The notes beneath the pieces are model-generated. The model saw only the letters and a list, made by a program, of their open reading frames with translations, made no database searches and was not told the origin of the DNA. From positions 1 to 53,821 of IMG/VR virus record IMGVR_UViG_3300038713_000166: DNA of 53,821 bases; one strand, given 5' to 3'. The position numbers and the translations under genes were made by a program. The number at the start of each line of letters is the position of its first letter. Positions within the stretch are counted from its first letter, which is position 1. This document shows positions 1 to 53,821 of this stretch, piece by piece. The stretch comes from a virus.

Positions 1-52
1 TACTATTTTTAATGATGAAGATATTGCTAGGGCAATTAAAAATCATGATTAA
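1..52 (+). CDS. DUF3846-like protein, C-terminal end only
   Basis: The first 52 bases encode the last 16 residues and stop codon of the same protein that is complete near the right edge of the window (53238-53657). The nucleotide sequence is identical over this stretch. It is cut only because the window begins inside the gene; joining the right edge to the left edge restores a full-length copy. Confidence 0.85.
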   Translation, partial: TIFNDEDIARAIKNHD

Positions 53-203
53 ATTTATCAAAAATTATGGAGTTTATATAGGCGAGTTTCTCGCCTATAT
101 AATCTTAGGTCTTATAGCTATAGCAGTAATTTATTATGTATTTTGGTTTATATGCTTAATAGATCATGCTTGTTATCAATTAAACTTTAACACCTGGAGG
201 TAA
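45..203 (+). CDS. Small single-pass membrane protein, version A
   Basis: This gene encodes 52 residues starting at ATG 45, which overlaps the stop region of the DUF3846-like gene. Residues about 12-38 are strongly hydrophobic and should form one membrane helix; the tail is short, polar and contains two Cys. It is a homologue of 53650-53796, with nearly identical first 11 residues and a similar C-terminal half but a rewritten helix start. The rewritten part carries a perfect inverted repeat (74-102). Function is unknown; a lysis or membrane-modifying role would be a guess. Confidence 0.65.
   Translation: MIKFIKNYGVYIGEFLAYIILGLIAIAVIYYVFWFICLIDHACYQLNFNTWR
74..102 (+). other. Perfect 13-bp hairpin inside membrane gene, version A
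   Basis: Bases 74-86 and 90-102 are perfect inverted repeats around a TTT loop (core GGCGAG / CTCGCC). There is no T-tract directly after it, so it is not a standard terminator. The other version of this gene has a hairpin at the same place (53681-53707) with different bases in both arms, so pairing rather than sequence is preserved. Confidence 0.8.
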
Positions 204-208
204 TTTAA

Positions 209-385
209 ATGTATAATGTTTTAAATGATGATGGGAATATTTTAAATAATAAACCTATTAAAACAAAAAAATTAGCTAAACAATTTATTGATTATAATTA
301 TAGATGTTTAACCAGGGATGGATTTTTAGAGGATTATACATTTAAAGAATATTTTAATGAATGTTTAATAGTTAAAATAAAATAA
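209..385 (+). CDS. Hypothetical 58-residue protein
   Basis: ATG 209 is preceded by TGGAGG with about 8 bases of spacing, a strong ribosome-binding site. The product is 58 residues, soluble and rich in Asn, Lys and Tyr; I do not recognise a family. It is the last gene of the accessory operon that continues from the right edge, and a terminator follows its stop within a few bases. The first 25 bases of the gene recur at 53797-53821. Confidence 0.65.
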   Translation: MYNVLNDDGNILNNKPIKTKKLAKQFIDYNYRCLTRDGFLEDYTFKEYFNECLIVKIK

Positions 386-388
386 ATT

Positions 389-415
389 AAGGCGGGATTA
401 TTTCCCGCCTTTTTT
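389..415 (+). terminator. Rho-independent terminator of accessory operon
   Basis: AAGGCGGGA / TCCCGCCTT arms (389-397 and 403-411) close a TTATT loop and are followed by a T-rich run to 415. It lies 4 bases after the stop of the 58-residue gene, so it ends the accessory transcript before the late region. Confidence 0.9.
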
Positions 416-429
416 ATTGCGGTGTAACT

Positions 430-457
430 TTGTCATTTTGATTATGCCATTTATAAA
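430..457 (+). promoter_or_regulatory. Candidate sigma-70 promoter ahead of late operon
   Basis: TTGTCA (430-435), a 16-base spacer and TATAAA (452-457) resemble a sigma-70 promoter. It is the best candidate I see between the terminator at 389-415 and the first late gene. Transcription would start near 464, directly upstream of the hairpin at 472-497, which suggests an attenuated leader. This is inferred from sequence only. Confidence 0.35.
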
Positions 458-471
458 ATATTTTAGGCCAT

Positions 472-497
472 GCCCCCGAAATCGGGCGGGGGTTTTT
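472..497 (+). terminator. GC-rich hairpin with T-tract in late leader
   Basis: CCCCCG (473-478) pairs with CGGGGG (487-492) around an 8-base loop, followed by TTTTT (493-497). This is a terminator-like structure lying between the candidate promoter at 430-457 and the first late gene at 616, where full termination would silence the late genes. From here to 616 I see no gene, only a C-rich tract (about 559-571) and a TGGAGG with no good reading frame. Confidence 0.6.
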
Positions 498-615
498 ACA
501 GACACACACATAAAATGCTAGTCTGATAAATTCATTTGGAGGTATTTTCATTGGGTTGCCCCCACCCCCTTTTTCTGATACTTTTACTTAGTTGGAGTCC
601 CAGAGGCAAAAATTT

Positions 616-1023
616 ATGTACGATCTAAATCATTCTGGTTTTCATTTGCTCGGTGAAGTCATGGAGATGGCATCCAGATTCCCGTTTTATGCGAATCAAC
701 GTATTGTAGAATTACGTAGAAGATTTCTTCCTTCAATAATGTATGGTAAAATAAGAATATATCGTAGTGGACAAACACTCGTTGGTTTTGCGATATGGGC
801 ATACTTAAACGAAGATGAAATCAAAACACGAAAATTCACTGCCAAGACGTTTGAAAGGAACGAGGGCAAAGAAGTTTGGGTTATTGACATGTGCTCTCAA
901 AATAATGTACGTTATATAGCAAAGGACATGAGATTATTTTTAATGAAATATACGAATCATGAACGAGCTTATTGGAACAGACCAAATAAAATTAGTAATG
1001 CAGGAAGGATAAATCATGGGTGA
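616..1023 (+). CDS. HlyC-like toxin-activating lysine acyltransferase homologue, probably altered catalysis
   Basis: The 135-residue product aligns by eye with the HlyC family, which acylates internal lysines of RTX toxins. From residue 12 the LG...P...N pattern, the LPSI segment (38-41), the G-x-x-x-WAYL-x-x-DEI segment (about 57-69) and the WVID segment (88-91) follow HlyC in order and spacing. Asp91 matches the catalytic Asp of HlyC. The catalytic His in the SPLH motif is Tyr here (FPFY, 22-25), so activity may be changed or lost. HlyC is about 170 residues, so this copy is short at the C-terminus. I chose ATG 616 because AGAGG lies 9 bases upstream; an in-frame TTG at 592 would add 8 residues. 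It overlaps the next gene by 8 bases. Confidence 0.6.
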   Translation: MYDLNHSGFHLLGEVMEMASRFPFYANQRIVELRRRFLPSIMYGKIRIYRSGQTLVGFAIWAYLNEDEIKTRKFTAKTFERNEGKEVWVIDMCSQNNVRYIAKDMRLFLMKYTNHERAYWNRPNKISNAGRINHG

Positions 1024-2527
1024 AAGTGGTAATGGCAATGGCGATACTGGTCCTGGAGAATTTTCTGATACTGATGCTCTTGGAGGTTTTAGTGACAGCA
1101 ACGTGGATGACAGTTCTAGTGATAGTGGCACATCCTTTGGTGTAAGTTTAGGTCCTGGGCAAGGTTCTGTTTCTGCTACTGGAAGCACAGCACAAGATCA
1201 ATCCATTGGTTTTTCTGACGGAAAAGGTGGTCCTGGTGATAACTTTTCTGCGTTTGGTGGAATAACGGACTCAGCAGGAAATCCAGTTGGTAAGGAAGCA
1301 CAATCACCTTCTGAAGTTGCTGCTGCTATGGATGCCATAAGCGTTGATCAAGCATTAAATGATGCAGTCGCTTCATCACCTGTTGCGGGTGTAAATCAAG
1401 GAATAACTCCTGCGGGTATTTCACCTACATTTTCACCAGATGTTTTTGATCCTGCAGTTGATGTTGATAAAAGCGGTAAAACTGCACCATCGGCCATTGA
1501 ACAAGCTGCAATGGATGTACCAGGACTTGATGCGTTTGGTCCCGTTGCTCCAGGTTTTTCACCAGTAGGTATTACACCATCAGTTACTGTAGAAGCTTTA
1601 CCTTCAATTACTCAGAGTAAGGGTATTCAAGCGGCTTTAAGTAATCTTGATAAAGCAAGAGACAAAGCAGCGGGGATGGGAAGTCCAAAGGGCATAGATT
1701 TTGGTGTGACTGCACCAGTTGATCCAGATGCAATAGCTGCCGCAGGTATGCCTGGTACTGCAGCTAACATTGGAACAACAATATCAGCAATTGATCCGAC
1801 AACCATGGCTCCACAACTATCAGACACGATTGCGGGCAAAGCAGGAATAACTGCGGGAGTTTCACCCGCCCCACCTGGTTTTGAGGAAAAAGTTGGTAAG
1901 GACTTTGATCCTAGTAAGATGGCACAAATGGAAGCTATTTATGGCAAATTTGATCCTGTTTCTGGGTCTTATCCAACCACTTTACCTGGTCTCTTTGGTA
2001 TAGTTGAAGATAAAACTAAAGATGCATTAGCGACATCTATTGCTCTAGGAAAAAACGTAACTCCCATGGAAGCGATGTTTGGATACACTGCTCCTAATAT
2101 GGCAAAGGACAAAGAAACAATTGAAGAGTTTAATCAAAGAACAAAAAACACTTTCTCACCAGATCAAATTGTAACTGATACACAAGGTGTTGTCATAGGA
2201 CTAAAAGATAAGTCAGGTAATCTAGTTACTGGCATGGATCCGAGTGCCCAGGCACAAGCAAGTGAAGAAGGTAGGACTGAAGAGGAGATGAGAGAGAAAC
2301 CAAAATCACCTACAGATCCGTGTCCCGAGGGTTATCAACTTATTGATGGTAAATGCACACCTACTGAACCAGTTGTAACAGACACAGGGTTTGTTGTATT
2401 TCCTGCGGGAAGGACTCCTCCTTTTAGGAGAGGACCTTTTACTCCTACGACAGTAGCAAGTAATCCTGGTATAAGAGGCTTGAATCCAATAACATTCAAC
2501 ATTCCGCAAAATCCATTTAAAAGATAA
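1016..2527 (+). CDS. Low-complexity Gly/Ser/Asp/Pro-rich protein, possible virion protein
   Basis: This 503-residue protein begins with a Gly/Ser/Asp-rich region (about 1-110), continues with Pro/Ala/Gly-rich repeats of the form 'G-I-T-P/S-P', and has a short Cys motif near residue 435 (CPEGYQLIDGKC), common in structural proteins of marine phages. The C-terminus is basic and rich in Pro and Asn. The start overlaps the stop of the acyltransferase homologue, and its stop overlaps the terminase start (TAATG). Similar proteins are usually unannotated. Being translationally coupled to a HlyC homologue, it is the obvious candidate partner or substrate, but that is inference; only a few lysines lie in its N-terminal half. 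Confidence 0.5.
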   Translation: MGESGNGNGDTGPGEFSDTDALGGFSDSNVDDSSSDSGTSFGVSLGPGQGSVSATGSTAQDQSIGFSDGKGGPGDNFSAFGGITDSAGNPVGKEAQSPSEVAAAMDAISVDQALNDAVASSPVAGVNQGITPAGISPTFSPDVFDPAVDVDKSGKTAPSAIEQAAMDVPGLDAFGPVAPGFSPVGITPSVTVEALPSITQSKGIQAALSNLDKARDKAAGMGSPKGIDFGVTAPVDPDAIAAAGMPGTAANIGTTISAIDPTTMAPQLSDTIAGKAGITAGVSPAPPGFEEKVGKDFDPSKMAQMEAIYGKFDPVSGSYPTTLPGLFGIVEDKTKDALATSIALGKNVTPMEAMFGYTAPNMAKDKETIEEFNQRTKNTFSPDQIVTDTQGVVIGLKDKSGNLVTGMDPSAQAQASEEGRTEEEMREKPKSPTDPCPEGYQLIDGKCTPTEPVVTDTGFVVFPAGRTPPFRRGPFTPTTVASNPGIRGLNPITFNIPQNPFKR

Positions 2528-3987
2528 TGCGATACGACACACTTCCAGACGAGGCGTTAAAAGAATTTTTGATGCTCAAGGAAGCTGAAGCACGACTAAT
2601 TCTTCGTGAAAAAGCACAGAATAACTTCATGCCTTTTGTTCATCATGTTTATGAGAACTTTATTGAGGGTCGTCATCATCTTGAGATAGCAGAAAAACTT
2701 GAGAAGGTGGCAACTGGCGAGATTACCAGACTAATTGTTAACATGCCACCGAGACACTCAAAGTCGGAACTTGCATCTTATTTAATGCCTGCGTGGTTCT
2801 TGGGCCGTAATCCTAAATTAAAAATCATTCAAGCCACGCACAATACTGAACTTGCAGTGCGATTTGGACGTAAGGTAAGGGACTTGATAGATTCTGAGCA
2901 ATATGGACATATATTTCCAGACACGGACTTGAAAGCAGACAGTAAGGCGGCAGGTCGTTGGGAGACAAGTGCGGGCGGAGAATATTTTGCTGCGGGTGTG
3001 GGTGCTGCGGTCACGGGTCGTGGTGCAGACTTATTTATTATTGACGATCCACACTCGGAACAAGACGCAATGTCCGAGGGCAGATTGGAAGAAGCATATG
3101 AATGGTACACCTCTGGACCACGGCAAAGACTACAACCTGGCGGTAAGATTATTGTTGTGATGACGAGATGGGGTTTGAGAGACTTAACTGGTCGATTAAT
3201 TAAGGCGCAAGGCAGTGATGTTCTATCAGATCAGTGGGAAGTTGTTGAATTTCCTGCAATTTTACCATCTGAGAACCCATTATGGCCAGAATTTTGGAAA
3301 AAAGACGATTTATTAAAGGTAAAAGCGTCTTTGCCCGTACAAAAATGGGGTGCACAATGGCAACAACAGCCAACTGCCGAAGAAGGGGCGATTGTAAAGA
3401 AAGAATGGTGGAGAATTTGGAAAAAAGAGGACATTCCAGAGGTTGATTACATAATTCAGAGCTACGATACCGCATTTTCTAAGAAAGAAAGTGCCGATTA
3501 TAGTGCAATAACGACATGGGGTGTGTTTAAAAGCGAAGAAACTGGTGCCGATAACATAATTTTGATGGATGCATCGAGAGGTAGATGGAATTTTCCAGAA
3601 TTAAAGGAAAAAGCGTTAGAGGAAAACGAATATTGGCAACCAGACATGATGATTGTTGAGGCAAAAGCGTCTGGATTGCCCTTGACGGATGAGTTAAGAC
3701 GAGCGGGCATACCAATTATGAACTATACACCATCGAAGGGTCGTGATAAGGTAACGAGGATGCACACAGTTGCACCATTATTTGAAGCGGGTATGGTTTG
3801 GGCACCCGAAAAGCATTTTGCGGATGAAGTTATTGATGAATGCATGGCTTTTCCTAATGGTGAGCATGATGATTATGTTGACAGTATGACTATGGCTTTG
3901 ATAAGATTCAGACAAGGTGGGTTTATATCACTGAATGGTGAAGAAGACGATACGGATTACTACAGACCTAAAAGGGAGTACTACTAA
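2527..3987 (+). CDS. terL: Terminase large subunit
   Basis: This 486-residue ATPase-nuclease packages DNA into the prohead. The Walker A-like motif PPRHSKS is at about 74-80, and Walker B LFIIDD with catalytic-type acidic residues is at 169-174. The C-terminal RNase H-like nuclease shows the first Asp in SYDTAFSKKESADYSA (about residue 315), a middle acidic VEAKASG, and HDDYVDSM near the end. Length is normal for the family. ATG 2527 overlaps the preceding stop, so translation is coupled. The small subunit lies far away at 49800-50321, on the other side of the circle junction. Confidence 0.95.
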   Translation: MRYDTLPDEALKEFLMLKEAEARLILREKAQNNFMPFVHHVYENFIEGRHHLEIAEKLEKVATGEITRLIVNMPPRHSKSELASYLMPAWFLGRNPKLKIIQATHNTELAVRFGRKVRDLIDSEQYGHIFPDTDLKADSKAAGRWETSAGGEYFAAGVGAAVTGRGADLFIIDDPHSEQDAMSEGRLEEAYEWYTSGPRQRLQPGGKIIVVMTRWGLRDLTGRLIKAQGSDVLSDQWEVVEFPAILPSENPLWPEFWKKDDLLKVKASLPVQKWGAQWQQQPTAEEGAIVKKEWWRIWKKEDIPEVDYIIQSYDTAFSKKESADYSAITTWGVFKSEETGADNIILMDASRGRWNFPELKEKALEENEYWQPDMMIVEAKASGLPLTDELRRAGIPIMNYTPSKGRDKVTRMHTVAPLFEAGMVWAPEKHFADEVIDECMAFPNGEHDDYVDSMTMALIRFRQGGFISLNGEEDDTDYYRPKREYY

Positions 3988-4448
3988 TGACAAAATCAGC
4001 AACCAGAAAAAAACAAAAAGAAGTTGCAGAGTTAAAACGCAAAGCTAAAGCTAAAGAAAAATTAACTAAATCTGGTCCACCTTCAAAAAAAGAATTGGTC
4101 GATAAAGCAGCCAATCTAATGTCTAAAAGAGAAACTATGAGAACTGAAGGAGCGAATAAGCAATTTGGTGAAAGGGTAGCAAAAAGATTGAGAGAGTACG
4201 ATTTGTCCTCAAAAGCAACAAGGGACATTGGAAGAATGTTGGATAAAAGAATTAAAAATATTGATATGGGGGATCTTCTTACAAATGTATCAGAGCCTTT
4301 ACGAAAAAGACAAAAATTAATAAGAGAGTTAAAAAAAGAGGGAGCAGCTAAACAAGTGCCTGCCATGATGAAAAAAGGTGGTGAGGTTACATCTGAATAT
4401 CGTGGTGGTGGAATAGTAAATCTTGGTAATTATAAGGGCCAATTCTAA
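3987..4448 (+). CDS. Basic protein with shared C-terminal NYKGQF motif
   Basis: This 153-residue, Lys/Arg-rich, probably helical protein has no family I recognise. Its last residues, GGGIVNLGNYKGQF, match the ends of the next three or four gene products. The stop overlaps the next start (TAATG), and the codons of the YKG motif (AAGGG) sit where a ribosome-binding site for the next gene is expected. Position between terminase and portal suggests a minor virion or packaging-related role, unproven. Confidence 0.6.
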   Translation: MTKSATRKKQKEVAELKRKAKAKEKLTKSGPPSKKELVDKAANLMSKRETMRTEGANKQFGERVAKRLREYDLSSKATRDIGRMLDKRIKNIDMGDLLTNVSEPLRKRQKLIRELKKEGAAKQVPAMMKKGGEVTSEYRGGGIVNLGNYKGQF

Positions 4449-4675
4449 TGTCAAAAGATAAAGTAACGAGAATAAGAAAAGATAGAACTGGTCCAGCAAA
4501 GACAGGACAATTTAAGAATCTAGTCAACGCAGCCAAAGCTGGACAGATTAGTATGGTTGAGGCTCAAAAAGCAATTAGAAAACTAGTACAAGCAAAAAAA
4601 GGTGGCGGTAAGGTTCAGGCTGAGTTCAGAATGGGTGGTAAAGTAGACATTAGTAATTTTAAAGGACAGTTTTAA
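4448..4675 (+). CDS. Small basic protein ending in SNFKGQF
   Basis: The product has 75 residues, rich in Lys, Gly and Ala. It ends in GGKVDISNFKGQF, nearly the same as the tail of the following protein. Start and stop overlap both neighbours by one base (TAATG), so four genes are tightly coupled. No known domain is visible. Confidence 0.6.
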   Translation: MSKDKVTRIRKDRTGPAKTGQFKNLVNAAKAGQISMVEAQKAIRKLVQAKKGGGKVQAEFRMGGKVDISNFKGQF

Positions 4676-5097
4676 TGAGTATTTATAGTGATAAACAACA
4701 ATCACGTGTTGCTGTTAATCCTAAAACTGGAGAATCAAAAGTATTTAAAAGCACTGGTGTAGATGCAAAAGGTAAACATTTCTTTACAAGTATGGATAAT
4801 GCAAAGATACGTAATTTCATAACTGGAGAAAAACCAACTGCTAAAACTGGATTACCTGTTGGTAGAACTTCATCAGGAGAAATGGGTGCTTTAAATCCAC
4901 GAACATTCGGACCTCCTATAAAAATTGGTGGTCCAAATTTACAAAGTTTGGATCAAGTACAAGAAATACAAGAACGAATGTTAATAGATAAAAACAGAAT
5001 CAAAAAAGAAATGTTTGATAAAATGAAAAAAAGAGGTCCAAAAGAATTTAGAAATGGTGGACGAGTTAACATCAGTAATTTTAAAGGACAGTTTTGA
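4675..5097 (+). CDS. Hypothetical protein ending in SNFKGQF
   Basis: This 140-residue protein is basic with a Gly/Pro-rich centre and a helical C-terminal third, ending in GGRVNISNFKGQF. The DNA of the last codons (AAAGGA) serves as a ribosome-binding site for the tiny gene at 5097, whose ATG overlaps the TGA stop. No family recognised. Confidence 0.6.
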   Translation: MSIYSDKQQSRVAVNPKTGESKVFKSTGVDAKGKHFFTSMDNAKIRNFITGEKPTAKTGLPVGRTSSGEMGALNPRTFGPPIKIGGPNLQSLDQVQEIQERMLIDKNRIKKEMFDKMKKRGPKEFRNGGRVNISNFKGQF

Positions 5098-5210
5098 TGA
5101 ATGTTTCACGTGAAACATTAAAGAAGAAAAAGCCAAAGGGCAAACTGGTCGTTAATAGATTTTCCAAGATCCTCGCACCAGGGAAAAAACGAACAACGAG
5201 AATTACATGA
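5097..5210 (+). CDS. Tiny basic 37-residue protein carrying a parS site at its 5' end
   Basis: ATG 5097 overlaps the preceding TGA stop, and the gene stops at 5208-5210, overlapping the next ATG (5207). AAAGGA about 9 bases upstream supports initiation. The product starts MNVSRET and continues Lys/Arg-rich. The NVSRET codons form a perfect parS palindrome (5100-5119). The gene may exist largely to carry that DNA element, or it may simply be a short basic virion peptide. Too short to assign. Confidence 0.5.
   Translation: MNVSRETLKKKKPKGKLVVNRFSKILAPGKKRTTRIT
5100..5119. other. parS: Perfect parS-type centromere site 1
   Basis: The palindrome AATGTTTCACGTGAAACATT contains the full 16-base bacterial parS consensus TGTTTCACGTGAAACA (5102-5117), the site where chromosomal ParB loads as a CTP-dependent clamp. 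Two more exact copies occur at 12373-12388 and 12829-12844. No ParA or ParB gene is visible here, so host ParB would be the binder. Confidence 0.8.
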
Positions 5211-5629
5211 GTGAGTTAGAATTCAAAAAAACGGGCAAAGGCTTAACAATAAAAGATAAAACAACAGGTAAACCTTTTGGTGCTATTGTTCCTAAAGCCA
5301 ATGTTGATAAACTAGGTAATAAATTTGAACTAAGAGTGGCTGCTGGAGTGCCAAAATCAATAAGAGAAGAATTACATAAAGAAAGAAAAGAAAAAAAACA
5401 AATAACAGCAGGACAAGCAAAACTTTCAGAGAGATTTAGTAAAGATAAAAGTAAAGTTAGTAAAGTTCATACAAAGACCATGTCAGATGCAAAAAAAATG
5501 GCATTGAAAATTTCAAAAGTTGGTGGGGGAGGTGATTTTCCCATCAAAATTGAACAAGGACCAGATTTAGTAAAAGATAAAAAGAAATTTAGTAGCGGTG
5601 GAATAGTTAATTTTAAAGGAATATTTTGA
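5207..5629 (+). CDS. Hypothetical basic protein ending in VNFKGIF
   Basis: This 140-residue, Lys-rich protein ends in SSGGIVNFKGIF, a variant of the tail seen on the products of 3987-5097. The codons of FKG (AAAGGA) lie 8 bases before the portal start and can act as its ribosome-binding site. ATG 5207 overlaps the preceding stop (ATGA). No domain recognised. Confidence 0.6.
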   Translation: MSELEFKKTGKGLTIKDKTTGKPFGAIVPKANVDKLGNKFELRVAAGVPKSIREELHKERKEKKQITAGQAKLSERFSKDKSKVSKVHTKTMSDAKKMALKISKVGGGGDFPIKIEQGPDLVKDKKKFSSGGIVNFKGIF

Positions 5630-8067
5630 TGGCAACACCCCCTCGTCCCATAGGTCCGTTAGTAGACTCAGGCATAGATGCACCACAAGGTATGAATGTA
5701 GATATTCCGCAACCAGAAACATTTGAGGGTGGCGCAGAAGTTTTGCAAAGTCCAGATGGCGGTGCAATGATTCAAGCCTTGATGGGCGAAGAGGGTATTG
5801 AAGTACAGACTGAGCAATATGATCACAATGCAAACTTAGCAGAAGTGTTGGACGAAAAAATTCTTGATGAATTATCCTCCGAGCTACGTGGCCAGTTTGA
5901 AGAGGACGTTGAGTCTAGATCAGATTGGAAAGATGGTTATGTAAAGGGTCTAGATCTACTTGGTATTATGTACGAAGAAAGAACTGAGCCTTTTGATGGT
6001 GCAAGTGGTGTAACACATCCTTTGATTGCAGAATCAGTAACCCAGTTCCAAGCACAGTCTTATAAAGAACTTTTACCATCTGGTGGTCCAGTTAAGATAA
6101 ATATTATGGGAGATCGAACCTTGGAGCGTGAAGCACAAGCCACAAGAGTTCGTGAATTTATGAACTATCAGATTACGGAGGTCATGCAAGATTATGATAC
6201 CGACACTGACCAAATGCTTTTCTATCTCCCATTGGCGGGTTCTACTTTCAAGAAAATATACTTCGATCCAACTAGGGGTTCTGCTGTTTCGAAGTTCGTG
6301 CCTGCTGAAGATCTTGTTGTTCCGTATCAAGCTTCGGACATTAACACAGTCTCTAGAGTCACACATGTACTTAAGATGGATGAAAATGAAATCCGCAAAA
6401 TGCAAGTGGCTGGCATTTACAGAGATGTGGAAATCTCAGCATCAGATACAGATCAAGATGTCGTCCAAGAAAAGAAAGACGAAATAGAAGGAGCAAGTAA
6501 AGGATACTCGGATGAGACATATTCTGTACTTGAAATGCATACTAATTTAGACCTTGAGGGTTTTGAGGATCTTGGTGCAGATGGTCAGCCAACTGGAATC
6601 AAGTTACCTTACATTGTAACCTTGGACCAAGGATCTGGAGAAATTTTATCTATCACACGTAACTATGATCAAGGTGATAATTTAAAGAAAAAGAGACAGT
6701 ATTTTGTACATTATAAGTTCCTACCAGGATTGGGATTTTATGGATTTGGCCTAATACATATGATTGGTGGTCTTGGTAGGGCAGCAACAAGTATATTAAG
6801 ACAGTTAATCGATGCGGGAACTTTATCTAACCTACCCGCAGGTTTTAAGGCTAGAGGCATAAGAATTAGAAATGACGATGAACCTTTATCGCCTGGTGAG
6901 TTCCGAGACATTGATGCACCAGGTGGTGATCTTAGGAATTCTATAGTTCCCCTCCCCTTTAAGGAACCATCTGGTACGCTTTCAAATCTACTTGCTGCGT
7001 TGATTGAAGCGGGTAGACGATTTGTATCTATAGCTGATCAAAAGATTGGTGAGTCTAGTGGCGATATGCCAGTTGGATCTACAGTTGCAATGTTAGAACG
7101 TGGCATGAAAGTCATGTCAGCCATACACAAAAGATTACATTACGCACAGAAAACAGAGTTTAGATTACTTGCTAGAATTTTTGCAGAGAACTTACCACCA
7201 CAATATCCATATGAGGTAGCGGGTGGTCAACAACAAGTTTTTGCAGCAGATTTTGATGGAAGGGTAGATGTACTACCAGTATCAGATCCTAATATATTTT
7301 CTATGGCACAGAGGGTTGCGTTAGCACAAACACAACTACAGATTGCACAAAGCAATCCAGATATACACAACTTGCCTGCTGCATATAGACGTTTATATCA
7401 AGCACTTGAAGTTCAGAACATTGATGAAATCTTGCCTCCCAAGAAAGAACCAATGCCTATGGACCCAAGTATAGAGAATGCCAGGGCGTTACAGGGTGAG
7501 ATTGTGGTTGCCTTTCCTCAGCAAAACCACGATCAACATATGGCTAACCACATCCTTTTCATGAAAACCCCGATCGTAGCCACTTCTCCTAACGTCATGG
7601 CTATTCTTTATGCACACATTCTTGAGCACATTTCACAAAAGGCAAGTGCAATTGCACAGAGTGAAGCACAACAAGCAGTTCAACTACAATTACTTGCACA
7701 ACAAGGTGCAATAGATCCTGCAAACGTACCACCACAAATTACACCAGAGATTGTGGAAAGTCGTGTTGCAGAATTAGAAGCTCAGTTTACTGCCGATTTC
7801 TTACAACAAATGGCACCACCAGAGGGTCAAGAAGATCCATTGGTGCAAATAAGAAAGCAAGAATTAGCTATTAGAGCAGCAGAGGCAGAAAGATCTGCAC
7901 AAGTTGACCAACAAAAGTTAGGACTTGAGGCACAGAAACTTCAACAAAGAGCAGCAACAGATGCAGCGAGATTAGAAACGCAAGAAGAAATTGCTGATGA
8001 GCGTAACCTTGTTAATCGTGAAAGAATTCAAACACAGAGAGACATTGCTGCTGCCAGACGAGGGTAG
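5629..8067 (+). CDS. Portal protein
   Basis: This 812-residue protein is the head vertex portal that docks terminase and the tail. It follows terL closely, has the length and composition of P22-type portals, with conserved-looking core (about residues 85-560), and ends in a Gln/Ala/Glu-rich coiled-coil tail (about 640-812) that would form the portal barrel. ATG 5629 overlaps the preceding TGA and has AAAGGA upstream. No catalytic motif is expected. Confidence 0.85.
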   Translation: MATPPRPIGPLVDSGIDAPQGMNVDIPQPETFEGGAEVLQSPDGGAMIQALMGEEGIEVQTEQYDHNANLAEVLDEKILDELSSELRGQFEEDVESRSDWKDGYVKGLDLLGIMYEERTEPFDGASGVTHPLIAESVTQFQAQSYKELLPSGGPVKINIMGDRTLEREAQATRVREFMNYQITEVMQDYDTDTDQMLFYLPLAGSTFKKIYFDPTRGSAVSKFVPAEDLVVPYQASDINTVSRVTHVLKMDENEIRKMQVAGIYRDVEISASDTDQDVVQEKKDEIEGASKGYSDETYSVLEMHTNLDLEGFEDLGADGQPTGIKLPYIVTLDQGSGEILSITRNYDQGDNLKKKRQYFVHYKFLPGLGFYGFGLIHMIGGLGRAATSILRQLIDAGTLSNLPAGFKARGIRIRNDDEPLSPGEFRDIDAPGGDLRNSIVPLPFKEPSGTLSNLLAALIEAGRRFVSIADQKIGESSGDMPVGSTVAMLERGMKVMSAIHKRLHYAQKTEFRLLARIFAENLPPQYPYEVAGGQQQVFAADFDGRVDVLPVSDPNIFSMAQRVALAQTQLQIAQSNPDIHNLPAAYRRLYQALEVQNIDEILPPKKEPMPMDPSIENARALQGEIVVAFPQQNHDQHMANHILFMKTPIVATSPNVMAILYAHILEHISQKASAIAQSEAQQAVQLQLLAQQGAIDPANVPPQITPEIVESRVAELEAQFTADFLQQMAPPEGQEDPLVQIRKQELAIRAAEAERSAQVDQQKLGLEAQKLQQRAATDAARLETQEEIADERNLVNRERIQTQRDIAAARRG

Positions 8068-8070
8068 GCC

Positions 8071-8832
8071 ATGGATCCAGCAACCATATCATTAGCGGTA
8101 GGAGTAGCCTCTAAAGCATTTGATGCAATAAAAAAAGGATTTGCGGTAGGTCGAGATATTGAACAAATGTCTGGAGATATTGGTCGTTGGATGGGAGCAG
8201 TGAGTGATGTTGATAACGCAGAAAAGCAAGCGAAAAATCCTCCGTTGTTTGGTAAATTGTTTAAGGCTGGTTCTATCGAGGAAGCCGCTCTTGCCGCTTA
8301 TGCAGCCAAGAAGAAACTTGAGGAACAAAGGTACGAACTCAAGATGTTTTTAAACTTTACTTATGGTCCACAAGCTTACGATGATTTACTTAAAATGGAA
8401 GGGCAAATTAGAAAACAACGTCAAGAGACAGTTTACAAGCAACAACAACTACGAAGACAAATAGGTGAAGCTATCACTTGGTTAATAGTTGCAGCTATTA
8501 TAGGTGGTTTTTGTGTGTTAGTTGCAGGTATTTGGATGAAGAAGGCACGTGCGGATGGCAAAATGTATAACGCACCAAAGGATTACACGTATAAACAAAA
8601 AGTTTGGCAAGGTAAAATAACAGAAAAAAAGTATACAACTTGTAGGTTAAAAAAAAGAGTAACGTCAAAATATACTAAAAAAAAAGCCTGCATTTATGAA
8701 GGTGGTAATAAAACTTATACAATGATGATTGAAGTGTGGTGTCCAAAAAAGTATAAATGTGTTTATGATCCAAATGGCACTGAACCCGATATCGACAAAG
8801 TGATGGAAAGTTTGAGGAGTATAAAAGATTGA
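8071..8832 (+). CDS. Membrane-anchored virion-associated protein
   Basis: This 253-residue protein has an amphipathic, coiled-coil-prone N-terminal two thirds, one clear membrane helix at about 134-155, and a basic C-terminal domain with four or five Cys that would lie outside the cytoplasm. The architecture recurs downstream of portals in marine phages, without known function. It overlaps the next gene by 4 bases. Confidence 0.55.
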   Translation: MDPATISLAVGVASKAFDAIKKGFAVGRDIEQMSGDIGRWMGAVSDVDNAEKQAKNPPLFGKLFKAGSIEEAALAAYAAKKKLEEQRYELKMFLNFTYGPQAYDDLLKMEGQIRKQRQETVYKQQQLRRQIGEAITWLIVAAIIGGFCVLVAGIWMKKARADGKMYNAPKDYTYKQKVWQGKITEKKYTTCRLKKRVTSKYTKKKACIYEGGNKTYTMMIEVWCPKKYKCVYDPNGTEPDIDKVMESLRSIKD

Positions 8833-9035
8833 TAACTGCATTTATGTTATATTGTTGTATGCAACCTAGTCAAATGAATGAGGCTAAAATTTATTTTAGA
8901 TCTGTTAACGATTGCACTTATTATGCAAAAAAACTAAGTGGACAAGTATTCATGTCAGAAAATGGAGATCAAACATATGAGTGTGTTTGTAAATTAGTAG
9001 CACAAGTAAATCCAAATAAGGTGGAGGTCTACTAA
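8829..9035 (+). CDS. Small exported-type Cys-containing protein
   Basis: This 68-residue product starts with a hydrophobic segment (MITAFMLYCC) and then a small domain with Cys near residues 29, 51 and 53, suggesting export and disulfides. The TTG at 8829 overlaps the previous stop and has GAGGAG 9 bases upstream; ATG 8844 is an alternative. A similar layout is seen at 44040-44240. Function unknown, perhaps lysis-related given the neighbouring holin-like gene. Confidence 0.5.
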   Translation: MITAFMLYCCMQPSQMNEAKIYFRSVNDCTYYAKKLSGQVFMSENGDQTYECVCKLVAQVNPNKVEVY

Positions 9036-9355
9036 TGGTGCAGAAAAAATTACAACAAGAATCAATATATGCAGAATATGATGAAGATGGTGATGGTATC
9101 GTTTCTGACGAAGAATTGAGTCATGTAGCAGAGATAAAGAAGTTAGAGCATGATTTACGTAAACAAAGGGCACAAAGAAGAATGGCTACTGCCAGTTTGG
9201 TTGCAATGGGTACTTTTACTCTTGCGATGTTCTTTGTTGATCTCGATCGAGTTAAGGCTTTGGCCGATATTAGTAATCTTTTCTACATTACTGGGGGTGG
9301 CATTGTCGCTGCCTACATGGGTGCATCTGCTTTTATGAATAGAGGAGGAAAATAA
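9035..9355 (+). CDS. EF-hand protein with two membrane helices, holin candidate
   Basis: This 106-residue protein has a canonical EF-hand loop at residues 16-27 (DEDGDGIVSDEE: acidic at 1, 3, 5, Gly at 6, Ser at 9, Glu at 12), a charged helix, then hydrophobic segments at about 51-70 and 80-99. A Ca2+-binding loop ahead of a two-helix membrane hairpin next to a holin-family gene suggests a membrane lysis protein, possibly responsive to calcium. The EF-hand is directly visible; the function is inference. Confidence 0.6.
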   Translation: MVQKKLQQESIYAEYDEDGDGIVSDEELSHVAEIKKLEHDLRKQRAQRRMATASLVAMGTFTLAMFFVDLDRVKALADISNLFYITGGGIVAAYMGASAFMNRGGK

Positions 9356-9750
9356 TGTTACAAGCACTGATAGGTCCAGTTACTGGATTACTTGATAAAT
9401 TTATTCCAGACGCAGATCAAAAGGCGAAACTCGCCCACGAGATAGCCACGATGTCTGAAAAACATGCGCAGGAGGCTCTGCTTGCTCAGTTAGAGATTAA
9501 TAAAGCAGAGGCAGCGAGTGGCTCTATATTTAAGGGCGGCTGGCGCCCAGCAGTTGGGTGGGTCTGTGCGATCGCTTTTGCCTATCACTTTATCGTAAAA
9601 GATCTAATTATATTTGGCGCAAGTTTTGCTGGTGCAGAATTACCAGAGCTGCCTGATTTTGATATGGGTACACTTTTAACTGTTCTCGGTGGCATGCTTG
9701 GCATCGGAGGACTCAGAACATATGAAAAGCAAAAAGGTTTAACAAAATGA
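9355..9750 (+). CDS. Holin-like protein of the 3TM (gene-transfer-agent) type
   Basis: The 131-residue sequence has a helical Ala/Glu-rich N-terminal region (about 18-50), the GGWRPAVGW motif (about 60-69) that introduces the first membrane helix, and a second hydrophobic segment at about 103-120 (LLTVLGGMLGIGGLRTYEK). This pattern is characteristic of the GTA_holin_3TM family, which permeabilises the inner membrane for endolysin release. The endolysin (33466-33912) is far downstream in the same operon. Confidence 0.75.
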   Translation: MLQALIGPVTGLLDKFIPDADQKAKLAHEIATMSEKHAQEALLAQLEINKAEAASGSIFKGGWRPAVGWVCAIAFAYHFIVKDLIIFGASFAGAELPELPDFDMGTLLTVLGGMLGIGGLRTYEKQKGLTK

Positions 9751-9836
9751 TACATTTAAGTAAATGTCCAGAGTGTGGATTTGAGTTACCAGAGGGAGAT
9801 TTTTGTCCCATTTGTAAAGTAAGGAGAAAAAAATGA
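9747..9836 (+). CDS. Tiny 29-residue zinc-ribbon protein
   Basis: ATG 9747 overlaps the stop of the holin-like gene. The product contains CPECG followed after about 9 residues by CPIC, a textbook four-Cys zinc ribbon, and a basic tail. The very short length and perfect Cys spacing argue for a real gene. It may bind nucleic acid or another protein; no function is known. Confidence 0.55.
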   Translation: MIHLSKCPECGFELPEGDFCPICKVRRKK

Positions 9837-9934
9837 TTTGGTTTTACTTGTCACTTTTTAAATTCTTTAATAAGATAGGTAATTATTACTATAAGCTTCA
9901 CGTTAAGGAGGTTAGACGTGCCCAAGGACGATGA
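9833..9934 (+). CDS. Tiny 33-residue hydrophobic peptide
   Basis: ATG 9833 overlaps the preceding TGA (ATGA) and has AAGGAG 5-9 bases upstream. The product is aromatic and hydrophobic at the N-terminus (MIWFYLSLFKFF) with a basic tail, so it may associate with the membrane. It overlaps the next gene out of frame by 17 bases. Weak case. Confidence 0.35.
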   Translation: MIWFYLSLFKFFNKIGNYYYKLHVKEVRRAQGR

Positions 9935-10079
9935 AATATGTTTTATACACAAAATTGCTTATACTAAAACTATCACCGAAGAACCTATTCCAACTGTAGG
10001 CATGACTAAATTTATAACTTACAAATGTCCAATGTGCGTTATGCCCATAGAGGAGACAGTTTATGCCACTGACAAGTAA
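9918..10079 (+). CDS. Small protein with CPMC motif
   Basis: GTG 9918 follows AAGGAGGTTAGAC, an excellent ribosome-binding site, giving a 53-residue acidic-basic mixed product. It contains a single Cys at about residue 8 and CPMC near residue 38, which could bind metal together with His11. It overlaps the next gene by 17 bases. Function unknown. Confidence 0.45.
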   Translation: MPKDDEICFIHKIAYTKTITEEPIPTVGMTKFITYKCPMCVMPIEETVYATDK

Positions 10080-10236
10080 AGGCAAAAAAATTATGAAAGC
10101 CATGAAAAAGCAGTATGGCAAAAAGGCAGAAGAAGTATTTTATGCTAGTAAAAACAAAGGAGTCATAAAAGGTGTTGACAAAAAACGGAAAACAAAAAGT
10201 AAAAAAAGTAGCAAAAATGCTAAAAAAAGCGTCTAA
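10063..10236 (+). CDS. Small Lys-rich protein common in marine phages
   Basis: This 57-residue product starts MPLTSKGKKIMKAMKKQYG and has the motif VFYASKNKG, a pattern I recognise from uncharacterised proteins of marine phages. About 40 percent of residues are basic, so it could bind DNA or RNA. AGGAG-like sequence (GAGGAGA) lies upstream of ATG 10063. It overlaps the next gene in another frame. Confidence 0.6.
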   Translation: MPLTSKGKKIMKAMKKQYGKKAEEVFYASKNKGVIKGVDKKRKTKSKKSSKNAKKSV

Positions 10237-10306
10237 TGCTCATGCTAAACAATCAAAAATTTTGTCAAAGTTGGTAAAGAATGGCAAGAAAAAGAAAAGA
10301 TCCTAA
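10172..10306 (+). CDS. Small Lys-rich protein, overlapping frame
   Basis: Starting at GTG 10172 (or TTG 10175) within the 3' part of the previous gene, this frame encodes 44 residues of pattern LTKNGKQKVKKVAKMLKKAS...LSKLVKNGKKK. I recognise similar short basic proteins beside the preceding one in marine phages. GGAG at 10159-10162 (AAAGGAGTC) lies upstream. It overlaps both neighbours, so the 10.1-10.3 kb stretch is coded in two frames. Confidence 0.5.
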   Translation: MLTKNGKQKVKKVAKMLKKASNAHAKQSKILSKLVKNGKKKKRS

Positions 10307-10574
10307 AGTCGGCACTGGTAAAAAACCAAAAGGAACTGGTAGGAGGTTATATACAGATGAAAATCCTAAAGACACTGTCAGAATTAAATATGCGACTGTG
10401 GCAGATGCTAGGGCAACTGCTGCAAAAGTTAAAAGAATTAGCAAACCCTATGCTCGTAAAATTCAAATCCTCACAGTCATGGAGCAAAGAGCCAAAGTTG
10501 CAGGAAAGAATGAACAAGCTAGAATCGCTAAGAGAGCCAAAGAAACCCTCAAAAAAAGGAGAGAAAAAAAATGA
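10281..10574 (+). CDS. Basic hypothetical protein
   Basis: This 97-residue, Lys/Arg-rich protein contains the motif GTGRRLYTDENPKDTVRIKYA and a helical C-terminal half, a type found in many marine phage genomes without a function. Composition suggests nucleic-acid binding. Its 3' two thirds are overlapped out of frame by the next gene. Confidence 0.6.
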   Translation: MARKRKDPKVGTGKKPKGTGRRLYTDENPKDTVRIKYATVADARATAAKVKRISKPYARKIQILTVMEQRAKVAGKNEQARIAKRAKETLKKRREKK

Positions 10575-11052
10575 AAAACAAAAAAGGCCTCGTGGGCGAC
10601 CAAGAAAAATCGCTAATGACTTGATTGAAAACAAATTATTTTCAAGACAATGGATATATGATAATATCTTTGAATTAAACGACCAAGAAAAAATTGATGT
10701 GGCAGCACCCTTTGGTGAAATTACTGGTGCTGATTTTGCGAAACTTAGAAAAATGCAAACTGGTGGTGCTACAGATATGGAAAAAGATCCACGTTATAAA
10801 ATGTTAATGGATAAACTTGACAGTGCAAGGGACAAAGGCGATACAGATGCAATCAGAGAAATAGAATCTGATTTAGCCAAAGAATTTGGTGTTGGCATGA
10901 TGGGTGGTGGCTCCGTTGACGATAAAATGAAATATGGTGGTGGTGGAGACATCATGATCAAAACTGTTGAAATATCCATGAAAATACCAGAAAAGCAAAA
11001 AAGAGGAACTGGCGCAGCAATGTCTGGCACTAAGTTTAGTGGCACATATTAA
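10357..11052 (+). CDS. AT-hook-containing hypothetical protein
   Basis: The frame gives 231 residues from ATG 10357, which has AGGAGG 10 bases upstream, or 180 residues from ATG 10510 (AGGA upstream). The AT-hook RPRGRPRK at about residue 77 (of the long form) suggests minor-groove binding to AT-rich DNA. A helical middle part and a Gly/Met-rich stretch follow, ending MSGTKFSGTY. The first 218 bases overlap the previous gene in another frame; the later start would lessen that overlap. Function unknown. Confidence 0.55.
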   Translation: MKILKTLSELNMRLWQMLGQLLQKLKELANPMLVKFKSSQSWSKEPKLQERMNKLESLREPKKPSKKGEKKNEKQKRPRGRPRKIANDLIENKLFSRQWIYDNIFELNDQEKIDVAAPFGEITGADFAKLRKMQTGGATDMEKDPRYKMLMDKLDSARDKGDTDAIREIESDLAKEFGVGMMGGGSVDDKMKYGGGGDIMIKTVEISMKIPEKQKRGTGAAMSGTKFSGTY

Positions 11053-11722
11053 TGAAACAAAAAATGATGGTAGTAAAGGTGGGGATGTGGCTGAGTTAGT
11101 TTGTAATCTCCCCTCTGTGGATGTTTATGTTCGTAAAGAATATTTAAGAGATAATGAAGATAGTCATGGTAAATTTGTAAAAGGTGTATGGGTTTCTGCC
11201 AAATCTATACCTGGTAGAGCTTTTTATTTTGAAACATTTTTACCAGAGTATGGTGCTTTATACGATAAGCTTCCCATTTCTGCATTTGTTTCAAGTCCAG
11301 AAACACCAAAACCAGATTTGAACTTACCTAACTTACAGTTTTGGAATTGTATGGATTATGGAGTCACTGCTATAACAAAACAATTTATAGGCTCAATGGA
11401 CTTTGAAATTCTTACGAGAGATCAAGGTGTTATGCACGGATCTTATATCTGTACATTAGATAATTATCATCCAGACTCAGATAACATTGACTATAGCACA
11501 AGCGAAACACCTGCAGAACATAAGTCATTTAATTTACTTGAACTTGATAATGGACAATATTGTTTGTATCCTAATAATAGAATGAGAGTATATGATAATT
11601 CACTTACTCCTAAAGAACCTAAGATGCCAGATTTCAAAGTAAGCACTGAATATTACCAAGTTGAAAACGGAAATGAGTATAGACTAGGTGATACAGATGA
11701 TTATTTTTGGAAAGAAAAATAA
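11039..11722 (+). CDS. Hypothetical protein, possible virion component
   Basis: The 227-residue acidic protein from GTG 11039 (alternative GTG 11087) appears to be mostly beta-structured, with many aromatic residues. I do not recognise a domain. Position in the late operon between basic genes and GroES suggests structural or assembly function. The next gene starts on its stop codon. Confidence 0.5.
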   Translation: MAHINETKNDGSKGGDVAELVCNLPSVDVYVRKEYLRDNEDSHGKFVKGVWVSAKSIPGRAFYFETFLPEYGALYDKLPISAFVSSPETPKPDLNLPNLQFWNCMDYGVTAITKQFIGSMDFEILTRDQGVMHGSYICTLDNYHPDSDNIDYSTSETPAEHKSFNLLELDNGQYCLYPNNRMRVYDNSLTPKEPKMPDFKVSTEYYQVENGNEYRLGDTDDYFWKEK

Positions 11723-11931
11723 TGGATATAGTTGACTTTTCACAAAAATTGTACAAAAGATTAAAAGAACGTGAAGACGACATCGTCTTGACGCTGACAA
11801 CTGGTGCTGTTTCTAATCATGAACAGTACAAGCAGCTAGTAGGTGAGTTACAAGGACTCTCATATACTAAAGATCAAATTAAGTCCTTGCTGGAAGGAAA
11901 AATAGATGACGAAGACATTATACGTACCTGA
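11722..11931 (+). CDS. Small acidic helical protein
   Basis: The product has 69 residues from ATG 11722, which overlaps the preceding TAA. It appears wholly helical (SQKLYKRLKEREDDIV; QYKQLVGELQGL) and acidic at the end. Small proteins of this kind precede the GroES-like gene in related phages, without known function. Confidence 0.55.
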   Translation: MDIVDFSQKLYKRLKEREDDIVLTLTTGAVSNHEQYKQLVGELQGLSYTKDQIKSLLEGKIDDEDIIRT

Positions 11932-12322
11932 GTATCTAAAAAATCAATTAGAAAAAAATAAACCCCAAACAGACGATTTAAAACTAAAAGAAAGACTCCC
12001 ACAACCAACTGGTTGGAGAATCTTAGTCATGCCTTACAAAGGGCGTGAAAAAACAGATGGTGGTATTCATTTGCCAGATGCAGTTAGAGATCGTGAAGCA
12101 TTAGCTACAGTTGTAGCCTATGTCCTTAAAGTTGGACCTTTAGCATATAAAGATCAAGACAAATTTGGAGATGGAGAACCTTGGTGTAAAGAAGGTGATT
12201 GGATTTGTATTGGTCGATATTCTGGATCAAGATTTAGAATAGAAGGCGGAGAGGTAAGAATTATCAACGATGACGAAGTCATAGCGACAATCGTTGACCC
12301 AGAAGACATTCAGCACATTTAA
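11906..12322 (+). CDS. GroES-like co-chaperonin
   Basis: The C-terminal ~100 residues of this 138-residue protein follow the GroES fold: PTGWRILVMPYKGREKTDGG-IHLPD with a mobile-loop-like segment, then LATVVAYVLKVGP, WCKEGDWICI and VRIINDDEVIATI. A phage co-chaperonin would cap host GroEL to fold a virion protein, as T4 gp31 does. It sits just before scaffold and capsid genes, the likely clients. It has a ~30-residue N-terminal extension compared with host GroES (~97 residues). No GroEL gene is present. Confidence 0.8.
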   Translation: MTKTLYVPEYLKNQLEKNKPQTDDLKLKERLPQPTGWRILVMPYKGREKTDGGIHLPDAVRDREALATVVAYVLKVGPLAYKDQDKFGDGEPWCKEGDWICIGRYSGSRFRIEGGEVRIINDDEVIATIVDPEDIQHI

Positions 12323-12331
12323 GGAGATATC

Positions 12332-13237
12332 ATGGCTACTATAGAAAAAAATGAAGTTAAACAAGAAGAAAATGTTTCACGTGAAACAACAGAGGATAAA
12401 CCAGTTGAAGTAGAATTACCTCTTGGTCTTGACGAAAAAGATAAGAAACCCGAGGAAGTCACTGAAACTAAAGAAGAAAAAAAAGAAGACGAAGTAACGG
12501 AATACAGTAAAAAGGTTCAAACAAGAATAAACCAAATTACTGATCGTTACAGAAAAGAACAAAGAGATAAAGAGGAAGCTGTACGTCTAGCTCAAACGTT
12601 AAAAGATCAAAATGAAAAACTTCAAACTCAAATATCAAATTTAGATAAAGGTTATATATCTGAGTACGGCACAAGGATTGAGTCTCAGCTTGCTTCTGCT
12701 TCTGACGCACTTAAAAAAGCATATGAAGTAAATGACACTGACGCAATAGTTAAAGCACAGCAAGCGATTGCTAAGGCAACCATTGAACAAGAAAGACATA
12801 GAATAGCCAAAGAAAGACAAGAGCAAAATGTTTCACGTGAAACATCTCAGCCTCAAACTATTCAACAACCACAACAACCCGTCCAACAAGAGCCAGATCC
12901 AAAGGCAAAAGCATGGGCAGAAAAGAACACTTGGTTTGGTGAAAATGAGGAAATGACCTATCTTGCTTTAGGCTTAGATAAAAAATTAGTACAAGAAGGA
13001 TTTGACTTAGGAAGTGATGAGTACTATTCTGAGTTAGATAAACGAATTAGGATAAGATTTCCTGAAGAGTTTAAACAAGAAACGAGTGGTGTTAACAGAG
13101 TCGCCCCTGCTGATAGCACCGCATCTCGCAGTAATTCAAAGGGACGCAGGACTGTGAAGTTGTCGCCATCACAAGTTGCTATGGCAAAAAGACTGAATGT
13201 TCCGCTAGAAGAATATGCTAAATATGTAAAAGAGTAG
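12332..13237 (+). CDS. Head scaffolding protein candidate carrying two parS sites
   Basis: This 301-residue, very acidic and Gln/Glu/Lys-rich protein has a long coiled coil at about 55-170 and a basic C-terminal end, the usual make-up of a scaffold located between co-chaperonin and capsid genes. The peptide NVSRET occurs twice (about residues 14-19 and 166-171), both encoded by the identical parS palindrome. AAGGAGAT lies 7 bases before ATG 12332. Scaffold function is inferred from composition and position. Confidence 0.65.
   Translation: MATIEKNEVKQEENVSRETTEDKPVEVELPLGLDEKDKKPEEVTETKEEKKEDEVTEYSKKVQTRINQITDRYRKEQRDKEEAVRLAQTLKDQNEKLQTQISNLDKGYISEYGTRIESQLASASDALKKAYEVNDTDAIVKAQQAIAKATIEQERHRIAKERQEQNVSRETSQPQTIQQPQQPVQQEPDPKAKAWAEKNTWFGENEEMTYLALGLDKKLVQEGFDLGSDEYYSELDKRIRIRFPEEFKQETSGVNRVAPADSTASRSNSKGRRTVKLSPSQVAMAKRLNVPLEEYAKYVKE
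12373..12388. other. parS: Perfect parS-type centromere site 2
   Basis: TGTTTCACGTGAAACA occurs exactly, inside the scaffold gene, encoding VSRET. It uses the same codons as the other two copies. It lies 456 bases from site 3 and about 7.3 kb from site 1. Confidence 0.8.
12828..12845. other. parS: Perfect parS-type centromere site 3
   Basis: ATGTTTCACGTGAAACAT, an 18-base palindrome holding the 16-base parS core at 12829-12844, again within the scaffold gene and in the same reading phase as sites 1 and 2. Confidence 0.8.
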
Positions 13238-13245
13238 GATATAAC

Positions 13246-13692
13246 ATGACAGACAGAACAACTCCACGATCAGATACTACACGTGCTAAAACAGCACGCA
13301 GAAAGCCATGGGCACCACCTAGTAAGTTGGATGCACCGAAGCCAAAGGATGGATTCAAACATCGTTGGATTAGAACTCATTTAAGAGGAGATGACGATCA
13401 AATGAACGTTCATCAGAGACTTAGAGAAGGTTATGAACCAGTGAGATCAGATGAATATCCAGATCAACAATTTGCTTCGGTTGAAGAAGGCAAACATGAG
13501 GGTGTAATTGGTAATGGTGGGTTAATGCTCGCCAGAATACCTGAAGAGACAGTTGAAGAGAGAACTGAATACTTTCGGGATCAGACCCGCAATCAAATGA
13601 CTGCCGTAGATCAGGACTTAATGAAGGAACAACATCCTTCGATGCCTATTGAGAAAAGTAGGCGTAGTCAAGTAACTTTTGGAAAGGAATAA
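13246..13692 (+). CDS. Hypothetical head-region protein
   Basis: This 148-residue charged protein has a basic, Pro-rich N-terminus and a conserved-looking centre (GFKHRWIRTHLRGDDDQMNV, GYEPVR, GNGGLMLARIPEE). Proteins with this pattern lie between scaffold and capsid genes in many marine podoviruses and are presumed structural or assembly proteins. Function is not established. Confidence 0.6.
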   Translation: MTDRTTPRSDTTRAKTARRKPWAPPSKLDAPKPKDGFKHRWIRTHLRGDDDQMNVHQRLREGYEPVRSDEYPDQQFASVEEGKHEGVIGNGGLMLARIPEETVEERTEYFRDQTRNQMTAVDQDLMKEQHPSMPIEKSRRSQVTFGKE

Positions 13693-13723
13693 CTCTTTTT
13701 CATAATTTTATAAGGAGCTATAA

Positions 13724-14350
13724 ATGGCAAATGCAGATTTAAAATTTGGATTGAAGCCGATTAATGCTATTGGGGGTACATTCCCAGGTGGCACGAATCA
13801 GTATTTCATTGCTAGTGATGCATCAGCTATTTTCCAAGGCTCTCCTGTTCAAGCAGAGTTAACTGGTGGTACAGTACAAGTTTTAGGTAACGCCACTGGT
13901 GATACAAAGCAGATCTTAGGAGTTTTTGCTGGGTGTGAATATGTTGACGCAACTACAAAGAAATTAAAATTTTCCAATACGTGGCCAGGATCTGGTTCAG
14001 CGGATACAAATTTTGATATTAAAGCTTTCGTATATGACAATCCAATGCAAAGGTTTGTTATATGTTCTGATGGTACTAATACTAACAGAGCGACTGCAAA
14101 AGCTGATATCTTTAAAACTGCTGAGATAGAAAACGCTACTAGTGGAAATACTACAACTGGTATATCTACTGCACAGATAGATATCTCTACTGCTGAAGAT
14201 TCCGATCCATCAAATCCTTTGATGATTGTTGGAATTCAAGAGGACGTTGAGAATGAAGATCATTCTGCTGCAGGTGTAAAATATATCGTAAAAATTAACA
14301 ATCATGTCTTCTTCAGTTCTGTTGGAGATGCTGATGCAGCTATATCATAA
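13724..14350 (+). CDS. Head decoration-like protein
   Basis: The 208-residue, Thr/Ala/Gly/Asp-rich beta-type protein begins MANADLKFGLKPINAIGG and is located immediately upstream of the capsid gene. This matches the position and appearance of head decoration or cement proteins. AAGGAG lies upstream of ATG 13724. No catalytic motif. Decoration role is inferred. Confidence 0.6.
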   Translation: MANADLKFGLKPINAIGGTFPGGTNQYFIASDASAIFQGSPVQAELTGGTVQVLGNATGDTKQILGVFAGCEYVDATTKKLKFSNTWPGSGSADTNFDIKAFVYDNPMQRFVICSDGTNTNRATAKADIFKTAEIENATSGNTTTGISTAQIDISTAEDSDPSNPLMIVGIQEDVENEDHSAAGVKYIVKINNHVFFSSVGDADAAIS

Positions 14351-14362
14351 GGAGGCTTAATT

Positions 14363-15271
14363 ATGGCGATATCTAGAGCTCAACTAGCCAAAGAATTAGA
14401 GCCAGGGTTAAATGCTCTCTTTGGTATGGAATTCGCAAGGTATGAAAATCAACATGCGGAAATTTTTACAACTGAGTCTTCAGACAGATCATTTGAAGAA
14501 GAAGTAATGCTCTCAGGTTTTGGTGCAGCACCAGTGAAACAAGAGGGTTCTGGAGTATCATTTGATGATGCTAACGAATCATTCACTGCTCGTTACAACC
14601 ATGAGACAATTGCTTTGGCATTCTCAATCACTGAAGAAGCAGTTGAGGACAACTTGTATGACAGATTGTCTTCAAGATACACTCGTGCATTGGCAAGATC
14701 TATGGCGCACACAAAGCAAGTTAAGGCAGCTTCTGTTCTTAATAACGCTTTTGATAGCACAGTTACTGGTGGTGACGGAGTTGAATTATGTTCAACTGCA
14801 CACCCAATTATAACTGGTGGTACTTTTGCTAATGAGCCATCAACTGATGCAGACTTAAACGAAACATCACTTGAAGATGCTTTAATAAGCATTGCAGGTT
14901 TTGTTGACGAGAGAGGTCTTAAAATTGCATTAACTGGTAGAAAACTTGTTATACCACGTCAATTGCAATTTGTTGCAGAAAGACTAATGGCATCAAATCT
15001 AAGAACTGCAACAGCAGATAATGACATTAACGCTATTAGATCCACTGGCATGTTACCAGAGGGTTACACAGTTAATGACTTTTTAACTGATACTGATGCA
15101 TTCTTCATCTTAACAGATGCTCCAAGAGGGTTCATGCACTTCGAAAGAGTGCCATTAGCTACTCAAATGGAGGCAGATTTTGATACTGGCAACATGAGAT
15201 TTAAGGCCAGAGAAAGATACAGTTTTGGATTCTCTGATCCAAGATGTGTTTTCGGATCAAAAGGTGCATAA
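14363..15271 (+). CDS. Major capsid protein
   Basis: This 302-residue protein has the expected features of an HK97-fold major capsid protein of the Mu gpT-like type: N-terminal arm with ALFGMEFARYENQHAEIF, a central extended segment, SHP-like text STAHPIITGGTFAN (about 150-163), KLVIPRQLQFVAERL (about 195-209) and a C-terminal FDTGNMRFKARERYSFGFSDPR. AAGGAGG precedes the start with 7-8 bases spacing. It is followed by a strong terminator, allowing high expression from this segment. Confidence 0.85.
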   Translation: MAISRAQLAKELEPGLNALFGMEFARYENQHAEIFTTESSDRSFEEEVMLSGFGAAPVKQEGSGVSFDDANESFTARYNHETIALAFSITEEAVEDNLYDRLSSRYTRALARSMAHTKQVKAASVLNNAFDSTVTGGDGVELCSTAHPIITGGTFANEPSTDADLNETSLEDALISIAGFVDERGLKIALTGRKLVIPRQLQFVAERLMASNLRTATADNDINAIRSTGMLPEGYTVNDFLTDTDAFFILTDAPRGFMHFERVPLATQMEADFDTGNMRFKARERYSFGFSDPRCVFGSKGA

Positions 15272-15307
15272 TTTAAATTCCTAATCCTCATCGAGCGGGA
15301 ATGAAAG

Positions 15308-15334
15308 GAGCGACTTTACAGTCGCTCTTTTTTT
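15308..15334 (+). terminator. Terminator after capsid gene
   Basis: GAGCGACT (15308-15315) pairs with AGTCGCTC (15320-15327) around TTAC, followed by seven T. It separates the head genes from downstream tail genes and probably sets a step down in expression. A weaker hairpin CGAAG/CTTCG follows at about 15359-15374 in the leader of the next gene. Confidence 0.9.
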
Positions 15335-15401
15335 ATGTTATAGTTTTTTAATACCTTGACGAAGAATTAACTTCGACATTGGCCAAGACAAGGAGATTCA
15401 T

Positions 15402-16028
15402 ATGGCTAATACAACTTTTTCGGGTCCAGTCCGATCAGAGGGTGGTTTTACATCAGTAAGTAAAAACGCTACAACTGGAGCATTCACTACACAATCTAGT
15501 ATTAATTCAAGCGGTATTGCATCTTTTGATGCTAACACAATGCCAACAGAAGCTGGTACTGGTATTACTGGTGGAACAGGAACCATTTACAGAAGTTCTG
15601 TTATGAGATCAGGTGGTATCATCACAACAAGAATATTAATAGATTTAACTGGTTTAAGATCAACTGCATCTGGCGACATAATTGGTGTAAATGGAACATC
15701 TAATGTTTGTCACATAGGTCAAATAACTGCTGCTAGAAATGGCACAATCTTAACAGGTAGTATGGAATGTTTTGAAGCACCTGCAGGTGGTGATCCAGAC
15801 ATTAACGTACATTCTGCCACAGAGGGCACAGGTGTTGAAGACGGAGCGATTGGCGATTTAACTGAAACATTATTAGTTAACGCTGGTGATGCAACACTTG
15901 GAAGTAAAGTTTTCTTTACTGCTCTTCCTGCTGCTGACGAGTTTTTATACTTAACACTTGGTGATACAACAGATGCTGATTATACAGCAGGTAAATTGTT
16001 AATTGAATTAATGGGTTACGAAGCTTAG
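15402..16028 (+). CDS. Structural protein, beta-rich
   Basis: The 208-residue Thr/Gly/Ala/Ser-rich protein begins MANTTFSGPVRSEGGFTS, a start common to abundant virion proteins of marine phages. No known enzyme motif. It is preceded by AAGGAG. Located directly after the capsid terminator, it probably belongs to the head surface or tail; exact place unknown. Confidence 0.55.
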   Translation: MANTTFSGPVRSEGGFTSVSKNATTGAFTTQSSINSSGIASFDANTMPTEAGTGITGGTGTIYRSSVMRSGGIITTRILIDLTGLRSTASGDIIGVNGTSNVCHIGQITAARNGTILTGSMECFEAPAGGDPDINVHSATEGTGVEDGAIGDLTETLLVNAGDATLGSKVFFTALPAADEFLYLTLGDTTDADYTAGKLLIELMGYEA

Positions 16029-16041
16029 TTAGGAGAGTGAT

Positions 16042-16644
16042 ATGGCAGGTCGTTCAGACGTACGAGCACTCACAGTTAGTGATGAAAATGCAGCAAGCAC
16101 CACAAGAATAGCTGCTGCCGCTAGACCAGCTACAGCATTTACTTTAGCTAACACCGATCATGCGGGTGGAGCAGGAAGAAATGTTACAGTAACAACAACT
16201 GGCACTGGAGACAATGCGAAGACTGTTACTATTGTTGGCACAGATGTTTTTGGCAACGCTTTAACTGAAGTTATTACTTCAACAAGCTCTGCTGAAACAG
16301 TGGCAGGAACAAGTATATTTTTGTCGATATCTTCAGCAACTTGTTCAGCGCAATATGCAGCAAACGTTTCTGTTGGTTCTGGATCATTGTGTGGACAAGC
16401 TATTTTTGGTGGTAGAACAAGATTGAAAGGTTTTTCTGTAACATCTGGTGGCACTGCAGGTGATGTTGAATTTTTCGATGGCACACCAGAAGATGGCACT
16501 GTTTTATTTAAATCAAGAACAAATGGGACTGCTAATACTGTGATTGATAGAAATATACCAGACGAGGGTGTGTTGTTTGCAAGTGGAATGTCTGTGAAGT
16601 ACACAGTTGACGTTTCAGATATGATGACTTTCTTCTTTGCATAG
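16042..16644 (+). CDS. Structural protein, beta-rich
   Basis: This 200-residue Thr/Ala/Ser/Gly-rich protein shows repeating beta-strand text (VTVTTTGTGDNAKTVTIVG) and no charged clusters, typical of phage virion proteins. It follows the preceding structural gene by 13 bases and shares its composition. Two Cys occur about 18 residues apart. No precise function. Confidence 0.55.
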   Translation: MAGRSDVRALTVSDENAASTTRIAAAARPATAFTLANTDHAGGAGRNVTVTTTGTGDNAKTVTIVGTDVFGNALTEVITSTSSAETVAGTSIFLSISSATCSAQYAANVSVGSGSLCGQAIFGGRTRLKGFSVTSGGTAGDVEFFDGTPEDGTVLFKSRTNGTANTVIDRNIPDEGVLFASGMSVKYTVDVSDMMTFFFA

Positions 16645-16652
16645 GAGAAACT

Positions 16653-16937
16653 ATGTCTAGAAAAAAAGACAAACAACCACCTAAAACAAAAAAGTATTTC
16701 CGCCCCACTAAAAAAGGGGCGGGAATGACCAAGGCTGGTGTTGCTCGATATAGAAGAGAAAATCCTGGTAGTAAACTAAAAACTGCTGTTACTGGTAAAG
16801 TTAAGCCTGGTAGTAAGGCAGCTAAAAGACGTAAGTCTTTTTGTGCTAGAAGTGCGGGTCAAATGAAAAAATTTCCAAAGGCGGCTAAAGATCCGAATAG
16901 CCGTTTAAGACAAGCAAGAAGAAGATGGAAGTGTTAG
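16653..16937 (+). CDS. DUF6321-like basic protein
   Basis: This 94-residue protein contains the block GAGMTKAGVARYRRENPGS followed by KLKTAVTGKVKPGSKAAKRR and KSFCARSAGQMKK, which I recognise as the DUF6321 type, widespread in marine phages and of unknown function. More than a third of residues are Lys or Arg. A GC-rich hairpin (16700-16722) is embedded in its coding sequence. Confidence 0.75.
   Translation: MSRKKDKQPPKTKKYFRPTKKGAGMTKAGVARYRRENPGSKLKTAVTGKVKPGSKAAKRRKSFCARSAGQMKKFPKAAKDPNSRLRQARRRWKC
16700..16722 (+). other. GC-rich hairpin inside DUF6321-like gene
   Basis: CCGCCCC (16700-16706) pairs perfectly with GGGGCGG (16716-16722) around ACTAAAAAA. No T-run follows, so it is unlikely to be a standalone terminator. 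It uses CGC, CCC, GGG and GCG codons that are unusual in this AT-rich genome, suggesting selection on structure or chance. Confidence 0.6.
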
Positions 16938-17096
16938 ATGACAAGTAAAGAATTATTAAAAATGTTGGAAAAACATGAAGAAGTTTGTAATGCTAGATTT
17001 GATGGTATTAATCAAAAACTTAATAAACTAGACAATAGATTATGGATGATAGTATCATTAATCATAGTTGCTAGTGGTTTGGAGCAACTAATATAA
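16938..17096 (+). CDS. Small coiled-coil plus membrane-helix protein
   Basis: The 52-residue product has an N-terminal amphipathic helix (LLKMLEKHEEV...INQKLNKLDNRL) and a C-terminal membrane helix (MIVSLIIVASGLEQLI). This resembles XhlA-type holin accessory proteins in layout, though no homology can be claimed. Its ATG follows the preceding stop (TAGATG) and its TAA overlaps the next ATG. Confidence 0.55.
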   Translation: MTSKELLKMLEKHEEVCNARFDGINQKLNKLDNRLWMIVSLIIVASGLEQLI

Positions 17097-17257
17097 TGAC
17101 TATGGGTAGGTCACAAATGTCAAAGCAAGTGACCAATCCACCTAGAAAGAAGAAGTGGAGTGCCAAAAGAAAGAGGAAGATCAATTGCAAACGACCTAGA
17201 GGATTTTCTGAAAGAGCACATTGTGCCGCTAAAAAAAGGAGAAGTAATAAGAGGTAA
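17096..17257 (+). CDS. Small Arg/Lys-rich protein with Cys pair
   Basis: From ATG 17096 the frame encodes 53 residues with KRKINCKRPRGFSERAHCAAKKRR, a pattern I have seen in short basic proteins of marine phages. It overlaps the previous stop and, out of frame, the following gene for 98 bases. A role in DNA condensation would be a guess. Confidence 0.5.
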   Translation: MTMGRSQMSKQVTNPPRKKKWSAKRKRKINCKRPRGFSERAHCAAKKRRSNKR

Positions 17258-17330
17258 TCCAGTAAAAATTTGCTATGAATGTGGTAGAAAAAAATGGACT
17301 TGTAAGTGTTATAAAATAAGGAGTAAGTAA
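17160..17330 (+). CDS. Small zinc-ribbon protein, overlapping frame
   Basis: GTG 17160 begins a 56-residue product with an amphipathic middle (IANDLEDFLKEHIVPLKKGEV) and a C-terminal CYECGRKKWTCKCY metal-binding motif. Both this and the overlapping basic protein end in sensible, non-random text. Its stop overlaps the next ATG (TAATG). An AAGAAGTGGA upstream gives only a weak ribosome-binding site. Confidence 0.5.
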   Translation: MPKERGRSIANDLEDFLKEHIVPLKKGEVIRGNPVKICYECGRKKWTCKCYKIRSK

Positions 17331-17614
17331 TGCCAAAAGACGCATGTTATTATAAAGTCAAAGCTAGATATAAAGTATTTCCATCAGCTTATGCATCAGG
17401 AGCTATAGCTAAATGTAGAAAAGTTGGTGCTGCAAACTATGGCACTGGTGGTAAAAAGAAAAAGACTAAGAAAAAAGCTGAAGGTGGTGTAGTCATGTTG
17501 AATGTTGGTGGCGCAACCATGCCAAAAAATAATAGGAAACGTGCTTCTAATAAGAAAAATGTAGCACGAGGTTGTGGTGTTGTAATGAGAAGAAAAGAAA
17601 CGTTTTACGCATAA
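17330..17614 (+). CDS. Basic protein with CYYKVKARYKVFPSAYASGA motif
   Basis: The 94-residue protein starts with the KVKARYKVFPSAYASGA and KCRKVGAANYG motif, recurrent among small proteins of marine phages and giant-virus-like metagenomic contigs. The C-terminus NVARGCGVVMRRKETFY is also a recurrent tail in such phages. AAGGAG precedes ATG 17330. Function unknown. Confidence 0.65.
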   Translation: MPKDACYYKVKARYKVFPSAYASGAIAKCRKVGAANYGTGGKKKKTKKKAEGGVVMLNVGGATMPKNNRKRASNKKNVARGCGVVMRRKETFYA

Positions 17615-17892
17615 TGGCTGTAAGAAAAACAAAAGCTGGTTTAGCACTTAAAAGATGGTTCAAAGAAGATTGGAAAGATCAAAGAACTGGTAAGAAGTGT
17701 GGGAGACAAAAGGGTGAAAAAAGAGGCACGCCTTATTGCAGACCAACAAAACGTATTTCTAAGGAAACACCAAAAACTGCATCTGAGATGACAGCGGCTG
17801 AAAAACGTAGTAGGATAGCACAGAAGAAGAGATTAGGACAGCCAGCGGGTAAACCAAGAAGAGTTAAAGCACTAAAAAGGAAAAAGAAATGA
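17614..17892 (+). CDS. DUF5872-like basic protein
   Basis: This 92-residue product has LKRWFKEDWKDQRTGKKCGR, then a Cys in YCRPTKR and EMTAAEKRSRIAQKKR, matching the DUF5872 pattern known from marine phages and other viruses. The start ATG overlaps the preceding TAA. Strongly basic, possibly nucleic-acid binding; function unknown. Confidence 0.7.
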   Translation: MAVRKTKAGLALKRWFKEDWKDQRTGKKCGRQKGEKRGTPYCRPTKRISKETPKTASEMTAAEKRSRIAQKKRLGQPAGKPRRVKALKRKKK

Positions 17893-18041
17893 ACAAAAAA
17901 ACTGCACTGAACAAAGCTATACAAAATGTAAAAAATAAAACAAAAGCTAAATCTAAAACAAAAGGTAAGCTAAATCCTGGTCTTCAAGCTTTCTTAAATA
18001 AGAAAAAGAAAAAAGCTAGTAACAAGAAAAAAATGGCTTAA
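17889..18041 (+). CDS. Small Lys-rich protein
   Basis: ATG 17889 overlaps the previous stop (ATGA) and encodes 50 residues, nearly half Lys or Asn, with one less biased stretch (LNPGLQAFLNKKK). It is probably a DNA- or RNA-contacting peptide. No family recognised. Confidence 0.5.
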   Translation: MNKKTALNKAIQNVKNKTKAKSKTKGKLNPGLQAFLNKKKKKASNKKKMA

Positions 18042-18044
18042 GAT

Positions 18045-18710
18045 ATGACAACATCTAGTTCAAGAGATTTTAATTTAGATGTAGGAGAGGCCATAGAGGA
18101 GGCTTATGAGCGTTGTGGTCTAGAGATGAGAACTGGATACGATGCAAAAACTGCACGAAGATCTTTAAATATAATGTTTTCTGAGTGGGCAAACAGAGGA
18201 TTAAATCTTTGGACTGTTGAACAAAACACTCAAGCTTTAACTTCTGGCACTGCGTCTTATACATTTAATGCAGATCACACAGACTTGTTAGAAGTTGTTA
18301 TTAGAAGAGGTGGCACTGATTTTAGTTTATCAAGAATGTCTAGAGGTGATTATTTAAACTTACCTAATAAAGATCAAAGTGGTAGACCTAGTCAATATTA
18401 TTTTGACAGAAAAATAACACCCTCAGTTATTTTGTGGCCTACTCCAGATTCTAGTTCTGATAGTTTAATTTATTACTATGTCCGTAGAATACAAGATGCA
18501 GATACCTTACAGAATACGAATGACATTCCTTTTCGTTTTTTACCTTGTTTAGTTGCAGGACTTGCTTATTATATATCAATGAAAAAAGCACCCGAAAGAA
18601 TACAAATTCTAAAGAGTGTTTATGAAGAAGAATTTCAAAGAGCGAGTGATGAGGATGAAGATAGAGTACCACTTAAACTTACACCAGATATTAAATACTT
18701 GAGGGTCTAA
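18045..18710 (+). CDS. Head-tail adaptor / tail accessory protein (P22 gp4-like)
   Basis: This 221-residue protein has the pattern of gp4-type tail accessory factors: an N-terminal helical part (VGEAIEEAYERCGLEM, ARRSLNIMFSEWANRGLNLW), followed by a beta-type segment and a C-terminal helix (PCLVAGLAYYISMKKAPERI). It would attach under the portal. It is followed by a second adaptor-like protein at 19018, a usual pairing in marine podoviruses. Confidence 0.7.
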   Translation: MTTSSSRDFNLDVGEAIEEAYERCGLEMRTGYDAKTARRSLNIMFSEWANRGLNLWTVEQNTQALTSGTASYTFNADHTDLLEVVIRRGGTDFSLSRMSRGDYLNLPNKDQSGRPSQYYFDRKITPSVILWPTPDSSSDSLIYYYVRRIQDADTLQNTNDIPFRFLPCLVAGLAYYISMKKAPERIQILKSVYEEEFQRASDEDEDRVPLKLTPDIKYLRV

Positions 18711-19021
18711 TGGCTAGATTTGCAAGTAATAAAAGAGCATTTGGATATTCAGAACGTTCTGGTTTTCGTTATAAATTAAAAGATATGAGAAAAGAATGGA
18801 ATGGTTTAACTGTTGGATACGATGAGTATGAGTCAAAACACCCACAACTAGATCCTATTCGTGTAGGTCCAGATCCACAAGCTTTGAGAAATCCAAAACC
18901 TAGAGTAGAGTTTATTAACGCAAAGATAGAAATACCAATTTTTGATTTAAATACTTTAGTATTTAATCCTACACCAAAAGCGATTGGTGAAGTTGGAACA
19001 GTCACAGTGAGCATAACATGA
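18710..19021 (+). CDS. Hypothetical virion protein
   Basis: The 103-residue protein begins MARFASNKRAFGYSERSGFRYKLKDMRKEWNG-like text, common in small genes between adaptors, and ends in a short beta segment (KAIGEVGTVTVSI) similar to the repeats in 21147-21818. It overlaps both neighbours by 1-4 bases. Function unknown, likely structural. Confidence 0.55.
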   Translation: MARFASNKRAFGYSERSGFRYKLKDMRKEWNGLTVGYDEYESKHPQLDPIRVGPDPQALRNPKPRVEFINAKIEIPIFDLNTLVFNPTPKAIGEVGTVTVSIT

Positions 19022-19665
19022 GTTTTACTTTAACAACACTAACTGCCTCAATTAAAGAATGGACAGAAAACGATGAATCTACTTTTGTAGCAGAGATACC
19101 TTTTTTTATACAAAATGCTGAAGAAAGAATATTTAAATCTGTTGATTTAGATTATTTTAGAAAAAATGTATCTGGAACATTAACAAGTGGCAACAAATTT
19201 CTACAAAAACCATCTGATTATTTAGCAACTCACTCTTTATCATATGTAAATTCAAGTAGTGAAAATGTATTTTTATTACAAAAAGATGTTAATTTTTTAC
19301 AAGAATACTCACCAAATCCCTCCACAACTGGTTTACCTATTTATTATGCACAGTTTGATGTTGATAATTTTATTGTAGCTCCTACACCAAATAGTAATTT
19401 TTCAGTTGAATTACATTATTTTTACAGACCTGCATCACTAACTACTGATGACTCTGGCACAACTTGGATAAGTACAAATGCACCAGATGCTTTGTTATAC
19501 GCTGCTTTAGTTGAAGCGTATACGTTTATGAAAGGGGAAAACGACTTAATCCAACTTTATACTTCTAGATATGTAGAATCTCTTGCACGATTGAAAAATT
19601 ATGCAGAGGGTAGAAACTACTCAGATAGCTATAGAGATGGGTTAGTTAGACAGCCAAGAACTTAA
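19018..19665 (+). CDS. Phage adaptor protein (connector/tail tube junction)
   Basis: This 215-residue protein shows the adaptor pattern TASIKEWTENDE, IPFFIQNAEERIFKSVDLDYFRKN and a central YYAQFDVDNFIVAPTP-type segment, with a C-terminal helix around EAYTFMKGENDLIQLYTSRY. Such proteins form the ring below the portal in short-tailed phages. Start ATG overlaps the previous stop. Confidence 0.7.
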   Translation: MSFTLTTLTASIKEWTENDESTFVAEIPFFIQNAEERIFKSVDLDYFRKNVSGTLTSGNKFLQKPSDYLATHSLSYVNSSSENVFLLQKDVNFLQEYSPNPSTTGLPIYYAQFDVDNFIVAPTPNSNFSVELHYFYRPASLTTDDSGTTWISTNAPDALLYAALVEAYTFMKGENDLIQLYTSRYVESLARLKNYAEGRNYSDSYRDGLVRQPRT

Positions 19666-20390
19666 TGAAATTAAAAAATAAAAGCATCGCAATTGTCGCA
19701 CTAGGTAATAGTTATTCAGAATATATATTAGCTAGAATAAGAAGCGAAAAGTTTGACGAAGTATGGACTATCAACTCTATGTCAGGAGTTATTTATCATA
19801 ATAAATGTTTTATGATGGATCCACCTTCAAGATTTTTAGATTCTCCTAATGCTGGTAAACAAACAGACATAATGACAGAAAGACTTTTAAGTAAAAAAGA
19901 TATACCAATTTATTCTTGTTGCTTAGATAAAAGATGTCCAGATGTGGTAGAGTTTCCTTTACAAGAGGTTATACAAAAAACTGGATATGCTTATTTTAAC
20001 AATACAGTATCATATTCTTTAGGTTACGCTATCTCACAAGAAGTTTCAGACTTACATCTTTATGGAATAGATTTCACTCACAAAGACGTAGCCTTTGCCG
20101 AAGCTGGTAGGGCCTGTTGTGAATTTTGGTTAGCAATAGCTATTTCAAAAAAAATAAAAGTTCATATAGCGAACAGTTCATCTTTGCTAGATATGAATGT
20201 CCCAGACGATGAAAAACTCTATGGTTATCATAGACTTGATGATCCACTTGTTTCCATGGCAACAGAAGGCAGTATGTTAATAACAAGAAAATCAAAATTA
20301 GAGCCACCAGAGCCATTAGATTCAAAACCTAATTTAATTGGTAGAAATGATATAGCTGGTGTAAGTTATGAGGAGAAAAAAAATGTTTAG
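19665..20390 (+). CDS. Rossmann-like protein (DUF115/MptE-like)
   Basis: The 241-residue protein opens with a Rossmann-type strand-loop (IAIVALGNSYSEYIL), and has the C-terminal segment LHLYGIDFTHKDVAFAEAGR followed by a helix and KIKVHIANSSSLL. This resembles the DUF115/MptE-like fold, used by glycan-related enzymes. In phages its role is unknown; modifying a sugar on tail or host surface is one possibility. It sits oddly among tail genes but is frequently there. Confidence 0.55.
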   Translation: MKLKNKSIAIVALGNSYSEYILARIRSEKFDEVWTINSMSGVIYHNKCFMMDPPSRFLDSPNAGKQTDIMTERLLSKKDIPIYSCCLDKRCPDVVEFPLQEVIQKTGYAYFNNTVSYSLGYAISQEVSDLHLYGIDFTHKDVAFAEAGRACCEFWLAIAISKKIKVHIANSSSLLDMNVPDDEKLYGYHRLDDPLVSMATEGSMLITRKSKLEPPEPLDSKPNLIGRNDIAGVSYEEKKNV

Positions 20391-20670
20391 TGTCAATGTT
20401 TCAGAAATAGGAAGTGTAAATGTTATGACATCACAAAAGGGTGGATTAACAAATGAACAAATAGCAGATTTAGCAGTTGATAAGATAGCAGGCATATCAG
20501 ATCAAGCTCCTCCTCATGTAAGACAACAGGCTAAATTATTTAAAGAACAACTTAAAGGAGTTTTGTATCATTATATATTATTGGCAAGAAGAGAGGAACG
20601 TGCTAGTATAATTCAAGTTCTAAGATCAAGTGGTCAAAAAGAAACGGCTGAATATATAAGGAGACTTTAA
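20383..20670 (+). CDS. Hypothetical protein
   Basis: ATG 20383 has GAGGAG 9 bases upstream and yields 95 residues, mostly helical, with a HVRQQAKLFKEQLKGVLYHY helix and C-terminal QKETAEYIRRL. Small proteins of this pattern occur between tail genes in marine phages. Overlaps the previous gene by 8 bases. Function unknown. Confidence 0.55.
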   Translation: MFSVNVSEIGSVNVMTSQKGGLTNEQIADLAVDKIAGISDQAPPHVRQQAKLFKEQLKGVLYHYILLARREERASIIQVLRSSGQKETAEYIRRL

Positions 20671-20671
20671 T

Positions 20672-21124
20672 ATGGCTATAGCACAAGCAATGTGTACTTC
20701 CTTCAAAACAGAGTTATTGACGGGCACACACAATTTTGCAACAAACGGCAATGATTTCAAATTAGCACTTTATGCAGAAGGTGGTGGCGGTAAATCATCA
20801 ACTACTGCAACATTAGGCGCAACAACAACTGCTTTTACCACTACTGGTGAAGTAGCAAATAGTGGTTCTTATTCGTCTGGTGGTGGGAGTTTAACAAAAG
20901 TTGCTCCAACTAGTTCTGGTACAACAGCGTTTACAGATTTTTCTGATATAAGTTTTACAACAGCCACAATTACGGCTATGGGTGCGTTAATATACAATGA
21001 CACTAATAGTAATAAAGCTGTTTGTGTGTTGGATTTTTCAACTAATAAAACATCAACAGCGGGGACATTTACTGTTCAATTTCCTACTGCTGATGCGAGT
21101 AACGCAATTATAAGGATTGCTTAA
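20672..21124 (+). CDS. Structural protein, possible tail component
   Basis: The 150-residue Thr/Ser/Gly/Ala-rich protein starts MAIAQAMCTSFKTELLTG-HNF, a beginning frequently seen in tail proteins of marine phages. It has FKLALY and FTDFSDISFTTATITAMGALIYND beta segments. No enzyme motif. It precedes the repetitive beta protein and the fibre. Confidence 0.55.
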   Translation: MAIAQAMCTSFKTELLTGTHNFATNGNDFKLALYAEGGGGKSSTTATLGATTTAFTTTGEVANSGSYSSGGGSLTKVAPTSSGTTAFTDFSDISFTTATITAMGALIYNDTNSNKAVCVLDFSTNKTSTAGTFTVQFPTADASNAIIRIA

Positions 21125-21146
21125 TTTAACAACTATAAGGTAAAGC

Positions 21147-21818
21147 ATGTCATATACTGGATTAACTGGCTGGGGTAGAGGTGCATGGGGAGATGGTGCT
21201 TGGGATGAACCCACACCTATTCCAGTTACCTTAAGTGGTGCAACTGGTGCTGTCGGATCAGTTACAGTTGTTCCATCCATAGAAGTTTCTGCTACTCAAA
21301 GTGCCATTACTGGTGCCATTGGCTCAGTTACAGTTGTTCCATCTACACAAGTTTCTGTTACTCAAAGTGCCATTACTGGTGCTGTTGGAACAGTTTTAAT
21401 AGTAGGTAATTCTAATCTTTCCACTACTGGTGTTGAAGGGACTACTGCTTTAGGAACAGTAGGAGTTGGTGCGGGAGCCAAAGTTTCCACAACTACAAAT
21501 GTCGGTACTGGATCTGTTGGAACAGTAGGCATTAGTGGAGGTGCTTCTGTTTCTCCAACCACTGTAGCTGGTACTGGATCTATTGGATCAGTGACTATTG
21601 TAGGAACTTCTGTTTTAAGTTTAACTGGAACAAGTGGAACTGCATCGGTAGGAACTGGTGTTGCAATCATTGATGTTAGTATTTCAACGACTGGTGTAAC
21701 TGCGACAGGTTCTACTGGAGAGGAAAATGTTTGGAGTTTAATAACACCAGATCAAACAACAAGTTTTTCAAATATAACAGTTTCACAAACTCCAAATTGG
21801 AGTGAAATAGCAGCGTAA
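21147..21818 (+). CDS. Repetitive beta-strand tail protein
   Basis: This 223-residue protein begins YTGLTGWGRGAWGDGAW and then consists of repeats of the form T-G-A-x-G-S-V-T-V-x-P/G. Two 22-residue units are nearly identical (about residues 34-77), and later units are more diverged. Such Gly/Val/Thr repeats should form beta-strand stacks and suit tail or fibre surfaces that evolve by unit gain and loss. Confidence 0.6.
   Translation: MSYTGLTGWGRGAWGDGAWDEPTPIPVTLSGATGAVGSVTVVPSIEVSATQSAITGAIGSVTVVPSTQVSVTQSAITGAVGTVLIVGNSNLSTTGVEGTTALGTVGVGAGAKVSTTTNVGTGSVGTVGISGGASVSPTTVAGTGSIGSVTIVGTSVLSLTGTSGTASVGTGVAIIDVSISTTGVTATGSTGEENVWSLITPDQTTSFSNITVSQTPNWSEIAA
21246..21443 (+). repeat. 66-bp in-frame tandem repeats
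   Basis: Units starting at 21246, 21312 and 21378 are each 66 bases apart and encode 22-residue repeats beginning GA(V/I)G(S/T)V. The first two are highly similar; the third is only partly conserved. They lie wholly inside the tail gene, so recombination between units would change protein length in frame. Confidence 0.8.
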
Positions 21819-21828
21819 GGATAATAAC

Positions 21829-24165
21829 ATGGCAAGTACATTCGTAAATAATTTAAGACTCGAAGAAATGGCTACTGGTGAACAATCAGGGCAATGGGGT
21901 ACTAAAACCAACACAAACTTAGAACTTATAGGTGAGGCATTAGGATTTGGCACAGAAGCCATAACAACTAATGCTGATACTCACGACACAACAGTGGCAG
22001 ACGCAACTTCTGATGCAGGAAGAGCAATGTTCATTAAATATACTGGAACACTAGATTCTGCTTGTACCATAACAATCAGTCCAAATACTATGAAAAGAGT
22101 TCATATAATAGAAAATGCAACTAGTGGATCGCAAAACATTATTATATCTCAATCAAGTTCTGGAGCAAATGTAACAATAGCACCTGGCACAACTAAAGTT
22201 GTATACTTAGATGGAGGTGGGAGTTCAGCGGCAGTTGTTGATGCTTTTGCACATTTAGCGGCAGTTGATTTAACTGTAGACGATGATTTAACCTTAAAAT
22301 CAGATGGTGCAGTGCTTGGTTTTGGAGCAGATACAGACACCACATTAACGCACACAGATGGCACAGGTCTTACACTTAATAGCACTAATAAACTTACATT
22401 TGGTGATGTCGCAACTTTTATTCATCAAAACACTGATGGTAGCATGACTATATCTGGTGAAGCTAATATTGTGCTTACAGCATCTGATTCTATATCTACG
22501 ACTACTTCAGGAACATCAAATGTAAAACTTGGTGCTAATGCTGGAAACAGTATCGCAAGTGGTGGAAATTATAATGTGTTTATTGGAGATGAAGCAGGAA
22601 CTGCAATTACTACTGGCGATAGTAATGTAGCAGTAGGTTTTGAAGCACTTAGTACAGAAGATGCACATAGTAGAAATACTGCTATTGGTCATCAGTCATT
22701 AAAAACTCAAGATGCAGGAGCAAATGGACAAAGCACAGCAGTTGGTTATAATTCAGGAAAAGCAGTTACTACTGGAATTGAAAATGTATTTATTGGAGCT
22801 TCGGCAGGAGAAAGTGCTACAACTCCAAGTAATACAGTAGCAGTTGGTAAAAGTGCTTGTGGTGGAGCAGTATTAACTGGTGATAACAATACAGTAGTTG
22901 GTCATGGAGCAGGAACAGCAATGACCTCTGGTCAACTGAACACTTTAGTTGGAGCAACATCAGGAGATGCACTAGATGTTGGGATTACAAATGTTGCTTT
23001 TGGATATGGTTCATTGACCTCTGACACTGCAGGAAACAGATCAACTGCATTAGGTTACAACACATTACAAAATCAAAATTTTAGTAGCTCTACAGACTCT
23101 AACAATACAGCAGTTGGATTTCAAGCAGGTATAAGTGTAACAACTGGAATTAATAATACTTTTATTGGCAGTGCAGCAGGAGATGCCTTAAATGTTGGTG
23201 ATAACAATGTAGCAATTGGATATAATGCTTTAACTGCTGATACAAAAGGTGAAAGGTCAGTAGCTTTAGGAGTAAGTGCGTTAGCATCACAAAATTTTAC
23301 AAGTGCTACTGAAAGTAAAAATACTGCCATAGGAATGTTTTGCCTTGATACATTAAGTACAGGAACAAACAATACTGCCATTGGATACAATTCTGGTGGA
23401 GATATGACAACTGGAACTAAGAACACCATTGTTGGTTCATATACTGGCAATGGAGGTGGCTTAGACATAAGAACATCAAGCAATTATATTGTGTTATCAG
23501 ATGGTGATGGTAACCCTAGACAAATTACAACAAATACTGGTCATACTAGTTGGACAAGAGATTTAAGTGATTCAGATAGAGCTAATAATACAAATTATCA
23601 TGCTATACATAATACTTCAAATACACACCCTGCTCTTGTTGTAGAACATTCAGGTGATAGCACACCAAATGGAATATTTATTGATTTTTCAGATGCAGAC
23701 CCTGATAATACTTCTCAATGGTTTATTAAAGCAGAAGGTTCAACTGGTGCTGAAAGATTTAAAGTTTTATCAAATGGAAACACTCTCAATGCCAATGATG
23801 TTTTTGGTGCTATTTCTGATGAAAAATTAAAAGAACAAATTAAAGATGCTTCATCACAATGGAATGATATAAAAGCATTAAAAATTCGTAAATATAAATT
23901 TAAAACAGATGTTGCAAAAGGTGATAGTGATGAACATTGGAGGTTAGGAGTCATTGCACAAGAATTAGAAACATCTGGCATGAATGGTCTTGTTATGGAT
24001 ATTCCAGATATGATTGAGAATAAAGATGGAGAAAACGTAGAATCTGAAACAACAACAAAGTCAGTTAAAACATCTGTACTACACATGAAAGCAGTCAAAG
24101 CATTACAAGAAGCAATGGCAAGAATAGAAACACTTGAAGCAAAAGTTACAGCATTGGAAGGATAA
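21829..24165 (+). CDS. Tail fibre/spike with C-terminal S74 intramolecular chaperone
   Basis: The 778-residue protein starts with a virion-attachment-like segment (FVNNLRLEEMATGEQSGQWG), has a long central region of repeated NTAIGYNS / NVFIGASAG / NTVVGHGAG motifs (about 235-560) that should build a trimeric beta-roll, and ends with a peptidase S74 type chaperone domain: SDEKLKEQIKD (about 663) to a coiled coil ending MARIETLEAKVTALEG. In such proteins the chaperone trimerises the fibre and cleaves itself off. It is the likely receptor-binding protein. Confidence 0.85.
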   Translation: MASTFVNNLRLEEMATGEQSGQWGTKTNTNLELIGEALGFGTEAITTNADTHDTTVADATSDAGRAMFIKYTGTLDSACTITISPNTMKRVHIIENATSGSQNIIISQSSSGANVTIAPGTTKVVYLDGGGSSAAVVDAFAHLAAVDLTVDDDLTLKSDGAVLGFGADTDTTLTHTDGTGLTLNSTNKLTFGDVATFIHQNTDGSMTISGEANIVLTASDSISTTTSGTSNVKLGANAGNSIASGGNYNVFIGDEAGTAITTGDSNVAVGFEALSTEDAHSRNTAIGHQSLKTQDAGANGQSTAVGYNSGKAVTTGIENVFIGASAGESATTPSNTVAVGKSACGGAVLTGDNNTVVGHGAGTAMTSGQLNTLVGATSGDALDVGITNVAFGYGSLTSDTAGNRSTALGYNTLQNQNFSSSTDSNNTAVGFQAGISVTTGINNTFIGSAAGDALNVGDNNVAIGYNALTADTKGERSVALGVSALASQNFTSATESKNTAIGMFCLDTLSTGTNNTAIGYNSGGDMTTGTKNTIVGSYTGNGGGLDIRTSSNYIVLSDGDGNPRQITTNTGHTSWTRDLSDSDRANNTNYHAIHNTSNTHPALVVEHSGDSTPNGIFIDFSDADPDNTSQWFIKAEGSTGAERFKVLSNGNTLNANDVFGAISDEKLKEQIKDASSQWNDIKALKIRKYKFKTDVAKGDSDEHWRLGVIAQELETSGMNGLVMDIPDMIENKDGENVESETTTKSVKTSVLHMKAVKALQEAMARIETLEAKVTALEG

Positions 24166-24168
24166 ATA

Positions 24169-24456
24169 ATGATAGAGGAAAAACCAAGAACTACAGAAGA
24201 AATAGCACAAGCACATAAAGCTTGTTTAGATGGAGCAGATACAATCAATGTTATAATTGCTACCCATGCGAAAGGCAGTGATGCAACAGATGCAGATTTT
24301 TCATTTGACCTAACACATGACGAAAAGAAAGCAAGAGTACGAAGAGGTGTTAGCTATTTAAAATATCAAAAAGAAAATTATGATGATTGGGAAAAACTAG
24401 ATTTTACAGTTATAGACAAAGCTATAGCTGACGCTGATGCTTTTACAGGAGATTAA
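24169..24456 (+). CDS. Small protein downstream of fibre
   Basis: The 95-residue acidic protein has helical text (TEEIAQAHKACLDGADTINVII; DEKKARVRRGVSYLKYQKENY). Its position immediately after the fibre gene suggests a fibre-associated or assembly protein. The motif DEKKARVRRGVSYLK recurs in marine phages. Not assigned to a family. Confidence 0.55.
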   Translation: MIEEKPRTTEEIAQAHKACLDGADTINVIIATHAKGSDATDADFSFDLTHDEKKARVRRGVSYLKYQKENYDDWEKLDFTVIDKAIADADAFTGD

Positions 24457-24457
24457 A

Positions 24458-24709
24458 ATGAGTGATGAAAACGTGTTAAGTTTGGATGGAAAATCTTACA
24501 AAGAAGAAGAATTAACAGATGAACAAAAATATTATAAAGAACAAATCACTGACTTACAAAATAAAATTGTAAGGGTTAAATTTGAATTAGATCAACTTTC
24601 TGCATCACAAAGTCATTTTCGCAATTTACTCGTTAATTCACTAAAAAAAACAATGGACTCAATAGAAAATAGTAAGGATAGCAAACCCAAAAGTCAAAAT
24701 GTAGGATAA
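24458..24709 (+). CDS. Small coiled-coil protein
   Basis: ATG 24458 follows AGGAG with 7 bases spacing and gives 83 residues beginning MSDENVLSLDGKSYKEEEL, then a coiled coil (KEQITDLQNKIVRVKFELDQLSAS). Similar proteins are common near fibre genes in marine phages. Function unknown. Confidence 0.6.
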   Translation: MSDENVLSLDGKSYKEEELTDEQKYYKEQITDLQNKIVRVKFELDQLSASQSHFRNLLVNSLKKTMDSIENSKDSKPKSQNVG

Positions 24710-24712
24710 TAA

Positions 24713-25270
24713 ATGCCCATAACATCCTTAAAATTTAGACCTGGAATTAATAAAGAAACAACTTCCTATTCAAACAAAGGTGGTTGGAATGATTGCGATC
24801 TTGTTCGTTTTCGTTTTGGATACCCCGAAAAATTAGGTGGTTGGGAAAAATATTCTACCAATACTTTTCTGGGTTCTGCAAGATCACTGCATGCTTGGGC
24901 AAACTTGCAAAGTAATAAATATTTAGGCATTGGCACAGAAATAAAATTTTATATTGAAGAATCACAAGGTTATAATGATATAACACCACTTAGACGTAAA
25001 GTAGTAAATGGTGTTGTAGTTTTTGATTTAGATGGTGGAACAGTAATTTCATCGGTTTCTGGGAATGTGGGAACAAGTCAATTAGGATCAGTTATTGTTT
25101 TTGGATCACAAGATGTTCCTGTTGGTGCACTTACACCTGCAACAGGAGAGATCGGAACAGTTACAATAGATATCCCACCAACCGCTGCTAATTTAGCCAT
25201 GACCACGGCAGTAGGAAATGTAACTGTATCGATAACTAATGAAGCAACTGTTACTGTAGGTGGTTCTTAA
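24713..25270 (+). CDS. N-terminal part of a split tail protein
   Basis: The 185-residue product begins PITSLKFRPGINKETTSYSNKGGWNDCDLVRFR, then GYPEKLGGWEKY and ARSLHAWANL, which I recognise as the start of a large tail protein of marine podoviruses normally continuing in one frame. From about residue 115 it changes to Gly/Val/Thr beta repeats (SVSGNVGTSQLGSVIV) like those of 21147-21818, then stops. The expected continuation is the next gene, in another frame. Confidence 0.6.
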   Translation: MPITSLKFRPGINKETTSYSNKGGWNDCDLVRFRFGYPEKLGGWEKYSTNTFLGSARSLHAWANLQSNKYLGIGTEIKFYIEESQGYNDITPLRRKVVNGVVVFDLDGGTVISSVSGNVGTSQLGSVIVFGSQDVPVGALTPATGEIGTVTIDIPPTAANLAMTTAVGNVTVSITNEATVTVGGS

Positions 25271-25271
25271 T

Positions 25272-26816
25272 ATGGCGATTACTTTTACATCTGCAACCGA
25301 TAGCACTAGTGTTACTGTTAATGACTCTTCTCATGGAGCTATAGAAGGTGATTTTGTAACTTTTAGTAATGCAGCCACAGGAAATTCTACTTTAAATACT
25401 CAACTTGATAATGAGTTTTCAATAACATCGATTACAGATAGTAATAGTTATGTTATTACTTTAAGTTCTAATGCAGCCGCTGCTTTGTCTAGTGCTGGTT
25501 CGGCAGATGCTGAATATCAACTTAATAAAGGTATTAATACAGTCGTGCCTGGTGATGGGTGGGGTGCTGGTACTTGGGGAGGATCACAACATTGGGGTGA
25601 TCCTGCTGGAGAAACTGCTGGTGGTGGCACTCTACGTTTGTGGTCACAAGATAATTTTGGTGAGGATTTGATATTTAATCAAAGAGATGGTTTTGTTTTT
25701 TATTGGGATAAAACCCTTGGTACTAGCACAAGAGCAAAAAATTTAATAGAGTTATCAGATGCTGCACCAACTAAATCTCGCAAAGTCATTGTGTCTGAAA
25801 GAGATCGTCATGTAATATGTTTTGGTGCAAATCCAATAGGTCAAACGGCACAAGATAGATTACTTATACGTTTTAGTTCACAAGAAAATCCATTTTTATG
25901 GACACCAACTGCTACAAATACCGCTGGAGATCTAAGAATTGGTTCTGGTTCTGAAATTGTTACTGCCGTTAAAACAAGAAGAGAGATTATTGTTTTAACA
26001 AATACATCTATTCATAGTATGCAGTTTATTGGGCCTCCTTTCACATTTGGTATAAATCAACTTGCAAGTTCCATAACAGTTAGAGCATTTAACTCAGCAG
26101 TTGCAGTTGGTGACGCAGTTTATTGGATGGGATATGATAGATTTTATATTTATGATGGTCGTGTTCAAGTTATACCTTGTTCTGTAAGAGATCACGTATT
26201 TCAAGATTTTAACGAAACACAGTCAGGTAAAGTTTATGCAGGTGTAAATTCAGCTTTTGGTGAGGTGTTTTGGTTCTATCCATCTGCAACTAATTCTGCT
26301 GCAAATGGTGGCACAGATGAAAATGACAAATATGTAGTGTATAACTATGATCAAAAAATATGGTATGTAGGTAGTCTTGTTAGAACATCATGGATTGATA
26401 GAGGTGTTTATCAATATCCAATGGCAACTGATTCTAATCTTGTTTACAATCATGAAAAAGGCAATGATAACGATGGAACTGCTTTTACATCGTTTATTGA
26501 ATCAAGTCCTATTGACATACAAGATGGTGATCAATTTGTATTTTTGAGAAGAATGATACCTGACGTAAGCTTTGATAACAGTGATACTGGTATTAGTAAT
26601 GATAATAAACAAGCAATATTTTCATTGAAAGCACAAAGAAGTCCCGCAGGTGGATTTATTAAAACGTCTACAAATACTGTAACGTCTTCCACAGAATTAA
26701 ATCATTTAAGATTGCGTGGAAGATCATTTGGCCTTAGAGTAGAAAGCACAACACAAGGCGTGAATTGGAGATTTGGCACTCCAAGAGTTGACATAAGAGC
26801 GGACGGAGATAGATGA
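25272..26816 (+). CDS. Main part of the split tail protein
   Basis: ATG 25272 follows the preceding stop by one base (TTCTTAATATG) and gives 514 residues. It opens with a beta module (FTSATDSTSVTVNDSSHGAIEGDFVTFSNA), then GWGAGTWGGSQHWGD, LRLWSQDNFGEDLIFNQRDG and a long beta-propeller-like region. These segments normally follow the N-terminal motifs of the previous gene in a single protein. Whether the break is natural or a sequence error is open; the clean TAA-ATG arrangement favours two proteins. Confidence 0.65.
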   Translation: MAITFTSATDSTSVTVNDSSHGAIEGDFVTFSNAATGNSTLNTQLDNEFSITSITDSNSYVITLSSNAAAALSSAGSADAEYQLNKGINTVVPGDGWGAGTWGGSQHWGDPAGETAGGGTLRLWSQDNFGEDLIFNQRDGFVFYWDKTLGTSTRAKNLIELSDAAPTKSRKVIVSERDRHVICFGANPIGQTAQDRLLIRFSSQENPFLWTPTATNTAGDLRIGSGSEIVTAVKTRREIIVLTNTSIHSMQFIGPPFTFGINQLASSITVRAFNSAVAVGDAVYWMGYDRFYIYDGRVQVIPCSVRDHVFQDFNETQSGKVYAGVNSAFGEVFWFYPSATNSAANGGTDENDKYVVYNYDQKIWYVGSLVRTSWIDRGVYQYPMATDSNLVYNHEKGNDNDGTAFTSFIESSPIDIQDGDQFVFLRRMIPDVSFDNSDTGISNDNKQAIFSLKAQRSPAGGFIKTSTNTVTSSTELNHLRLRGRSFGLRVESTTQGVNWRFGTPRVDIRADGDR

Positions 26817-27040
26817 GTAGGCAGTTAGTACCACCAAATTTTTCTTTACCACCAGATGAATATGACGTTCAATATTTTAATGAAATGGTAAGAAGTTTAA
26901 GTCAGCTTGTTACACAATTACAAAACCCTGGTGAGCTTAGAGGAACTAAGATTACTTTGACGGATTTACCTACAAGTGATACTGATTTAGAGGTAGGTGC
27001 TTTATTTAATGATAATGGAACTATTAAAGTAAAAACATGA
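26813..27040 (+). CDS. Small tail-region protein
   Basis: The 75-residue product (LVPPNFSLPPDEYDVQYFNEMVRSLSQL) overlaps both neighbours by 4 bases. Similar small proteins follow the large tail protein in marine podoviruses. Likely a minor structural protein; no domain. Confidence 0.55.
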   Translation: MSRQLVPPNFSLPPDEYDVQYFNEMVRSLSQLVTQLQNPGELRGTKITLTDLPTSDTDLEVGALFNDNGTIKVKT

Positions 27041-27411
27041 TGCAGACTGGTATAAGTAGTTTATTAAATTTTAACGATCCAAACACTGGCATGGGTTACA
27101 GTTCTATTGAAGAACTTGAAGATGCAGTCATGGCTAAAATGAATCCACCAACTAATAGTGGTGGTATTCGAACTCTTATGGGTGGTGGATCGCCAGAGTT
27201 TGGTGGTATAATAAAGGGTCCTGGAACTGGGACCTCGGACAGTATACCAGGGATGATTTTTCAAGATGGTAAACCAGTTCAACGTGCAGCCTTATCTAAT
27301 AATGAGTTTGTATTTACAGAAAAGGCCGTCAAAGGTGCTGGTAATGGAAACATAGACAAAGGCATAGCAACAATGTATGATCTAATGGACAAGTTTGAAG
27401 GAATGGCATAA
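27037..27411 (+). CDS. Conserved virion protein with GPGTGTSDSIPGMI motif
   Basis: The 124-residue protein contains GPGTGTSDSIPGMIFQDGKPVQ, then ALSNNEFVFTEKAVKGAGNGN and a C-terminal MYDLMDKFEGMA. I recognise this motif from minor structural proteins of marine phages. It probably belongs to the tail/internal virion group since it precedes those genes. Exact function unknown. Confidence 0.65.
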   Translation: MMQTGISSLLNFNDPNTGMGYSSIEELEDAVMAKMNPPTNSGGIRTLMGGGSPEFGGIIKGPGTGTSDSIPGMIFQDGKPVQRAALSNNEFVFTEKAVKGAGNGNIDKGIATMYDLMDKFEGMA

Positions 27412-28292
27412 TGGCAGTACAAACAGTTGAACAAAAAACCATATTACCAGAAAACCAACAAAAATTTATTGATGATTTATTAGCTGATACACGAACAGTT
27501 GCAACACAACCAGTTGAATTTCCAGAAGTTCAAGTAGCAGGTCTAACACCTTTACAAGTAGCTGCAATTCAACGTGGAGCAGCGGGTATTGGTGGTTTTC
27601 AAAATTTGTTACAAAGTGGAGCAGATACAGTTGGCATGGGCATAGCTGCGTTAATGCCTGGTGCTAGTGATGCCTTCATGAATCCTTTTGTAGATCAAGT
27701 AATTGATCAAAACTTAAAAGACATTCAAAGACAAGGTGATATTGAAAGACAAAGAATAGGTAGTGGAGCTATACAAAGTGGTGCTTTTGGTGGGTCTAGA
27801 CAAGCTATAGCAGAACAAGAATTACAAAGAAATCTTGCCGATACTTTTGCAAGACAATCTGCTGGTCTTAGAGCGCAAGCCTTTGAGTCTGCTCAAGATA
27901 GAGCACAAAAAGCATCTGAGTTATTTACAAAAGCGGGTATAGCAACTGCAGGTTTAGGTGAAGCACAACAAGCTGCCCAATTAAGAGATATTAATTTATT
28001 ATCACAATTAGGTGGAATAGAACAAGGGCAACAACAAAGAGAATTAGATGCACTTAGAGACACCTCACTACAACAACAGTTTGAACCTTATCAAAGATTA
28101 TCATTTATGTCAGATATATTTAGAGGTGTTCCATCAACTCAACAAGTATTAACTCAAACCACCACACCTGATCCTAGTAGGATTTCTCAAATTGGTGGTC
28201 TTCTAGGCGGTGTAGCTAGCCTTGCAGGAGCCTTTGGTGGAGGTGGTGCAGGCGCAGGCCTTGGTAGTCTTTTAGGTGGTTTATTTAAATGA
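27411..28292 (+). CDS. Internal virion / tail protein
   Basis: The 293-residue, Gln/Ala/Arg-rich, mostly helical protein has an N-terminal motif ILPENQQKFIDDLLADTR and PEVQVAGLTPLQVAAI, and a Gly-rich hydrophobic C-terminus (GGLLGGVASLAGAFGGGG...LGSLLGGLF) able to insert in membranes. Such proteins are found before the large internal proteins in marine podoviruses and may take part in DNA ejection. Confidence 0.6.
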   Translation: MAVQTVEQKTILPENQQKFIDDLLADTRTVATQPVEFPEVQVAGLTPLQVAAIQRGAAGIGGFQNLLQSGADTVGMGIAALMPGASDAFMNPFVDQVIDQNLKDIQRQGDIERQRIGSGAIQSGAFGGSRQAIAEQELQRNLADTFARQSAGLRAQAFESAQDRAQKASELFTKAGIATAGLGEAQQAAQLRDINLLSQLGGIEQGQQQRELDALRDTSLQQQFEPYQRLSFMSDIFRGVPSTQQVLTQTTTPDPSRISQIGGLLGGVASLAGAFGGGGAGAGLGSLLGGLFK

Positions 28293-30247
28293 GTTTAATG
28301 AATCGTAAAATGTTTAATCGCAACGCTCGTAACAAATTGAATGCTATGGGTGGTATACGAACATTGGCAAATGGTGGTTTAACCATGGGCACAAATCCAA
28401 GGACAAAATTTAATCCGAATCTTGTTAATCAACTTGTTACTCCATCTTTATCTTTTGGACAAATATCTGATCAATATATGAAAGGTATAAGAGGACAAGG
28501 ACCTTTAGCCAATAAATTTTTAACACCTATTGGTCAACTTGATGTTGATGCAGCAGATACTAGATTAGGTAAATACGGAAGACAATTAGCAAACATAGGA
28601 CTTAGTGGATTAGAAAATCTTAGAACAGCTACAGGTATTGCCTCTGCTTTTACCGATCCATCAGGTAATATTATAGGAGATTTTTTAAAACAACCAACTG
28701 AAAGTGCAAGAAAAAGAAGAGCACAAGAAGCTCTTGATGTCGGCATAATGACCACGAGTCCCGAGATTCAAAAAAATATAGAACAAATTAATATTTTAGA
28801 AGATCAAGAAAGAATGCAACAAGGTCAGCTTAGTCCTACTATACTAGAGCAACAGAAAAAAAATGCTGAAGCTTCTGAAATTGCTGAAGAAGAAAACCTA
28901 ATTGCGGGTGAAGATCCAGATAAGAAAAAAATAATTAAACCAGATCCAATAAAGCCAACAATAACTGAAGAACAACAAAAAATATTAGATGATCAAAAAA
29001 GAAGACAAGAGGGTCAGCTTGGTACAATTAGTATAAAAAACGAAGAAGAAGTTAAAAGGATAGTTAAAGAAGGAACGCCAGAGGAACAACAAGCGGAACT
29101 CAAACAATTAATGCAAGAGTTTACACAGAATGCACCAAAGTATGAAGGCATGGATAAAAATCTTGCTTTAGCAAAAATGTTTTTTTCTATCGCAGCTGGT
29201 GACAGTCCAGATGCAGTAACTAATATTGCTAAAGGATTAGAACAAGGTGCGGATGCTTTTATTAAAGATAAAGCGCAAAAAGATGAGTTTAATAGACAAG
29301 TGCAACTATCAGCACTTAAATATGGTCTTGGAGAAATAGGAAAGAATAAAGCTTTTGAAAGACAAAAAGCGTTGACAACATTTAATAAACAATTTGATTT
29401 TGAAAAATATATTGTAGGACCAGAAGGTTTTACTGACGAGAGGGGTAATACATATGCAGAAGGTGACGAAGTAACTGTAAGTAAAGCCTTTTTAGCTGAA
29501 AATGGCACTCCTCCTGGTTTAACTAGCACATCATTTGCAAAAGCATTACTAGAAAAGCAAGCAGCTAACACTAAAGCAATTCGAAAAGCTAGAGAGAATA
29601 TGACAGTTAAAGATCTTGCAAAGACAGATAAATATATTGAAAATTATAGCAAAGCAACGACTGGGATGTTAGAGGCAAGTAATGGCATAAAGTTAACAAA
29701 AGGATTTATGTTAGATGTTGCAGGCGATAAGGTTACTGGATTCAAACCCGCTTTTCAAAGTTTATGGTCTAGAGCATCAGCAGTTTTAGGTAAAGACGCA
29801 CCAAAAAGCTATACTGATAGAGATGTTGCAGTTGCTGATATGAAAAAAGTATTTCAACAATTAATTCCACTAACATTAGGTAGAGATCAGTCTGCGAACT
29901 CAATATCTGACAGAGATGTATCGTTTTTAGCTGATGCATTTGTAACTGAACAAGTAATGCAAGGTGGTGTAGGTGCGTTAGTGGCTATGCCAAAAGAAAT
30001 ATTACTTGATAAAAGTAGAAAAATTATTGAAAGATTCCAAACTGCTCAAATAGAAAATGCATCAAAATTAAATGCTTATGATGCACAAGCGCAAGAGTTT
30101 ATTCTTCCAAGTGGTGCATCAATTGGAACTTTAGTTGAAAGCGAAAAGAAAAGATTAGGTAGAGATTTACCAACATTTAAACAAGGTAAAAAATATTCAC
30201 GTGGAGAAGATGGTGTAATCAAACTTGTCACAGTCAAGGATAATTAA
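28289..30247 (+). CDS. Large helical virion protein, probable internal/ejection protein
   Basis: This 652-residue protein is mostly helical, with a Gln/Glu/Lys-rich central coiled-coil area (about 140-290) and a domain at about 400-600 rich in basic and aromatic residues. The N-terminus carries GGIRTLANGGLTMG, similar to the preceding small virion protein. Lacking tape-measure repeats, it fits an internal virion protein injected with DNA. No enzyme motif is visible. Confidence 0.55.
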   Translation: MSLMNRKMFNRNARNKLNAMGGIRTLANGGLTMGTNPRTKFNPNLVNQLVTPSLSFGQISDQYMKGIRGQGPLANKFLTPIGQLDVDAADTRLGKYGRQLANIGLSGLENLRTATGIASAFTDPSGNIIGDFLKQPTESARKRRAQEALDVGIMTTSPEIQKNIEQINILEDQERMQQGQLSPTILEQQKKNAEASEIAEEENLIAGEDPDKKKIIKPDPIKPTITEEQQKILDDQKRRQEGQLGTISIKNEEEVKRIVKEGTPEEQQAELKQLMQEFTQNAPKYEGMDKNLALAKMFFSIAAGDSPDAVTNIAKGLEQGADAFIKDKAQKDEFNRQVQLSALKYGLGEIGKNKAFERQKALTTFNKQFDFEKYIVGPEGFTDERGNTYAEGDEVTVSKAFLAENGTPPGLTSTSFAKALLEKQAANTKAIRKARENMTVKDLAKTDKYIENYSKATTGMLEASNGIKLTKGFMLDVAGDKVTGFKPAFQSLWSRASAVLGKDAPKSYTDRDVAVADMKKVFQQLIPLTLGRDQSANSISDRDVSFLADAFVTEQVMQGGVGALVAMPKEILLDKSRKIIERFQTAQIENASKLNAYDAQAQEFILPSGASIGTLVESEKKRLGRDLPTFKQGKKYSRGEDGVIKLVTVKDN

Positions 30248-33200
30248 ATGCCAGTTTTTCAAATAGAAAACCCTTTTACAAAAAAAATAGAGCAAGTTGA
30301 ACTTGATACTGACAATCCTACTGATGAACAATTGGACGAGGTTATGTCTTTTTTTCAAGAGGAGTCTGGTTTTGACGATAAAGTTGCAGAAATAGATTTT
30401 GGTTCAGCGTCATTAGAAGAAATACAAGAATATAGAAAAAAACTTATTGCCTCTGGTATTGATCCAAAAACTGGTGAAAAAATTTCAGAAGAAGATTTTA
30501 TAGCTGAGTACAAAGAACCCGATGTTGATTATACTACTGGTCTAGATTCTGTTGGTGATTTCTCAAGATTTCAATTTGGTCGCATGGACACAGATGCAGA
30601 AAAAGCAGGATACCTACAAACTGTAGTAGGTGAAGATGGTTTTAGAACAGATGCATTAGGAAGATTTATTCTAACTAAGCAGGGTAGAAATAAACTTGGA
30701 CTTGGTGAGGGTAAAGAACTTGCTATTGATGAGGAAGGTTTCTCTTTTAGTGATGTAAAAGATTTTGCGGGTGCAACAGCACTTCCAATAGTAACTAGTA
30801 TTGGCACAAGTATAGCTGCCTCTGGTGTTGGATTTATACCAGGCATGTTACTTGTTGGTGGAGCAGCAGCTTTTGGTAAAGCTTTAGATGAAGGAATAGA
30901 ATACGCAGAAGGATTACAAAAACAAAGCTTTACTGAAGTTGCTAGAGATTCTGCAATGGAGGGTGTGTTTGGTTTAGTTGGTGAAGGTTTAGGTCGTGGT
31001 ATAAGTAAAATATTTGGTAGATTAATTAAAGGTCCTGGTGGCGAAGCGAACGAGGCTTTAAGAAAACAAGCAAGAGAGTTAATTGACAAAAATTATAGAC
31101 CAACAGTTGCAGGAGCTACTAGTGATTCTTTTCGACCAATTCTAAATAGATTGCAAGCAGTGTATGAAGGAATCTTTCCTAACGAGAAAGCTGCTTTAGA
31201 CAATCTTAATATTGTCATGGATGATTTAAGTAAATTAGGTGTTGGTCAAAGAACTCAAGTAGATAAATTAAACCAAGTTGTCAGACAAGATATTAAAAAC
31301 TTTTATGAAGAGGGATCTAGAGCACTTGAGACTGCACAAAAAAAATTTAACACAGAGATAACAAAAAACATTGATGATGTAATTAAAAATTTAAGAAGTG
31401 ACAAAGAGATACCCGCTAGTTTAGATCAGATGATAAAAGCTAGTAAAAAAGTTTTTGATGAAGATATGGATAGGTTATATGGTGAAGTTAATAAAAATTT
31501 AGCAGATGCAAGAATAATTGATACCCGTGGGATAAAATCTGCTTTACAAGAATTAGCTAGAGATCCCGCTGCTGATCCAATGGCTTCTAAATTAGCAAGA
31601 TCGATTACTGCTTTAAGAGATTTATCGGATGTGCAAACAATATCAAGAATCAGAACTGCACTACTTGATGCTTCTAGAAATTCAGAATTAATTGGTGGCG
31701 CAAGTAAAACTGCATTACAAGGTCTTAAAGATTCAGTTGAAGATGCAATGAAATCTGCCTTGAGTAAACTAGTGGTGCTTAATCAAAAGACACAAACAGT
31801 CCCAGGATTTAAACTCCAACCAAAAGCAGATGTTGATGCAGTTGAAGCTTTAGGTTTACTTAGAAGAGTCAATAACTTGTATGCTGAGGGTATGAAAAGA
31901 TTTGATAATATTGTTGTTGAAGATATTTTAAAACAAGCAAAAAATGGAAGAATTAACACTACTTTTGTTTTAGACAATATAATTACTCCTGATAATCCAG
32001 AAGGATTAACACAACTTCTTAAAGCTATACGAGGCATGCCAAGTGAAAAAGTTTTAGGAGCAAGAACTGGCATATTAGATTTAAATGAAGGTAGACGTGC
32101 AATACAACGAAGACAGATTTCTGGCCGTTCAATACCAGACGTTCAAAGAAGAATAGCTAATGTTGATCCAAGAGCTAGTAGTAGAAAAGCTTTAGAGACA
32201 GAGATTAGAAGAATAGAGGCTGAACAAGCAGAATTAAATACCATTAGAGGCTCTGGTGCAGAGATGGCTGATCAAGTAAGACAGTCTTTAGCCAAACAGT
32301 ATCTTGAGCGTATTGCTGAAAAGTCTCTGATTGTAAACAAAGAAACTGGTCAACGTGTAATAGATCCAGTTAAATTTAGTTCATCGATTGATGAACAAGG
32401 AACAACTATTAAAAAACTTTTTGAAAAAGAATTAAAAGACTTGAACGAAGTTCTTTTTGTTATGAGAAGAGGGGGAGCAGATTTTGCTCCAGAAACATTA
32501 GCTGCTTTGAAACAACAACCATTAGGTCGTGGCTTACTTAGAATGAGACAAATACAAGAAGCCGCAAAGGCACGTAGAGCAGATGATGTATTACGAACTC
32601 TTGAGAGAACAAGTAATCCAGATGTTATAGCTGACAAAATATTTAGAGACGTATCTTCTATTAGACGTGCGAAAAGAATACTAAAAGGTAAAGTACAAAC
32701 CATAGGTGGTCGACAAGTTAGCACTTTTGAAGCAGTACAAGATGCTGCAATGGGTAAAATACTTAAACAAATAGGTGCGACAGTTGATGATCAAGGTGTG
32801 GTTAAAATGACCGATGACTTTGTAGATGCATTTAGAACTGGACGATTAGGTCCTAAATTACAAAAGGTAATTAGAGATAATTATGGAAGAGAGACCATTG
32901 ACGAGATGTTAGGCAAAGGCACGTATGATGGACTTGATGCCTTAGCAGAACAAATGATTAAAGTATCTAATGCAAGCATTACTGGTAAAGGTGGACTTGC
33001 TGCACCACAAATCGCTTTAGCTTTATCATCTGTTGCGTTTATCATGAATCCTCTTGCGACTGCTACAACTGCTGCAGGTTATGCTATTATGTCAAAAGCA
33101 CTACGTAATCCGACAGTTCTTAAAATGATGATGGCAAGTCGAAAACCTAATACTGTAAAACAATTTTTAGAGGGTAAGTTTAAATCTAACGATCCTATAG

Positions 33201-33469
33201 CTCAAGGTTTTCAAACCATGTTGGCGTTAACTTCTGCAGCAACAGTTAGATCAACACAGATGAGTGTACAGCAAACAGAAGAAGAGGCTAGACCTTTGTT
33301 AAATTTACAAAGGCAAAAACTTGAGCCACAAGTTAACAGAGCATTAACTAACGTACAAAATATTAATATACCGAATATTAACCCACCCGCTAGTGTGGGA
33401 TCTACAGGTGGTGTCAATCCAATATTGGTACCGAACCCCGTAACTAGAGCAACAGTAGGAAGTCAATGA
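30248..33469 (+). CDS. Very large internal virion protein
   Basis: The 1073-residue protein starts with a short domain around PFTKKIEQVELDTDNPTDEQLDEVM, has a hydrophobic Gly/Ala-rich segment at about 175-215 (TSIGTSIAASGVGFIPGMLL), a long helical body, and a second hydrophobic stretch at about 915-950. Two membrane-competent segments in a huge helical protein suit an ejection protein that spans the cell envelope. Located between other internal proteins and lysozyme. Confidence 0.6.
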   Translation: MPVFQIENPFTKKIEQVELDTDNPTDEQLDEVMSFFQEESGFDDKVAEIDFGSASLEEIQEYRKKLIASGIDPKTGEKISEEDFIAEYKEPDVDYTTGLDSVGDFSRFQFGRMDTDAEKAGYLQTVVGEDGFRTDALGRFILTKQGRNKLGLGEGKELAIDEEGFSFSDVKDFAGATALPIVTSIGTSIAASGVGFIPGMLLVGGAAAFGKALDEGIEYAEGLQKQSFTEVARDSAMEGVFGLVGEGLGRGISKIFGRLIKGPGGEANEALRKQARELIDKNYRPTVAGATSDSFRPILNRLQAVYEGIFPNEKAALDNLNIVMDDLSKLGVGQRTQVDKLNQVVRQDIKNFYEEGSRALETAQKKFNTEITKNIDDVIKNLRSDKEIPASLDQMIKASKKVFDEDMDRLYGEVNKNLADARIIDTRGIKSALQELARDPAADPMASKLARSITALRDLSDVQTISRIRTALLDASRNSELIGGASKTALQGLKDSVEDAMKSALSKLVVLNQKTQTVPGFKLQPKADVDAVEALGLLRRVNNLYAEGMKRFDNIVVEDILKQAKNGRINTTFVLDNIITPDNPEGLTQLLKAIRGMPSEKVLGARTGILDLNEGRRAIQRRQISGRSIPDVQRRIANVDPRASSRKALETEIRRIEAEQAELNTIRGSGAEMADQVRQSLAKQYLERIAEKSLIVNKETGQRVIDPVKFSSSIDEQGTTIKKLFEKELKDLNEVLFVMRRGGADFAPETLAALKQQPLGRGLLRMRQIQEAAKARRADDVLRTLERTSNPDVIADKIFRDVSSIRRAKRILKGKVQTIGGRQVSTFEAVQDAAMGKILKQIGATVDDQGVVKMTDDFVDAFRTGRLGPKLQKVIRDNYGRETIDEMLGKGTYDGLDALAEQMIKVSNASITGKGGLAAPQIALALSSVAFIMNPLATATTAAGYAIMSKALRNPTVLKMMMASRKPNTVKQFLEGKFKSNDPIAQGFQTMLALTSAATVRSTQMSVQQTEEEARPLLNLQRQKLEPQVNRALTNVQNINIPNINPPASVGSTGGVNPILVPNPVTRATVGSQ

Positions 33470-33912
33470 ACATAGAACAACTTAGAGAAGAACTAAAAAG
33501 AGATGAGGGATGTGTTAACGCCATATATCTTGATCATTTAAATTTACCCACGATTGGTATAGGACATCTTGTCACTGAGTGGGATGAAGAACATGGTAAG
33601 CCAGTTGGCACACCAGTATCAGAAGAACGTGTTAATGAATTGTTTGATAAGGATATACAAGTGACGTTAGACGAGTGTACAGTCCTTTATGATAATTTTT
33701 ATACTTTACCAGAAGAAGCACAATTAATTATAGCCAATATGATGTTTAATCTTGGACGGCCTCGTTTATCTAAATTTGTGCGTATGCGTGAGAATGTGAA
33801 CAAAGGCGATTGGAAAGCCGCTGCATCTGAGATGAAAAATTCCAAATGGTATAATCAAGTAACTAAACGAGCACAGAGATTAGTTGATCGTATGGAAAAC
33901 ATATCTACCTAA
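33466..33912 (+). CDS. Endolysin, T4-type lysozyme (GH24)
   Basis: This 148-residue muramidase shows the catalytic triad spacing E-8-D-5-T: Glu14 in KRDEG, Asp23 and Thr29 in LPTIGIGH. NMMFNLG (about 93-99) and the C-terminal WYNQVTKRAQRL follow the T4 lysozyme pattern. No signal peptide is evident, so release needs a holin, for which 9355-9750 is the candidate. It ends the late operon; its stop overlaps the end of the opposite-strand polymerase gene by 4 bases. Confidence 0.9.
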   Translation: MNIEQLREELKRDEGCVNAIYLDHLNLPTIGIGHLVTEWDEEHGKPVGTPVSEERVNELFDKDIQVTLDECTVLYDNFYTLPEEAQLIIANMMFNLGRPRLSKFVRMRENVNKGDWKAAASEMKNSKWYNQVTKRAQRLVDRMENIST

Positions 33913-35798
33913 CCAACCTCGCCCCAATCATCACCTAATTCTTGGTCAACCTTACTTGGAACATTTAATTCAAGACCTTGTTCCATGATCTCTGTAATTT
34001 TATCTGCTTGTTCTTGTGAACTTATACTAAAGCAAAGTTCGTCATGCACTGTGAGCAAAGGCACTAAACCTTCGTTGTAACAATCAACCATGGCTTTCTT
34101 TGTTTGATCTGCTGCACTGCCTTGTATCAATCTATTTAATGCCTTATATGTGAAGGCTCGTCTTATACCTGGGCCATATTTCTTTTCAGCTTCTTCAAAC
34201 TTCAAGGGTTGATTATAACCAAATGTCTTTGGCTCCCACATATCAAACCTACATGATCTGCCCAATACAGTTCGTACCCTACCCATCTTTTGTGCACGTG
34301 ACATCACTTGGTCTGCAAGTTGTTTAACAAACGGAACTTTACGATGATAGGTGTCTAATAATTCATTAGCCTCTTCTAGTTTAATATCTAAAGTGTTGGC
34401 AAGTTTTTGTTTGCCCATACCATACATGATACCAAGATTAACTGTCTTAGCCTCTTTTCTAGATATGTTTGCCATATCTGCAACCATCTGATGAAAGTCA
34501 ATATCATCTTGTTGATACTGTTCAATGATATTATCCACAGTAGGATTACCTTTGTTTACGACTCCACAATAGTGAACCAATAACCTTGGCTCTTGGCTAC
34601 TATAATCAAAGCTACCCCACTTCTCGCCTTCCTCGGGTATAAACAGACCTCGAATCATTTTTTTAATCTCTGGATCTCTTGATGGTATTTGCTGAAGATT
34701 AGGGTTAGAAGAACTGAATCTACCCGTAACTGTACCACCATCATCGTTACGAAGTTGATGCAACTCACAATGTATTCGACCTTTGTAGCTATGTTTTAAT
34801 ATACTATCGATAAATGTATTGTGCGCCTTGTCTAATTCACGAAGTCTTAATACCTTAGCTGCTATAGGGTGTGGACAGTTTTGTAACCAAGCTTTTGTAA
34901 AGGATGCTTGTTTACTTACACCCGTTTCATCGTAATGAATATTATGATAATCAAATACTTTAGCTACACTTGTTGCTACCCATGGTTCTACATCTATGTT
35001 GGTATCATCTTTTATTTCTTTAAGTATTTGTTTCTTCATCGTGAGTAATTTAGTTTTAGTTTGTTCTGCCTTATCTAAATCTACTCTTACACCCTTACTT
35101 CTCATCTCAAACACACAAGGTATTAGACTTGTTTCTAATTTAAATATACTTGATAGCTCTTCTTTATTTATCAGTGGTTCAAAGTGATTCCATAATCTAA
35201 GAGTCAAAGCTGCATCTTGCTCTGCATAGGTCCCTACAAATTGTGAAGGCAGTTTCCATAATTCTTTCTTTGGATCTAATCCAAAGTCCTTAGCTGCTGA
35301 CTTTAGTACCTTTTCATCCTTGCGCTCGCCAAGGTAATCACGACCCAAGGCATTAAGTGCAAAACTAAATCTGTTTTCATTAATAAGTGGAGCAGCAATC
35401 ATCGTATCAATAATCTTGCCCTTTACATCTACGTTTGCCCACTTCAGCCACCCTGCATCATACATCGCATTGTGCATAATCTTGGGTATGTGTGGTGTAT
35501 CCATTTGTTTTTTTAGCCAAGTAAAGACTTTTTTTTCTGGTATATTACCACCACCTTGGTGCCGAAAGGGATAATATCCCACAAAATCCCCCGCTGCAAC
35601 AGCTATTCCCACGATAAACCCATCATTACGTGTCCATCCTGGACCAAGTTCCATTAAGTTTGGATCACATGTTTCTAAATCGATGGCTATGTATTTAGAA
35701 TTAGTAAGGTCTGGAAAAGATTGAGGCACTGTCCATTCTTTTTCTAACGTATTCATCTCCATACGTTCTAAGAAACTTATTGTGTTTTTATCTTTCAT
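33909..35798 (-). CDS. DNA polymerase family A with 3'-5' exonuclease
   Basis: The 629-residue replicative polymerase has an exonuclease domain (YIAIDLETCDPN near residue 40, with further Asp in IIDTMIAAPL and YAEQDAALTLRL), and palm/fingers motifs: motif A SFDYSSQEPRLL, motif B SRKEAKTVNLGIMYG, and motif C LTVHDELCFS near the C-terminus. Motif A has Ser-Gln-Glu-Pro rather than the usual Gln-Ile-Glu-Leu. ATG 35798 overlaps the stop of the upstream gene (TAATG). It is the last gene of the minus-strand replication operon. Confidence 0.95.
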   Translation of the reverse strand: MKDKNTISFLERMEMNTLEKEWTVPQSFPDLTNSKYIAIDLETCDPNLMELGPGWTRNDGFIVGIAVAAGDFVGYYPFRHQGGGNIPEKKVFTWLKKQMDTPHIPKIMHNAMYDAGWLKWANVDVKGKIIDTMIAAPLINENRFSFALNALGRDYLGERKDEKVLKSAAKDFGLDPKKELWKLPSQFVGTYAEQDAALTLRLWNHFEPLINKEELSSIFKLETSLIPCVFEMRSKGVRVDLDKAEQTKTKLLTMKKQILKEIKDDTNIDVEPWVATSVAKVFDYHNIHYDETGVSKQASFTKAWLQNCPHPIAAKVLRLRELDKAHNTFIDSILKHSYKGRIHCELHQLRNDDGGTVTGRFSSSNPNLQQIPSRDPEIKKMIRGLFIPEEGEKWGSFDYSSQEPRLLVHYCGVVNKGNPTVDNIIEQYQQDDIDFHQMVADMANISRKEAKTVNLGIMYGMGKQKLANTLDIKLEEANELLDTYHRKVPFVKQLADQVMSRAQKMGRVRTVLGRSCRFDMWEPKTFGYNQPLKFEEAEKKYGPGIRRAFTYKALNRLIQGSAADQTKKAMVDCYNEGLVPLLTVHDELCFSISSQEQADKITEIMEQGLELNVPSKVDQELGDDWGEVG

Positions 35799-36631
35799 TA
35801 CATACCACACATACCATCACACTCATCTAAGAATGATAGTTGCCCTTTCTCTTCAATTGTTTGTAAGTCAGCTTGATCTAATGGCTTTAAGGATCTGTGC
35901 ACAAATTGCTCACGTCCTTTATCTGTGCCAGTAGTTCTTATCTTTTTATTCACGGCCACCGCATCTTTCCAACCTTTAGGATCGTTGTCTCTTAAGTGTC
36001 TCCATTCATTATTGTTTTTGTATGGACAAAATGTACAAGCAGATCGTGGTAGATATTTTTCTGGATAATGTTTAGCAAACCAATTCTGACAATCATATCG
36101 TTTCATTCCTAGTTCTAACAGTGGCCATCGATTATATAACCATTTGTCTCTAGATTCTTTTACACGTTGTAGCTCGTCTTGACTTATACCTATCCATTGT
36201 TCAAGTATAACTCCTGGTTTAACTTTGTGATTCTTCTTTACACCAAGTAATTCTCTAAACTTTTTCTGTATCGGTTCTATCTTAAACTGTGTTGTACATT
36301 GTCTACGACCAAAACCATCTTTGACATGAAAAGGAACTACACAATAATCTCTGTTTGTGCCTCTAATATTTATACCTTCAGTTATACTTTTACGTAAGTC
36401 TCCTGCAGTTGTTTGGTGTATTGGGTAAGATAGTTGTGTAGATAGCCACTCAAGATGTGTGTAAACCTCATCGGGTTCTGCTTGTGTATCAGCAAATACT
36501 GCACAGTCTGGCTTAGGTGTTATCTCTCCTCGTTCTGCCATCAATGCCATGACAGAAGATTGCACACCTGCTCCTAAGCTTATGACCCTCATTGTTGGAT
36601 TAGGGTGTGGTTTGAAATAACTATTTATCAT
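35798..36631 (-). CDS. PAPS-reductase-like ATP pyrophosphatase
   Basis: The 277-residue protein carries an ATP-pyrophosphatase loop, SLGAGVQSSVMALM, near residue 20, then DCAVFADTQAEPDEVYTHL and a C-terminal Cys cluster (SACTFCPYKNNNEWRHL). It belongs to the PAPS-reductase/N-type ATP pyrophosphatase family frequent in phages, whose substrates there are mostly unknown; adenylation or sulfur chemistry on nucleotides is possible. I take ATG 36631, inside the end of the upstream gene, because it has GAAGAGA upstream; a longer in-frame start exists at 36664. Confidence 0.7.
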   Translation of the reverse strand: MINSYFKPHPNPTMRVISLGAGVQSSVMALMAERGEITPKPDCAVFADTQAEPDEVYTHLEWLSTQLSYPIHQTTAGDLRKSITEGINIRGTNRDYCVVPFHVKDGFGRRQCTTQFKIEPIQKKFRELLGVKKNHKVKPGVILEQWIGISQDELQRVKESRDKWLYNRWPLLELGMKRYDCQNWFAKHYPEKYLPRSACTFCPYKNNNEWRHLRDNDPKGWKDAVAVNKKIRTTGTDKGREQFVHRSLKPLDQADLQTIEEKGQLSFLDECDGMCGM

Positions 36632-36887
36632 CTTTCTCTTCTGCTCCAAGTGCGCCATATCCACAGATATCGACCCACGAATCTGTATGATGAGGTGTTT
36701 TCACTAAACGTGAAATCTTCAATGCCAATAAACAAAGATACACCATTCTTACAGAAACTTTAATACCTAATATTGCTGACCACATAGTAGCAACTCTTTC
36801 ATGATTTTCATAGGCATCCCCATAATCCCTTGCTCTATCGCCCGTGATAAGTTGCCCTGCTTTAGCTAGTACGTTTTCTCTCTTCAT
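36621..36887 (-). CDS. DUF6378-like protein
   Basis: This 88-residue protein contains KAGQLITGDRARDYGDAYENHERVATMWSAIL and LLALKISRLVKTPHHTDSWVDICGYGALG, which matches the small phage family DUF6378. It resembles nucleotide-pyrophosphohydrolase-like helical proteins in pattern, but no activity is established. Overlaps its neighbours by a few bases. Confidence 0.7.
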   Translation of the reverse strand: MKRENVLAKAGQLITGDRARDYGDAYENHERVATMWSAILGIKVSVRMVYLCLLALKISRLVKTPHHTDSWVDICGYGALGAEEKDDK

Positions 36888-37258
36888 TTTTGTTCCTCAT
36901 CTTTCACGGGGATTACTTTCATTTTGCTAGATTCAAAGTCAAATGTGTACTTTACACAAGGAATGTCTTCATCTGGTTCAATTTCACCTTCATAAACTTC
37001 ATCTGTTTCTATAAGATGAATAACTTTTTCTATCATCCTAGCCATCTCTTGATATTTAATTAATTTATCTAAAAGTTCATTATTAAGAGAATTTCTTTTG
37101 ACTCTTAATTGATTTTCTACAAGAGCCACCTGCGCTAAACGTTGTCTCAAAACCTTAACAGCAACAGCTTCATGATCAGGATTTATGTCTTGAAACAAAA
37201 GATAGTTCAAACGAGGGTCTTCTCTTATGGCTTTATTTATTTGATCTTCAATGCTCAT
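36884..37258 (-). CDS. Coiled-coil hypothetical protein
   Basis: The 124-residue protein has a helical N-terminal 85 residues (VLRQRLAQVALVENQLRVKR...) and an acidic C-terminal tail (about 90-124). ATG overlaps the stop of the helicase gene (ATGA). It may be a replication accessory factor, judging only by location. Confidence 0.5.
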   Translation of the reverse strand: MSIEDQINKAIREDPRLNYLLFQDINPDHEAVAVKVLRQRLAQVALVENQLRVKRNSLNNELLDKLIKYQEMARMIEKVIHLIETDEVYEGEIEPDEDIPCVKYTFDFESSKMKVIPVKDEEQK

Positions 37259-38772
37259 ATTCTATACCTATACTTTCCAAATGAATCTACTATGTGTAAG
37301 TTATGCTTTGCTCTAGTAACCCCCGTATAAAACACACGATGTTCATCATCTTGATTAGGTGCATTGACTGCAGGATAGCATGACTCAGATAATAATATTA
37401 CATTGTCATCCTCTCCGCCTTTCATCTGATGTATTGTCGATAGTTTAATACGAGGCTTATTTAGATCCTCTCCCCTTCGTAATATGGCTGCCCTATATGT
37501 CTGATCATCCTCTGACATGTTTATAACATCTTCAGATCTCATAGACTTAGGCGCAACCAATCCATGATTAGCCACAAGTTCGTTATATGTTAAACTGCTT
37601 TGTGGATCTAAATAATCTAATGTTTTAGCTGATCCTCTTTTGACCACTTGATTCTTGCCTTGCTTTGGTACAAACCCATAGAACTGCTTGATCATATCTA
37701 AAGCTATAGGTTTATCCTCACGTAAATTTTCCCACAGTTTAATGAACTGTGTGTACTGATTATCAAATGACACTTGACCAAATCGCTCATATAAATATCC
37801 ATTGTCACGTAAATTTGTTTCTATCTTACTAACAATCTTGTTAGTTCTGGCCATAATAGTCCATGACCCTTCGTCTATATCTACATCATACCAATTCATA
37901 TGGTAGTCCACTAATCCTTCACGTGTTGTTGGATTCCATTCTTTTTTCTGTCTTACATCAATTCTTTTTACAATTTTATCTGCAATGCTATGCACAGACA
38001 TTGGAACTCTATAGCTCTGATCCAAGATCCTTATGTTAGAACATGAGTTCATAAAATTTTTCACATCAACACCATTCCATGCATGTATAGCTTGATCATC
38101 ATCTCCTGCATACCACACACGTTTGGCTGATTGTTTAAGTACATCAATCATTGACCATTGGAGCTTTGTTAAATCTTGCGCCTCATCAACTATCAACACA
38201 TCAATCGATGGCGCAGTTCCTTGATACACAAAGTCTTGTATCATGTCTGTAAAGTCTCGCTTGTCATATTCTTTTTTGTATTCTTTGTATACCTTGTTTA
38301 CTTTTTTCAAAAAAGAATAGCTAAGTTGATAATCGCCATTGTCATTGTACTCATCATCCAAGGACACTTCTCTCATGGCTGCTCTACCAATAAGTTCAAG
38401 ATATTGATTACCTTTATTAAAAGATTGCAGAAGCACACCATCACTATTAGATCTTGCAGTATTACCATCAAATATAACTCCAAGTTCCTCGCCCAACTTA
38501 GTAAAGTCTGCACGAGTTAACATGTTAGAATCATTAAGACCTAGCCAATGATAGCCAGTTGAATGTAGAGTCTTGAACCACGGAACATCTTTGAGTGATA
38601 GTTTAGTTTGTTCAGATATACGATCTTTGGCCTCTTCTATAGATTTTTTAGAAAAGGACACAAATGCAATCTTATCTGGCGGTGTGCCTCTGCCTAACTC
38701 TTCTTTAACTATATCAATCAAAGTATATGTCTTACCACATCCTGGTGGTCCGAATATCAGTTCTTCATCCAT
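37255..38772 (-). CDS. SF1 DNA helicase (UvrD/Rep-like)
   Basis: The 505-residue protein has Walker A GPPGCGKTYTLI near the N-terminus, motif Ia VSFSKKSIEEA, Walker B VDEAQDLTKLQW, motif III WYAGDDDQAIHAWNG, motif IV LDQSYRVPMSVH, motif V IHQMKGGEDDNVIL and motif VI VFYTGVTRAKHNLHIV. All motifs of UvrD-type SF1 helicases are present, although it is shorter than UvrD (~720 residues) and lacks much of the 2B domain. ATG 38772 puts Walker A close to the N-terminus; 38817 is a longer alternative running into the AlpA-like gene. Confidence 0.9.
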   Translation of the reverse strand: MDEELIFGPPGCGKTYTLIDIVKEELGRGTPPDKIAFVSFSKKSIEEAKDRISEQTKLSLKDVPWFKTLHSTGYHWLGLNDSNMLTRADFTKLGEELGVIFDGNTARSNSDGVLLQSFNKGNQYLELIGRAAMREVSLDDEYNDNGDYQLSYSFLKKVNKVYKEYKKEYDKRDFTDMIQDFVYQGTAPSIDVLIVDEAQDLTKLQWSMIDVLKQSAKRVWYAGDDDQAIHAWNGVDVKNFMNSCSNIRILDQSYRVPMSVHSIADKIVKRIDVRQKKEWNPTTREGLVDYHMNWYDVDIDEGSWTIMARTNKIVSKIETNLRDNGYLYERFGQVSFDNQYTQFIKLWENLREDKPIALDMIKQFYGFVPKQGKNQVVKRGSAKTLDYLDPQSSLTYNELVANHGLVAPKSMRSEDVINMSEDDQTYRAAILRRGEDLNKPRIKLSTIHQMKGGEDDNVILLSESCYPAVNAPNQDDEHRVFYTGVTRAKHNLHIVDSFGKYRYRI

Positions 38773-39007
38773 TAGACTTTTCTCTTGGTCTTTTCTCCAA
38801 CCACTCTTGAACTTCACTTTCTATCCATCTAGATGTTCCGTTCTTTTCGGGTAGACCAAGCATCACGGGTTTAGGGAACATACCCTTTTGTACCCAAAGA
38901 TATAATGTTGACTTAGATATCTTAAGCCAAGAACACACCTCTGGTCCCGTTAGGAATGTAGTACTCCTATCCATTTGTTTTTCATTAGAATGGGATTTCG
39001 TCATCAT
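38765..39007 (-). CDS. AlpA/excisionase-like helix-turn-helix regulator
   Basis: The 80-residue product contains LTGPEVCSWLKISKSTLYLWVQKGMFPKPVMLG and WIESEVQEWLEKR, the classic AlpA (MerR-like winged helix) layout. The start at 39007 is supported by AAGGAG overlapping the end of the primase gene. With no integrase visible, it is more likely a transcription regulator of the replication operon than an excisionase. Confidence 0.85.
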   Translation of the reverse strand: MMTKSHSNEKQMDRSTTFLTGPEVCSWLKISKSTLYLWVQKGMFPKPVMLGLPEKNGTSRWIESEVQEWLEKRPREKSNG

Positions 39008-40520
39008 CTGTCTCCTTATTTACATATAAATCCACTTCAGTAGTTTCAAATTTAGGAACCCACCAAACCCTTAAGCTATTCCACTTACCATCATCCATTT
39101 TTATTTTTTTCATGCCATTACATTTAGAATCATGATTTAAATCTTTCAATCTCTGTTGGATCTGTGGTCTATTAAAGGTAGTAAATCCCCTTTGTTTCAA
39201 AAACTCCTGCAGTCCTTTCATGGTAAAATATGTCAAGTCATCTTCTGTCCATGGTTTACCCATGGTCATTTCCTCGGGAGACTTTGCCCGAATACGGCTA
39301 GTGCAGTAGGTTTCTACGAGTTCTTTAAATTGACCCGTTAAAGTCAACTCTTCAGAAGCTTCTATTGATGTTGCAGTGGATAACAAGTTATTTACCAAAA
39401 CTTGCCAATCCCCTGGTTTAAACAACGGAGGCATAAAATCTATTTGTTCTATGCATGCACGTTGAAACTGTATAGGCATTTGTAATTGCTCTGTAGATAG
39501 CTCGAGTCTCTTACCATCCACGTCAAGAAAGAATAATCTTGGCTCTGACTTTAATATCGTAAGTCCACCAATCTCGGGCAACGTATCATGGCCACCGATT
39601 CCATACTTTGCTTGTTTACATGCCTTCTTATCACAATGACTCTGCATAGGTTCGTCCCTACACAGATACTCATAATCTTTTTTCTCATGTTGTTGTTGAA
39701 TTGTTACTATCTCAGATGCGGGTAATGGTGGTGAGCAATACTTCTGATTCCATGTCTCAAGCATTTGTTTCCAACTTTCTGGAAACTTCTTGATTGCATA
39801 CTTACCCGCATGAAACATAACCTTGTTCCTTTGACCTTCTGGAATACCAAGATTAAAAAATATACGTAAGCACCAGGGCGCATCATCAAATTCTTTTTTG
39901 TTATTGCCAAGATTAAGTTTAGCTAAATCTTCTAACGTTACTGTTTTCTTTTCTACGACTTCTAAAAATGTCTCAAGGGTCATCTCTTTACCCTTTTCAT
40001 CAACTGCATATCTTAAACTATTATCTGCATCAAAGTATGGAAGATTAATAAAGTTTCCTACATCTCCTCGATCTACAAGAATCTGATCTTGCTTTGGAAA
40101 TATCTCACAATTAGAATGACCTAATGCTGCGGCCATCTCTCCTAAGTAATCTCTTATATCTACTGCAGGATAATATTCTTTTAAAAATAAAAATAAATGT
40201 GCACCACCCGATTTACTTCTGCATACAACAAAAGGCAGTTTCATAGTCTTACATTTCTTTGCTATGTCTGCATGATCAATTGGGTACGTGTCTATATCCA
40301 ACACACCAAATTTACATTTGTTCTCACTAGTAATAGGTATTGATCCAATGCCCGTTGTCCCATCTAAGTGACCTTTAATTAAATCAATAGTCAAAGGTTC
40401 TTTAACGATGAAACTCTTAGCATCGGTCTTACCATTTTTTCTGACGTTACCAATAGTGGTTTGTCCATGCGCAGTGCTTGATCCCTCAAACACTGCCATA
40501 AACTTTTGATGAAGATCCAT
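38985..40520 (-). CDS. TOTE-like archaeo-eukaryotic primase
   Basis: The 511-residue protein has an AEP primase core: FGVLDIDTYP (the Asp-x-Asp pair), CRSKSGGAHLFLFL (the Ser-Gly-x-His motif) and IFPKQDQILVDRGDVGNFINLPY, as in the primase domain of TOTE conflict systems. A middle PriCT-like helical part and a Cys cluster (CRDEPMQSHCDKKACKQ, about 285-302) follow. It would make primers at the fork with the adjacent helicase and polymerase. No T7-like primase-helicase is present. Confidence 0.8.
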   Translation of the reverse strand: MDLHQKFMAVFEGSSTAHGQTTIGNVRKNGKTDAKSFIVKEPLTIDLIKGHLDGTTGIGSIPITSENKCKFGVLDIDTYPIDHADIAKKCKTMKLPFVVCRSKSGGAHLFLFLKEYYPAVDIRDYLGEMAAALGHSNCEIFPKQDQILVDRGDVGNFINLPYFDADNSLRYAVDEKGKEMTLETFLEVVEKKTVTLEDLAKLNLGNNKKEFDDAPWCLRIFFNLGIPEGQRNKVMFHAGKYAIKKFPESWKQMLETWNQKYCSPPLPASEIVTIQQQHEKKDYEYLCRDEPMQSHCDKKACKQAKYGIGGHDTLPEIGGLTILKSEPRLFFLDVDGKRLELSTEQLQMPIQFQRACIEQIDFMPPLFKPGDWQVLVNNLLSTATSIEASEELTLTGQFKELVETYCTSRIRAKSPEEMTMGKPWTEDDLTYFTMKGLQEFLKQRGFTTFNRPQIQQRLKDLNHDSKCNGMKKIKMDDGKWNSLRVWWVPKFETTEVDLYVNKETDDDEIPF

Positions 40521-41302
40521 TAAAAATGATCATCATCTACTTTAGTTGCCATTGGTTGGTCTACTATATCTTCGGCTCTAGCTTTTGCCTCGCCCTTCAT
40601 AACAGACTCTCTAAACTTCTTGGCCTCTTCAAACAAGCCTTTGTCCTGGACAAAACCAACTCTATCAAAAGTCCAATTGAAGAATGTACCTTGATCGTTA
40701 CTTTCTTCAACAGACTTAAACTTCCACATGGTTGCATATACTGCAGGCACACGTAGTATACCATTTTTGTCCTTGACTTTTTGCATTGCTATCTGAGTTT
40801 TCCATCGTCTGCTAACTTTAAGTTGTGATACTTTCATATCCATAATAGCTAACTGAGGAATGTCCCCATCAAGCACAATACAATAGTGCTGATCAGATTT
40901 AACAAGTTCATTGCCATTAGATAATATTTCTTTATTACCTTCACGTTTAGCTTGCTTAATCGCTGGATTGTCGGGAGCTATCTCGCCAACAAACCCTCCA
41001 CCTTGATCACGTGGTATGAACTCAAGATATTTAGTTTCTTGAAAACAAGGTATTACTGTTACACCTTCTTCTCCATCCCAAAACTGTCCCGTCACAGTAT
41101 TAAACATATCTCCTTGAGAACATCCACTGATGAACTTAGGATCTGTCTTTTTTAACTGTGGAGACATTGCTTGTACTAAACGTAGGAATGGTATTTGTAA
41201 TTCCGATGTATCGTAATCAATGCCATCGCCAGCGGTCTCAAAAATTTCATCTTCTATTGCAGAGGGAAGATTGTCCTCTTTTTTTGTTACTGCTTTTGAC
41301 AT
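40520..41302 (-). CDS. Putative single-stranded DNA-binding protein
   Basis: The 260-residue protein has a beta-rich core and ends with an acidic tip followed by an aromatic residue (MATKVDDDHF), the hallmark of bacterial and T7 gp2.5-type SSB proteins for partner recruitment. It is placed between primase and other replication genes. The sequence itself is not a recognisable OB-fold by eye; assignment rests on tail and context. Similar proteins are widespread in marine podoviruses. Confidence 0.55.
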   Translation of the reverse strand: MSKAVTKKEDNLPSAIEDEIFETAGDGIDYDTSELQIPFLRLVQAMSPQLKKTDPKFISGCSQGDMFNTVTGQFWDGEEGVTVIPCFQETKYLEFIPRDQGGGFVGEIAPDNPAIKQAKREGNKEILSNGNELVKSDQHYCIVLDGDIPQLAIMDMKVSQLKVSRRWKTQIAMQKVKDKNGILRVPAVYATMWKFKSVEESNDQGTFFNWTFDRVGFVQDKGLFEEAKKFRESVMKGEAKARAEDIVDQPMATKVDDDHF

Positions 41303-41304
41303 AA

Positions 41305-41862
41305 TTAACTCCTTTTAATGTCTGCTATTCTTGCTACATAGGCACCAAACAAATCAAGATCGATTGGTAAGCCTTTCTCAACACGTTCCCTAATGAATGC
41401 TTTTAATGTCATTTGGTGAATGTGTGTCTTTTTTTCGGGATGCATACCACGTTGCTCAAGGTCATACATAATGTCTCCAGCTATGTTATCCTCTCCCTTA
41501 CCAAATGACAGGATGACATCATTTTTTATAATATCATCAAGATCATTTTCTCTTAGCCACTGATAAGCTTCTTCTCGTCTTGTCGGTGGTATACTTGCAT
41601 TAATCAAAGGTTTTAAACTTACACTTAAATTTTCTACATCTAAACGTTGGACACCCATCTCATCCATCATAGCGGGTATTTGTTCCGTAGACATAAGATG
41701 CTTTTGTAATTTTAAGGATTTAAGTTCTTCTTCCTTTTCATTAATATCTATTGTAAGCTGATCCAAGTCTTTTACAAGTGAGGAGAGAGTTTTCATGTCC
41801 CCCTGCTGCACTTTGTCAAGTGTTGTATCATCAAACATTTCATCAAAAATTTTTTCAGCCAT
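41305..41862 (-). CDS. Coiled-coil replication-region protein
   Basis: This 185-residue acidic protein has a coiled coil at about 25-65 (LVKDLDQLTIDINEKEEELKSLKLQ) and a C-terminal domain with IHQMTLKAFIRERVEKGLPIDLDLFGAYV. That C-terminal pattern recurs in podovirus replication modules, with no known function. It is the first gene of the minus-strand replication operon; GGAGATAC precedes ATG 41862. Confidence 0.55.
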   Translation of the reverse strand: MAEKIFDEMFDDTTLDKVQQGDMKTLSSLVKDLDQLTIDINEKEEELKSLKLQKHLMSTEQIPAMMDEMGVQRLDVENLSVSLKPLINASIPPTRREEAYQWLRENDLDDIIKNDVILSFGKGEDNIAGDIMYDLEQRGMHPEKKTHIHQMTLKAFIRERVEKGLPIDLDLFGAYVARIADIKRS

Positions 41863-41888
41863 TTAAGTATCTCCTCTTCAGGTTTGGG

Positions 41889-41916
41889 TTGAAATAAAAA
41901 AATTAATGTTTATATT
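41889..41916 (+). promoter_or_regulatory. Candidate promoter of the SNF2 helicase gene
   Basis: TTGAAA (41889-41894), 16 bases, TATATT (41911-41916). It lies in the 72-base divergent gap between the minus-strand replication operon and the plus-strand helicase gene, followed by AGGAG at the start. The AT-rich gap must also contain the promoter for the minus-strand operon, but I cannot pinpoint it. Confidence 0.4.
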
Positions 41917-41934
41917 GGAATATATAGGAGTTAA

Positions 41935-43419
41935 ATGATGGATGTCAACCACATAATGAAAACAAAACCATATAATCATCAAATTGATGCATTGAATAAA
42001 GCGAAAGACATGGGACTCTTTGGTTTTTTTATGGAAATGGGTACGGGTAAATCTAAGGTACTCATTGATAATATCGCTTGGTTGCGCCACAATAAAAAAA
42101 TAAATTTTGCATTAATACTAGCTCCAAAAGGTGTTTATCGTAATTGGGTGCAGAAAGAAATACCTACACATTTGTCAGATAGTATAGAACATAAATTACT
42201 ATATTGGCAGTCAAATACAAATAAAATGTATGAAAAAAAATTAAATGAATTTTTTAAAACCACAACCACGGCCATGAGAATATTTGTTATGAACATTGAG
42301 GCTTTTTCTAGTTCACGTGGAATCAAGGCGGGTAATTGGATTGCTAAGAAGTTCGGAAGTCGAGGACTTATAGCTATAGACGAATCAACTACAATTAAGA
42401 ATCCTAAAGCCAAAAGAACTAAATCATTAATTAAAATAGGTCGGGAGTTTGCATATAAACGTTTACTTACGGGATCGCCCGTGACTAAATCACCCTTGGA
42501 TCTATGGTCACAGTTTGAGTTCCTTGACCCAGGGATCTTAAATTTTAAAAGTTACTATGCTTTTCTTAATCGTCATGCAAATATATTAAAAAGAAACATT
42601 GGATCTCATACCTTTCAGCAAATTGTTGGATACAAAAGATTAGATGAACTGCTTGGTAAAATAGATCCATACATATTTAGAGTGTTGAAAGTGGATTGCA
42701 TAGACTTACCCGATAAAATTTATACAACTCGTTTCATCGAATCAACTGATGAACAAAAAAGAATGTATAGCAAGATACAAAGAGAGGCTATCTTATTGCT
42801 TGATGTCGCTTCAACTGTAACTGCGCCCATGGTTATAACTCAAATGTTACGATTGCAGCAGATACTATCGGGACATCTTAAGACAGATGAGGGTAATATA
42901 ATTGAATTTAAAACCAATAGGTTAACTGAGTTACTTAATATATGTGATGAAGTAACGGGTAAGATACTTATTTATTCAAGGTTTAGGTACGATATTATTT
43001 CGATTAAAAACAAACTTGAGAGTTTATATGGCAAAGATTCTGTTGGCGCATACTTTGGAGATACAACACAAGAAGAAAGAGTTCGGGTTGTTGAGGCTTT
43101 TGAAGATCCCGATAATCCAATGAGATTCTTTATAGGTAATCCATCAACTGCTGGATATGGTATAACTTTAAATCAAGCGAATACTGTAGTTTATTATGCA
43201 AATGATTTTAATTTAGAAACTAGAATGCAATCTGAAGACCGATGTCATCGCATTGGTCAAACCAACAAAGTAACATACATAGATTTAATTACAGAAAACA
43301 CAATCGATGAAAAGATTGTAAAAGCTCTTAAAGATAAAATAGATATAGGCGCAAAGGTATTAGGAGAGGAGGCAAGGCAATGGCTGAAGATAGACCCAAA
43401 ACAGAAAACAATGTTATAG
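41935..43419 (+). CDS. SNF2/SF2-type helicase
   Basis: The 494-residue ATPase has Walker A FMEMGTGKSKVLID near residue 35, DEST (motif II: LIAIDESTTIKNPKAKRTK), LLTGSPVTKSPLDLW (motif III), and ILIYSRFRYD, GITLNQANTVVYYANDFN and QSEDRCHRIGQTNKVTYIDLI (motifs IV-VI). These are the signatures of SNF2-type DNA translocases. It is transcribed away from the replication operon and may remodel protein-DNA complexes or support replication restart. AGGAG precedes the start with 5-8 bases. Confidence 0.9.
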   Translation: MMDVNHIMKTKPYNHQIDALNKAKDMGLFGFFMEMGTGKSKVLIDNIAWLRHNKKINFALILAPKGVYRNWVQKEIPTHLSDSIEHKLLYWQSNTNKMYEKKLNEFFKTTTTAMRIFVMNIEAFSSSRGIKAGNWIAKKFGSRGLIAIDESTTIKNPKAKRTKSLIKIGREFAYKRLLTGSPVTKSPLDLWSQFEFLDPGILNFKSYYAFLNRHANILKRNIGSHTFQQIVGYKRLDELLGKIDPYIFRVLKVDCIDLPDKIYTTRFIESTDEQKRMYSKIQREAILLLDVASTVTAPMVITQMLRLQQILSGHLKTDEGNIIEFKTNRLTELLNICDEVTGKILIYSRFRYDIISIKNKLESLYGKDSVGAYFGDTTQEERVRVVEAFEDPDNPMRFFIGNPSTAGYGITLNQANTVVYYANDFNLETRMQSEDRCHRIGQTNKVTYIDLITENTIDEKIVKALKDKIDIGAKVLGEEARQWLKIDPKQKTML

Positions 43420-43538
43420 ATTTTAACCAGGCTAAACAAAAATTAGAAAATATTAAGTCAACAACAACAGTTCTTAAAGATTTAATAGAAGATGACGAAG
43501 AATACTACTTTGAAATAGAATTTGACAATGATGAATAA
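43380..43538 (+). CDS. Small acidic protein coupled to the helicase
   Basis: ATG 43380 lies within the end of the helicase gene, preceded by AGGAGAGGAGG. The 52-residue product is acidic (11 Asp/Glu in the last 18 residues). The strong ribosome-binding site argues that it is real. Its acidic tail could mimic DNA or contact the helicase; not demonstrated. Confidence 0.6.
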   Translation: MAEDRPKTENNVIDFNQAKQKLENIKSTTTVLKDLIEDDEEYYFEIEFDNDE

Positions 43539-43584
43539 AAAAAGTCTTGATTTAAGAGCCATACAGTAGGGGTAAAGGTAGTCC

Positions 43585-44043
43585 CTAGTATGATTCTACC
43601 TCCCATCTGAACTTCATTTGGCCATAAATTGGTTGCCATTTTCTATCTCTGTCTTTACGTGACCACCCTTTACTTGGCTTGGTTTCTCCAACAATCTTCC
43701 ATCCCGATCCTTTTAAACTAGATCCCGATTCAGATTGTAAAGTGTAAGTAATCATTCTAAGTCCACCCATCTGCTGCCACACCCTCCAAGATCTACCATA
43801 TAAAAAAGAGCATGTGTTTTTTGGACTATCTTCCTTGGCGCAAACCCTTAACACTTCCATAGTAAAACCATCATTCATTAAGCGAGCTACGGGATTGCCT
43901 ATTATTGCAACCCCGACTAACTTGCCCTCGAACCCCGCACCAATTGCAAACCTACAATTTTTTACGGGATCATTGTGTCTGTGAAAGTTAAGTATAAATT
44001 CATTAGCTTCTTTTATACTTATTGGTAATGGATGTAGTTTCAA
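43585..44043 (-). CDS. XF1762-like protein
   Basis: The 152-residue protein has LHPLPISIKEANEFILNFHRHNDPV, FAIGAGFEGKLVGVAIIGNPVAR, EVLRVC and SFLYGRSWRVWQQMGG, the pattern of the XF1762 family, thought to have an acetyltransferase-like (GNAT) fold. TTG 44043 overlaps the upstream TGA (TTGA) and yields MKLHPLP as in homologues; a TTG at 44064 would add 7 residues. Substrate unknown. Confidence 0.75.
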   Translation of the reverse strand: MKLHPLPISIKEANEFILNFHRHNDPVKNCRFAIGAGFEGKLVGVAIIGNPVARLMNDGFTMEVLRVCAKEDSPKNTCSFLYGRSWRVWQQMGGLRMITYTLQSESGSSLKGSGWKIVGETKPSKGWSRKDRDRKWQPIYGQMKFRWEVESY

Positions 44044-44240
44044 GATTTCTTTACTCGAATACAATCATCTAAAATTATCTTTTGATTCTTGGGTAATTCA
44101 TAAATTCTATACCGAACTAACTTTAATTCACATTGCTGCAGAGATTCAAACTCCCACTTAAACATGTGAGTAAAGCATTGTTGTTGAGGTTCGCCATTTA
44201 TAATCCAAACACTACATATAAGAGCCATTGCTTTAAACAT
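44040..44240 (-). CDS. Small exported-type Cys-containing protein
   Basis: ATG 44240 has AGGAG 8 bases upstream and gives 66 residues: a hydrophobic start (MFKAMALICSVWII) then a short domain with Cys near residues 22, 38 and 60. Layout is like 8829-9035. It is probably exported or membrane bound. Function unknown. Confidence 0.5.
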   Translation of the reverse strand: MFKAMALICSVWIINGEPQQQCFTHMFKWEFESLQQCELKLVRYRIYELPKNQKIILDDCIRVKKS

Positions 44241-44442
44241 GCCACCAACTCCTACTGCCTTTGCCACGAATCTTTTTTATAGTAGTTTCAAATTCCTTAA
44301 TTGATTCTGTTAGATCCATAACCATATCAAGACCTAACATCACACCACGATATTCATCATCTGAAACTTTGTCCTTTGTTAATCTTATGTGTTCTTCATA
44401 TAAACATCTTAAGTGGTTAATCCTTTTTTGTGTAATCGTCAT
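44233..44442 (-). CDS. Small helical hypothetical protein
   Basis: The 69-residue product is helical (HLRCLYEEHIRLTKDKVS; VMLGLDMVMDLTESIKEFETTIKKI) with a basic tail. It overlaps the end of the methyltransferase gene by 26 bases, and AGGAGG lies before its ATG. No family recognised. Confidence 0.5.
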   Translation of the reverse strand: MTITQKRINHLRCLYEEHIRLTKDKVSDDEYRGVMLGLDMVMDLTESIKEFETTIKKIRGKGSRSWWHV

Positions 44443-45445
44443 TCATTGCCTCCTTTATTGATAATCCGATTTGCATTGCTATTTGTGGTACGATTGCATT
44501 ACCTAATCCTCTAAGTCTGTCCACCCTGGAGGGTATCCCATAAGCCACTCGACCCACATTGGGTTCAACGTCCCACCAACTTCTTGCTCGTTCTTGCGCT
44601 GATCCGTCTGTACTGCGGTTATTAAATTTACCATGTGATTCTTCTCTTGCAAGTTCTTCTCTGACCGAGGTCCTCGATTCCCGTCCCATGCATTTGGAGT
44701 TGGCCACATTCTTGTCTCCGCTACTTTTTGTCCCAATGTCGGTGATCTCGTCCCCTTTTGTACTGATGGTGGGACTATGTTTATCGAGTCCTTGTAATCC
44801 CTCGCTCTCGGTGTCGGCCAAAGAGCCATTGTCTTTTCGTCTACTTGTTCCCGAAGATTGCTCGGCTTGGCTCTGCCCTTGCGATGTCCCTCTTGAAGTT
44901 TCTTGGTTGCCTCTTCTGATCTTGGAGGCAAGTGATCCATCGTGTTCGGAGTTGCCCACAATCCAGAGTCGATCACGCTTGTGGGGTGCATTAAGGCTAC
45001 AAGCTGGTACAACAAACGTTTGTGTGGAGTAACCTTCACTTTCCATGTCGTGTAACACTTGGTCGAGACCCATGGCAATGTGACCATAAACATTCTCGAA
45101 AACACACCAAGTCGGGTGTTTTCTTTTGACAATCTCAAACACGAATCTCCAGATGTTTCTCTCATCTTCCTCGCCTCTTCGTTGTCCCGCAACGGAAAAT
45201 GGTTGGCACGGATATCCTGATGTGAGGATGTCGTGGTCGGGAATAGTTCGGGTTGATTCGGGTCGGTCATTTACTAACTCCTTTACGTCATTAAAGATCG
45301 GGATGTTCGGGAAATTTTTAGCCAGGACTTTCTGACAATACGGGTCAATCTCACAAAATGCAACGGGTTCTGAAAGTGCTGCCCAACGAAAACCGAGGGA
45401 AAATCCCCCGATCCCCGAACAGACATCAAAGTGCCTTAGCATCAT
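44417..45445 (-). CDS. DNA cytosine-5 methyltransferase
   Basis: The 342-residue enzyme has the C5-MTase motifs: I FDVCSGIGGFSLGF (residues 6-19), IV SGYPCQPFSVAG with nucleophile Cys80, VI ENV at 117-119, VIII LNAPHKRDRLWIVG, and X RLRGLGNAIVPQIA at the end. It transfers a methyl group from AdoMet to cytosine, probably protecting phage DNA. The target-recognition region (about 165-290) is Gly/Ser/Gln-rich and unusual; this stretch also encodes another protein in the +1 frame (44503-45270). No cognate nuclease gene is recognisable beside it. Confidence 0.9.
   Translation of the reverse strand: MMLRHFDVCSGIGGFSLGFRWAALSEPVAFCEIDPYCQKVLAKNFPNIPIFNDVKELVNDRPESTRTIPDHDILTSGYPCQPFSVAGQRRGEEDERNIWRFVFEIVKRKHPTWCVFENVYGHIAMGLDQVLHDMESEGYSTQTFVVPACSLNAPHKRDRLWIVGNSEHDGSLASKIRRGNQETSRGTSQGQSQAEQSSGTSRRKDNGSLADTESEGLQGLDKHSPTISTKGDEITDIGTKSSGDKNVANSKCMGRESRTSVREELAREESHGKFNNRSTDGSAQERARSWWDVEPNVGRVAYGIPSRVDRLRGLGNAIVPQIAMQIGLSIKEAMNDDYTKKD
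44503..45270 (-). CDS. W-x-T-P repeat protein encoded inside the methyltransferase gene
   Basis: This 255-residue frame lies wholly within the methyltransferase gene, shifted by one base. Its ATG is preceded by AAAGGAG with 7 bases spacing, a better site than that of the methyltransferase itself. The product has three repeats of form W(A/P)TPxxxxD at about residues 105, 151 and 189, and ends LNPMWVEWLMGYPPGWTDLE. I recognise this repeat and ending from an uncharacterised phage protein family usually associated with cytosine methyltransferase genes. Each repeat coincides with a repeat in the other frame (VGNSEHDG, LADTESEG, VANSKCMG). Function unknown. Confidence 0.65.
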   Translation of the reverse strand: MTDPNQPELFPTTTSSHQDIRANHFPLRDNEEARKMRETSGDSCLRLSKENTRLGVFSRMFMVTLPWVSTKCYTTWKVKVTPHKRLLYQLVALMHPTSVIDSGLWATPNTMDHLPPRSEEATKKLQEGHRKGRAKPSNLREQVDEKTMALWPTPRARDYKDSINIVPPSVQKGTRSPTLGQKVAETRMWPTPNAWDGNRGPRSEKNLQEKNHMVNLITAVQTDQRKNEQEVGGTLNPMWVEWLMGYPPGWTDLED

Positions 45446-45815
45446 TTTTTATTTTTCCAAATAAAAAAGGAATTATTTGTTCATCTTGTATTTCAAAACC
45501 AAATTCCTTGTTTATGTACAGTCGCACCTCTTGTAGTAAAACTCTTTGTGTTCTTATAAAACAAAATATTTTTTCTTTTGTTTCACTTGGAATTAAATTT
45601 TCAAAAGAAGTTTCTAAACAGTTTGCAATTGTTTGAATTGCTTTTTCATCAACTCTAAAACAAGACAATCCCTCTTTATTATCAAAGTTTTTATCTTCTA
45701 TTCTTCTTAAAGTCATATAAGGCAACTCAACCATTTTAGCAAATCCTCTTTGACTAAGACCTTTTTCTTCCCTTAACTCTCTAACTTTTTGACCATAAAT
45801 TTTATATCTCATCAC
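45426..45815 (-). CDS. XRE-family transcription regulator
   Basis: The 129-residue protein has an N-terminal Cro/CI-type helix-turn-helix (KVRELREEKGLSQRGFAKMVELPYMTLRRIED, about residues 10-41) and a helical C-terminal part. It overlaps the methyltransferase start by 20 bases and probably controls the methyltransferase or this accessory operon, as C-proteins do in restriction-modification loci. AGGAGG-like sequence precedes its ATG. Confidence 0.85.
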   Translation of the reverse strand: MMRYKIYGQKVRELREEKGLSQRGFAKMVELPYMTLRRIEDKNFDNKEGLSCFRVDEKAIQTIANCLETSFENLIPSETKEKIFCFIRTQRVLLQEVRLYINKEFGFEIQDEQIIPFLFGKIKNDAKAL

Positions 45816-45966
45816 TTACCTCCTCAAGTTCTTCGAAATGTCTGATAAGCATATCTAAACTTTCACAAGCACCACGATATTCTGCACGTGAATGACTATC
45901 ATTGCCCTCATAAAAATCTTCTTTTATATCCTTAACTGCATTTTTTAGTCGTTCTAATGTAATCAT
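45802..45966 (-). CDS. Small acidic helical protein
   Basis: ATG 45966 overlaps the upstream stop (ATGA). The 54-residue product (LERLKNAVKDIKEDFYEGND; YRGACESLDMLIRHFEELEE) is helical and acidic. It overlaps the XRE gene by 14 bases and contributes its AGGAGG ribosome-binding site. No family recognised. Confidence 0.55.
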   Translation of the reverse strand: MITLERLKNAVKDIKEDFYEGNDSHSRAEYRGACESLDMLIRHFEELEEVSDEI

Positions 45967-46121
45967 AGTTTTTTCTCTTCATCTAATTGATCATTATACA
46001 AAACTAATCCAAAGTCATATCCTTGTTTATAGTAATGTGATTTATTGGTTTCACTTCTGATGCCATACATCAAAGCATCATAAGTCCCATCTTTAAAATT
46101 AATTAAATCTTGTTCTGACAT
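45963..46121 (-). CDS. Small hypothetical protein
   Basis: ATG 46121 overlaps the upstream TGA stop, and the 52-residue product ends at 45963 on the next start. It carries FKDGTYDALMYGIRSE and KQGYDFGLVLY. The AGCGAGG upstream is a fair ribosome-binding site. Function unknown. Confidence 0.55.
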   Translation of the reverse strand: MSEQDLINFKDGTYDALMYGIRSETNKSHYYKQGYDFGLVLYNDQLDEEKKL

Positions 46122-46585
46122 CACACACCTCGCTGAATCTTAGACCATGCTATATTCAATCGGTCATAATTAAATGGAACGTTACGACTCTTCATCATTA
46201 GCATCGCTTTTTCTATTGTTACTAATGCTTGATGATATGTCATTTTCTCATCGATTCTTGTGAGCTTGTATATACGATCCATGACCCTCGGATCATGGCC
46301 ACCTACACTCCATTCAATCGGGTCAGTCCAAATACTTTTCTTTTGTTTGTAATCGTAAATTGTTGCAAGTAACCCATCTTCAAATTCTATTAGCCATTGA
46401 AATCTTATATCATTATCTTCAGTTGTGATTGGATTTCCGAATAATTCAACTAACTCCTCAAAAGATACATTTTCAAATGACCCAAAAAAATGAGTGCCGA
46501 CCATTTTGTTCAGCACTACATTTCGATTTAAAGATTGTTGGATTGGAACATAATTATACGATTGTAATTCTATAACTTGACTCAT
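46121..46585 (-). CDS. Hypothetical protein
   Basis: ATG 46585 has TGGAGG 5-6 bases upstream, better than ATG 46627, and gives 154 residues. The sequence contains GTHFFGSFENVSFEELVELFGNP, IRFQWLIEFEDGLLATIYDYK and a SVGGHDPRVMDRIYKL segment, typical of an uncharacterised family in marine phages. Function unknown. Confidence 0.6.
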   Translation of the reverse strand: MSQVIELQSYNYVPIQQSLNRNVVLNKMVGTHFFGSFENVSFEELVELFGNPITTEDNDIRFQWLIEFEDGLLATIYDYKQKKSIWTDPIEWSVGGHDPRVMDRIYKLTRIDEKMTYHQALVTIEKAMLMMKSRNVPFNYDRLNIAWSKIQRGV

Positions 46586-46781
46586 TTGTACCTCCATTGT
46601 CATTATAAAATATTGATCCATTGCCATTGCAAGTCTTACAGTTCAATAAGTCATGTTGTGTGGGAGTATATCCATGACCCCCACACTCATAACATCGAAC
46701 TTCGATGTAAGGCTCTTTTCCAGTAGGGATCACGAACCTTGCATCTTCAGTTTCAAATATTACTTTCATTGAACTTACCAT
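46554..46781 (-). CDS. Small DnaJ-type zinc-finger protein
   Basis: The 75-residue product has CYECGGHG at residues 30-37 and CKTCNGNG at 48-55, that is one zinc site of the DnaJ Cys-rich domain, without a J domain. Such isolated DnaJ-like fingers act in protein interaction or metal binding. It starts within the end of the upstream gene at 46781 (or ATG 46769), and overlaps the next gene's leader. Confidence 0.65.
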   Translation of the reverse strand: MVSSMKVIFETEDARFVIPTGKEPYIEVRCYECGGHGYTPTQHDLLNCKTCNGNGSIFYNDNGGTNESSYRITIV

Positions 46782-47215
46782 GATGCTTGATAATAAACAT
46801 ACCTAGGTTGCATATACAACTTAGATTCTTTCATCATCTTTGCACCCTCTTGCAAAAAGGTTTTTGCTCTTTGAAGAATTGAAATGGCACGATCTTTTTC
46901 TTTTTTATCGTAGTGACCAAGTGCTTTTGAATTACCAAAGAAAAAACCCTCATGATCTTTTTCAAGTTCATCGTTTTTAATTGCCTTGATAATTTTATCT
47001 AAATCATCTTCAGATAATTCTATCTTCTGACATTCATCAACACCCTTTGCAAAAGTATTGATAATATAACCATGCAAATCTGCATGCTTTCGCCAATATC
47101 CAAGATCAACATTCATTGATTCAATATGATATTTATTATCTAACATTGGTCTTGGGACATCATCCTTATAAGCAGTATTATAGTGATGACCTACTAAGTA
47201 CATATCTAAACCCAT
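46775..47215 (-). CDS. MGLDMYL-type conserved phage protein
   Basis: The 146-residue protein starts MGLDMYLVGHHYN, followed by VDLGYWRKHADLHGYIINTF and GVDECQKIELSEDDLDKII. This family is common in phages and bacteria and unassigned; it is sometimes mislabelled as a kinase. TGGAGG precedes ATG 47215. It is the first gene downstream of the promoter at 47260-47289. Confidence 0.7.
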   Translation of the reverse strand: MGLDMYLVGHHYNTAYKDDVPRPMLDNKYHIESMNVDLGYWRKHADLHGYIINTFAKGVDECQKIELSEDDLDKIIKAIKNDELEKDHEGFFFGNSKALGHYDKKEKDRAISILQRAKTFLQEGAKMMKESKLYMQPRYVYYQASW

Positions 47216-47259
47216 AATTTACCTCCATTGGTTAGGTTAGTTAGTTTGTCTTATGTAGT

Positions 47260-47289
47260 ATTATATAATATGTAAATGAAAAAGTACAA
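47260..47289 (-). promoter_or_regulatory. Promoter for minus-strand accessory genes
   Basis: On the minus strand TTGTAC (47284-47289), 18 bases, TATAAT (47260-47265) is followed by ACTACATAAGACAA, a block shared with the promoters at 51671-51699 and 51907-51934. It lies 45 bases before the start at 47215. Conserved downstream bases suggest a regulated start region. Confidence 0.55.
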
Positions 47290-47300
47290 CACTAAAATAA

Positions 47301-47334
47301 AAAAAGAGCCAGAAAATTAATCCTAGCTCTTTTT
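47301..47334. terminator. Bidirectional terminator-like hairpin
   Basis: AAAAAGAGC (47301-47309) pairs with GCTCTTTTT (47326-47334) around a 16-base loop; the T-run on each strand makes it usable in both directions. It lies between two minus-strand gene groups, downstream of 47416-47658. The remaining 47335-47415 holds only a short plus-strand frame with a good ribosome-binding site (47377-47397). Confidence 0.65.
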
Positions 47335-47376
47335 CCTAACCAAACTGCATAGTGTATTTGACAATTACATGGAGGT

Positions 47377-47397
47377 ATGCAGATGGTAATTTTTTAA
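47377..47397 (+). other. Tiny reading frame after a strong ribosome-binding site
   Basis: TTACATGGAGG followed by ATG 47377 gives a 6-codon frame (MQMVIF). The block TTGACAATTACATGGAGG is very similar to the leader of the expressed genes at 49494, 51640, 51970 and 52969. It looks like a remnant of a lost plus-strand gene or a leader peptide. Confidence 0.35.
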
Positions 47398-47415
47398 ACT
47401 TTCAAAAATCATTGG

Positions 47416-47658
47416 TCAAGTTTTATACTTGTTTTTATTTCTATTATATCTTGACCTACAAGTGCTAGAACAAGTTTGTTTGTATTTGCCTTTTGGACTA
47501 CTTACTTTTATATTCATTACTTTTGAACAAACTATGCACAATTTTTGATAAGTGATTGAGTTTCTAAAATTTTCAAGTGCTAATTTATAATCAGAGTCCA
47601 AAATTAAAATTTTTTCTTGAAATTCTTTTTCAGCATCCTCTTTCGTCCTTAACATCAT
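47416..47658 (-). CDS. Small Cys-containing protein, probable zinc-binding
   Basis: The 80-residue product from ATG 47658 (ATGA overlap with the upstream stop) has a helical, acidic first half and then CIVCSKVM and CSSTCRSRYNRNKNK, consistent with a four-Cys zinc site of HNH/zinc-ribbon type. No further catalytic His is evident. Function unknown. Confidence 0.55.
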   Translation of the reverse strand: MMLRTKEDAEKEFQEKILILDSDYKLALENFRNSITYQKLCIVCSKVMNIKVSSPKGKYKQTCSSTCRSRYNRNKNKYKT

Positions 47659-48047
47659 AATTCTGCATCGAAGTGACATTGACCATGATTCTTAATACAA
47701 TCATGAATTTGTTGACCAAGACCTAATCTTGCATACCACTCAAGATAGTACATAACATTTTCCTCAGTATATTCTATATTAGTTTTCTTGTTTAAAAACT
47801 CTGCCAACATTTCATTATTGTAACTTTCTTGTTCATTAAAAAAATCATCCAAATGTTTTTTGTAGTCGCCTAAACGATTTTTACAGTTTTTAATACCCTC
47901 TTTAACTTTTGGTAAATCATCGTCATCATACCAATATTCTAATAAATTAGGTCGTTCGCCCTCGACACCAAAATAATCAGCATCGTCACTTGGTTGAACT
48001 GCAAACCAAAATTTACCATCAATGTCTCCACTATAATGTCTACCCAT
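47655..48047 (-). CDS. Conserved phage protein MGRHYSGDI type
   Basis: The 130-residue acidic protein opens MGRHYSGDIDGKFWFAVQPSDDADYFG and continues LLEYWYDDDDLPKV. I recognise this start from uncharacterised proteins common in marine phages. It overlaps the neighbours by 4-8 bases. Function unknown. Confidence 0.65.
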   Translation of the reverse strand: MGRHYSGDIDGKFWFAVQPSDDADYFGVEGERPNLLEYWYDDDDLPKVKEGIKNCKNRLGDYKKHLDDFFNEQESYNNEMLAEFLNKKTNIEYTEENVMYYLEWYARLGLGQQIHDCIKNHGQCHFDAEL

Positions 48048-48303
48048 TTTTGTTCTCCTCTACATCAAACCAAGTGTCTTCCCAATCAAGTCTGCCTAAG
48101 TGTCTATCAACTGTAAACGACATAAGAGGTTCTTGACTATAGTCTTTTGATTTAGGGATGTACTCTGCGACATCAATCTGAAGATTTCCGTTTGTCTCTT
48201 CATCTTGATTCAAGGTAATAATAAATCCCTTATATTGAAAGCTAATTGACTCTGCATGTTCTCGTATATCTTTTATTAAGAAAGCTTTTAAATTATCTGC
48301 CAT
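48040..48303 (-). CDS. Hypothetical protein
   Basis: The 87-residue acidic product has beta-type text (ISFQYKGFIITLNQDEETNGNLQIDVAEYI). It overlaps both neighbours and shares the end sequence VEENKNG with the upstream protein, showing that the 3' ends were duplicated or converted. No domain recognised. Confidence 0.5.
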   Translation of the reverse strand: MADNLKAFLIKDIREHAESISFQYKGFIITLNQDEETNGNLQIDVAEYIPKSKDYSQEPLMSFTVDRHLGRLDWEDTWFDVEENKNG

Positions 48304-48517
48304 TTTTATTCTCCTCTACATAATTAGATTGATGTTCATACCAAGCATCATTCAATTCTCCCATAATATCTTGATCTGACATTGGTCTTACTAAATGAAA
48401 ATGTGGCATCATCTTTGTCACAAATTCAGTCCGTCTCTCGGATTCAAACATAGTCGATAAGGCTTTATCCCAAAACTCAACTTCTTGATCCATCATCATT
48501 TGTTTTACTTTACCCAT
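48293..48517 (-). CDS. Hypothetical protein
   Basis: The 74-residue product is helical (MMMDQEVEFWDKALSTMFESERR) and ends YVEENKNGR, almost the same end as the next gene. The repeated DNA (GAGGAGAATAAAAATGG) contains the ribosome-binding site and start of the next gene in both cases, so the shared tail is a by-product of a repeated translation signal. Confidence 0.5.
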   Translation of the reverse strand: MGKVKQMMMDQEVEFWDKALSTMFESERRTEFVTKMMPHFHLVRPMSDQDIMGELNDAWYEHQSNYVEENKNGR

Positions 48518-48711
48518 TATTTACCTCCATGGTTTTGTGCTAAATCCCAAACTCGACAAAATTTATCAAGCCATTGAATCTGAATGTTGGTCAAATTCCT
48601 ACGACCATTTACTCCATCGAACCTTAAATCATCGGCACTTGGTAATGGGGAGATGCCATTGGCATGTCCCCACTTGTTATAAATCTCAACTAATTTATCT
48701 ATTCTGTTCAT
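48517..48711 (-). CDS. Small hypothetical protein
   Basis: The 64-residue product (KLVEIYNKWGHANGISPLPSADDLRF; NIQIQWLDKFCRVWDLAQN) appears helical, with no known family. ATG 48711 overlaps the end of the upstream gene; its 3' end contains TGGAGG for the next gene. Confidence 0.5.
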   Translation of the reverse strand: MNRIDKLVEIYNKWGHANGISPLPSADDLRFDGVNGRRNLTNIQIQWLDKFCRVWDLAQNHGGK

Positions 48712-49181
48712 GACGTTACCTCATCAAAAAGTTTCCATGCATCATTAAAAGATAGAAAGTTTAAGCATGTGTCTTGTGGATGGTTCTTGACCATATGTGC
48801 CTTGAACTGAATATCCGTATTGCCTTTTTTATTGTAGGCATAAAGTTCTTTCTTAACTTTATCGATACAAATAAACTTCTTAACCATATCCTTTTTAAGT
48901 TTCTTTTGATCAAGATACTCATAAAGTCTATCATGACACCAAGAATCAATGGGTTCAAAATCATCGCCATTTTGCTTGACTAAATAATCTTGAAGATCCA
49001 TCAAATCTTTTATGATAAATGGTTCATGGACATATTGATTGTCACAACCACCACATCCATTATTCGTAACATGAAAAGCTTTCTTTCCATTAATAAAAAT
49101 ATCTGCATTGTAGCAAGGAGTTTCCTCGCTACCACTTGCAAAATATTTTATATTCTTAAGTTCTAATTTTTTTATTTGCAT
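48708..49181 (-). CDS. Hypothetical protein with Cys pair
   Basis: From ATG 49181 (TGGAGG upstream) the frame gives 157 residues, with a beta-type N-terminal part (YNADIFINGKKAFHVTNNGCGGCDNQYVHEPF) and a helical centre (DYLVKQNGDDFEPIDSWCHDRLYEYLDQKKLKK). The pattern N-N-G-C-G-G is common in a family of phage proteins without assigned function. Confidence 0.55.
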   Translation of the reverse strand: MQIKKLELKNIKYFASGSEETPCYNADIFINGKKAFHVTNNGCGGCDNQYVHEPFIIKDLMDLQDYLVKQNGDDFEPIDSWCHDRLYEYLDQKKLKKDMVKKFICIDKVKKELYAYNKKGNTDIQFKAHMVKNHPQDTCLNFLSFNDAWKLFDEVTS

Positions 49182-49494
49182 TTTTACCTCCATAGTTTTT
49201 TACAAATTCTAATACTTCATTCCAATCATCAGTTAATAATAAGTCAGTATGAGCATAACCATAATCCTCATCACGAATAACTGAATACTTAAAATGTAAT
49301 TGCTCTAACTTTTTATTCTCTTCATCACACACAAAAATCTGTAAACCTTTATGTGTGAAACTCGGACAAAGGTCATTGCTATAAGAAATTGTTTCCCATT
49401 CATGTGGAATGGGAACATCAATCTTAATACTAGGATGAGTGACCTTTGGATCAGTATAATAATTTTCTGAATAGTCTCTATTTTGTAAAGTCAT
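49156..49494 (-). CDS. Hypothetical protein, first gene of accessory block
   Basis: ATG 49494 has TGGAG 7 bases upstream and yields 112 residues, mainly beta-type (FVCDEENKKLEQLHFKYSVIRDEDYGY). It heads the minus-strand accessory operon and overlaps the next gene by 26 bases. No family recognised. Confidence 0.5.
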   Translation of the reverse strand: MTLQNRDYSENYYTDPKVTHPSIKIDVPIPHEWETISYSNDLCPSFTHKGLQIFVCDEENKKLEQLHFKYSVIRDEDYGYAHTDLLLTDDWNEVLEFVKNYGGKNANKKIRT

Positions 49495-49510
49495 AATTTT
49501 CTCCATGTAA

Positions 49511-49538
49511 TTAACTTTAATTAAATCTACCATAATAC
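49511..49538 (+). promoter_or_regulatory. Candidate promoter toward small terminase gene
   Basis: TTAACT (49511-49516), 16 bases, TAATAC (49533-49538), then TACATAGGACAC, the downstream block shared with other promoters in this region. It points right, toward terS (49800), across the repeat-rich gap. It overlaps the leader of the opposite gene at 49494. Confidence 0.4.
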
Positions 49539-49561
49539 TACATAGGACACAAGTAATAATA

Positions 49562-49729
49562 TTGTGTTACACTTATAACAGTATTTTGAAAGAAATGACT
49601 TTTATAAAAAAAGTTTCAAATCTAGTGTAACAAGTGTAACAAGTGTAACCAACCACATTGTAACCTATATATAGACTCAAAAAACCATGGTACACTTCTC
49701 TTCAAATTTGTTACGTTTGTTACACTTCT
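49562..49729. repeat. Iteron-like cluster of AAGTGTAAC motifs
   Basis: Within the 305-base gap between divergent genes, three AGTGTAAC units are in direct tandem, 9 bases apart (about 49624-49650); inverted copies (GTTACACTT) lie at about 49566-49574 and 49719-49728, with weaker copies (TTGTAAC about 49659, GTACACTT about 49690). No gene is visible here. Clusters like this bind replication initiators or repressors; the cluster could be an origin or operator region. Confidence 0.6.
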
Positions 49730-49799
49730 AATCTGACGCAATGACGTTTTTTCTTTTTTTGTTTTACAAATCTTTCAAAATTATTCTATAAATAAACTC

Positions 49800-50321
49800 A
49801 TGCAGAAAACTATTGTTAAAATCGAAAAAAATCATAATAGACTTTTGACCAACAGACAGAAAACCTTTGCAGAGCTATATGTCGAGGGCATTTATACAAA
49901 TAAAGAATGTGCTATTCGTAGTGGTTATCATGAAAATTCTGCATATGTTCATGCATCTAAATTGTTAAATGTGAAAAAATATCCTCATGTTGTTGAATAT
50001 ATCAATGAGTTAAGACAACTCCGAGAAAGAAAATATGGTGTCACATTAATGGGTCAACTAAAAAGATTTCATGAATTAAGTCATGGAGCAGAGCAGAAAG
50101 GTCAATATAGTGCATCGGTTAATGCTGAAAAAATTCGAAGTGCATTAGGTGGTTTGACTACTGATCGAAGAGAGAATGTCCATACTCTTGATAATCTTAC
50201 ACGAGAAGAAATAGTTTCAAGATTAGCAGATTTACAAAAACAATACCCTCAAGTATTTATCGAGGGCGATTTTAAAAAAGTTACTGATGACAACCGAAAA
50301 GAACCTTTGGCTAAGAGTTAA
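49800..50321 (+). CDS. terS: Terminase small subunit
   Basis: The 173-residue protein has an N-terminal helix-turn-helix of the TerS type (LTNRQKTFAELYVEGIYTNKECAIRSGYHENSAYVHASKLL, about 15-55) and a helical oligomerisation part. It recognises the packaging site on phage DNA. It is about 6 kb upstream of terL when the circle is closed. Its end overlaps the nuclease gene by 35 bases, so the two are coupled. Confidence 0.85.
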   Translation: MQKTIVKIEKNHNRLLTNRQKTFAELYVEGIYTNKECAIRSGYHENSAYVHASKLLNVKKYPHVVEYINELRQLRERKYGVTLMGQLKRFHELSHGAEQKGQYSASVNAEKIRSALGGLTTDRRENVHTLDNLTREEIVSRLADLQKQYPQVFIEGDFKKVTDDNRKEPLAKS

Positions 50322-50718
50322 AAAAAATTTACCACATGATTGTTATGCCACACGAATAGAAAATCGTATGGATGGAGGTGTTCCCGATGTCCATGTTATA
50401 TGGGATGGACTACCGTTTTGGATTGAACTTAAGCTAACAAAAGCTAATAAAATTAGACTTTCTCCAAATCAAATTGCTTGGAATACCAAGTATTCGCTCA
50501 ATAATGGATTAGCTTACATCTTGGTTCAACGGGTCGGGGAGGGTAGCCTATTTTTATTTCGGGGCGAGGATGCTCGGGAATTGGCTACTAATGGACTAAA
50601 TACAGAGCCTATAATCAAGGTTTCGGGTTCGGGATTCGGGGACATTTTCGGGGCGATTCGGGAGTCGGGGATCAAGCACCTTGAAACAGTAATAAAGAAA
50701 CATAAACAAGGCGACTAG
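50287..50718 (+). CDS. VRR-NUC nuclease (Holliday-junction-resolvase-like)
   Basis: The 143-residue protein carries the PD-(D/E)XK motif: ENRMDGGVPDVHVIWDGLPFWIELKLTKANK gives Asp in GVPDV and Glu-Leu-Lys as the catalytic pair, followed by LSPNQIAWN, as in the VRR-NUC family. In phages it likely resolves branched DNA before packaging, which agrees with its coupling to terS. The 3' part uses many TCGGG/TTCGGGG-containing codons (50622-50671), like the repeat arrays nearby. Confidence 0.85.
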   Translation: MTTEKNLWLRVKKNLPHDCYATRIENRMDGGVPDVHVIWDGLPFWIELKLTKANKIRLSPNQIAWNTKYSLNNGLAYILVQRVGEGSLFLFRGEDARELATNGLNTEPIIKVSGSGFGDIFGAIRESGIKHLETVIKKHKQGD

Positions 50719-50744
50719 GTTCTTGGATCTAGAATGTTGGATAT

Positions 50745-50767
50745 AAAAAAAGAGGCTCTAAGCCTCT
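50745..50767 (-). terminator. Terminator overlapping the stop of the 67-residue gene
   Basis: AGAGGCT (50751-50757) and AGCCTCT (50761-50767) pair around CTA, which is the stop codon of the minus-strand gene. A run of A on the plus strand (50745-50750) gives the T-tract on the minus strand. It ends minus-strand transcription and may weakly stop plus-strand readthrough from the nuclease gene. Confidence 0.8.
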
Positions 50768-50961
50768 TCCTTTAATAGTTGAAATTCTTTATCTATTTTG
50801 TCTTCAATATGTTCAAGTTCTTCTATGCAATCTTGTATTAAATCTTTTTTCATATAATCTAAATCAAAGTAAGATAAAAATTCATTTAAATCTTGCCGAG
50901 CCTCATATATATGATTTTGAATAATTTCTAATTCTTTTTTTTGTGTTTTTGTAATTGCCAT
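50758..50961 (-). CDS. Small coiled-coil protein
   Basis: The 67-residue product is one helical run with acidic character (QKKELEIIQNHIYEARQDLNEFL; IEELEHIEDKIDKEF). It follows the GP88-like gene by 13 bases and shares its promoter. No family recognised. Confidence 0.5.
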   Translation of the reverse strand: MAITKTQKKELEIIQNHIYEARQDLNEFLSYFDLDYMKKDLIQDCIEELEHIEDKIDKEFQLLKEEA

Positions 50962-50974
50962 TGTTTAACCTTTC

Positions 50975-51640
50975 TTAATGTGTTTTGAATATTATTGATT
51001 GTGTTTTTTGATTCCAACAAAGGCCACACGTCCCACAATTTGCGGTTTTATTCTCTTGTACGGGACATAATATAGATTTACCTTTTATTGGTTTTACTAT
51101 GTCATAAGAATTTGCGGAAAATGGGTTATTTAAATCATTACTAAATCTTATATGTGAATGTTTACTATAATTTAGTTTAATAATTTCTTTTGCTATATCT
51201 CTTGATAGCTCAATTTTAGAATTAATATTATTAGCGGTATACCCATAAATAGCAATATTCTTAAACGTGTTTAACATTATAGACCAAAATTTTACATATT
51301 TAACATTGAAAAAATCGCCTAACACGTGCAAGCGAATTAATAATAATTGATTAGTAGAATTTAATAATTCATCATAAATTCTTTTTTGTAATAAATTTTG
51401 ATCTTTATGATCAATACGATGTGCAAAAGGCATATTGTTCCCGTAACAATCTTCCCAATGTACACAATCTTTTGGGCAAGTTTTTCTTTCTGTTAAAGTA
51501 ACAGTTCTCATTTTATAGTCTTTATACATACCTTTAATAACTTTTTTTCCTAGTTTAATATTGGTACTATTTTTGACTATGTCATGATCATAGTTATTTA
51601 AATCATGAATAGATTTTTTATAGATAGTTGTAGTAAGCAT
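50975..51640 (-). CDS. GP88-like protein
   Basis: The 221-residue protein has the Cys/His pattern TCPKDCVHWEDCYGNNMPFAHRID, then LIRLHVLGDFFNVKYVKFW, SHIRFSNDLNNPF and a C-terminal ILCPVQENKTANCGTCGLCW. This matches the GP88 family of phage proteins, named from a mycobacteriophage gene. The family is of unknown function, with several conserved Cys that could bind zinc or an iron-sulfur cluster. Transcribed leftward from the promoter at 51671-51699. Confidence 0.75.
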   Translation of the reverse strand: MLTTTIYKKSIHDLNNYDHDIVKNSTNIKLGKKVIKGMYKDYKMRTVTLTERKTCPKDCVHWEDCYGNNMPFAHRIDHKDQNLLQKRIYDELLNSTNQLLLIRLHVLGDFFNVKYVKFWSIMLNTFKNIAIYGYTANNINSKIELSRDIAKEIIKLNYSKHSHIRFSNDLNNPFSANSYDIVKPIKGKSILCPVQENKTANCGTCGLCWNQKTQSIIFKTH

Positions 51641-51670
51641 TTTTAATACTCCAATGTAATTGTCCTATGT

Positions 51671-51699
51671 AGTATATTACTATTTTGAATATTATGCAA
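51671..51699 (-). promoter_or_regulatory. Promoter of the GP88-like gene
   Basis: On the minus strand TTGCAT (51694-51699), 17 bases, TATACT (51671-51676), then ACATAGGACAATTACATTGG leading to the start at 51640. Best sigma-70 match in the region, with the shared downstream block. Confidence 0.6.
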
Positions 51700-51731
51700 A
51701 CTTAAAATTTTTGACTGTTGGAAATTTTTAT

Positions 51732-51779
51732 TTCGGGTTCGGGGTTCGGGGTTCGGGGTTCGGGGTTCGGGGATCGGGA
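51732..51779 (+). repeat. TTCGGGG array 1
   Basis: Six units of TTCGGG or TTCGGGG in tandem plus one ATCGGG. The G-runs fit a potential G-quadruplex on the plus strand. It lies between the divergent promoters of the GP88-like and DUF4241-like genes. A leftward frame through it would encode Pro/Glu/Arg/Thr repeats but has no support as a gene. No gene is seen in 51641-51969. Confidence 0.85.
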
Positions 51780-51862
51780 TATAAGAAACAATAACTATAT
51801 ATAATATAATAAAAAAACCCAACAAACTATTAACAAGGCCTTGCACATAGAACCAGGACGAC

Positions 51863-51897
51863 AAAATTTTTCGTGCAGCACGAGGCATAAAAATTTT
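51863..51897. other. Nested inverted repeats upstream of the DUF4241-like gene
   Basis: TCGTGC/GCACGA (51871-51876 and 51878-51883) form a tight inverted repeat nested within AAAATTTTT (51863-51871) and AAAAATTTT (51889-51897). It is located just ahead of the promoter at 51907-51934 and could be an operator or a structured element. Confidence 0.55.
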
Positions 51898-51906
51898 AAA
51901 ATAAGT

Positions 51907-51934
51907 TTGTAATGCCTGTAAATTTTGGTATACT
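51907..51934 (+). promoter_or_regulatory. Promoter of the DUF4241-like gene
   Basis: TTGTAA (51907-51912), 16 bases, TATACT (51929-51934), followed by ACATATGACAATAAC and TTTACATGGAGTAAAATT before ATG 51970. Both the block after the -10 and the ribosome-binding leader are shared with other accessory promoters. Confidence 0.55.
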
Positions 51935-51969
51935 ACATATGACAATAACAATTTACATGGAGTAAAATT

Positions 51970-52446
51970 ATGAAAATAAAACTAGGTAGTGTAGGCGTGG
52001 ACTCTGGTCAATTAATGGTAACAGACCCGTGCTATGTTAAAATGTTTAAGAACAACGAGTTTGATCCTAAAACAAAATTTTATGATTCAAAAAAAGATAA
52101 AACTCTTGTTTACCCCGATGATTTTAAAAATTTCGAGGACGACATAATCGAGGGGTATAATAAAAATATGAATACCTTAATTAAAGAAAAAATTTTCGAT
52201 GAGGTAAAAGAAAAATCTAATGATAAAAGTTATTCATTTACGGGTGCATGTTCTCAAACTTTATATAATGAAAACTTAGGGGGAGAGATCGGTAACGGAC
52301 TCGGACTTTCCTTTGCAACGGGGTATGGAGATGGATGTTATCCGATTTACGCCCATTACGATGATGATGGATGGGGTAAAAGAATAAAAAAAATCGAAAT
52401 TGTATTCATAAATGACGAGGAGTTTGATGATGATGATGCATGTTAA
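51970..52446 (+). CDS. DUF4241-like protein
   Basis: The 158-residue acidic protein starts KIKLGSVGVDSGQLMVTDPCY and has GLSFATGYGDGCYPIYAHYDDDGWGKRIKKIEI near the C-terminus, which is the DUF4241 pattern. Members occur in phages and bacteria with unknown function. GGAG precedes ATG 51970 with a 9-base gap. It is coupled to the next gene by overlap. Confidence 0.75.
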   Translation: MKIKLGSVGVDSGQLMVTDPCYVKMFKNNEFDPKTKFYDSKKDKTLVYPDDFKNFEDDIIEGYNKNMNTLIKEKIFDEVKEKSNDKSYSFTGACSQTLYNENLGGEIGNGLGLSFATGYGDGCYPIYAHYDDDGWGKRIKKIEIVFINDEEFDDDDAC

Positions 52447-52648
52447 ATTAACGAAAGATCAACAACTAGCAGTCAAAAAACTATATAATAGATTTTATGA
52501 TAGTTTAAATAATAAGTCTTATTTTAATTTTCGTAAAAGGGTTAATAAGGCTATCGGATATCGAGATGAATATGATTTACGAATTTTACATATTGACGAA
52601 ATACCGATGACATTCGGTATTACTACCGATGGATATACACATACGTAA
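52427..52648 (+). CDS. Conserved small phage protein
   Basis: From ATG 52427 (GAGGAG 6 bases upstream; several ATG codons in a row follow) the frame gives 73 residues: KLTKDQQLAVKKLYNRFYDSL...YFNFRKRVNKAIGYRDEY and a terminal FGITTDGYTHT. I recognise the KLTKDQ...GIxTDGYTH pattern in many marine phages; it has no function assigned. It overlaps the previous gene by 20 bases. Confidence 0.65.
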   Translation: MMMMHVKLTKDQQLAVKKLYNRFYDSLNNKSYFNFRKRVNKAIGYRDEYDLRILHIDEIPMTFGITTDGYTHT

Positions 52649-52668
52649 TTTAAAAGTTACTCCAAGAG

Positions 52669-52696
52669 ATGGCGGGTTTTACCCGCCATTTTTTTT
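52669..52696 (+). terminator. Terminator of the DUF4241-like operon
   Basis: ATGGCGGGT (52669-52677) and ACCCGCCAT (52681-52689) pair around TTT, followed by a run of eight T to 52696. It closes the first accessory cassette. Confidence 0.9.
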
Positions 52697-52697
52697 G

Positions 52698-52762
52698 CCT
52701 CGGGTTCGGGTTCGGGGTTCGGGTTAAATCGGGTCGGGGTTCGGGGTTCGGGTTTCGGGAGT
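52698..52762 (+). repeat. TTCGGGG array 2
   Basis: A degenerate array of CGGG, TTCGGG, TTCGGGG and ATCGGG units on the plus strand, directly after the terminator and ahead of the second accessory cassette. Same unit and orientation as array 1. No gene is visible in 52649-52968; it holds this array, a hairpin, AT-rich DNA and a candidate operator. Confidence 0.8.
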
Positions 52763-52790
52763 CTATGTAATAAAACATAATACACTATGT

Positions 52791-52804
52791 GTTGGTGCGC
52801 CAAC
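52791..52804. other. Hairpin between array 2 and the second cassette
   Basis: GTTGG (52791-52795) and CCAAC (52800-52804) pair around TGCG. Position relative to array and start codon parallels the hairpin at 51871-51883 in the first cassette, although the sequence differs. It is followed by an A/T tract resembling AAAAAATTTTT. Confidence 0.45.
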
Positions 52805-52905
52805 CAATATGATGTCCAGGATATCTGCAGCTATCATCTCAAAAAATTTTTAAAAAAAGTTAAGCAGCTTGTCGCTTTTTTGTTTTATTATGTTGTATTA
52901 TGTGG

Positions 52906-52929
52906 TATCAATATAAGTATATATTGATA
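52906..52929. promoter_or_regulatory. Operator-like inverted repeat
   Basis: TATCAATATA (52906-52915) and TATATTGATA (52920-52929) are perfect inverted repeats with a 4-base spacer, just before the 52969 gene. The region 52880-52905 contains TTGTTT and TTGTAT elements that may be -35 boxes, so the repeat overlaps or follows the likely promoter, suiting repressor control. Confidence 0.55.
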
Positions 52930-52968
52930 TCAATTAAGGTATTAATTTATTACATGGAGTAAAAAGAA

Positions 52969-53235
52969 ATGCTTAAAGCAAAATTAAAAACGACTACAAA
53001 AAAAATGTCTTTAACTGAACTCGTTAAAAACGTTGAAAAATTTAATGTGGAAGATATCCCATTGAATGAAAGAAACCATATTTTAATAAGTAAGGTTTTT
53101 AATAAGTTTAACAGTCTTAAGAAAGCGCATTTTAAAAATGCTGAAAATAAAGGGATTGTTAAAAAAATAGGAACTAACGAATTTAAAAAAGTTTCTTATG
53201 AATACGAAATAACTAAAACTGAATGGAGTAAATAA
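52969..53235 (+). CDS. Hypothetical basic protein
   Basis: The 88-residue Lys-rich protein (KKMSLTELVKNVEKFNVEDIPLNERNHILISKVF) has a TTACATGGAG leader before its ATG. It is mostly helical with a beta-like end (FKKVSYEYEITKTEW). No family recognised. It heads the operon that continues over the right edge into 1-385. Confidence 0.55.
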   Translation: MLKAKLKTTTKKMSLTELVKNVEKFNVEDIPLNERNHILISKVFNKFNSLKKAHFKNAENKGIVKKIGTNEFKKVSYEYEITKTEWSK

Positions 53236-53237
53236 TT

Positions 53238-53657
53238 ATGAAAGCAATATTAATAAATCCAAAATTAGAAACTATAAATGAGGTTAATTATAGTGGAGAT
53301 TACAAAGACATTTATAAATTAACTGAGTGCTCAACGTTCAGTTGTGTTTATCCATTTCACTTAAATGCAGATACGCTTTATTGTGATGATGAGGGATTTT
53401 TAAAACAATCTAATTATTGTTTCTCAATTCGTTGTGATAATGGCCATACTCCTATATTACCTGGAAATGCTTTAATTTTAGGAACTGATGAAGAAGGAGA
53501 AAGTCAGGACGTAGAAAGTTCAATTGAAATGGTACAAGAACGAATTGTTTTTATAGGGCATCAAGCAATTGATTTAGGAAATGAAATTAAACTTTCTCCA
53601 TTACCTACTATTTTTAATGATGAAGATATTGCTAGGGCAATTAAAAATCATGATTAA
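53238..53657 (+). CDS. DUF3846-like protein
   Basis: The 139-residue acidic protein starts KAILINPKLETINEVNYSGDYKDIYKL, followed by DTLYCDDEGFLKQSNYCFSI and GNALILGTDEEGESQDVESS. This fits the DUF3846 family of phage proteins of unknown function. It follows the preceding gene by 2 bases. Its last codons are repeated at the window start. Confidence 0.7.
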   Translation: MKAILINPKLETINEVNYSGDYKDIYKLTECSTFSCVYPFHLNADTLYCDDEGFLKQSNYCFSIRCDNGHTPILPGNALILGTDEEGESQDVESSIEMVQERIVFIGHQAIDLGNEIKLSPLPTIFNDEDIARAIKNHD

Positions 53658-53796
53658 ATTTATCAAAAATTATGGAGTATATATAGCTGAGATAATCTCA
53701 GCTATATTACTATTAGTTATTATCTATTATTCATTTTGGTTTATATGCCTGATAGATGATGCATGCTATCAATTAAATTTTATGGAGGTAATTTAA
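53650..53796 (+). CDS. Small single-pass membrane protein, version B
   Basis: ATG 53650 overlaps the end of the DUF3846-like gene and encodes 48 residues with one membrane helix (about residues 12-38). It is homologous to 45-203; the first 11 residues are almost identical, the helix start differs and is 4 residues shorter. The last codons overlap the ribosome-binding site of the next gene. Confidence 0.65.
   Translation: MIKFIKNYGVYIAEIISAILLLVIIYYSFWFICLIDDACYQLNFMEVI
53681..53707 (+). other. Perfect 12-bp hairpin inside membrane gene, version B
   Basis: Bases 53681-53692 and 53696-53707 are perfect inverted repeats around TAA (core GCTGAGA / TCTCAGC). It lies at the same place as 74-102 in the other version. 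Both arms differ from that version, with matching changes that maintain pairing. Confidence 0.8.
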
Positions 53797-53821
53797 ATGT
53801 ATAATGTTTTAAATGATGATG
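53797..53821 (+). CDS. 58-residue hypothetical protein, first 8 codons only
   Basis: The window ends inside this gene. The 25 bases present are identical to the first 25 bases of the complete gene at 209-385, including the TGGAGG leader before it. Confidence 0.8.

What the first reader, a model, noticed from the sequence alone, without database searches (positions are those of the whole stretch)
5100..12845. Three perfect bacterial parS centromere sites in a lytic-looking phage without parB
TGTTTCACGTGAAACA occurs exactly at 5102-5117, 12373-12388 and 12829-12844, two with extended symmetry. A given 16-mer should occur by chance roughly once in 4 billion positions, so three in 54 kb cannot be accidental. 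All three encode VSRET with identical codons, although 1152 synonymous spellings exist, so selection is on DNA. Known: this is the parS consensus bound by chromosomal ParB, a CTP-dependent clamp that spreads and recruits SMC. Inference: the phage captures host ParB, for positioning or segregating its DNA, delaying host chromosome segregation, recruiting condensation, or modulating late genes through ParB spreading.
Basis: partly seen in the sequence, partly recalled or inferred. Interest (0 to 1): 0.87.

Follow-up and report, generated by a model that had tools for sequence, protein, structure and literature searches.

The report
Host centromere sites in marine phage
A lytic-looking ocean virus carries three exact copies of the DNA tag that bacteria use to sort their chromosomes but no recognisable protein to read it, and a related virus group keeps the tag beside its packaging gene, so the virus probably borrows the host's own sorting protein.

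Summary
In detail: three exact 16-bp parS palindromes at 5102, 12373 and 12829, all readable as VSRET, with no ParB or tyrosine integrase detected. The near-complete phage is related to HTVC023P-type pelagiphages. The 16-mer is over-represented in viral contigs: the scan hit its 120-locus limit where about 2 are expected. Of those 120 loci, 34 belong to this TerL/portal family, against 0 of 66 background loci.

In a related clade sampled by TerL protein, 69 of 78 loci carry parS just upstream of terL; there the site is 97% conserved and its flanks 45-54%, and the one strongly variable dyad pair often changes on both sides. In scaffold-like genes parS recurs at two positions with identical codons. 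Of 8 SAR11 genomes 6 have one parS, coded as VSRET in rsmG beside parAB.

Selection on DNA for ParB binding is well supported; the benefit to the phage is not. In the window's own relatives the sites come and go. Phage phi29, with four one-mismatch sites and reported Spo0J-dependent spore entrapment, is the precedent: a new variant of a known kind. My preferred, untested use is host ParB modulating the terminase/head module.

The parts
5102..5117 (.). parS site 1 (20-bp palindrome 5100-5119), coding VSRET in the + strand micro-ORF
12373..12388 (.). parS site 2, residues 15-19 of the scaffold-like protein, in its predicted disordered N-terminus
   Evidence: model pLDDT <50 over residues 1-48
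12829..12844 (.). parS site 3 (18-bp palindrome 12828-12845), residues 167-171, the last residues of a long predicted helix (136-171) before a low-confidence linker (172-186)
5097..5210 (+). micro-ORF (37 aa, MNVSRETLKKKKPKGKLVVNRFSKILAPGKKRTTRIT) that carries site 1
   Evidence: same ORF in L669, L676, L109
12332..13237 (+). scaffold-like ORF between GroES and the capsid region, phrog_28737 (unknown function), carries sites 2 and 3; 'scaffold' is my label from position and helical model, not a family name
2527..3987 (+). terminase large subunit
   Evidence: phrog_38, E 2.5e-110
5632..8067 (+). portal protein
   Evidence: phrog_1216
14363..15271 (+). major head protein
   Evidence: phrog_371; 74% identical to HTVC023P capsid

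Best explanation
The three palindromes are host-type parS sites kept by selection on DNA so that the host's ParB loads onto the phage genome (core claim, about 0.8). Known for ParB in general (recalled): it binds parS, closes as a CTP-dependent clamp and slides into neighbouring DNA. Inferred here: during infection host ParB accumulates over the packaging/head module, where all three sites lie (between terL and portal, and inside the scaffold-like gene). My best guess at the use (about 0.35 given the core claim) is modulation of the terminase/head genes: clamps damp this region on the first phage copies and are diluted as copies multiply, so the late module opens in step with replication. Capture of the segregation/condensation machinery for positioning is about as likely. 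In the window the sites are inside genes, not at a promoter, so the regulatory use rests on related clades.
For: Family association: 34 of 120 parS loci against 0 of 66 background loci have terL, portal, scaffold or capsid >=45% identical to the window's, Fisher p 6e-8; at any identity (E 1e-3) it is 45 of 120 against 6 of 66. TerL-sampled clade: 69 of 78 loci carry the site with <=2 mismatches (56 exact) in the 400 nt before terL; 60 shuffled palindromes give on average 0.03 loci at 2 mismatches and none better. In 27 loci non-redundant by flank, mean column conservation is 0.968 in the site, 0.449 left and 0.539 right; only dyad pair 5/12 varies strongly: T-A 19, C-G 5, mixed 3, with at least 9 changes of variant on the TerL tree. 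Scaffold homologues: 13 of 146 loci carry the 14-mer in that ORF, always as VSRET, at two recurrent positions, down to 42% identity. Of 10 distinct VSRET places in long frames of three sets not fetched by the motif, 9 have exactly these codons. Host: 69 of 118 SAR11-family genomes have exactly one 14-mer, 49 have none, none has more; in the 6 genomes read it is VSRET upstream of a parA-like gene and a parB-like start (RsmG and ParB confirmed by NCBIfam in one). No ParB_N match in the window or in 23 other records searched whole. In L668 a terminator-like stem, a promoter-like match, two parS and terL follow each other.
Against: No binding data. Most relatives of the window lack the sites: 1 of 80 scaffold relatives and 1 of 80 portal relatives carry one, no more than the background (1 of 66); 2 of 80 relatives by the ORF 8071-8832 do; 8 of 10 named relatives have none within 2 mismatches, HTVC023P and both Caulobacter phages tested included. 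Nine of the 78 loci of the L119 clade lack it. The window's sites are not at a promoter. The close-relative codon test in the scaffold gene is weak (10 of 10 site codons invariant against 124 of 226 elsewhere) and three of its four relatives were fetched through the motif. The host of the window is inferred; DSL-LC04, listed with a gammaproteobacterial host, is as close (TerL 61%, capsid 69%) and has no site. The strongest clade has 50% GC and an unknown host.
Confidence: 0.8

Rival explanations
1. The sites tether phage DNA to the host segregation machinery (ParA, SMC, pole) so that it is positioned, condensed or passed to daughter cells in slowly growing or starved hosts, a deferred lytic cycle as in phi29.
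For: phi29 has four sites with one mismatch and no ParB_N match, and its spore entrapment is described as acting through Spo0J (passage in PMC9437464). One lineage of phi29-like contigs (G153-G155, about 98% identical to each other in two genes) carries 5, 4 and 6 exact sites and no ParB_N match. In the window the sites are scattered inside genes, which fits loading better than operator use. HTVC027P has a latent period of about 18 h (PMC12753301 passage).
Against: SAR11 does not sporulate (general knowledge); it does not by itself explain the recurrent place 34-57 nt before terL in one clade.
Confidence: 0.3
2. Decoy: multiplying phage copies, each with up to three sites, pull ParB off the single chromosomal parS and stall host segregation.
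For: The 118 SAR11-family genomes searched carry at most one exact 14-mer; SGI1 destabilises IncC plasmids with parS-like sites (abstract of PMC10954446).
Against: Of the 12 L119-clade records searched whole 11 carry one or two sites and one none; a decoy does not need a fixed place near terL.
Confidence: 0.12
3. The palindrome is the operator of an unrelated phage or host regulator whose site happens to equal parS.
For: In one clade it sits between a promoter-like match and terL; the window has weak regulator matches at 45426-45815.
Against: Identity over 16 bp to the host parS, and variation at the same dyad pair (T-A/C-G) that the parS consensus leaves open (consensus recalled); the same 16-mer in a Lactobacillus phage and phi29-like contigs.
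Confidence: 0.07
4. Selection is on the peptide VSRET, or the matches are chance.
For: All three window sites code VSRET.
Against: VSRET spelled otherwise is rare: 1 of 10 distinct places in sets not fetched by the motif, differing in the last base only, and 4 of 84 readings in the motif-selected set; sites also occur before terL outside coding; 2e-5 copies expected in the window.
Confidence: 0.01

Closest known systems
Bacillus phage phi29 and Spo0J (ParB)
   Same: Virulent phage without a ParB_N match carrying four parS copies with one mismatch; [quoted passage not shown] the original paper, Meijer 2005, is not held).
   Different: Protein-primed 19-kb phage of a spore former; its sites have one mismatch and are spread from 10.4 to 18.8 kb, not at a terL leader or in a scaffold gene.
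SGI1 hijack of IncC plasmid parABS (PMC10954446, abstract read)
   Same: An element uses parS mimics to recruit another replicon's ParB.
   Different: Integrative element against a plasmid, not a lytic phage against a chromosome.
KorB (RK2) and Pseudomonas aeruginosa ParB as transcription regulators (PMC11790492 passages; PMC5521831 abstract)
   Same: A ParB-family protein represses promoters near or far from its loading site.
Pelagibacter phages HTVC027P and HTVC023P
   Same: Among the nearest named relatives: TerL 60% and 56%, capsid 68% and 74%. HTVC027P, called lytic in PMC12753301, has the 14-bp parS core with one outer mismatch.
   Different: HTVC023P has no site within 2 mismatches; the HTVC027P site lies elsewhere, near 16.4 kb in an unannotated ORF.

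Membership tests
chromosomal-type parS site | 16-bp palindrome TGTTTCACGTGAAACA | tested here: met
   three exact copies; same core in SAR11 genomes
chromosomal-type parS site | tolerates T/C and A/G at dyad positions 5/12, little else (consensus recalled) | tested here: met
   in the L119 clade, not in the window: T-A 19, C-G 5, mixed 3 of 27
chromosomal-type parS site | bound by ParB and stimulates its CTPase | not testable with these tools
   no biochemistry available
phage-encoded ParABS (phage-plasmid) | ParB encoded by the element | tested here: not met
   no PF02195 or TIGR00180 match in six frames
temperate phage by integration | integrase | tested here: not met
   no PF00589 match; serine integrases were not searched
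HTVC023P-type pelagiphages | homologous TerL, capsid, PolA and GroES genes; SAR11 host | tested here: inconclusive
   TerL 56-60%, capsid 68-74%, PolA and GroES matches, GC 36.2% against 34.8-35.6% in the fetched parts of the two phages; no PolA tree was made, DSL-LC04 is equally close, and the host is not known
phi29-type Spo0J-dependent entrapment | spore-forming host | not tested
   host of the window unknown; SAR11 is not a spore former (general knowledge)

The most novel reading that the evidence does not exclude
A lineage of lytic ocean phages has made the host's chromosome-segregation clamp a copy-number-sensing regulator of its own terminase/head module: host ParB loaded at parS beside terL (or in the scaffold gene) holds back packaging genes until replication has diluted it, and at the same time strips ParB from the host's single parS.
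Probability: 0.2. Interest if true: 0.88.

Novelty: new variant of a known kind. Interest (0 to 1): 0.75.

Why it matters
It extends host-ParB use by phages, known to me only for phi29, to a widely sampled marine phage family, shows purifying selection on the site in one clade, and names an isolate pair (HTVC027P on HTCC1062) in which ParB ChIP-seq could settle it. If true, chromosome segregation becomes a common phage target, and a ParB clamp may act as a regulator in a lytic cycle.

Tried and rejected
Chance and peptide-level selection: rejected. Own ParB: rejected as far as two family models reach. Family-wide conservation in the window's own clade: rejected; the sites are patchy there. Drift of site 1 in relatives: not seen; the four absent loci checked have no remnant better than 4 mismatches, and L670 keeps the end of the micro-ORF without the parS start. 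A search of named phages with a 30-mer matched 420 records, of which 60 were listed; I followed only phi29 and Bromius. Promoter reading for HTVC027P: its site lies between annotated gp31 and gp32, which converge, inside an unannotated ORF. Literature: searches with parS/ParB/phage terms gave capped lists in whose titles and abstract beginnings I saw no paper on host parS sites in lytic phages; phi29 came up only as a passage. The library holds open-licence papers only and I read passages, outlines, abstracts and listings, not whole texts. Four papers searched by word hold no 'parS' or 'ParB' in the main text: PMC12753301, PMC9599517, PMC10504331, PMC2784084; PMC10286716 concerns phages that encode ParB (passages). 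Not checked: how many of the 120 parS loci are prophages, plasmids or host sequence with their own ParB; L016, L043, L052 and L265, which carry 3-5 sites, were not tested for ParB. Only the first 80 of the 120 rows were printed; all 120 loci were used in the scripts.

Full report
Observation. The window holds exactly three copies of TGTTTCACGTGAAACA, at 5102, 12373 and 12829, and no other match within three mismatches. All are readable as VSRET: in a 37-aa ORF between terL and portal and twice in a 301-aa scaffold-like protein, phrog_28737, that follows GroES and precedes the capsid. From composition 2e-5 copies are expected. The record looks near-complete, with a terminal repeat of about 0.2 kb. 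It encodes a PolA, a UvrD-like helicase, a primase-like protein, a C5 methylase and a Mom-like protein but no ParB by two models and no tyrosine integrase.

What the phage is. TerL is 61% identical to phages 023Pt_psg01 and DSL-LC04, 60% to Pelagibacter phage HTVC027P and 56% to HTVC023P; the capsid is 74% identical to HTVC023P, 69% to DSL-LC04 and 023Pt_psg01, 68% to HTVC027P. GC is 36.2%, against 35.6% and 34.8% in the fetched parts of the two pelagiphages and 52% in that of DSL-LC04. A SAR11 host is likely but not shown.

parS in viral DNA at large. The reversed palindrome gave one, and a composition-matched 14-mer gave 66 loci on both strands, which scales to about two for a 16-bp palindrome. 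Of the 120 loci 34 encode TerL, portal, scaffold or capsid at least 45% identical to the window's, against 0 of the 66 background loci (p 6e-8); with any match at E 1e-3 it is 45 of 120 against 6 of 66. With a TerL profile 37 of the 120 loci have a TerL, and in 16 of these 37 a site lies 82-194 nt upstream of the estimated TerL start; 6 of 66 background loci have a TerL and none of their 14-mer sites lies upstream of it. Over both parS-selected sets 30 sites lie within 360 nt upstream of terL, in 9 TerL clusters at 80% identity. Other family sites lie between terL and portal, as site 1 does. Some loci with TerL 28-29% identical carry 3-5 sites upstream of it (L016, L043, L052, L265).

Conservation without motif selection. 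TerL relatives of one parS-bearing locus (L119) were fetched by protein: 80 loci, of which 78 have at least 150 nt before terL. Of these 69 carry the site within two mismatches, 56 exactly; 60 shuffled palindromes gave on average 0.03 loci at two mismatches and none better. The loci are related, and 7 of the 79 besides L119 share an identical 300-nt segment with loci that the motif scans had also found, so the number of independent cases is smaller. Where the site is present the nearest copy lies 34-57 nt before terL in all but one locus (255 nt), and 24 loci have two copies 23-25 bp apart, one of each variant. In 27 loci whose flanks differ by more than 12%, mean column conservation is 0.968 in the site against 0.449 and 0.539 in the flanks; the only strongly variable dyad pair is 5/12: T-A in 19, C-G in 5, mixed in 3. 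On the TerL tree the variant changes at least 9 times and presence at least 4 times. Nine loci lack the site. This is how a protein-bound palindrome behaves.

Coding sites. Of 146 loci with a scaffold homologue 13 carry the 14-mer inside that ORF, always in the VSRET frame, near the N-terminus or near residues 163-172, down to 42% identity. Eleven of the 13 were found through the motif, and two pairs (L323/L269, L169/L223) are the same contig. In three sets not fetched by the motif (153 scaffold/portal relatives, 66 background loci, 79 TerL relatives) VSRET occurs at 10 distinct places in frames of 100 or more codons; 9 use exactly GTTTCACGTGAAACA and the tenth, in a background locus, differs in its last base. 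Six of the nine are in TerL relatives, and two pairs of these come from near-identical loci. In the motif-selected 120 loci 4 of 84 readings are spelled otherwise. The model of the window protein (mean pLDDT 73.5, pTM 0.33) is low-confidence at residues 1-48 and 172-186, so site 2 lies in, and site 3 at the edge of, segments where the peptide probably matters little. The close-relative codon test is weak: 10 of 10 site codons invariant against 124 of 226 other conserved codons.

Against conservation in the window's own clade. Only 1 of 80 scaffold relatives and 1 of 80 portal relatives carry GTTYCACGTGRAAC, as does 1 of 66 background loci; 200 shuffled palindromes gave none. Many of these loci are short fragments. 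Of 80 relatives by the neighbouring ORF 8071-8832, 2 carry a site; site 1 is present in 2 of 21 loci with the terL-portal interval and a scaffold site in 0 of 24 loci with a scaffold homologue. L669 (100% at that ORF), L676 (91%) and L109 keep the micro-ORF with the exact site; L670 (98%) keeps only its C-terminal end. The sites therefore seem to move by module exchange. Among ten named relatives HTVC027P has the 14-bp core with one outer mismatch and Alcaligenes phage QDWS535 the C-G variant TGTTCCACGTGGAACA; the other eight have none within two mismatches.

Host side. In 8 SAR11 genomes 6 have one site within one mismatch and 2 none. In a draw of 118 genomes of a SAR11 family 69 have exactly one GTTTCACGTGAAAC, 49 have none and none has more; completeness was not shown. 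In the six genomes read the site codes VSRET near the start of an ORF of about 217-222 codons, followed by a ParA P-loop motif and a ParB-like start motif. In one of them NCBIfam names these RsmG and ParB above their cut-offs, with a ParA-like gene between. The phage thus carries the host's site in the host's own coding form.

Mechanism. ParB-CTP clamps load at parS and slide (recalled). ParB near promoters can repress them (PMC5521831, abstract; KorB, PMC11790492, passages). In the L119 clade the site lies just before terL; in record G132 a terminator-like stem, a promoter-like match, two parS and terL follow each other (promoter matches were 2 found against 0.8 in shuffles, terminator matches 6 against 2.2, so weak). 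In HTVC027P the site lies near 16.4 kb, and a transcriptome paper reports odd timing for gp30, gp33 and gp34, which lie within about 1.3 kb of it (PMC12753301 passages; coordinates); that is a coincidence worth testing, no more. For the window itself, with intragenic sites, loading for positioning or condensation is as plausible. I rank: late-module modulation 0.35 given the core claim, positioning or condensation about the same, decoy about 0.15, the rest other.

Known precedent. phi29 has four copies with one mismatch, no ParB_N match, and Spo0J is described as acting in spore entrapment. One lineage of phi29-like contigs (L219, L220, L238), with a gp16-type ATPase (PF05894) 26% and a DNA polymerase 34% identical to phi29's translated record, has 4, 6 and 5 exact sites. 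Lactobacillus phage Bromius has three exact sites in a 10-kb stretch and no ParB_N match in its record. The kind is known; the placement, the conservation and the marine family are new as far as my searches reach.

Noticed in passing
L219, L220, L238 (records G154, G155, G153): phi29-like contigs of 17.6-19.1 kb, about 98% identical to each other in two genes, with 4, 6 and 5 exact parS sites and no ParB_N match.
   Followed up: partly
L582 (Lactobacillus phage Bromius 99933-109957): Three exact parS sites in a stretch of small genes; related Lactobacillus phages also matched the 30-mer.
   Followed up: partly
L379:15916 (HTVC027P record about 16413): parS core inside an unannotated ORF that looks like a VRR-NUC-type nuclease by eye (no family search made); nearby gp30, gp33 and gp34 have odd expression timing in PMC12753301.
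   Followed up: partly
L016, L043, L052, L265: Three to five exact parS sites within about 4 kb upstream of a TerL only 28-29% identical to the window's.
   Followed up: no
window 4448-4675, 4675-5097, 5207-5629: Three small neighbouring ORFs end in nearly the same tail (GGKVDISNFKGQF, GGRVNISNFKGQF, GGIVNFKGIF).
   Followed up: no
L119 clade, bases just before terL: A GGGGCCCC or GGGTCCC motif directly before the terL start in many loci; in L668 the 8-mer occurs once, at 12536, about as often as chance gives.
   Followed up: partly
L387 record OK172329, 47934-47949: Alcaligenes phage QDWS535 has the C-G variant TGTTCCACGTGGAACA.
   Followed up: no
window 49800-50321: A small-terminase match lies far from TerL, near the other end of the record.
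   Followed up: no

What the first reader, a model, noticed from the sequence alone, without database searches (positions are those of the whole stretch)
44503..45270. A full second gene hidden inside the cytosine methyltransferase gene
A 255-codon frame, shifted by one base, lies entirely within the C5-methyltransferase gene on the same strand. Seen directly: its ATG follows AAAGGAG at ideal spacing; the product has three W(A/P)TPxxxxD repeats and a distinctive LNPMWVEWLMGYPPGWTDLE end; each repeat falls on a repeat of the methyltransferase frame (VGNSEHDG, LADTESEG, VANSKCMG). Known: the methyltransferase frame has all catalytic motifs, so both frames look constrained. I recall W-x-T-P proteins associated with methyltransferase genes in phages, but cannot check whether they overlap likewise. 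Inference: a dual-coded pair, perhaps an accessory, target-recognition or antirestriction protein translated with its methyltransferase.
Basis: partly seen in the sequence, partly recalled or inferred. Interest (0 to 1): 0.85.

Follow-up and report, generated by a model that had tools for sequence, protein, structure and literature searches.

The report
Nested second subunit of DNA methyltransferase
A phage DNA-methylating enzyme appears to be made of two proteins written over each other in the same stretch of DNA, with the hidden protein supplying the part that the visible one lacks; this layout is known from two old bacterial enzymes but turns out here to be ancient and widespread.

Summary
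A 255-codon frame (44503-45270, minus strand) lies inside the C5-methyltransferase gene (44417-45445, minus), shifted by one base, with AAAGGAG 7 nt before its ATG. It is not chance: 0 of 1000 synonymous reshuffles of the methyltransferase keep it open, and nearly all ~220 relatives in phages and bacteria have it in the same +1 frame. Substitution counts show a hand-over of constraint. Both frames are constrained over motifs IV-VIII; between motifs VIII and IX only the hidden frame is (hidden omega 0.10, methyltransferase 0.92, i.e. neutral); after it, only the methyltransferase. The methyltransferase frame lacks motif IX; the hidden frame ends in a motif-IX-like LNPxWVEWLMG(Y/F)P. Best reading: a two-subunit C5-methyltransferase of M.EcoHK31I type. 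Alpha carries motifs I-VIII and X joined by a disordered, neutrally evolving linker; nested beta carries the recognition region (WxTP repeats) and motif IX. In one relative (L207) beta carries IX and X in one frame and alpha stops after VIII. The kind is known; the hand-over, recognition placed in beta and the breadth look new. Activity and direct homology to EcoHK31I are untested.

The parts
44417..45445 (-). alpha subunit: C5-cytosine methyltransferase ORF, 342 aa, with motifs I, IV, VI, VIII and X but no motif IX
   Evidence: Pfam DNA_methylase E=6.5e-41; NCBIfam dcm 1.7e-36; AF2 model matches the M.HhaI large domain over ~168 columns; no motif IX
44503..45270 (-). beta subunit: nested +1-frame gene, 255 aa
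   Evidence: phrog_1008 E=1.3e-30; open in the +1 frame in virtually all relatives; dNN/dNS well below 1
45278..45284 (-). Shine-Dalgarno AAAGGAG of beta, 7 nt before its ATG, inside alpha codons
   Evidence: SD of 5 or more matches in 65 of 97 loci against a mean of 27.6 (maximum 38) in synonymous permutations
45194..45217 (-). alpha motif IV GYPCQPFS (catalytic Cys); both frames are in use here
44957..44989 (-). alpha motif VIII APHKRDRLWIV; both frames constrained here
44582..44959 (-). region between motifs VIII and IX: alpha frame neutral and predicted disordered, beta frame constrained (probable target-recognition region)
   Evidence: close pairs: beta omega 0.10 (0.05-0.20), alpha omega 0.92 (0.70-1.54); alpha residues 170-278 have pLDDT below 50
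44935..44958 (-). beta repeat 1 WATPNTMD
   Evidence: T107 is invariant in 87 relatives
44797..44820 (-). beta repeat 2 WPTPRARD
   Evidence: repeat number varies 0-6 among relatives
44683..44706 (-). beta repeat 3 WPTPNAWD
44530..44568 (-). beta motif-IX-like element LNPMWVEWLMGYP, overlaid on alpha EPNVGRVAYGIPSRV
   Evidence: top-scoring canonical motif IX window in 87 of 88 betas; the only PDB profile hit is motif IX of a plant C5 methyltransferase, not significant (E=1.3)
44486..44503 (-). alpha motif X GNAIVP; its codons begin where the beta stop codon ends

Best explanation
The two frames encode the two subunits of one C5-cytosine DNA methyltransferase (M.EcoHK31I type). Alpha provides the SAM-binding and catalytic large domain (motifs I-VIII, then X). 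In place of the usual small domain it has a long disordered linker that evolves freely and serves only to keep motif X on the same chain. Beta starts at its own internal ribosome-binding site in the +1 frame, just upstream of alpha's motif IV. It encodes what alpha lacks: the region between motifs VIII and IX, built on WxTP repeats and probably the target-recognition part, plus the motif IX that packs against it. Nesting would keep the two parts co-transcribed and close to equal in amount. Shown here: the frames, conservation, start signal, hand-over of selection, and motif distribution. Inferred: heterodimer formation, DNA recognition by beta, and the need of beta for activity.
For: The +1 frame is open in nearly all relatives found with the methyltransferase as query, and every locus found with the hidden frame as query has the methyltransferase in the matching frame (over all 228 loci: 225 overlapping fully in the +1 frame, 2 partly, and 1 truncated contig without it). 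Permutation test 0/1000 for the window and p<0.05 in 100 of 101 non-redundant loci. Constraint hand-over by region: upstream, hidden omega about 1 in close pairs; region 163-288 in close pairs, hidden 0.10 and methyltransferase 0.92; after the overlap, hidden about 1; the +2 frame shows no constraint. Conserved SD and start. AF2 alpha: confident M.HhaI-like large domain, residues 170-278 and 288-305 disordered. Motif IX profile tops at LNPxWVEWLMG in 87 of 88 betas; beta outscores alpha in 99 of 101. In L207 alpha ends after motif VIII, and beta runs WxTP repeats, IX, X in one frame, the canonical order. Literature: M.EcoHK31I has motifs I-VIII and X in the larger subunit and motif IX in the smaller (PMC3404938); [quoted passage not shown]
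Against: No expression or activity data. The AF2 model of beta alone is poor (pTM 0.35) and has no fold match. A whole-profile comparison of beta with canonical methyltransferases does not align motif IX (probability 0.2), Pfam has no hit, and the PDB hit is not significant (E=1.3), so motif IX rests on a short motif, its position and L207. One family of complete methyltransferases with motif IX in frame (streptococcal phages) also carries a shorter +1 ORF over motifs IV-VIII, so the N-terminal half of beta may do something other than supply motif IX.
Confidence: 0.8

Rival explanations
1. The hidden frame is translated but is a separate accessory protein (regulator, antirestriction or other host-interaction factor) rather than a subunit of the enzyme.
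For: Beta alone has no recognisable fold or Pfam family. The N-terminal half of beta overlaps motifs IV-VIII, and a possibly related shorter +1 ORF occurs in streptococcal phage methyltransferases that keep motif IX in frame.
Against: In all loci collected, with one truncated contig excepted, beta occurs with the methyltransferase. It holds a motif-IX-like element exactly where the methyltransferase lacks it, and the methyltransferase is neutral where its recognition region should be. L207 fuses beta with motif X.
Confidence: 0.12
2. The hidden frame is reached by programmed frameshifting from the methyltransferase frame, giving a fused I-VIII/TRD/IX protein as well as, or instead of, a separate beta.
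For: Motif order across the two frames is canonical (I-VIII, TRD, IX, X). Two bacterial copies (L211, L212) have the frames joined in one ORF by an indel.
Against: A conserved SD and start at a homologous place; beta-frame constraint and openness begin well upstream of any useful shift point; a fused product would lack motif X; L211 and L212 have no motif X and L212 has a broken beta, so they look decayed.
Confidence: 0.05
3. No second protein: the +1 frame stays open by chance or by base composition.
For: Permutation tests alone can be positive in a family of related sequences (streptococcal controls).
Against: Permutation 0/1000; hidden-frame omega 0.10 with the methyltransferase frame neutral; SD conservation; the +2 frame and flanking regions behave neutrally; T4-like canonical methyltransferases L269 and L271 lack the frame.
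Confidence: 0.02
4. A homing-endonuclease insertion read out of frame, like the ShiLan element in actinophage methylases.
For: Known precedent of an out-of-frame HNH gene inside a phage methylase (PMC11855218).
Against: No HNH or other nuclease family hit; the frame is not an insertion, since it starts next to motif IV and is present in virtually all relatives instead of sporadically; the ShiLan frame differs (described as third frame).
Confidence: 0.01

Closest known systems
M.EcoHK31I (and M.EaeI), two-polypeptide C5-methyltransferases (YGGCCR)
   Same: Larger subunit with motifs I-VIII and X, motif IX in the smaller polypeptide (PMC3404938). From my own knowledge, not checked here: the beta gene lies inside the alpha gene in another frame, and M.EaeI is alike.
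   Different: PMC3404938 places the predicted target-recognition domain in the larger subunit. Here that stretch of the large subunit evolves neutrally and is predicted disordered, so recognition is placed in beta. This pair is a phage gene; no restriction enzyme was recognised among the neighbours tested. Direct sequence comparison was not possible.
M.AquI, two-subunit C5-methyltransferase
   Same: The small domain is supplied, at least in part, by a separate polypeptide.
   Different: In M.AquI the smaller subunit has both motifs IX and X (PMC3404938). The window pair keeps X in alpha. L207 is an AquI-like arrangement within the nested family.
phrog_1008 'DNA methyltransferase' (PHROGs v4)
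   Same: The hidden protein is a member (E=1.3e-30); 87 of 87 relatives match.
   Different: The label does not say that it is a nested subunit; Pfam and NCBIfam have no model for it.
'g50 internal gene' of Paenibacillus larvae phages (e.g. Redbud gp51)
   Same: Homologous frame inside the methyltransferase, annotated by depositors as an internal gene.
   Different: Annotated as hypothetical; no function proposed.
ShiLan out-of-frame HNH element (PMC11855218)
   Same: A second gene hidden out of frame in a phage methylase.
   Different: A mobile insertion encoding a nuclease; here the hidden gene is a near-universal, non-inserted part of the enzyme.

Membership tests
M.EcoHK31I-type two-subunit C5-methyltransferase | Larger subunit with motifs I-VIII and X but not IX | tested here: met
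M.EcoHK31I-type two-subunit C5-methyltransferase | Motif IX in the smaller polypeptide | tested here: met
   Motif profile tops at LNPxWVEWLMG in 87/88; L207 gives IX followed by X. Whole-profile tests were not significant.
M.EcoHK31I-type two-subunit C5-methyltransferase | Smaller gene nested in the larger in another frame (own knowledge) | tested here: met
M.EcoHK31I-type two-subunit C5-methyltransferase | Both polypeptides needed for methylation | not testable with these tools
   Needs expression and a methylation assay.
M.EcoHK31I-type two-subunit C5-methyltransferase | Sequence homology to EcoHK31I or EaeI subunits | not tested
M.AquI type | Motifs IX and X both in the smaller subunit | tested here: not met
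   Motif X is in the alpha frame in the window and in all loci scored except L207 and its copy L230.
Monomeric C5-methyltransferase (PF00145) | All motifs including IX in one chain | tested here: not met
   Pfam E=6.5e-41 for alpha, but no motif IX in the alpha frame.
phrog_1008 | Profile match of the hidden protein | tested here: met
ShiLan-like out-of-frame HNH element | HNH nuclease in a sporadic insertion | tested here: not met

The most novel reading that the evidence does not exclude
A widespread, ancient class of phage and bacterial C5-methyltransferases in which sequence recognition is carried wholly by a nested subunit built from a variable number of WxTP repeats. The catalytic subunit's frame merely tunnels through the same DNA as a neutral linker, so the coding role passes from one frame to the other and back along a single gene.
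Probability: 0.55. Interest if true: 0.75.

Novelty: new variant of a known kind. Interest (0 to 1): 0.62.

Why it matters
Annotation often calls one gene where there are two, so the probable specificity part of many phage and prophage cytosine methyltransferases goes unannotated. The data also give a clean natural case of same-strand overlapping genes in which selection hands over between frames, with a neutral-but-open stretch inside a functional enzyme gene. It suggests that the recognition domain previously predicted in the large subunit of the EcoHK31I type should be looked for in the small one. The variable WxTP repeats offer a testable source of target specificity, and one silent base change would test the whole model.

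Tried and rejected
Pfam and NCBIfam on the hidden protein and its relatives: no meaningful family. AF2 of beta alone with 86 relatives: low confidence, no PDB fold match. HH alignment of the beta profile with eight phage methyltransferases, first taken as canonical: no motif IX alignment; four of those eight lacked a recognisable in-frame motif IX and had long +1 frames, so they are probably nested types and made a poor control. L207 C-terminus (IX+X) against Pfam and PDB: no hit. Permutation test as sole evidence rejected: it is also positive in a streptococcal family, so the argument rests on substitution patterns. HNH insertion, frameshift product and chance ORF considered and rejected (see rivals). 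Literature searches for a published nested phage methyltransferase subunit found none in the held library beyond EcoHK31I mentions; the 1995 primary paper is not held. A second canonical control query (L270) found no relatives. Beta-like similarity over motifs IV-VIII between families is confounded by shared methyltransferase ancestry and was not used as evidence.

Full report
OBSERVATION. The window is a virus record of a tailed phage: terminase, portal, family A DNA polymerase. On its minus strand the C5-methyltransferase ORF runs 44417-45445 (342 aa; Pfam DNA_methylase E=6.5e-41). Inside it, offset by one base, is an open frame 44503-45270 (255 codons), with AAAGGAG 7 nt before the ATG. Permuting synonymous codons within the methyltransferase, which keeps its protein and its codon usage, never gives a +1 frame that long (mean 91.5, maximum 206 of 1000).

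DISTRIBUTION. Searching viral contigs with the hidden protein gave 599 encoding stretches; the best 80 were kept. Searching with the methyltransferase gave 60 loci. Among relatives down to about 30% identity the +1 frame is long (typically 180-400 codons) while the +2 frame is mostly far shorter. In 101 non-redundant loci the permutation p is below 0.05 in 100. A profile search of bacterial and archaeal genomes gave 274 relatives, of which 80 were fetched. Of 228 loci examined (viral, genome, annotated phage and plasmid), 225 have the hidden frame overlapping the methyltransferase in exactly the +1 frame, two overlap partly (L207, L220), and one truncated contig has no match to the hidden frame. 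No copy was found away from a methyltransferase. The family is phrog_1008, labelled DNA methyltransferase. Depositors of Paenibacillus larvae phages annotated it as an internal gene.

SELECTION. Substitutions were counted in 45 independent pairs of relatives and sorted by whether they change the methyltransferase, the hidden protein, both or neither. Upstream of the overlap the hidden frame shows little or no constraint (omega 0.76 in all pairs, 1.08 in close pairs) and the methyltransferase is constrained (0.14). Over motifs IV-VIII both are constrained (close pairs: 0.42 and 0.12). Between motif VIII and the end of the variable region (methyltransferase residues 163-288), in close pairs, the hidden frame is at 0.10 (0.05-0.20) and the methyltransferase at 0.92 (0.70-1.54), i.e. 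neutral. In the last stretch (289-314) the hidden frame is at 0.15-0.32 and the methyltransferase at 0.39-0.55. After the overlap the methyltransferase is constrained (0.21-0.29) and the hidden frame is not (0.84-1.02). The +2 frame, used as a control, shows no constraint. So the DNA changes hands: frame 0, then both, then frame +1, then both, then frame 0. The repeated VGNS/LADT/VANS motifs in the methyltransferase frame are the shadow of the WxTP codons.

TRANSLATION SIGNAL. In 65 of 97 loci a start codon near the beginning of the hidden frame has a Shine-Dalgarno match of five or more bases, often AAGGAG at 7 nt at the same aligned place; synonymous permutations give 27.6 on average and 38 at most. 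Together with constraint that begins before any useful frameshift point, this favours independent internal initiation.

WHAT THE PARTS ARE. The AF2 model of the methyltransferase frame is a confident M.HhaI-like large domain, with residues 170-278 and 288-305 at pLDDT below 50. The frame lacks motif IX; motif X (GNAIVP) follows. The hidden protein ends in LNPxWVEWLMG(Y/F)PxGWTDL, which resembles motif IX (LTPRECxRLQGFP). A motif IX scoring matrix built from canonical enzymes has its best window at that element in 87 of 88 hidden proteins, and the hidden protein outscores the methyltransferase in 99 of 101 loci; these sequences are related, so they are not independent trials. The only PDB sequences matched by the hidden-family profile are two of a DNA methyltransferase (4onq, 4onj; a plant DRM-type C5 enzyme, from my own knowledge), at this element (LEPDEVEMLLGFPKNHT), but at E=1.3. 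In L207, from a Bacillota MAG, the methyltransferase frame stops after motif VIII while the hidden frame carries WxTP repeats, the IX element and motif X in a row. In the other loci scored, motif X is in frame 0, either overlaid on the IX element (188 loci) or just after it (34 loci). Copies L211 and L212, in which an indel joins the frames, have no motif X, and L212 also has a broken hidden frame; they look decayed.

MECHANISM. The simplest reading is a heterodimer: alpha supplies the SAM-binding and catalytic domain, with motif X reached through a free linker; beta supplies the recognition region and motif IX. The motif distribution is the one reported for M.EcoHK31I, a naturally split enzyme (PMC3404938; PMC3439449). 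That source puts the predicted recognition domain in the large subunit; the neutrality of that stretch here argues instead for beta. The nesting of EcoHK31I beta inside alpha is from my own knowledge; the primary paper is not held. WxTP repeats number 0-6 per beta and beta grows with them, which would suit a modular recognition surface; this is inference.

LIMITS. No activity or expression data. The beta-alone structure model is poor. Profile-level proof of motif IX homology failed. A streptococcal phage family with motif IX in frame also carries a shorter +1 ORF over motifs IV-VIII, with reduced synonymous change there, so the N-terminal half of beta may have a role not explained here. T4-like canonical enzymes L269 and L271 have no such frame.

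VERDICT. A real dual-coded pair, most likely an EcoHK31I-type two-subunit methyltransferase. The kind is known; the constraint hand-over, the placing of recognition in beta and the breadth across phages and bacteria are new relative to what I could find.

Noticed in passing
L268, L276-L355 (streptococcal phage methyltransferases): Methyltransferases with motif IX in frame 0 also carry a +1 ORF of about 140-190 codons over motifs IV-VIII. Methyltransferase-synonymous divergence is reduced there (0.21-0.33 against 0.45-0.57 outside), so it may be a second nested gene type; weak similarity to the beta N-half is confounded by shared ancestry.
   Followed up: partly
L207:3715-5014: Variant in which alpha stops after motif VIII and the nested frame carries WxTP repeats, IX and X, an AquI-like split.
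   Followed up: yes
window 43585-44064 (-): The ORF downstream of the methyltransferase is a Mom-like DNA modification protein (phrog_1384 E=4e-35; Pfam Mom below its cut-off); a similar-looking ORF follows the methyltransferase in L207.
   Followed up: partly
window 35798-36664 (-): Phosphoadenosine phosphosulfate reductase-like gene (phrog_424); one also lies near the nested methyltransferase of Phage C72C1.
   Followed up: no
L159-L163: One Roseovarius chromosome holds five loci with identical nested methyltransferase matches; stops are reported inside the matched stretch of the hidden frame. Possible repeated prophages or assembly effect.
   Followed up: no
L211, L212: Copies where an indel joins the methyltransferase frame to the hidden frame's C-terminus and motif X is missing; probably decayed.
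   Followed up: partly
L086 (KT997847.1): A marine phage record annotates the methyltransferase N-terminal part and the hidden frame as two successive methyltransferase genes, which suggests gene callers split these loci.
   Followed up: no
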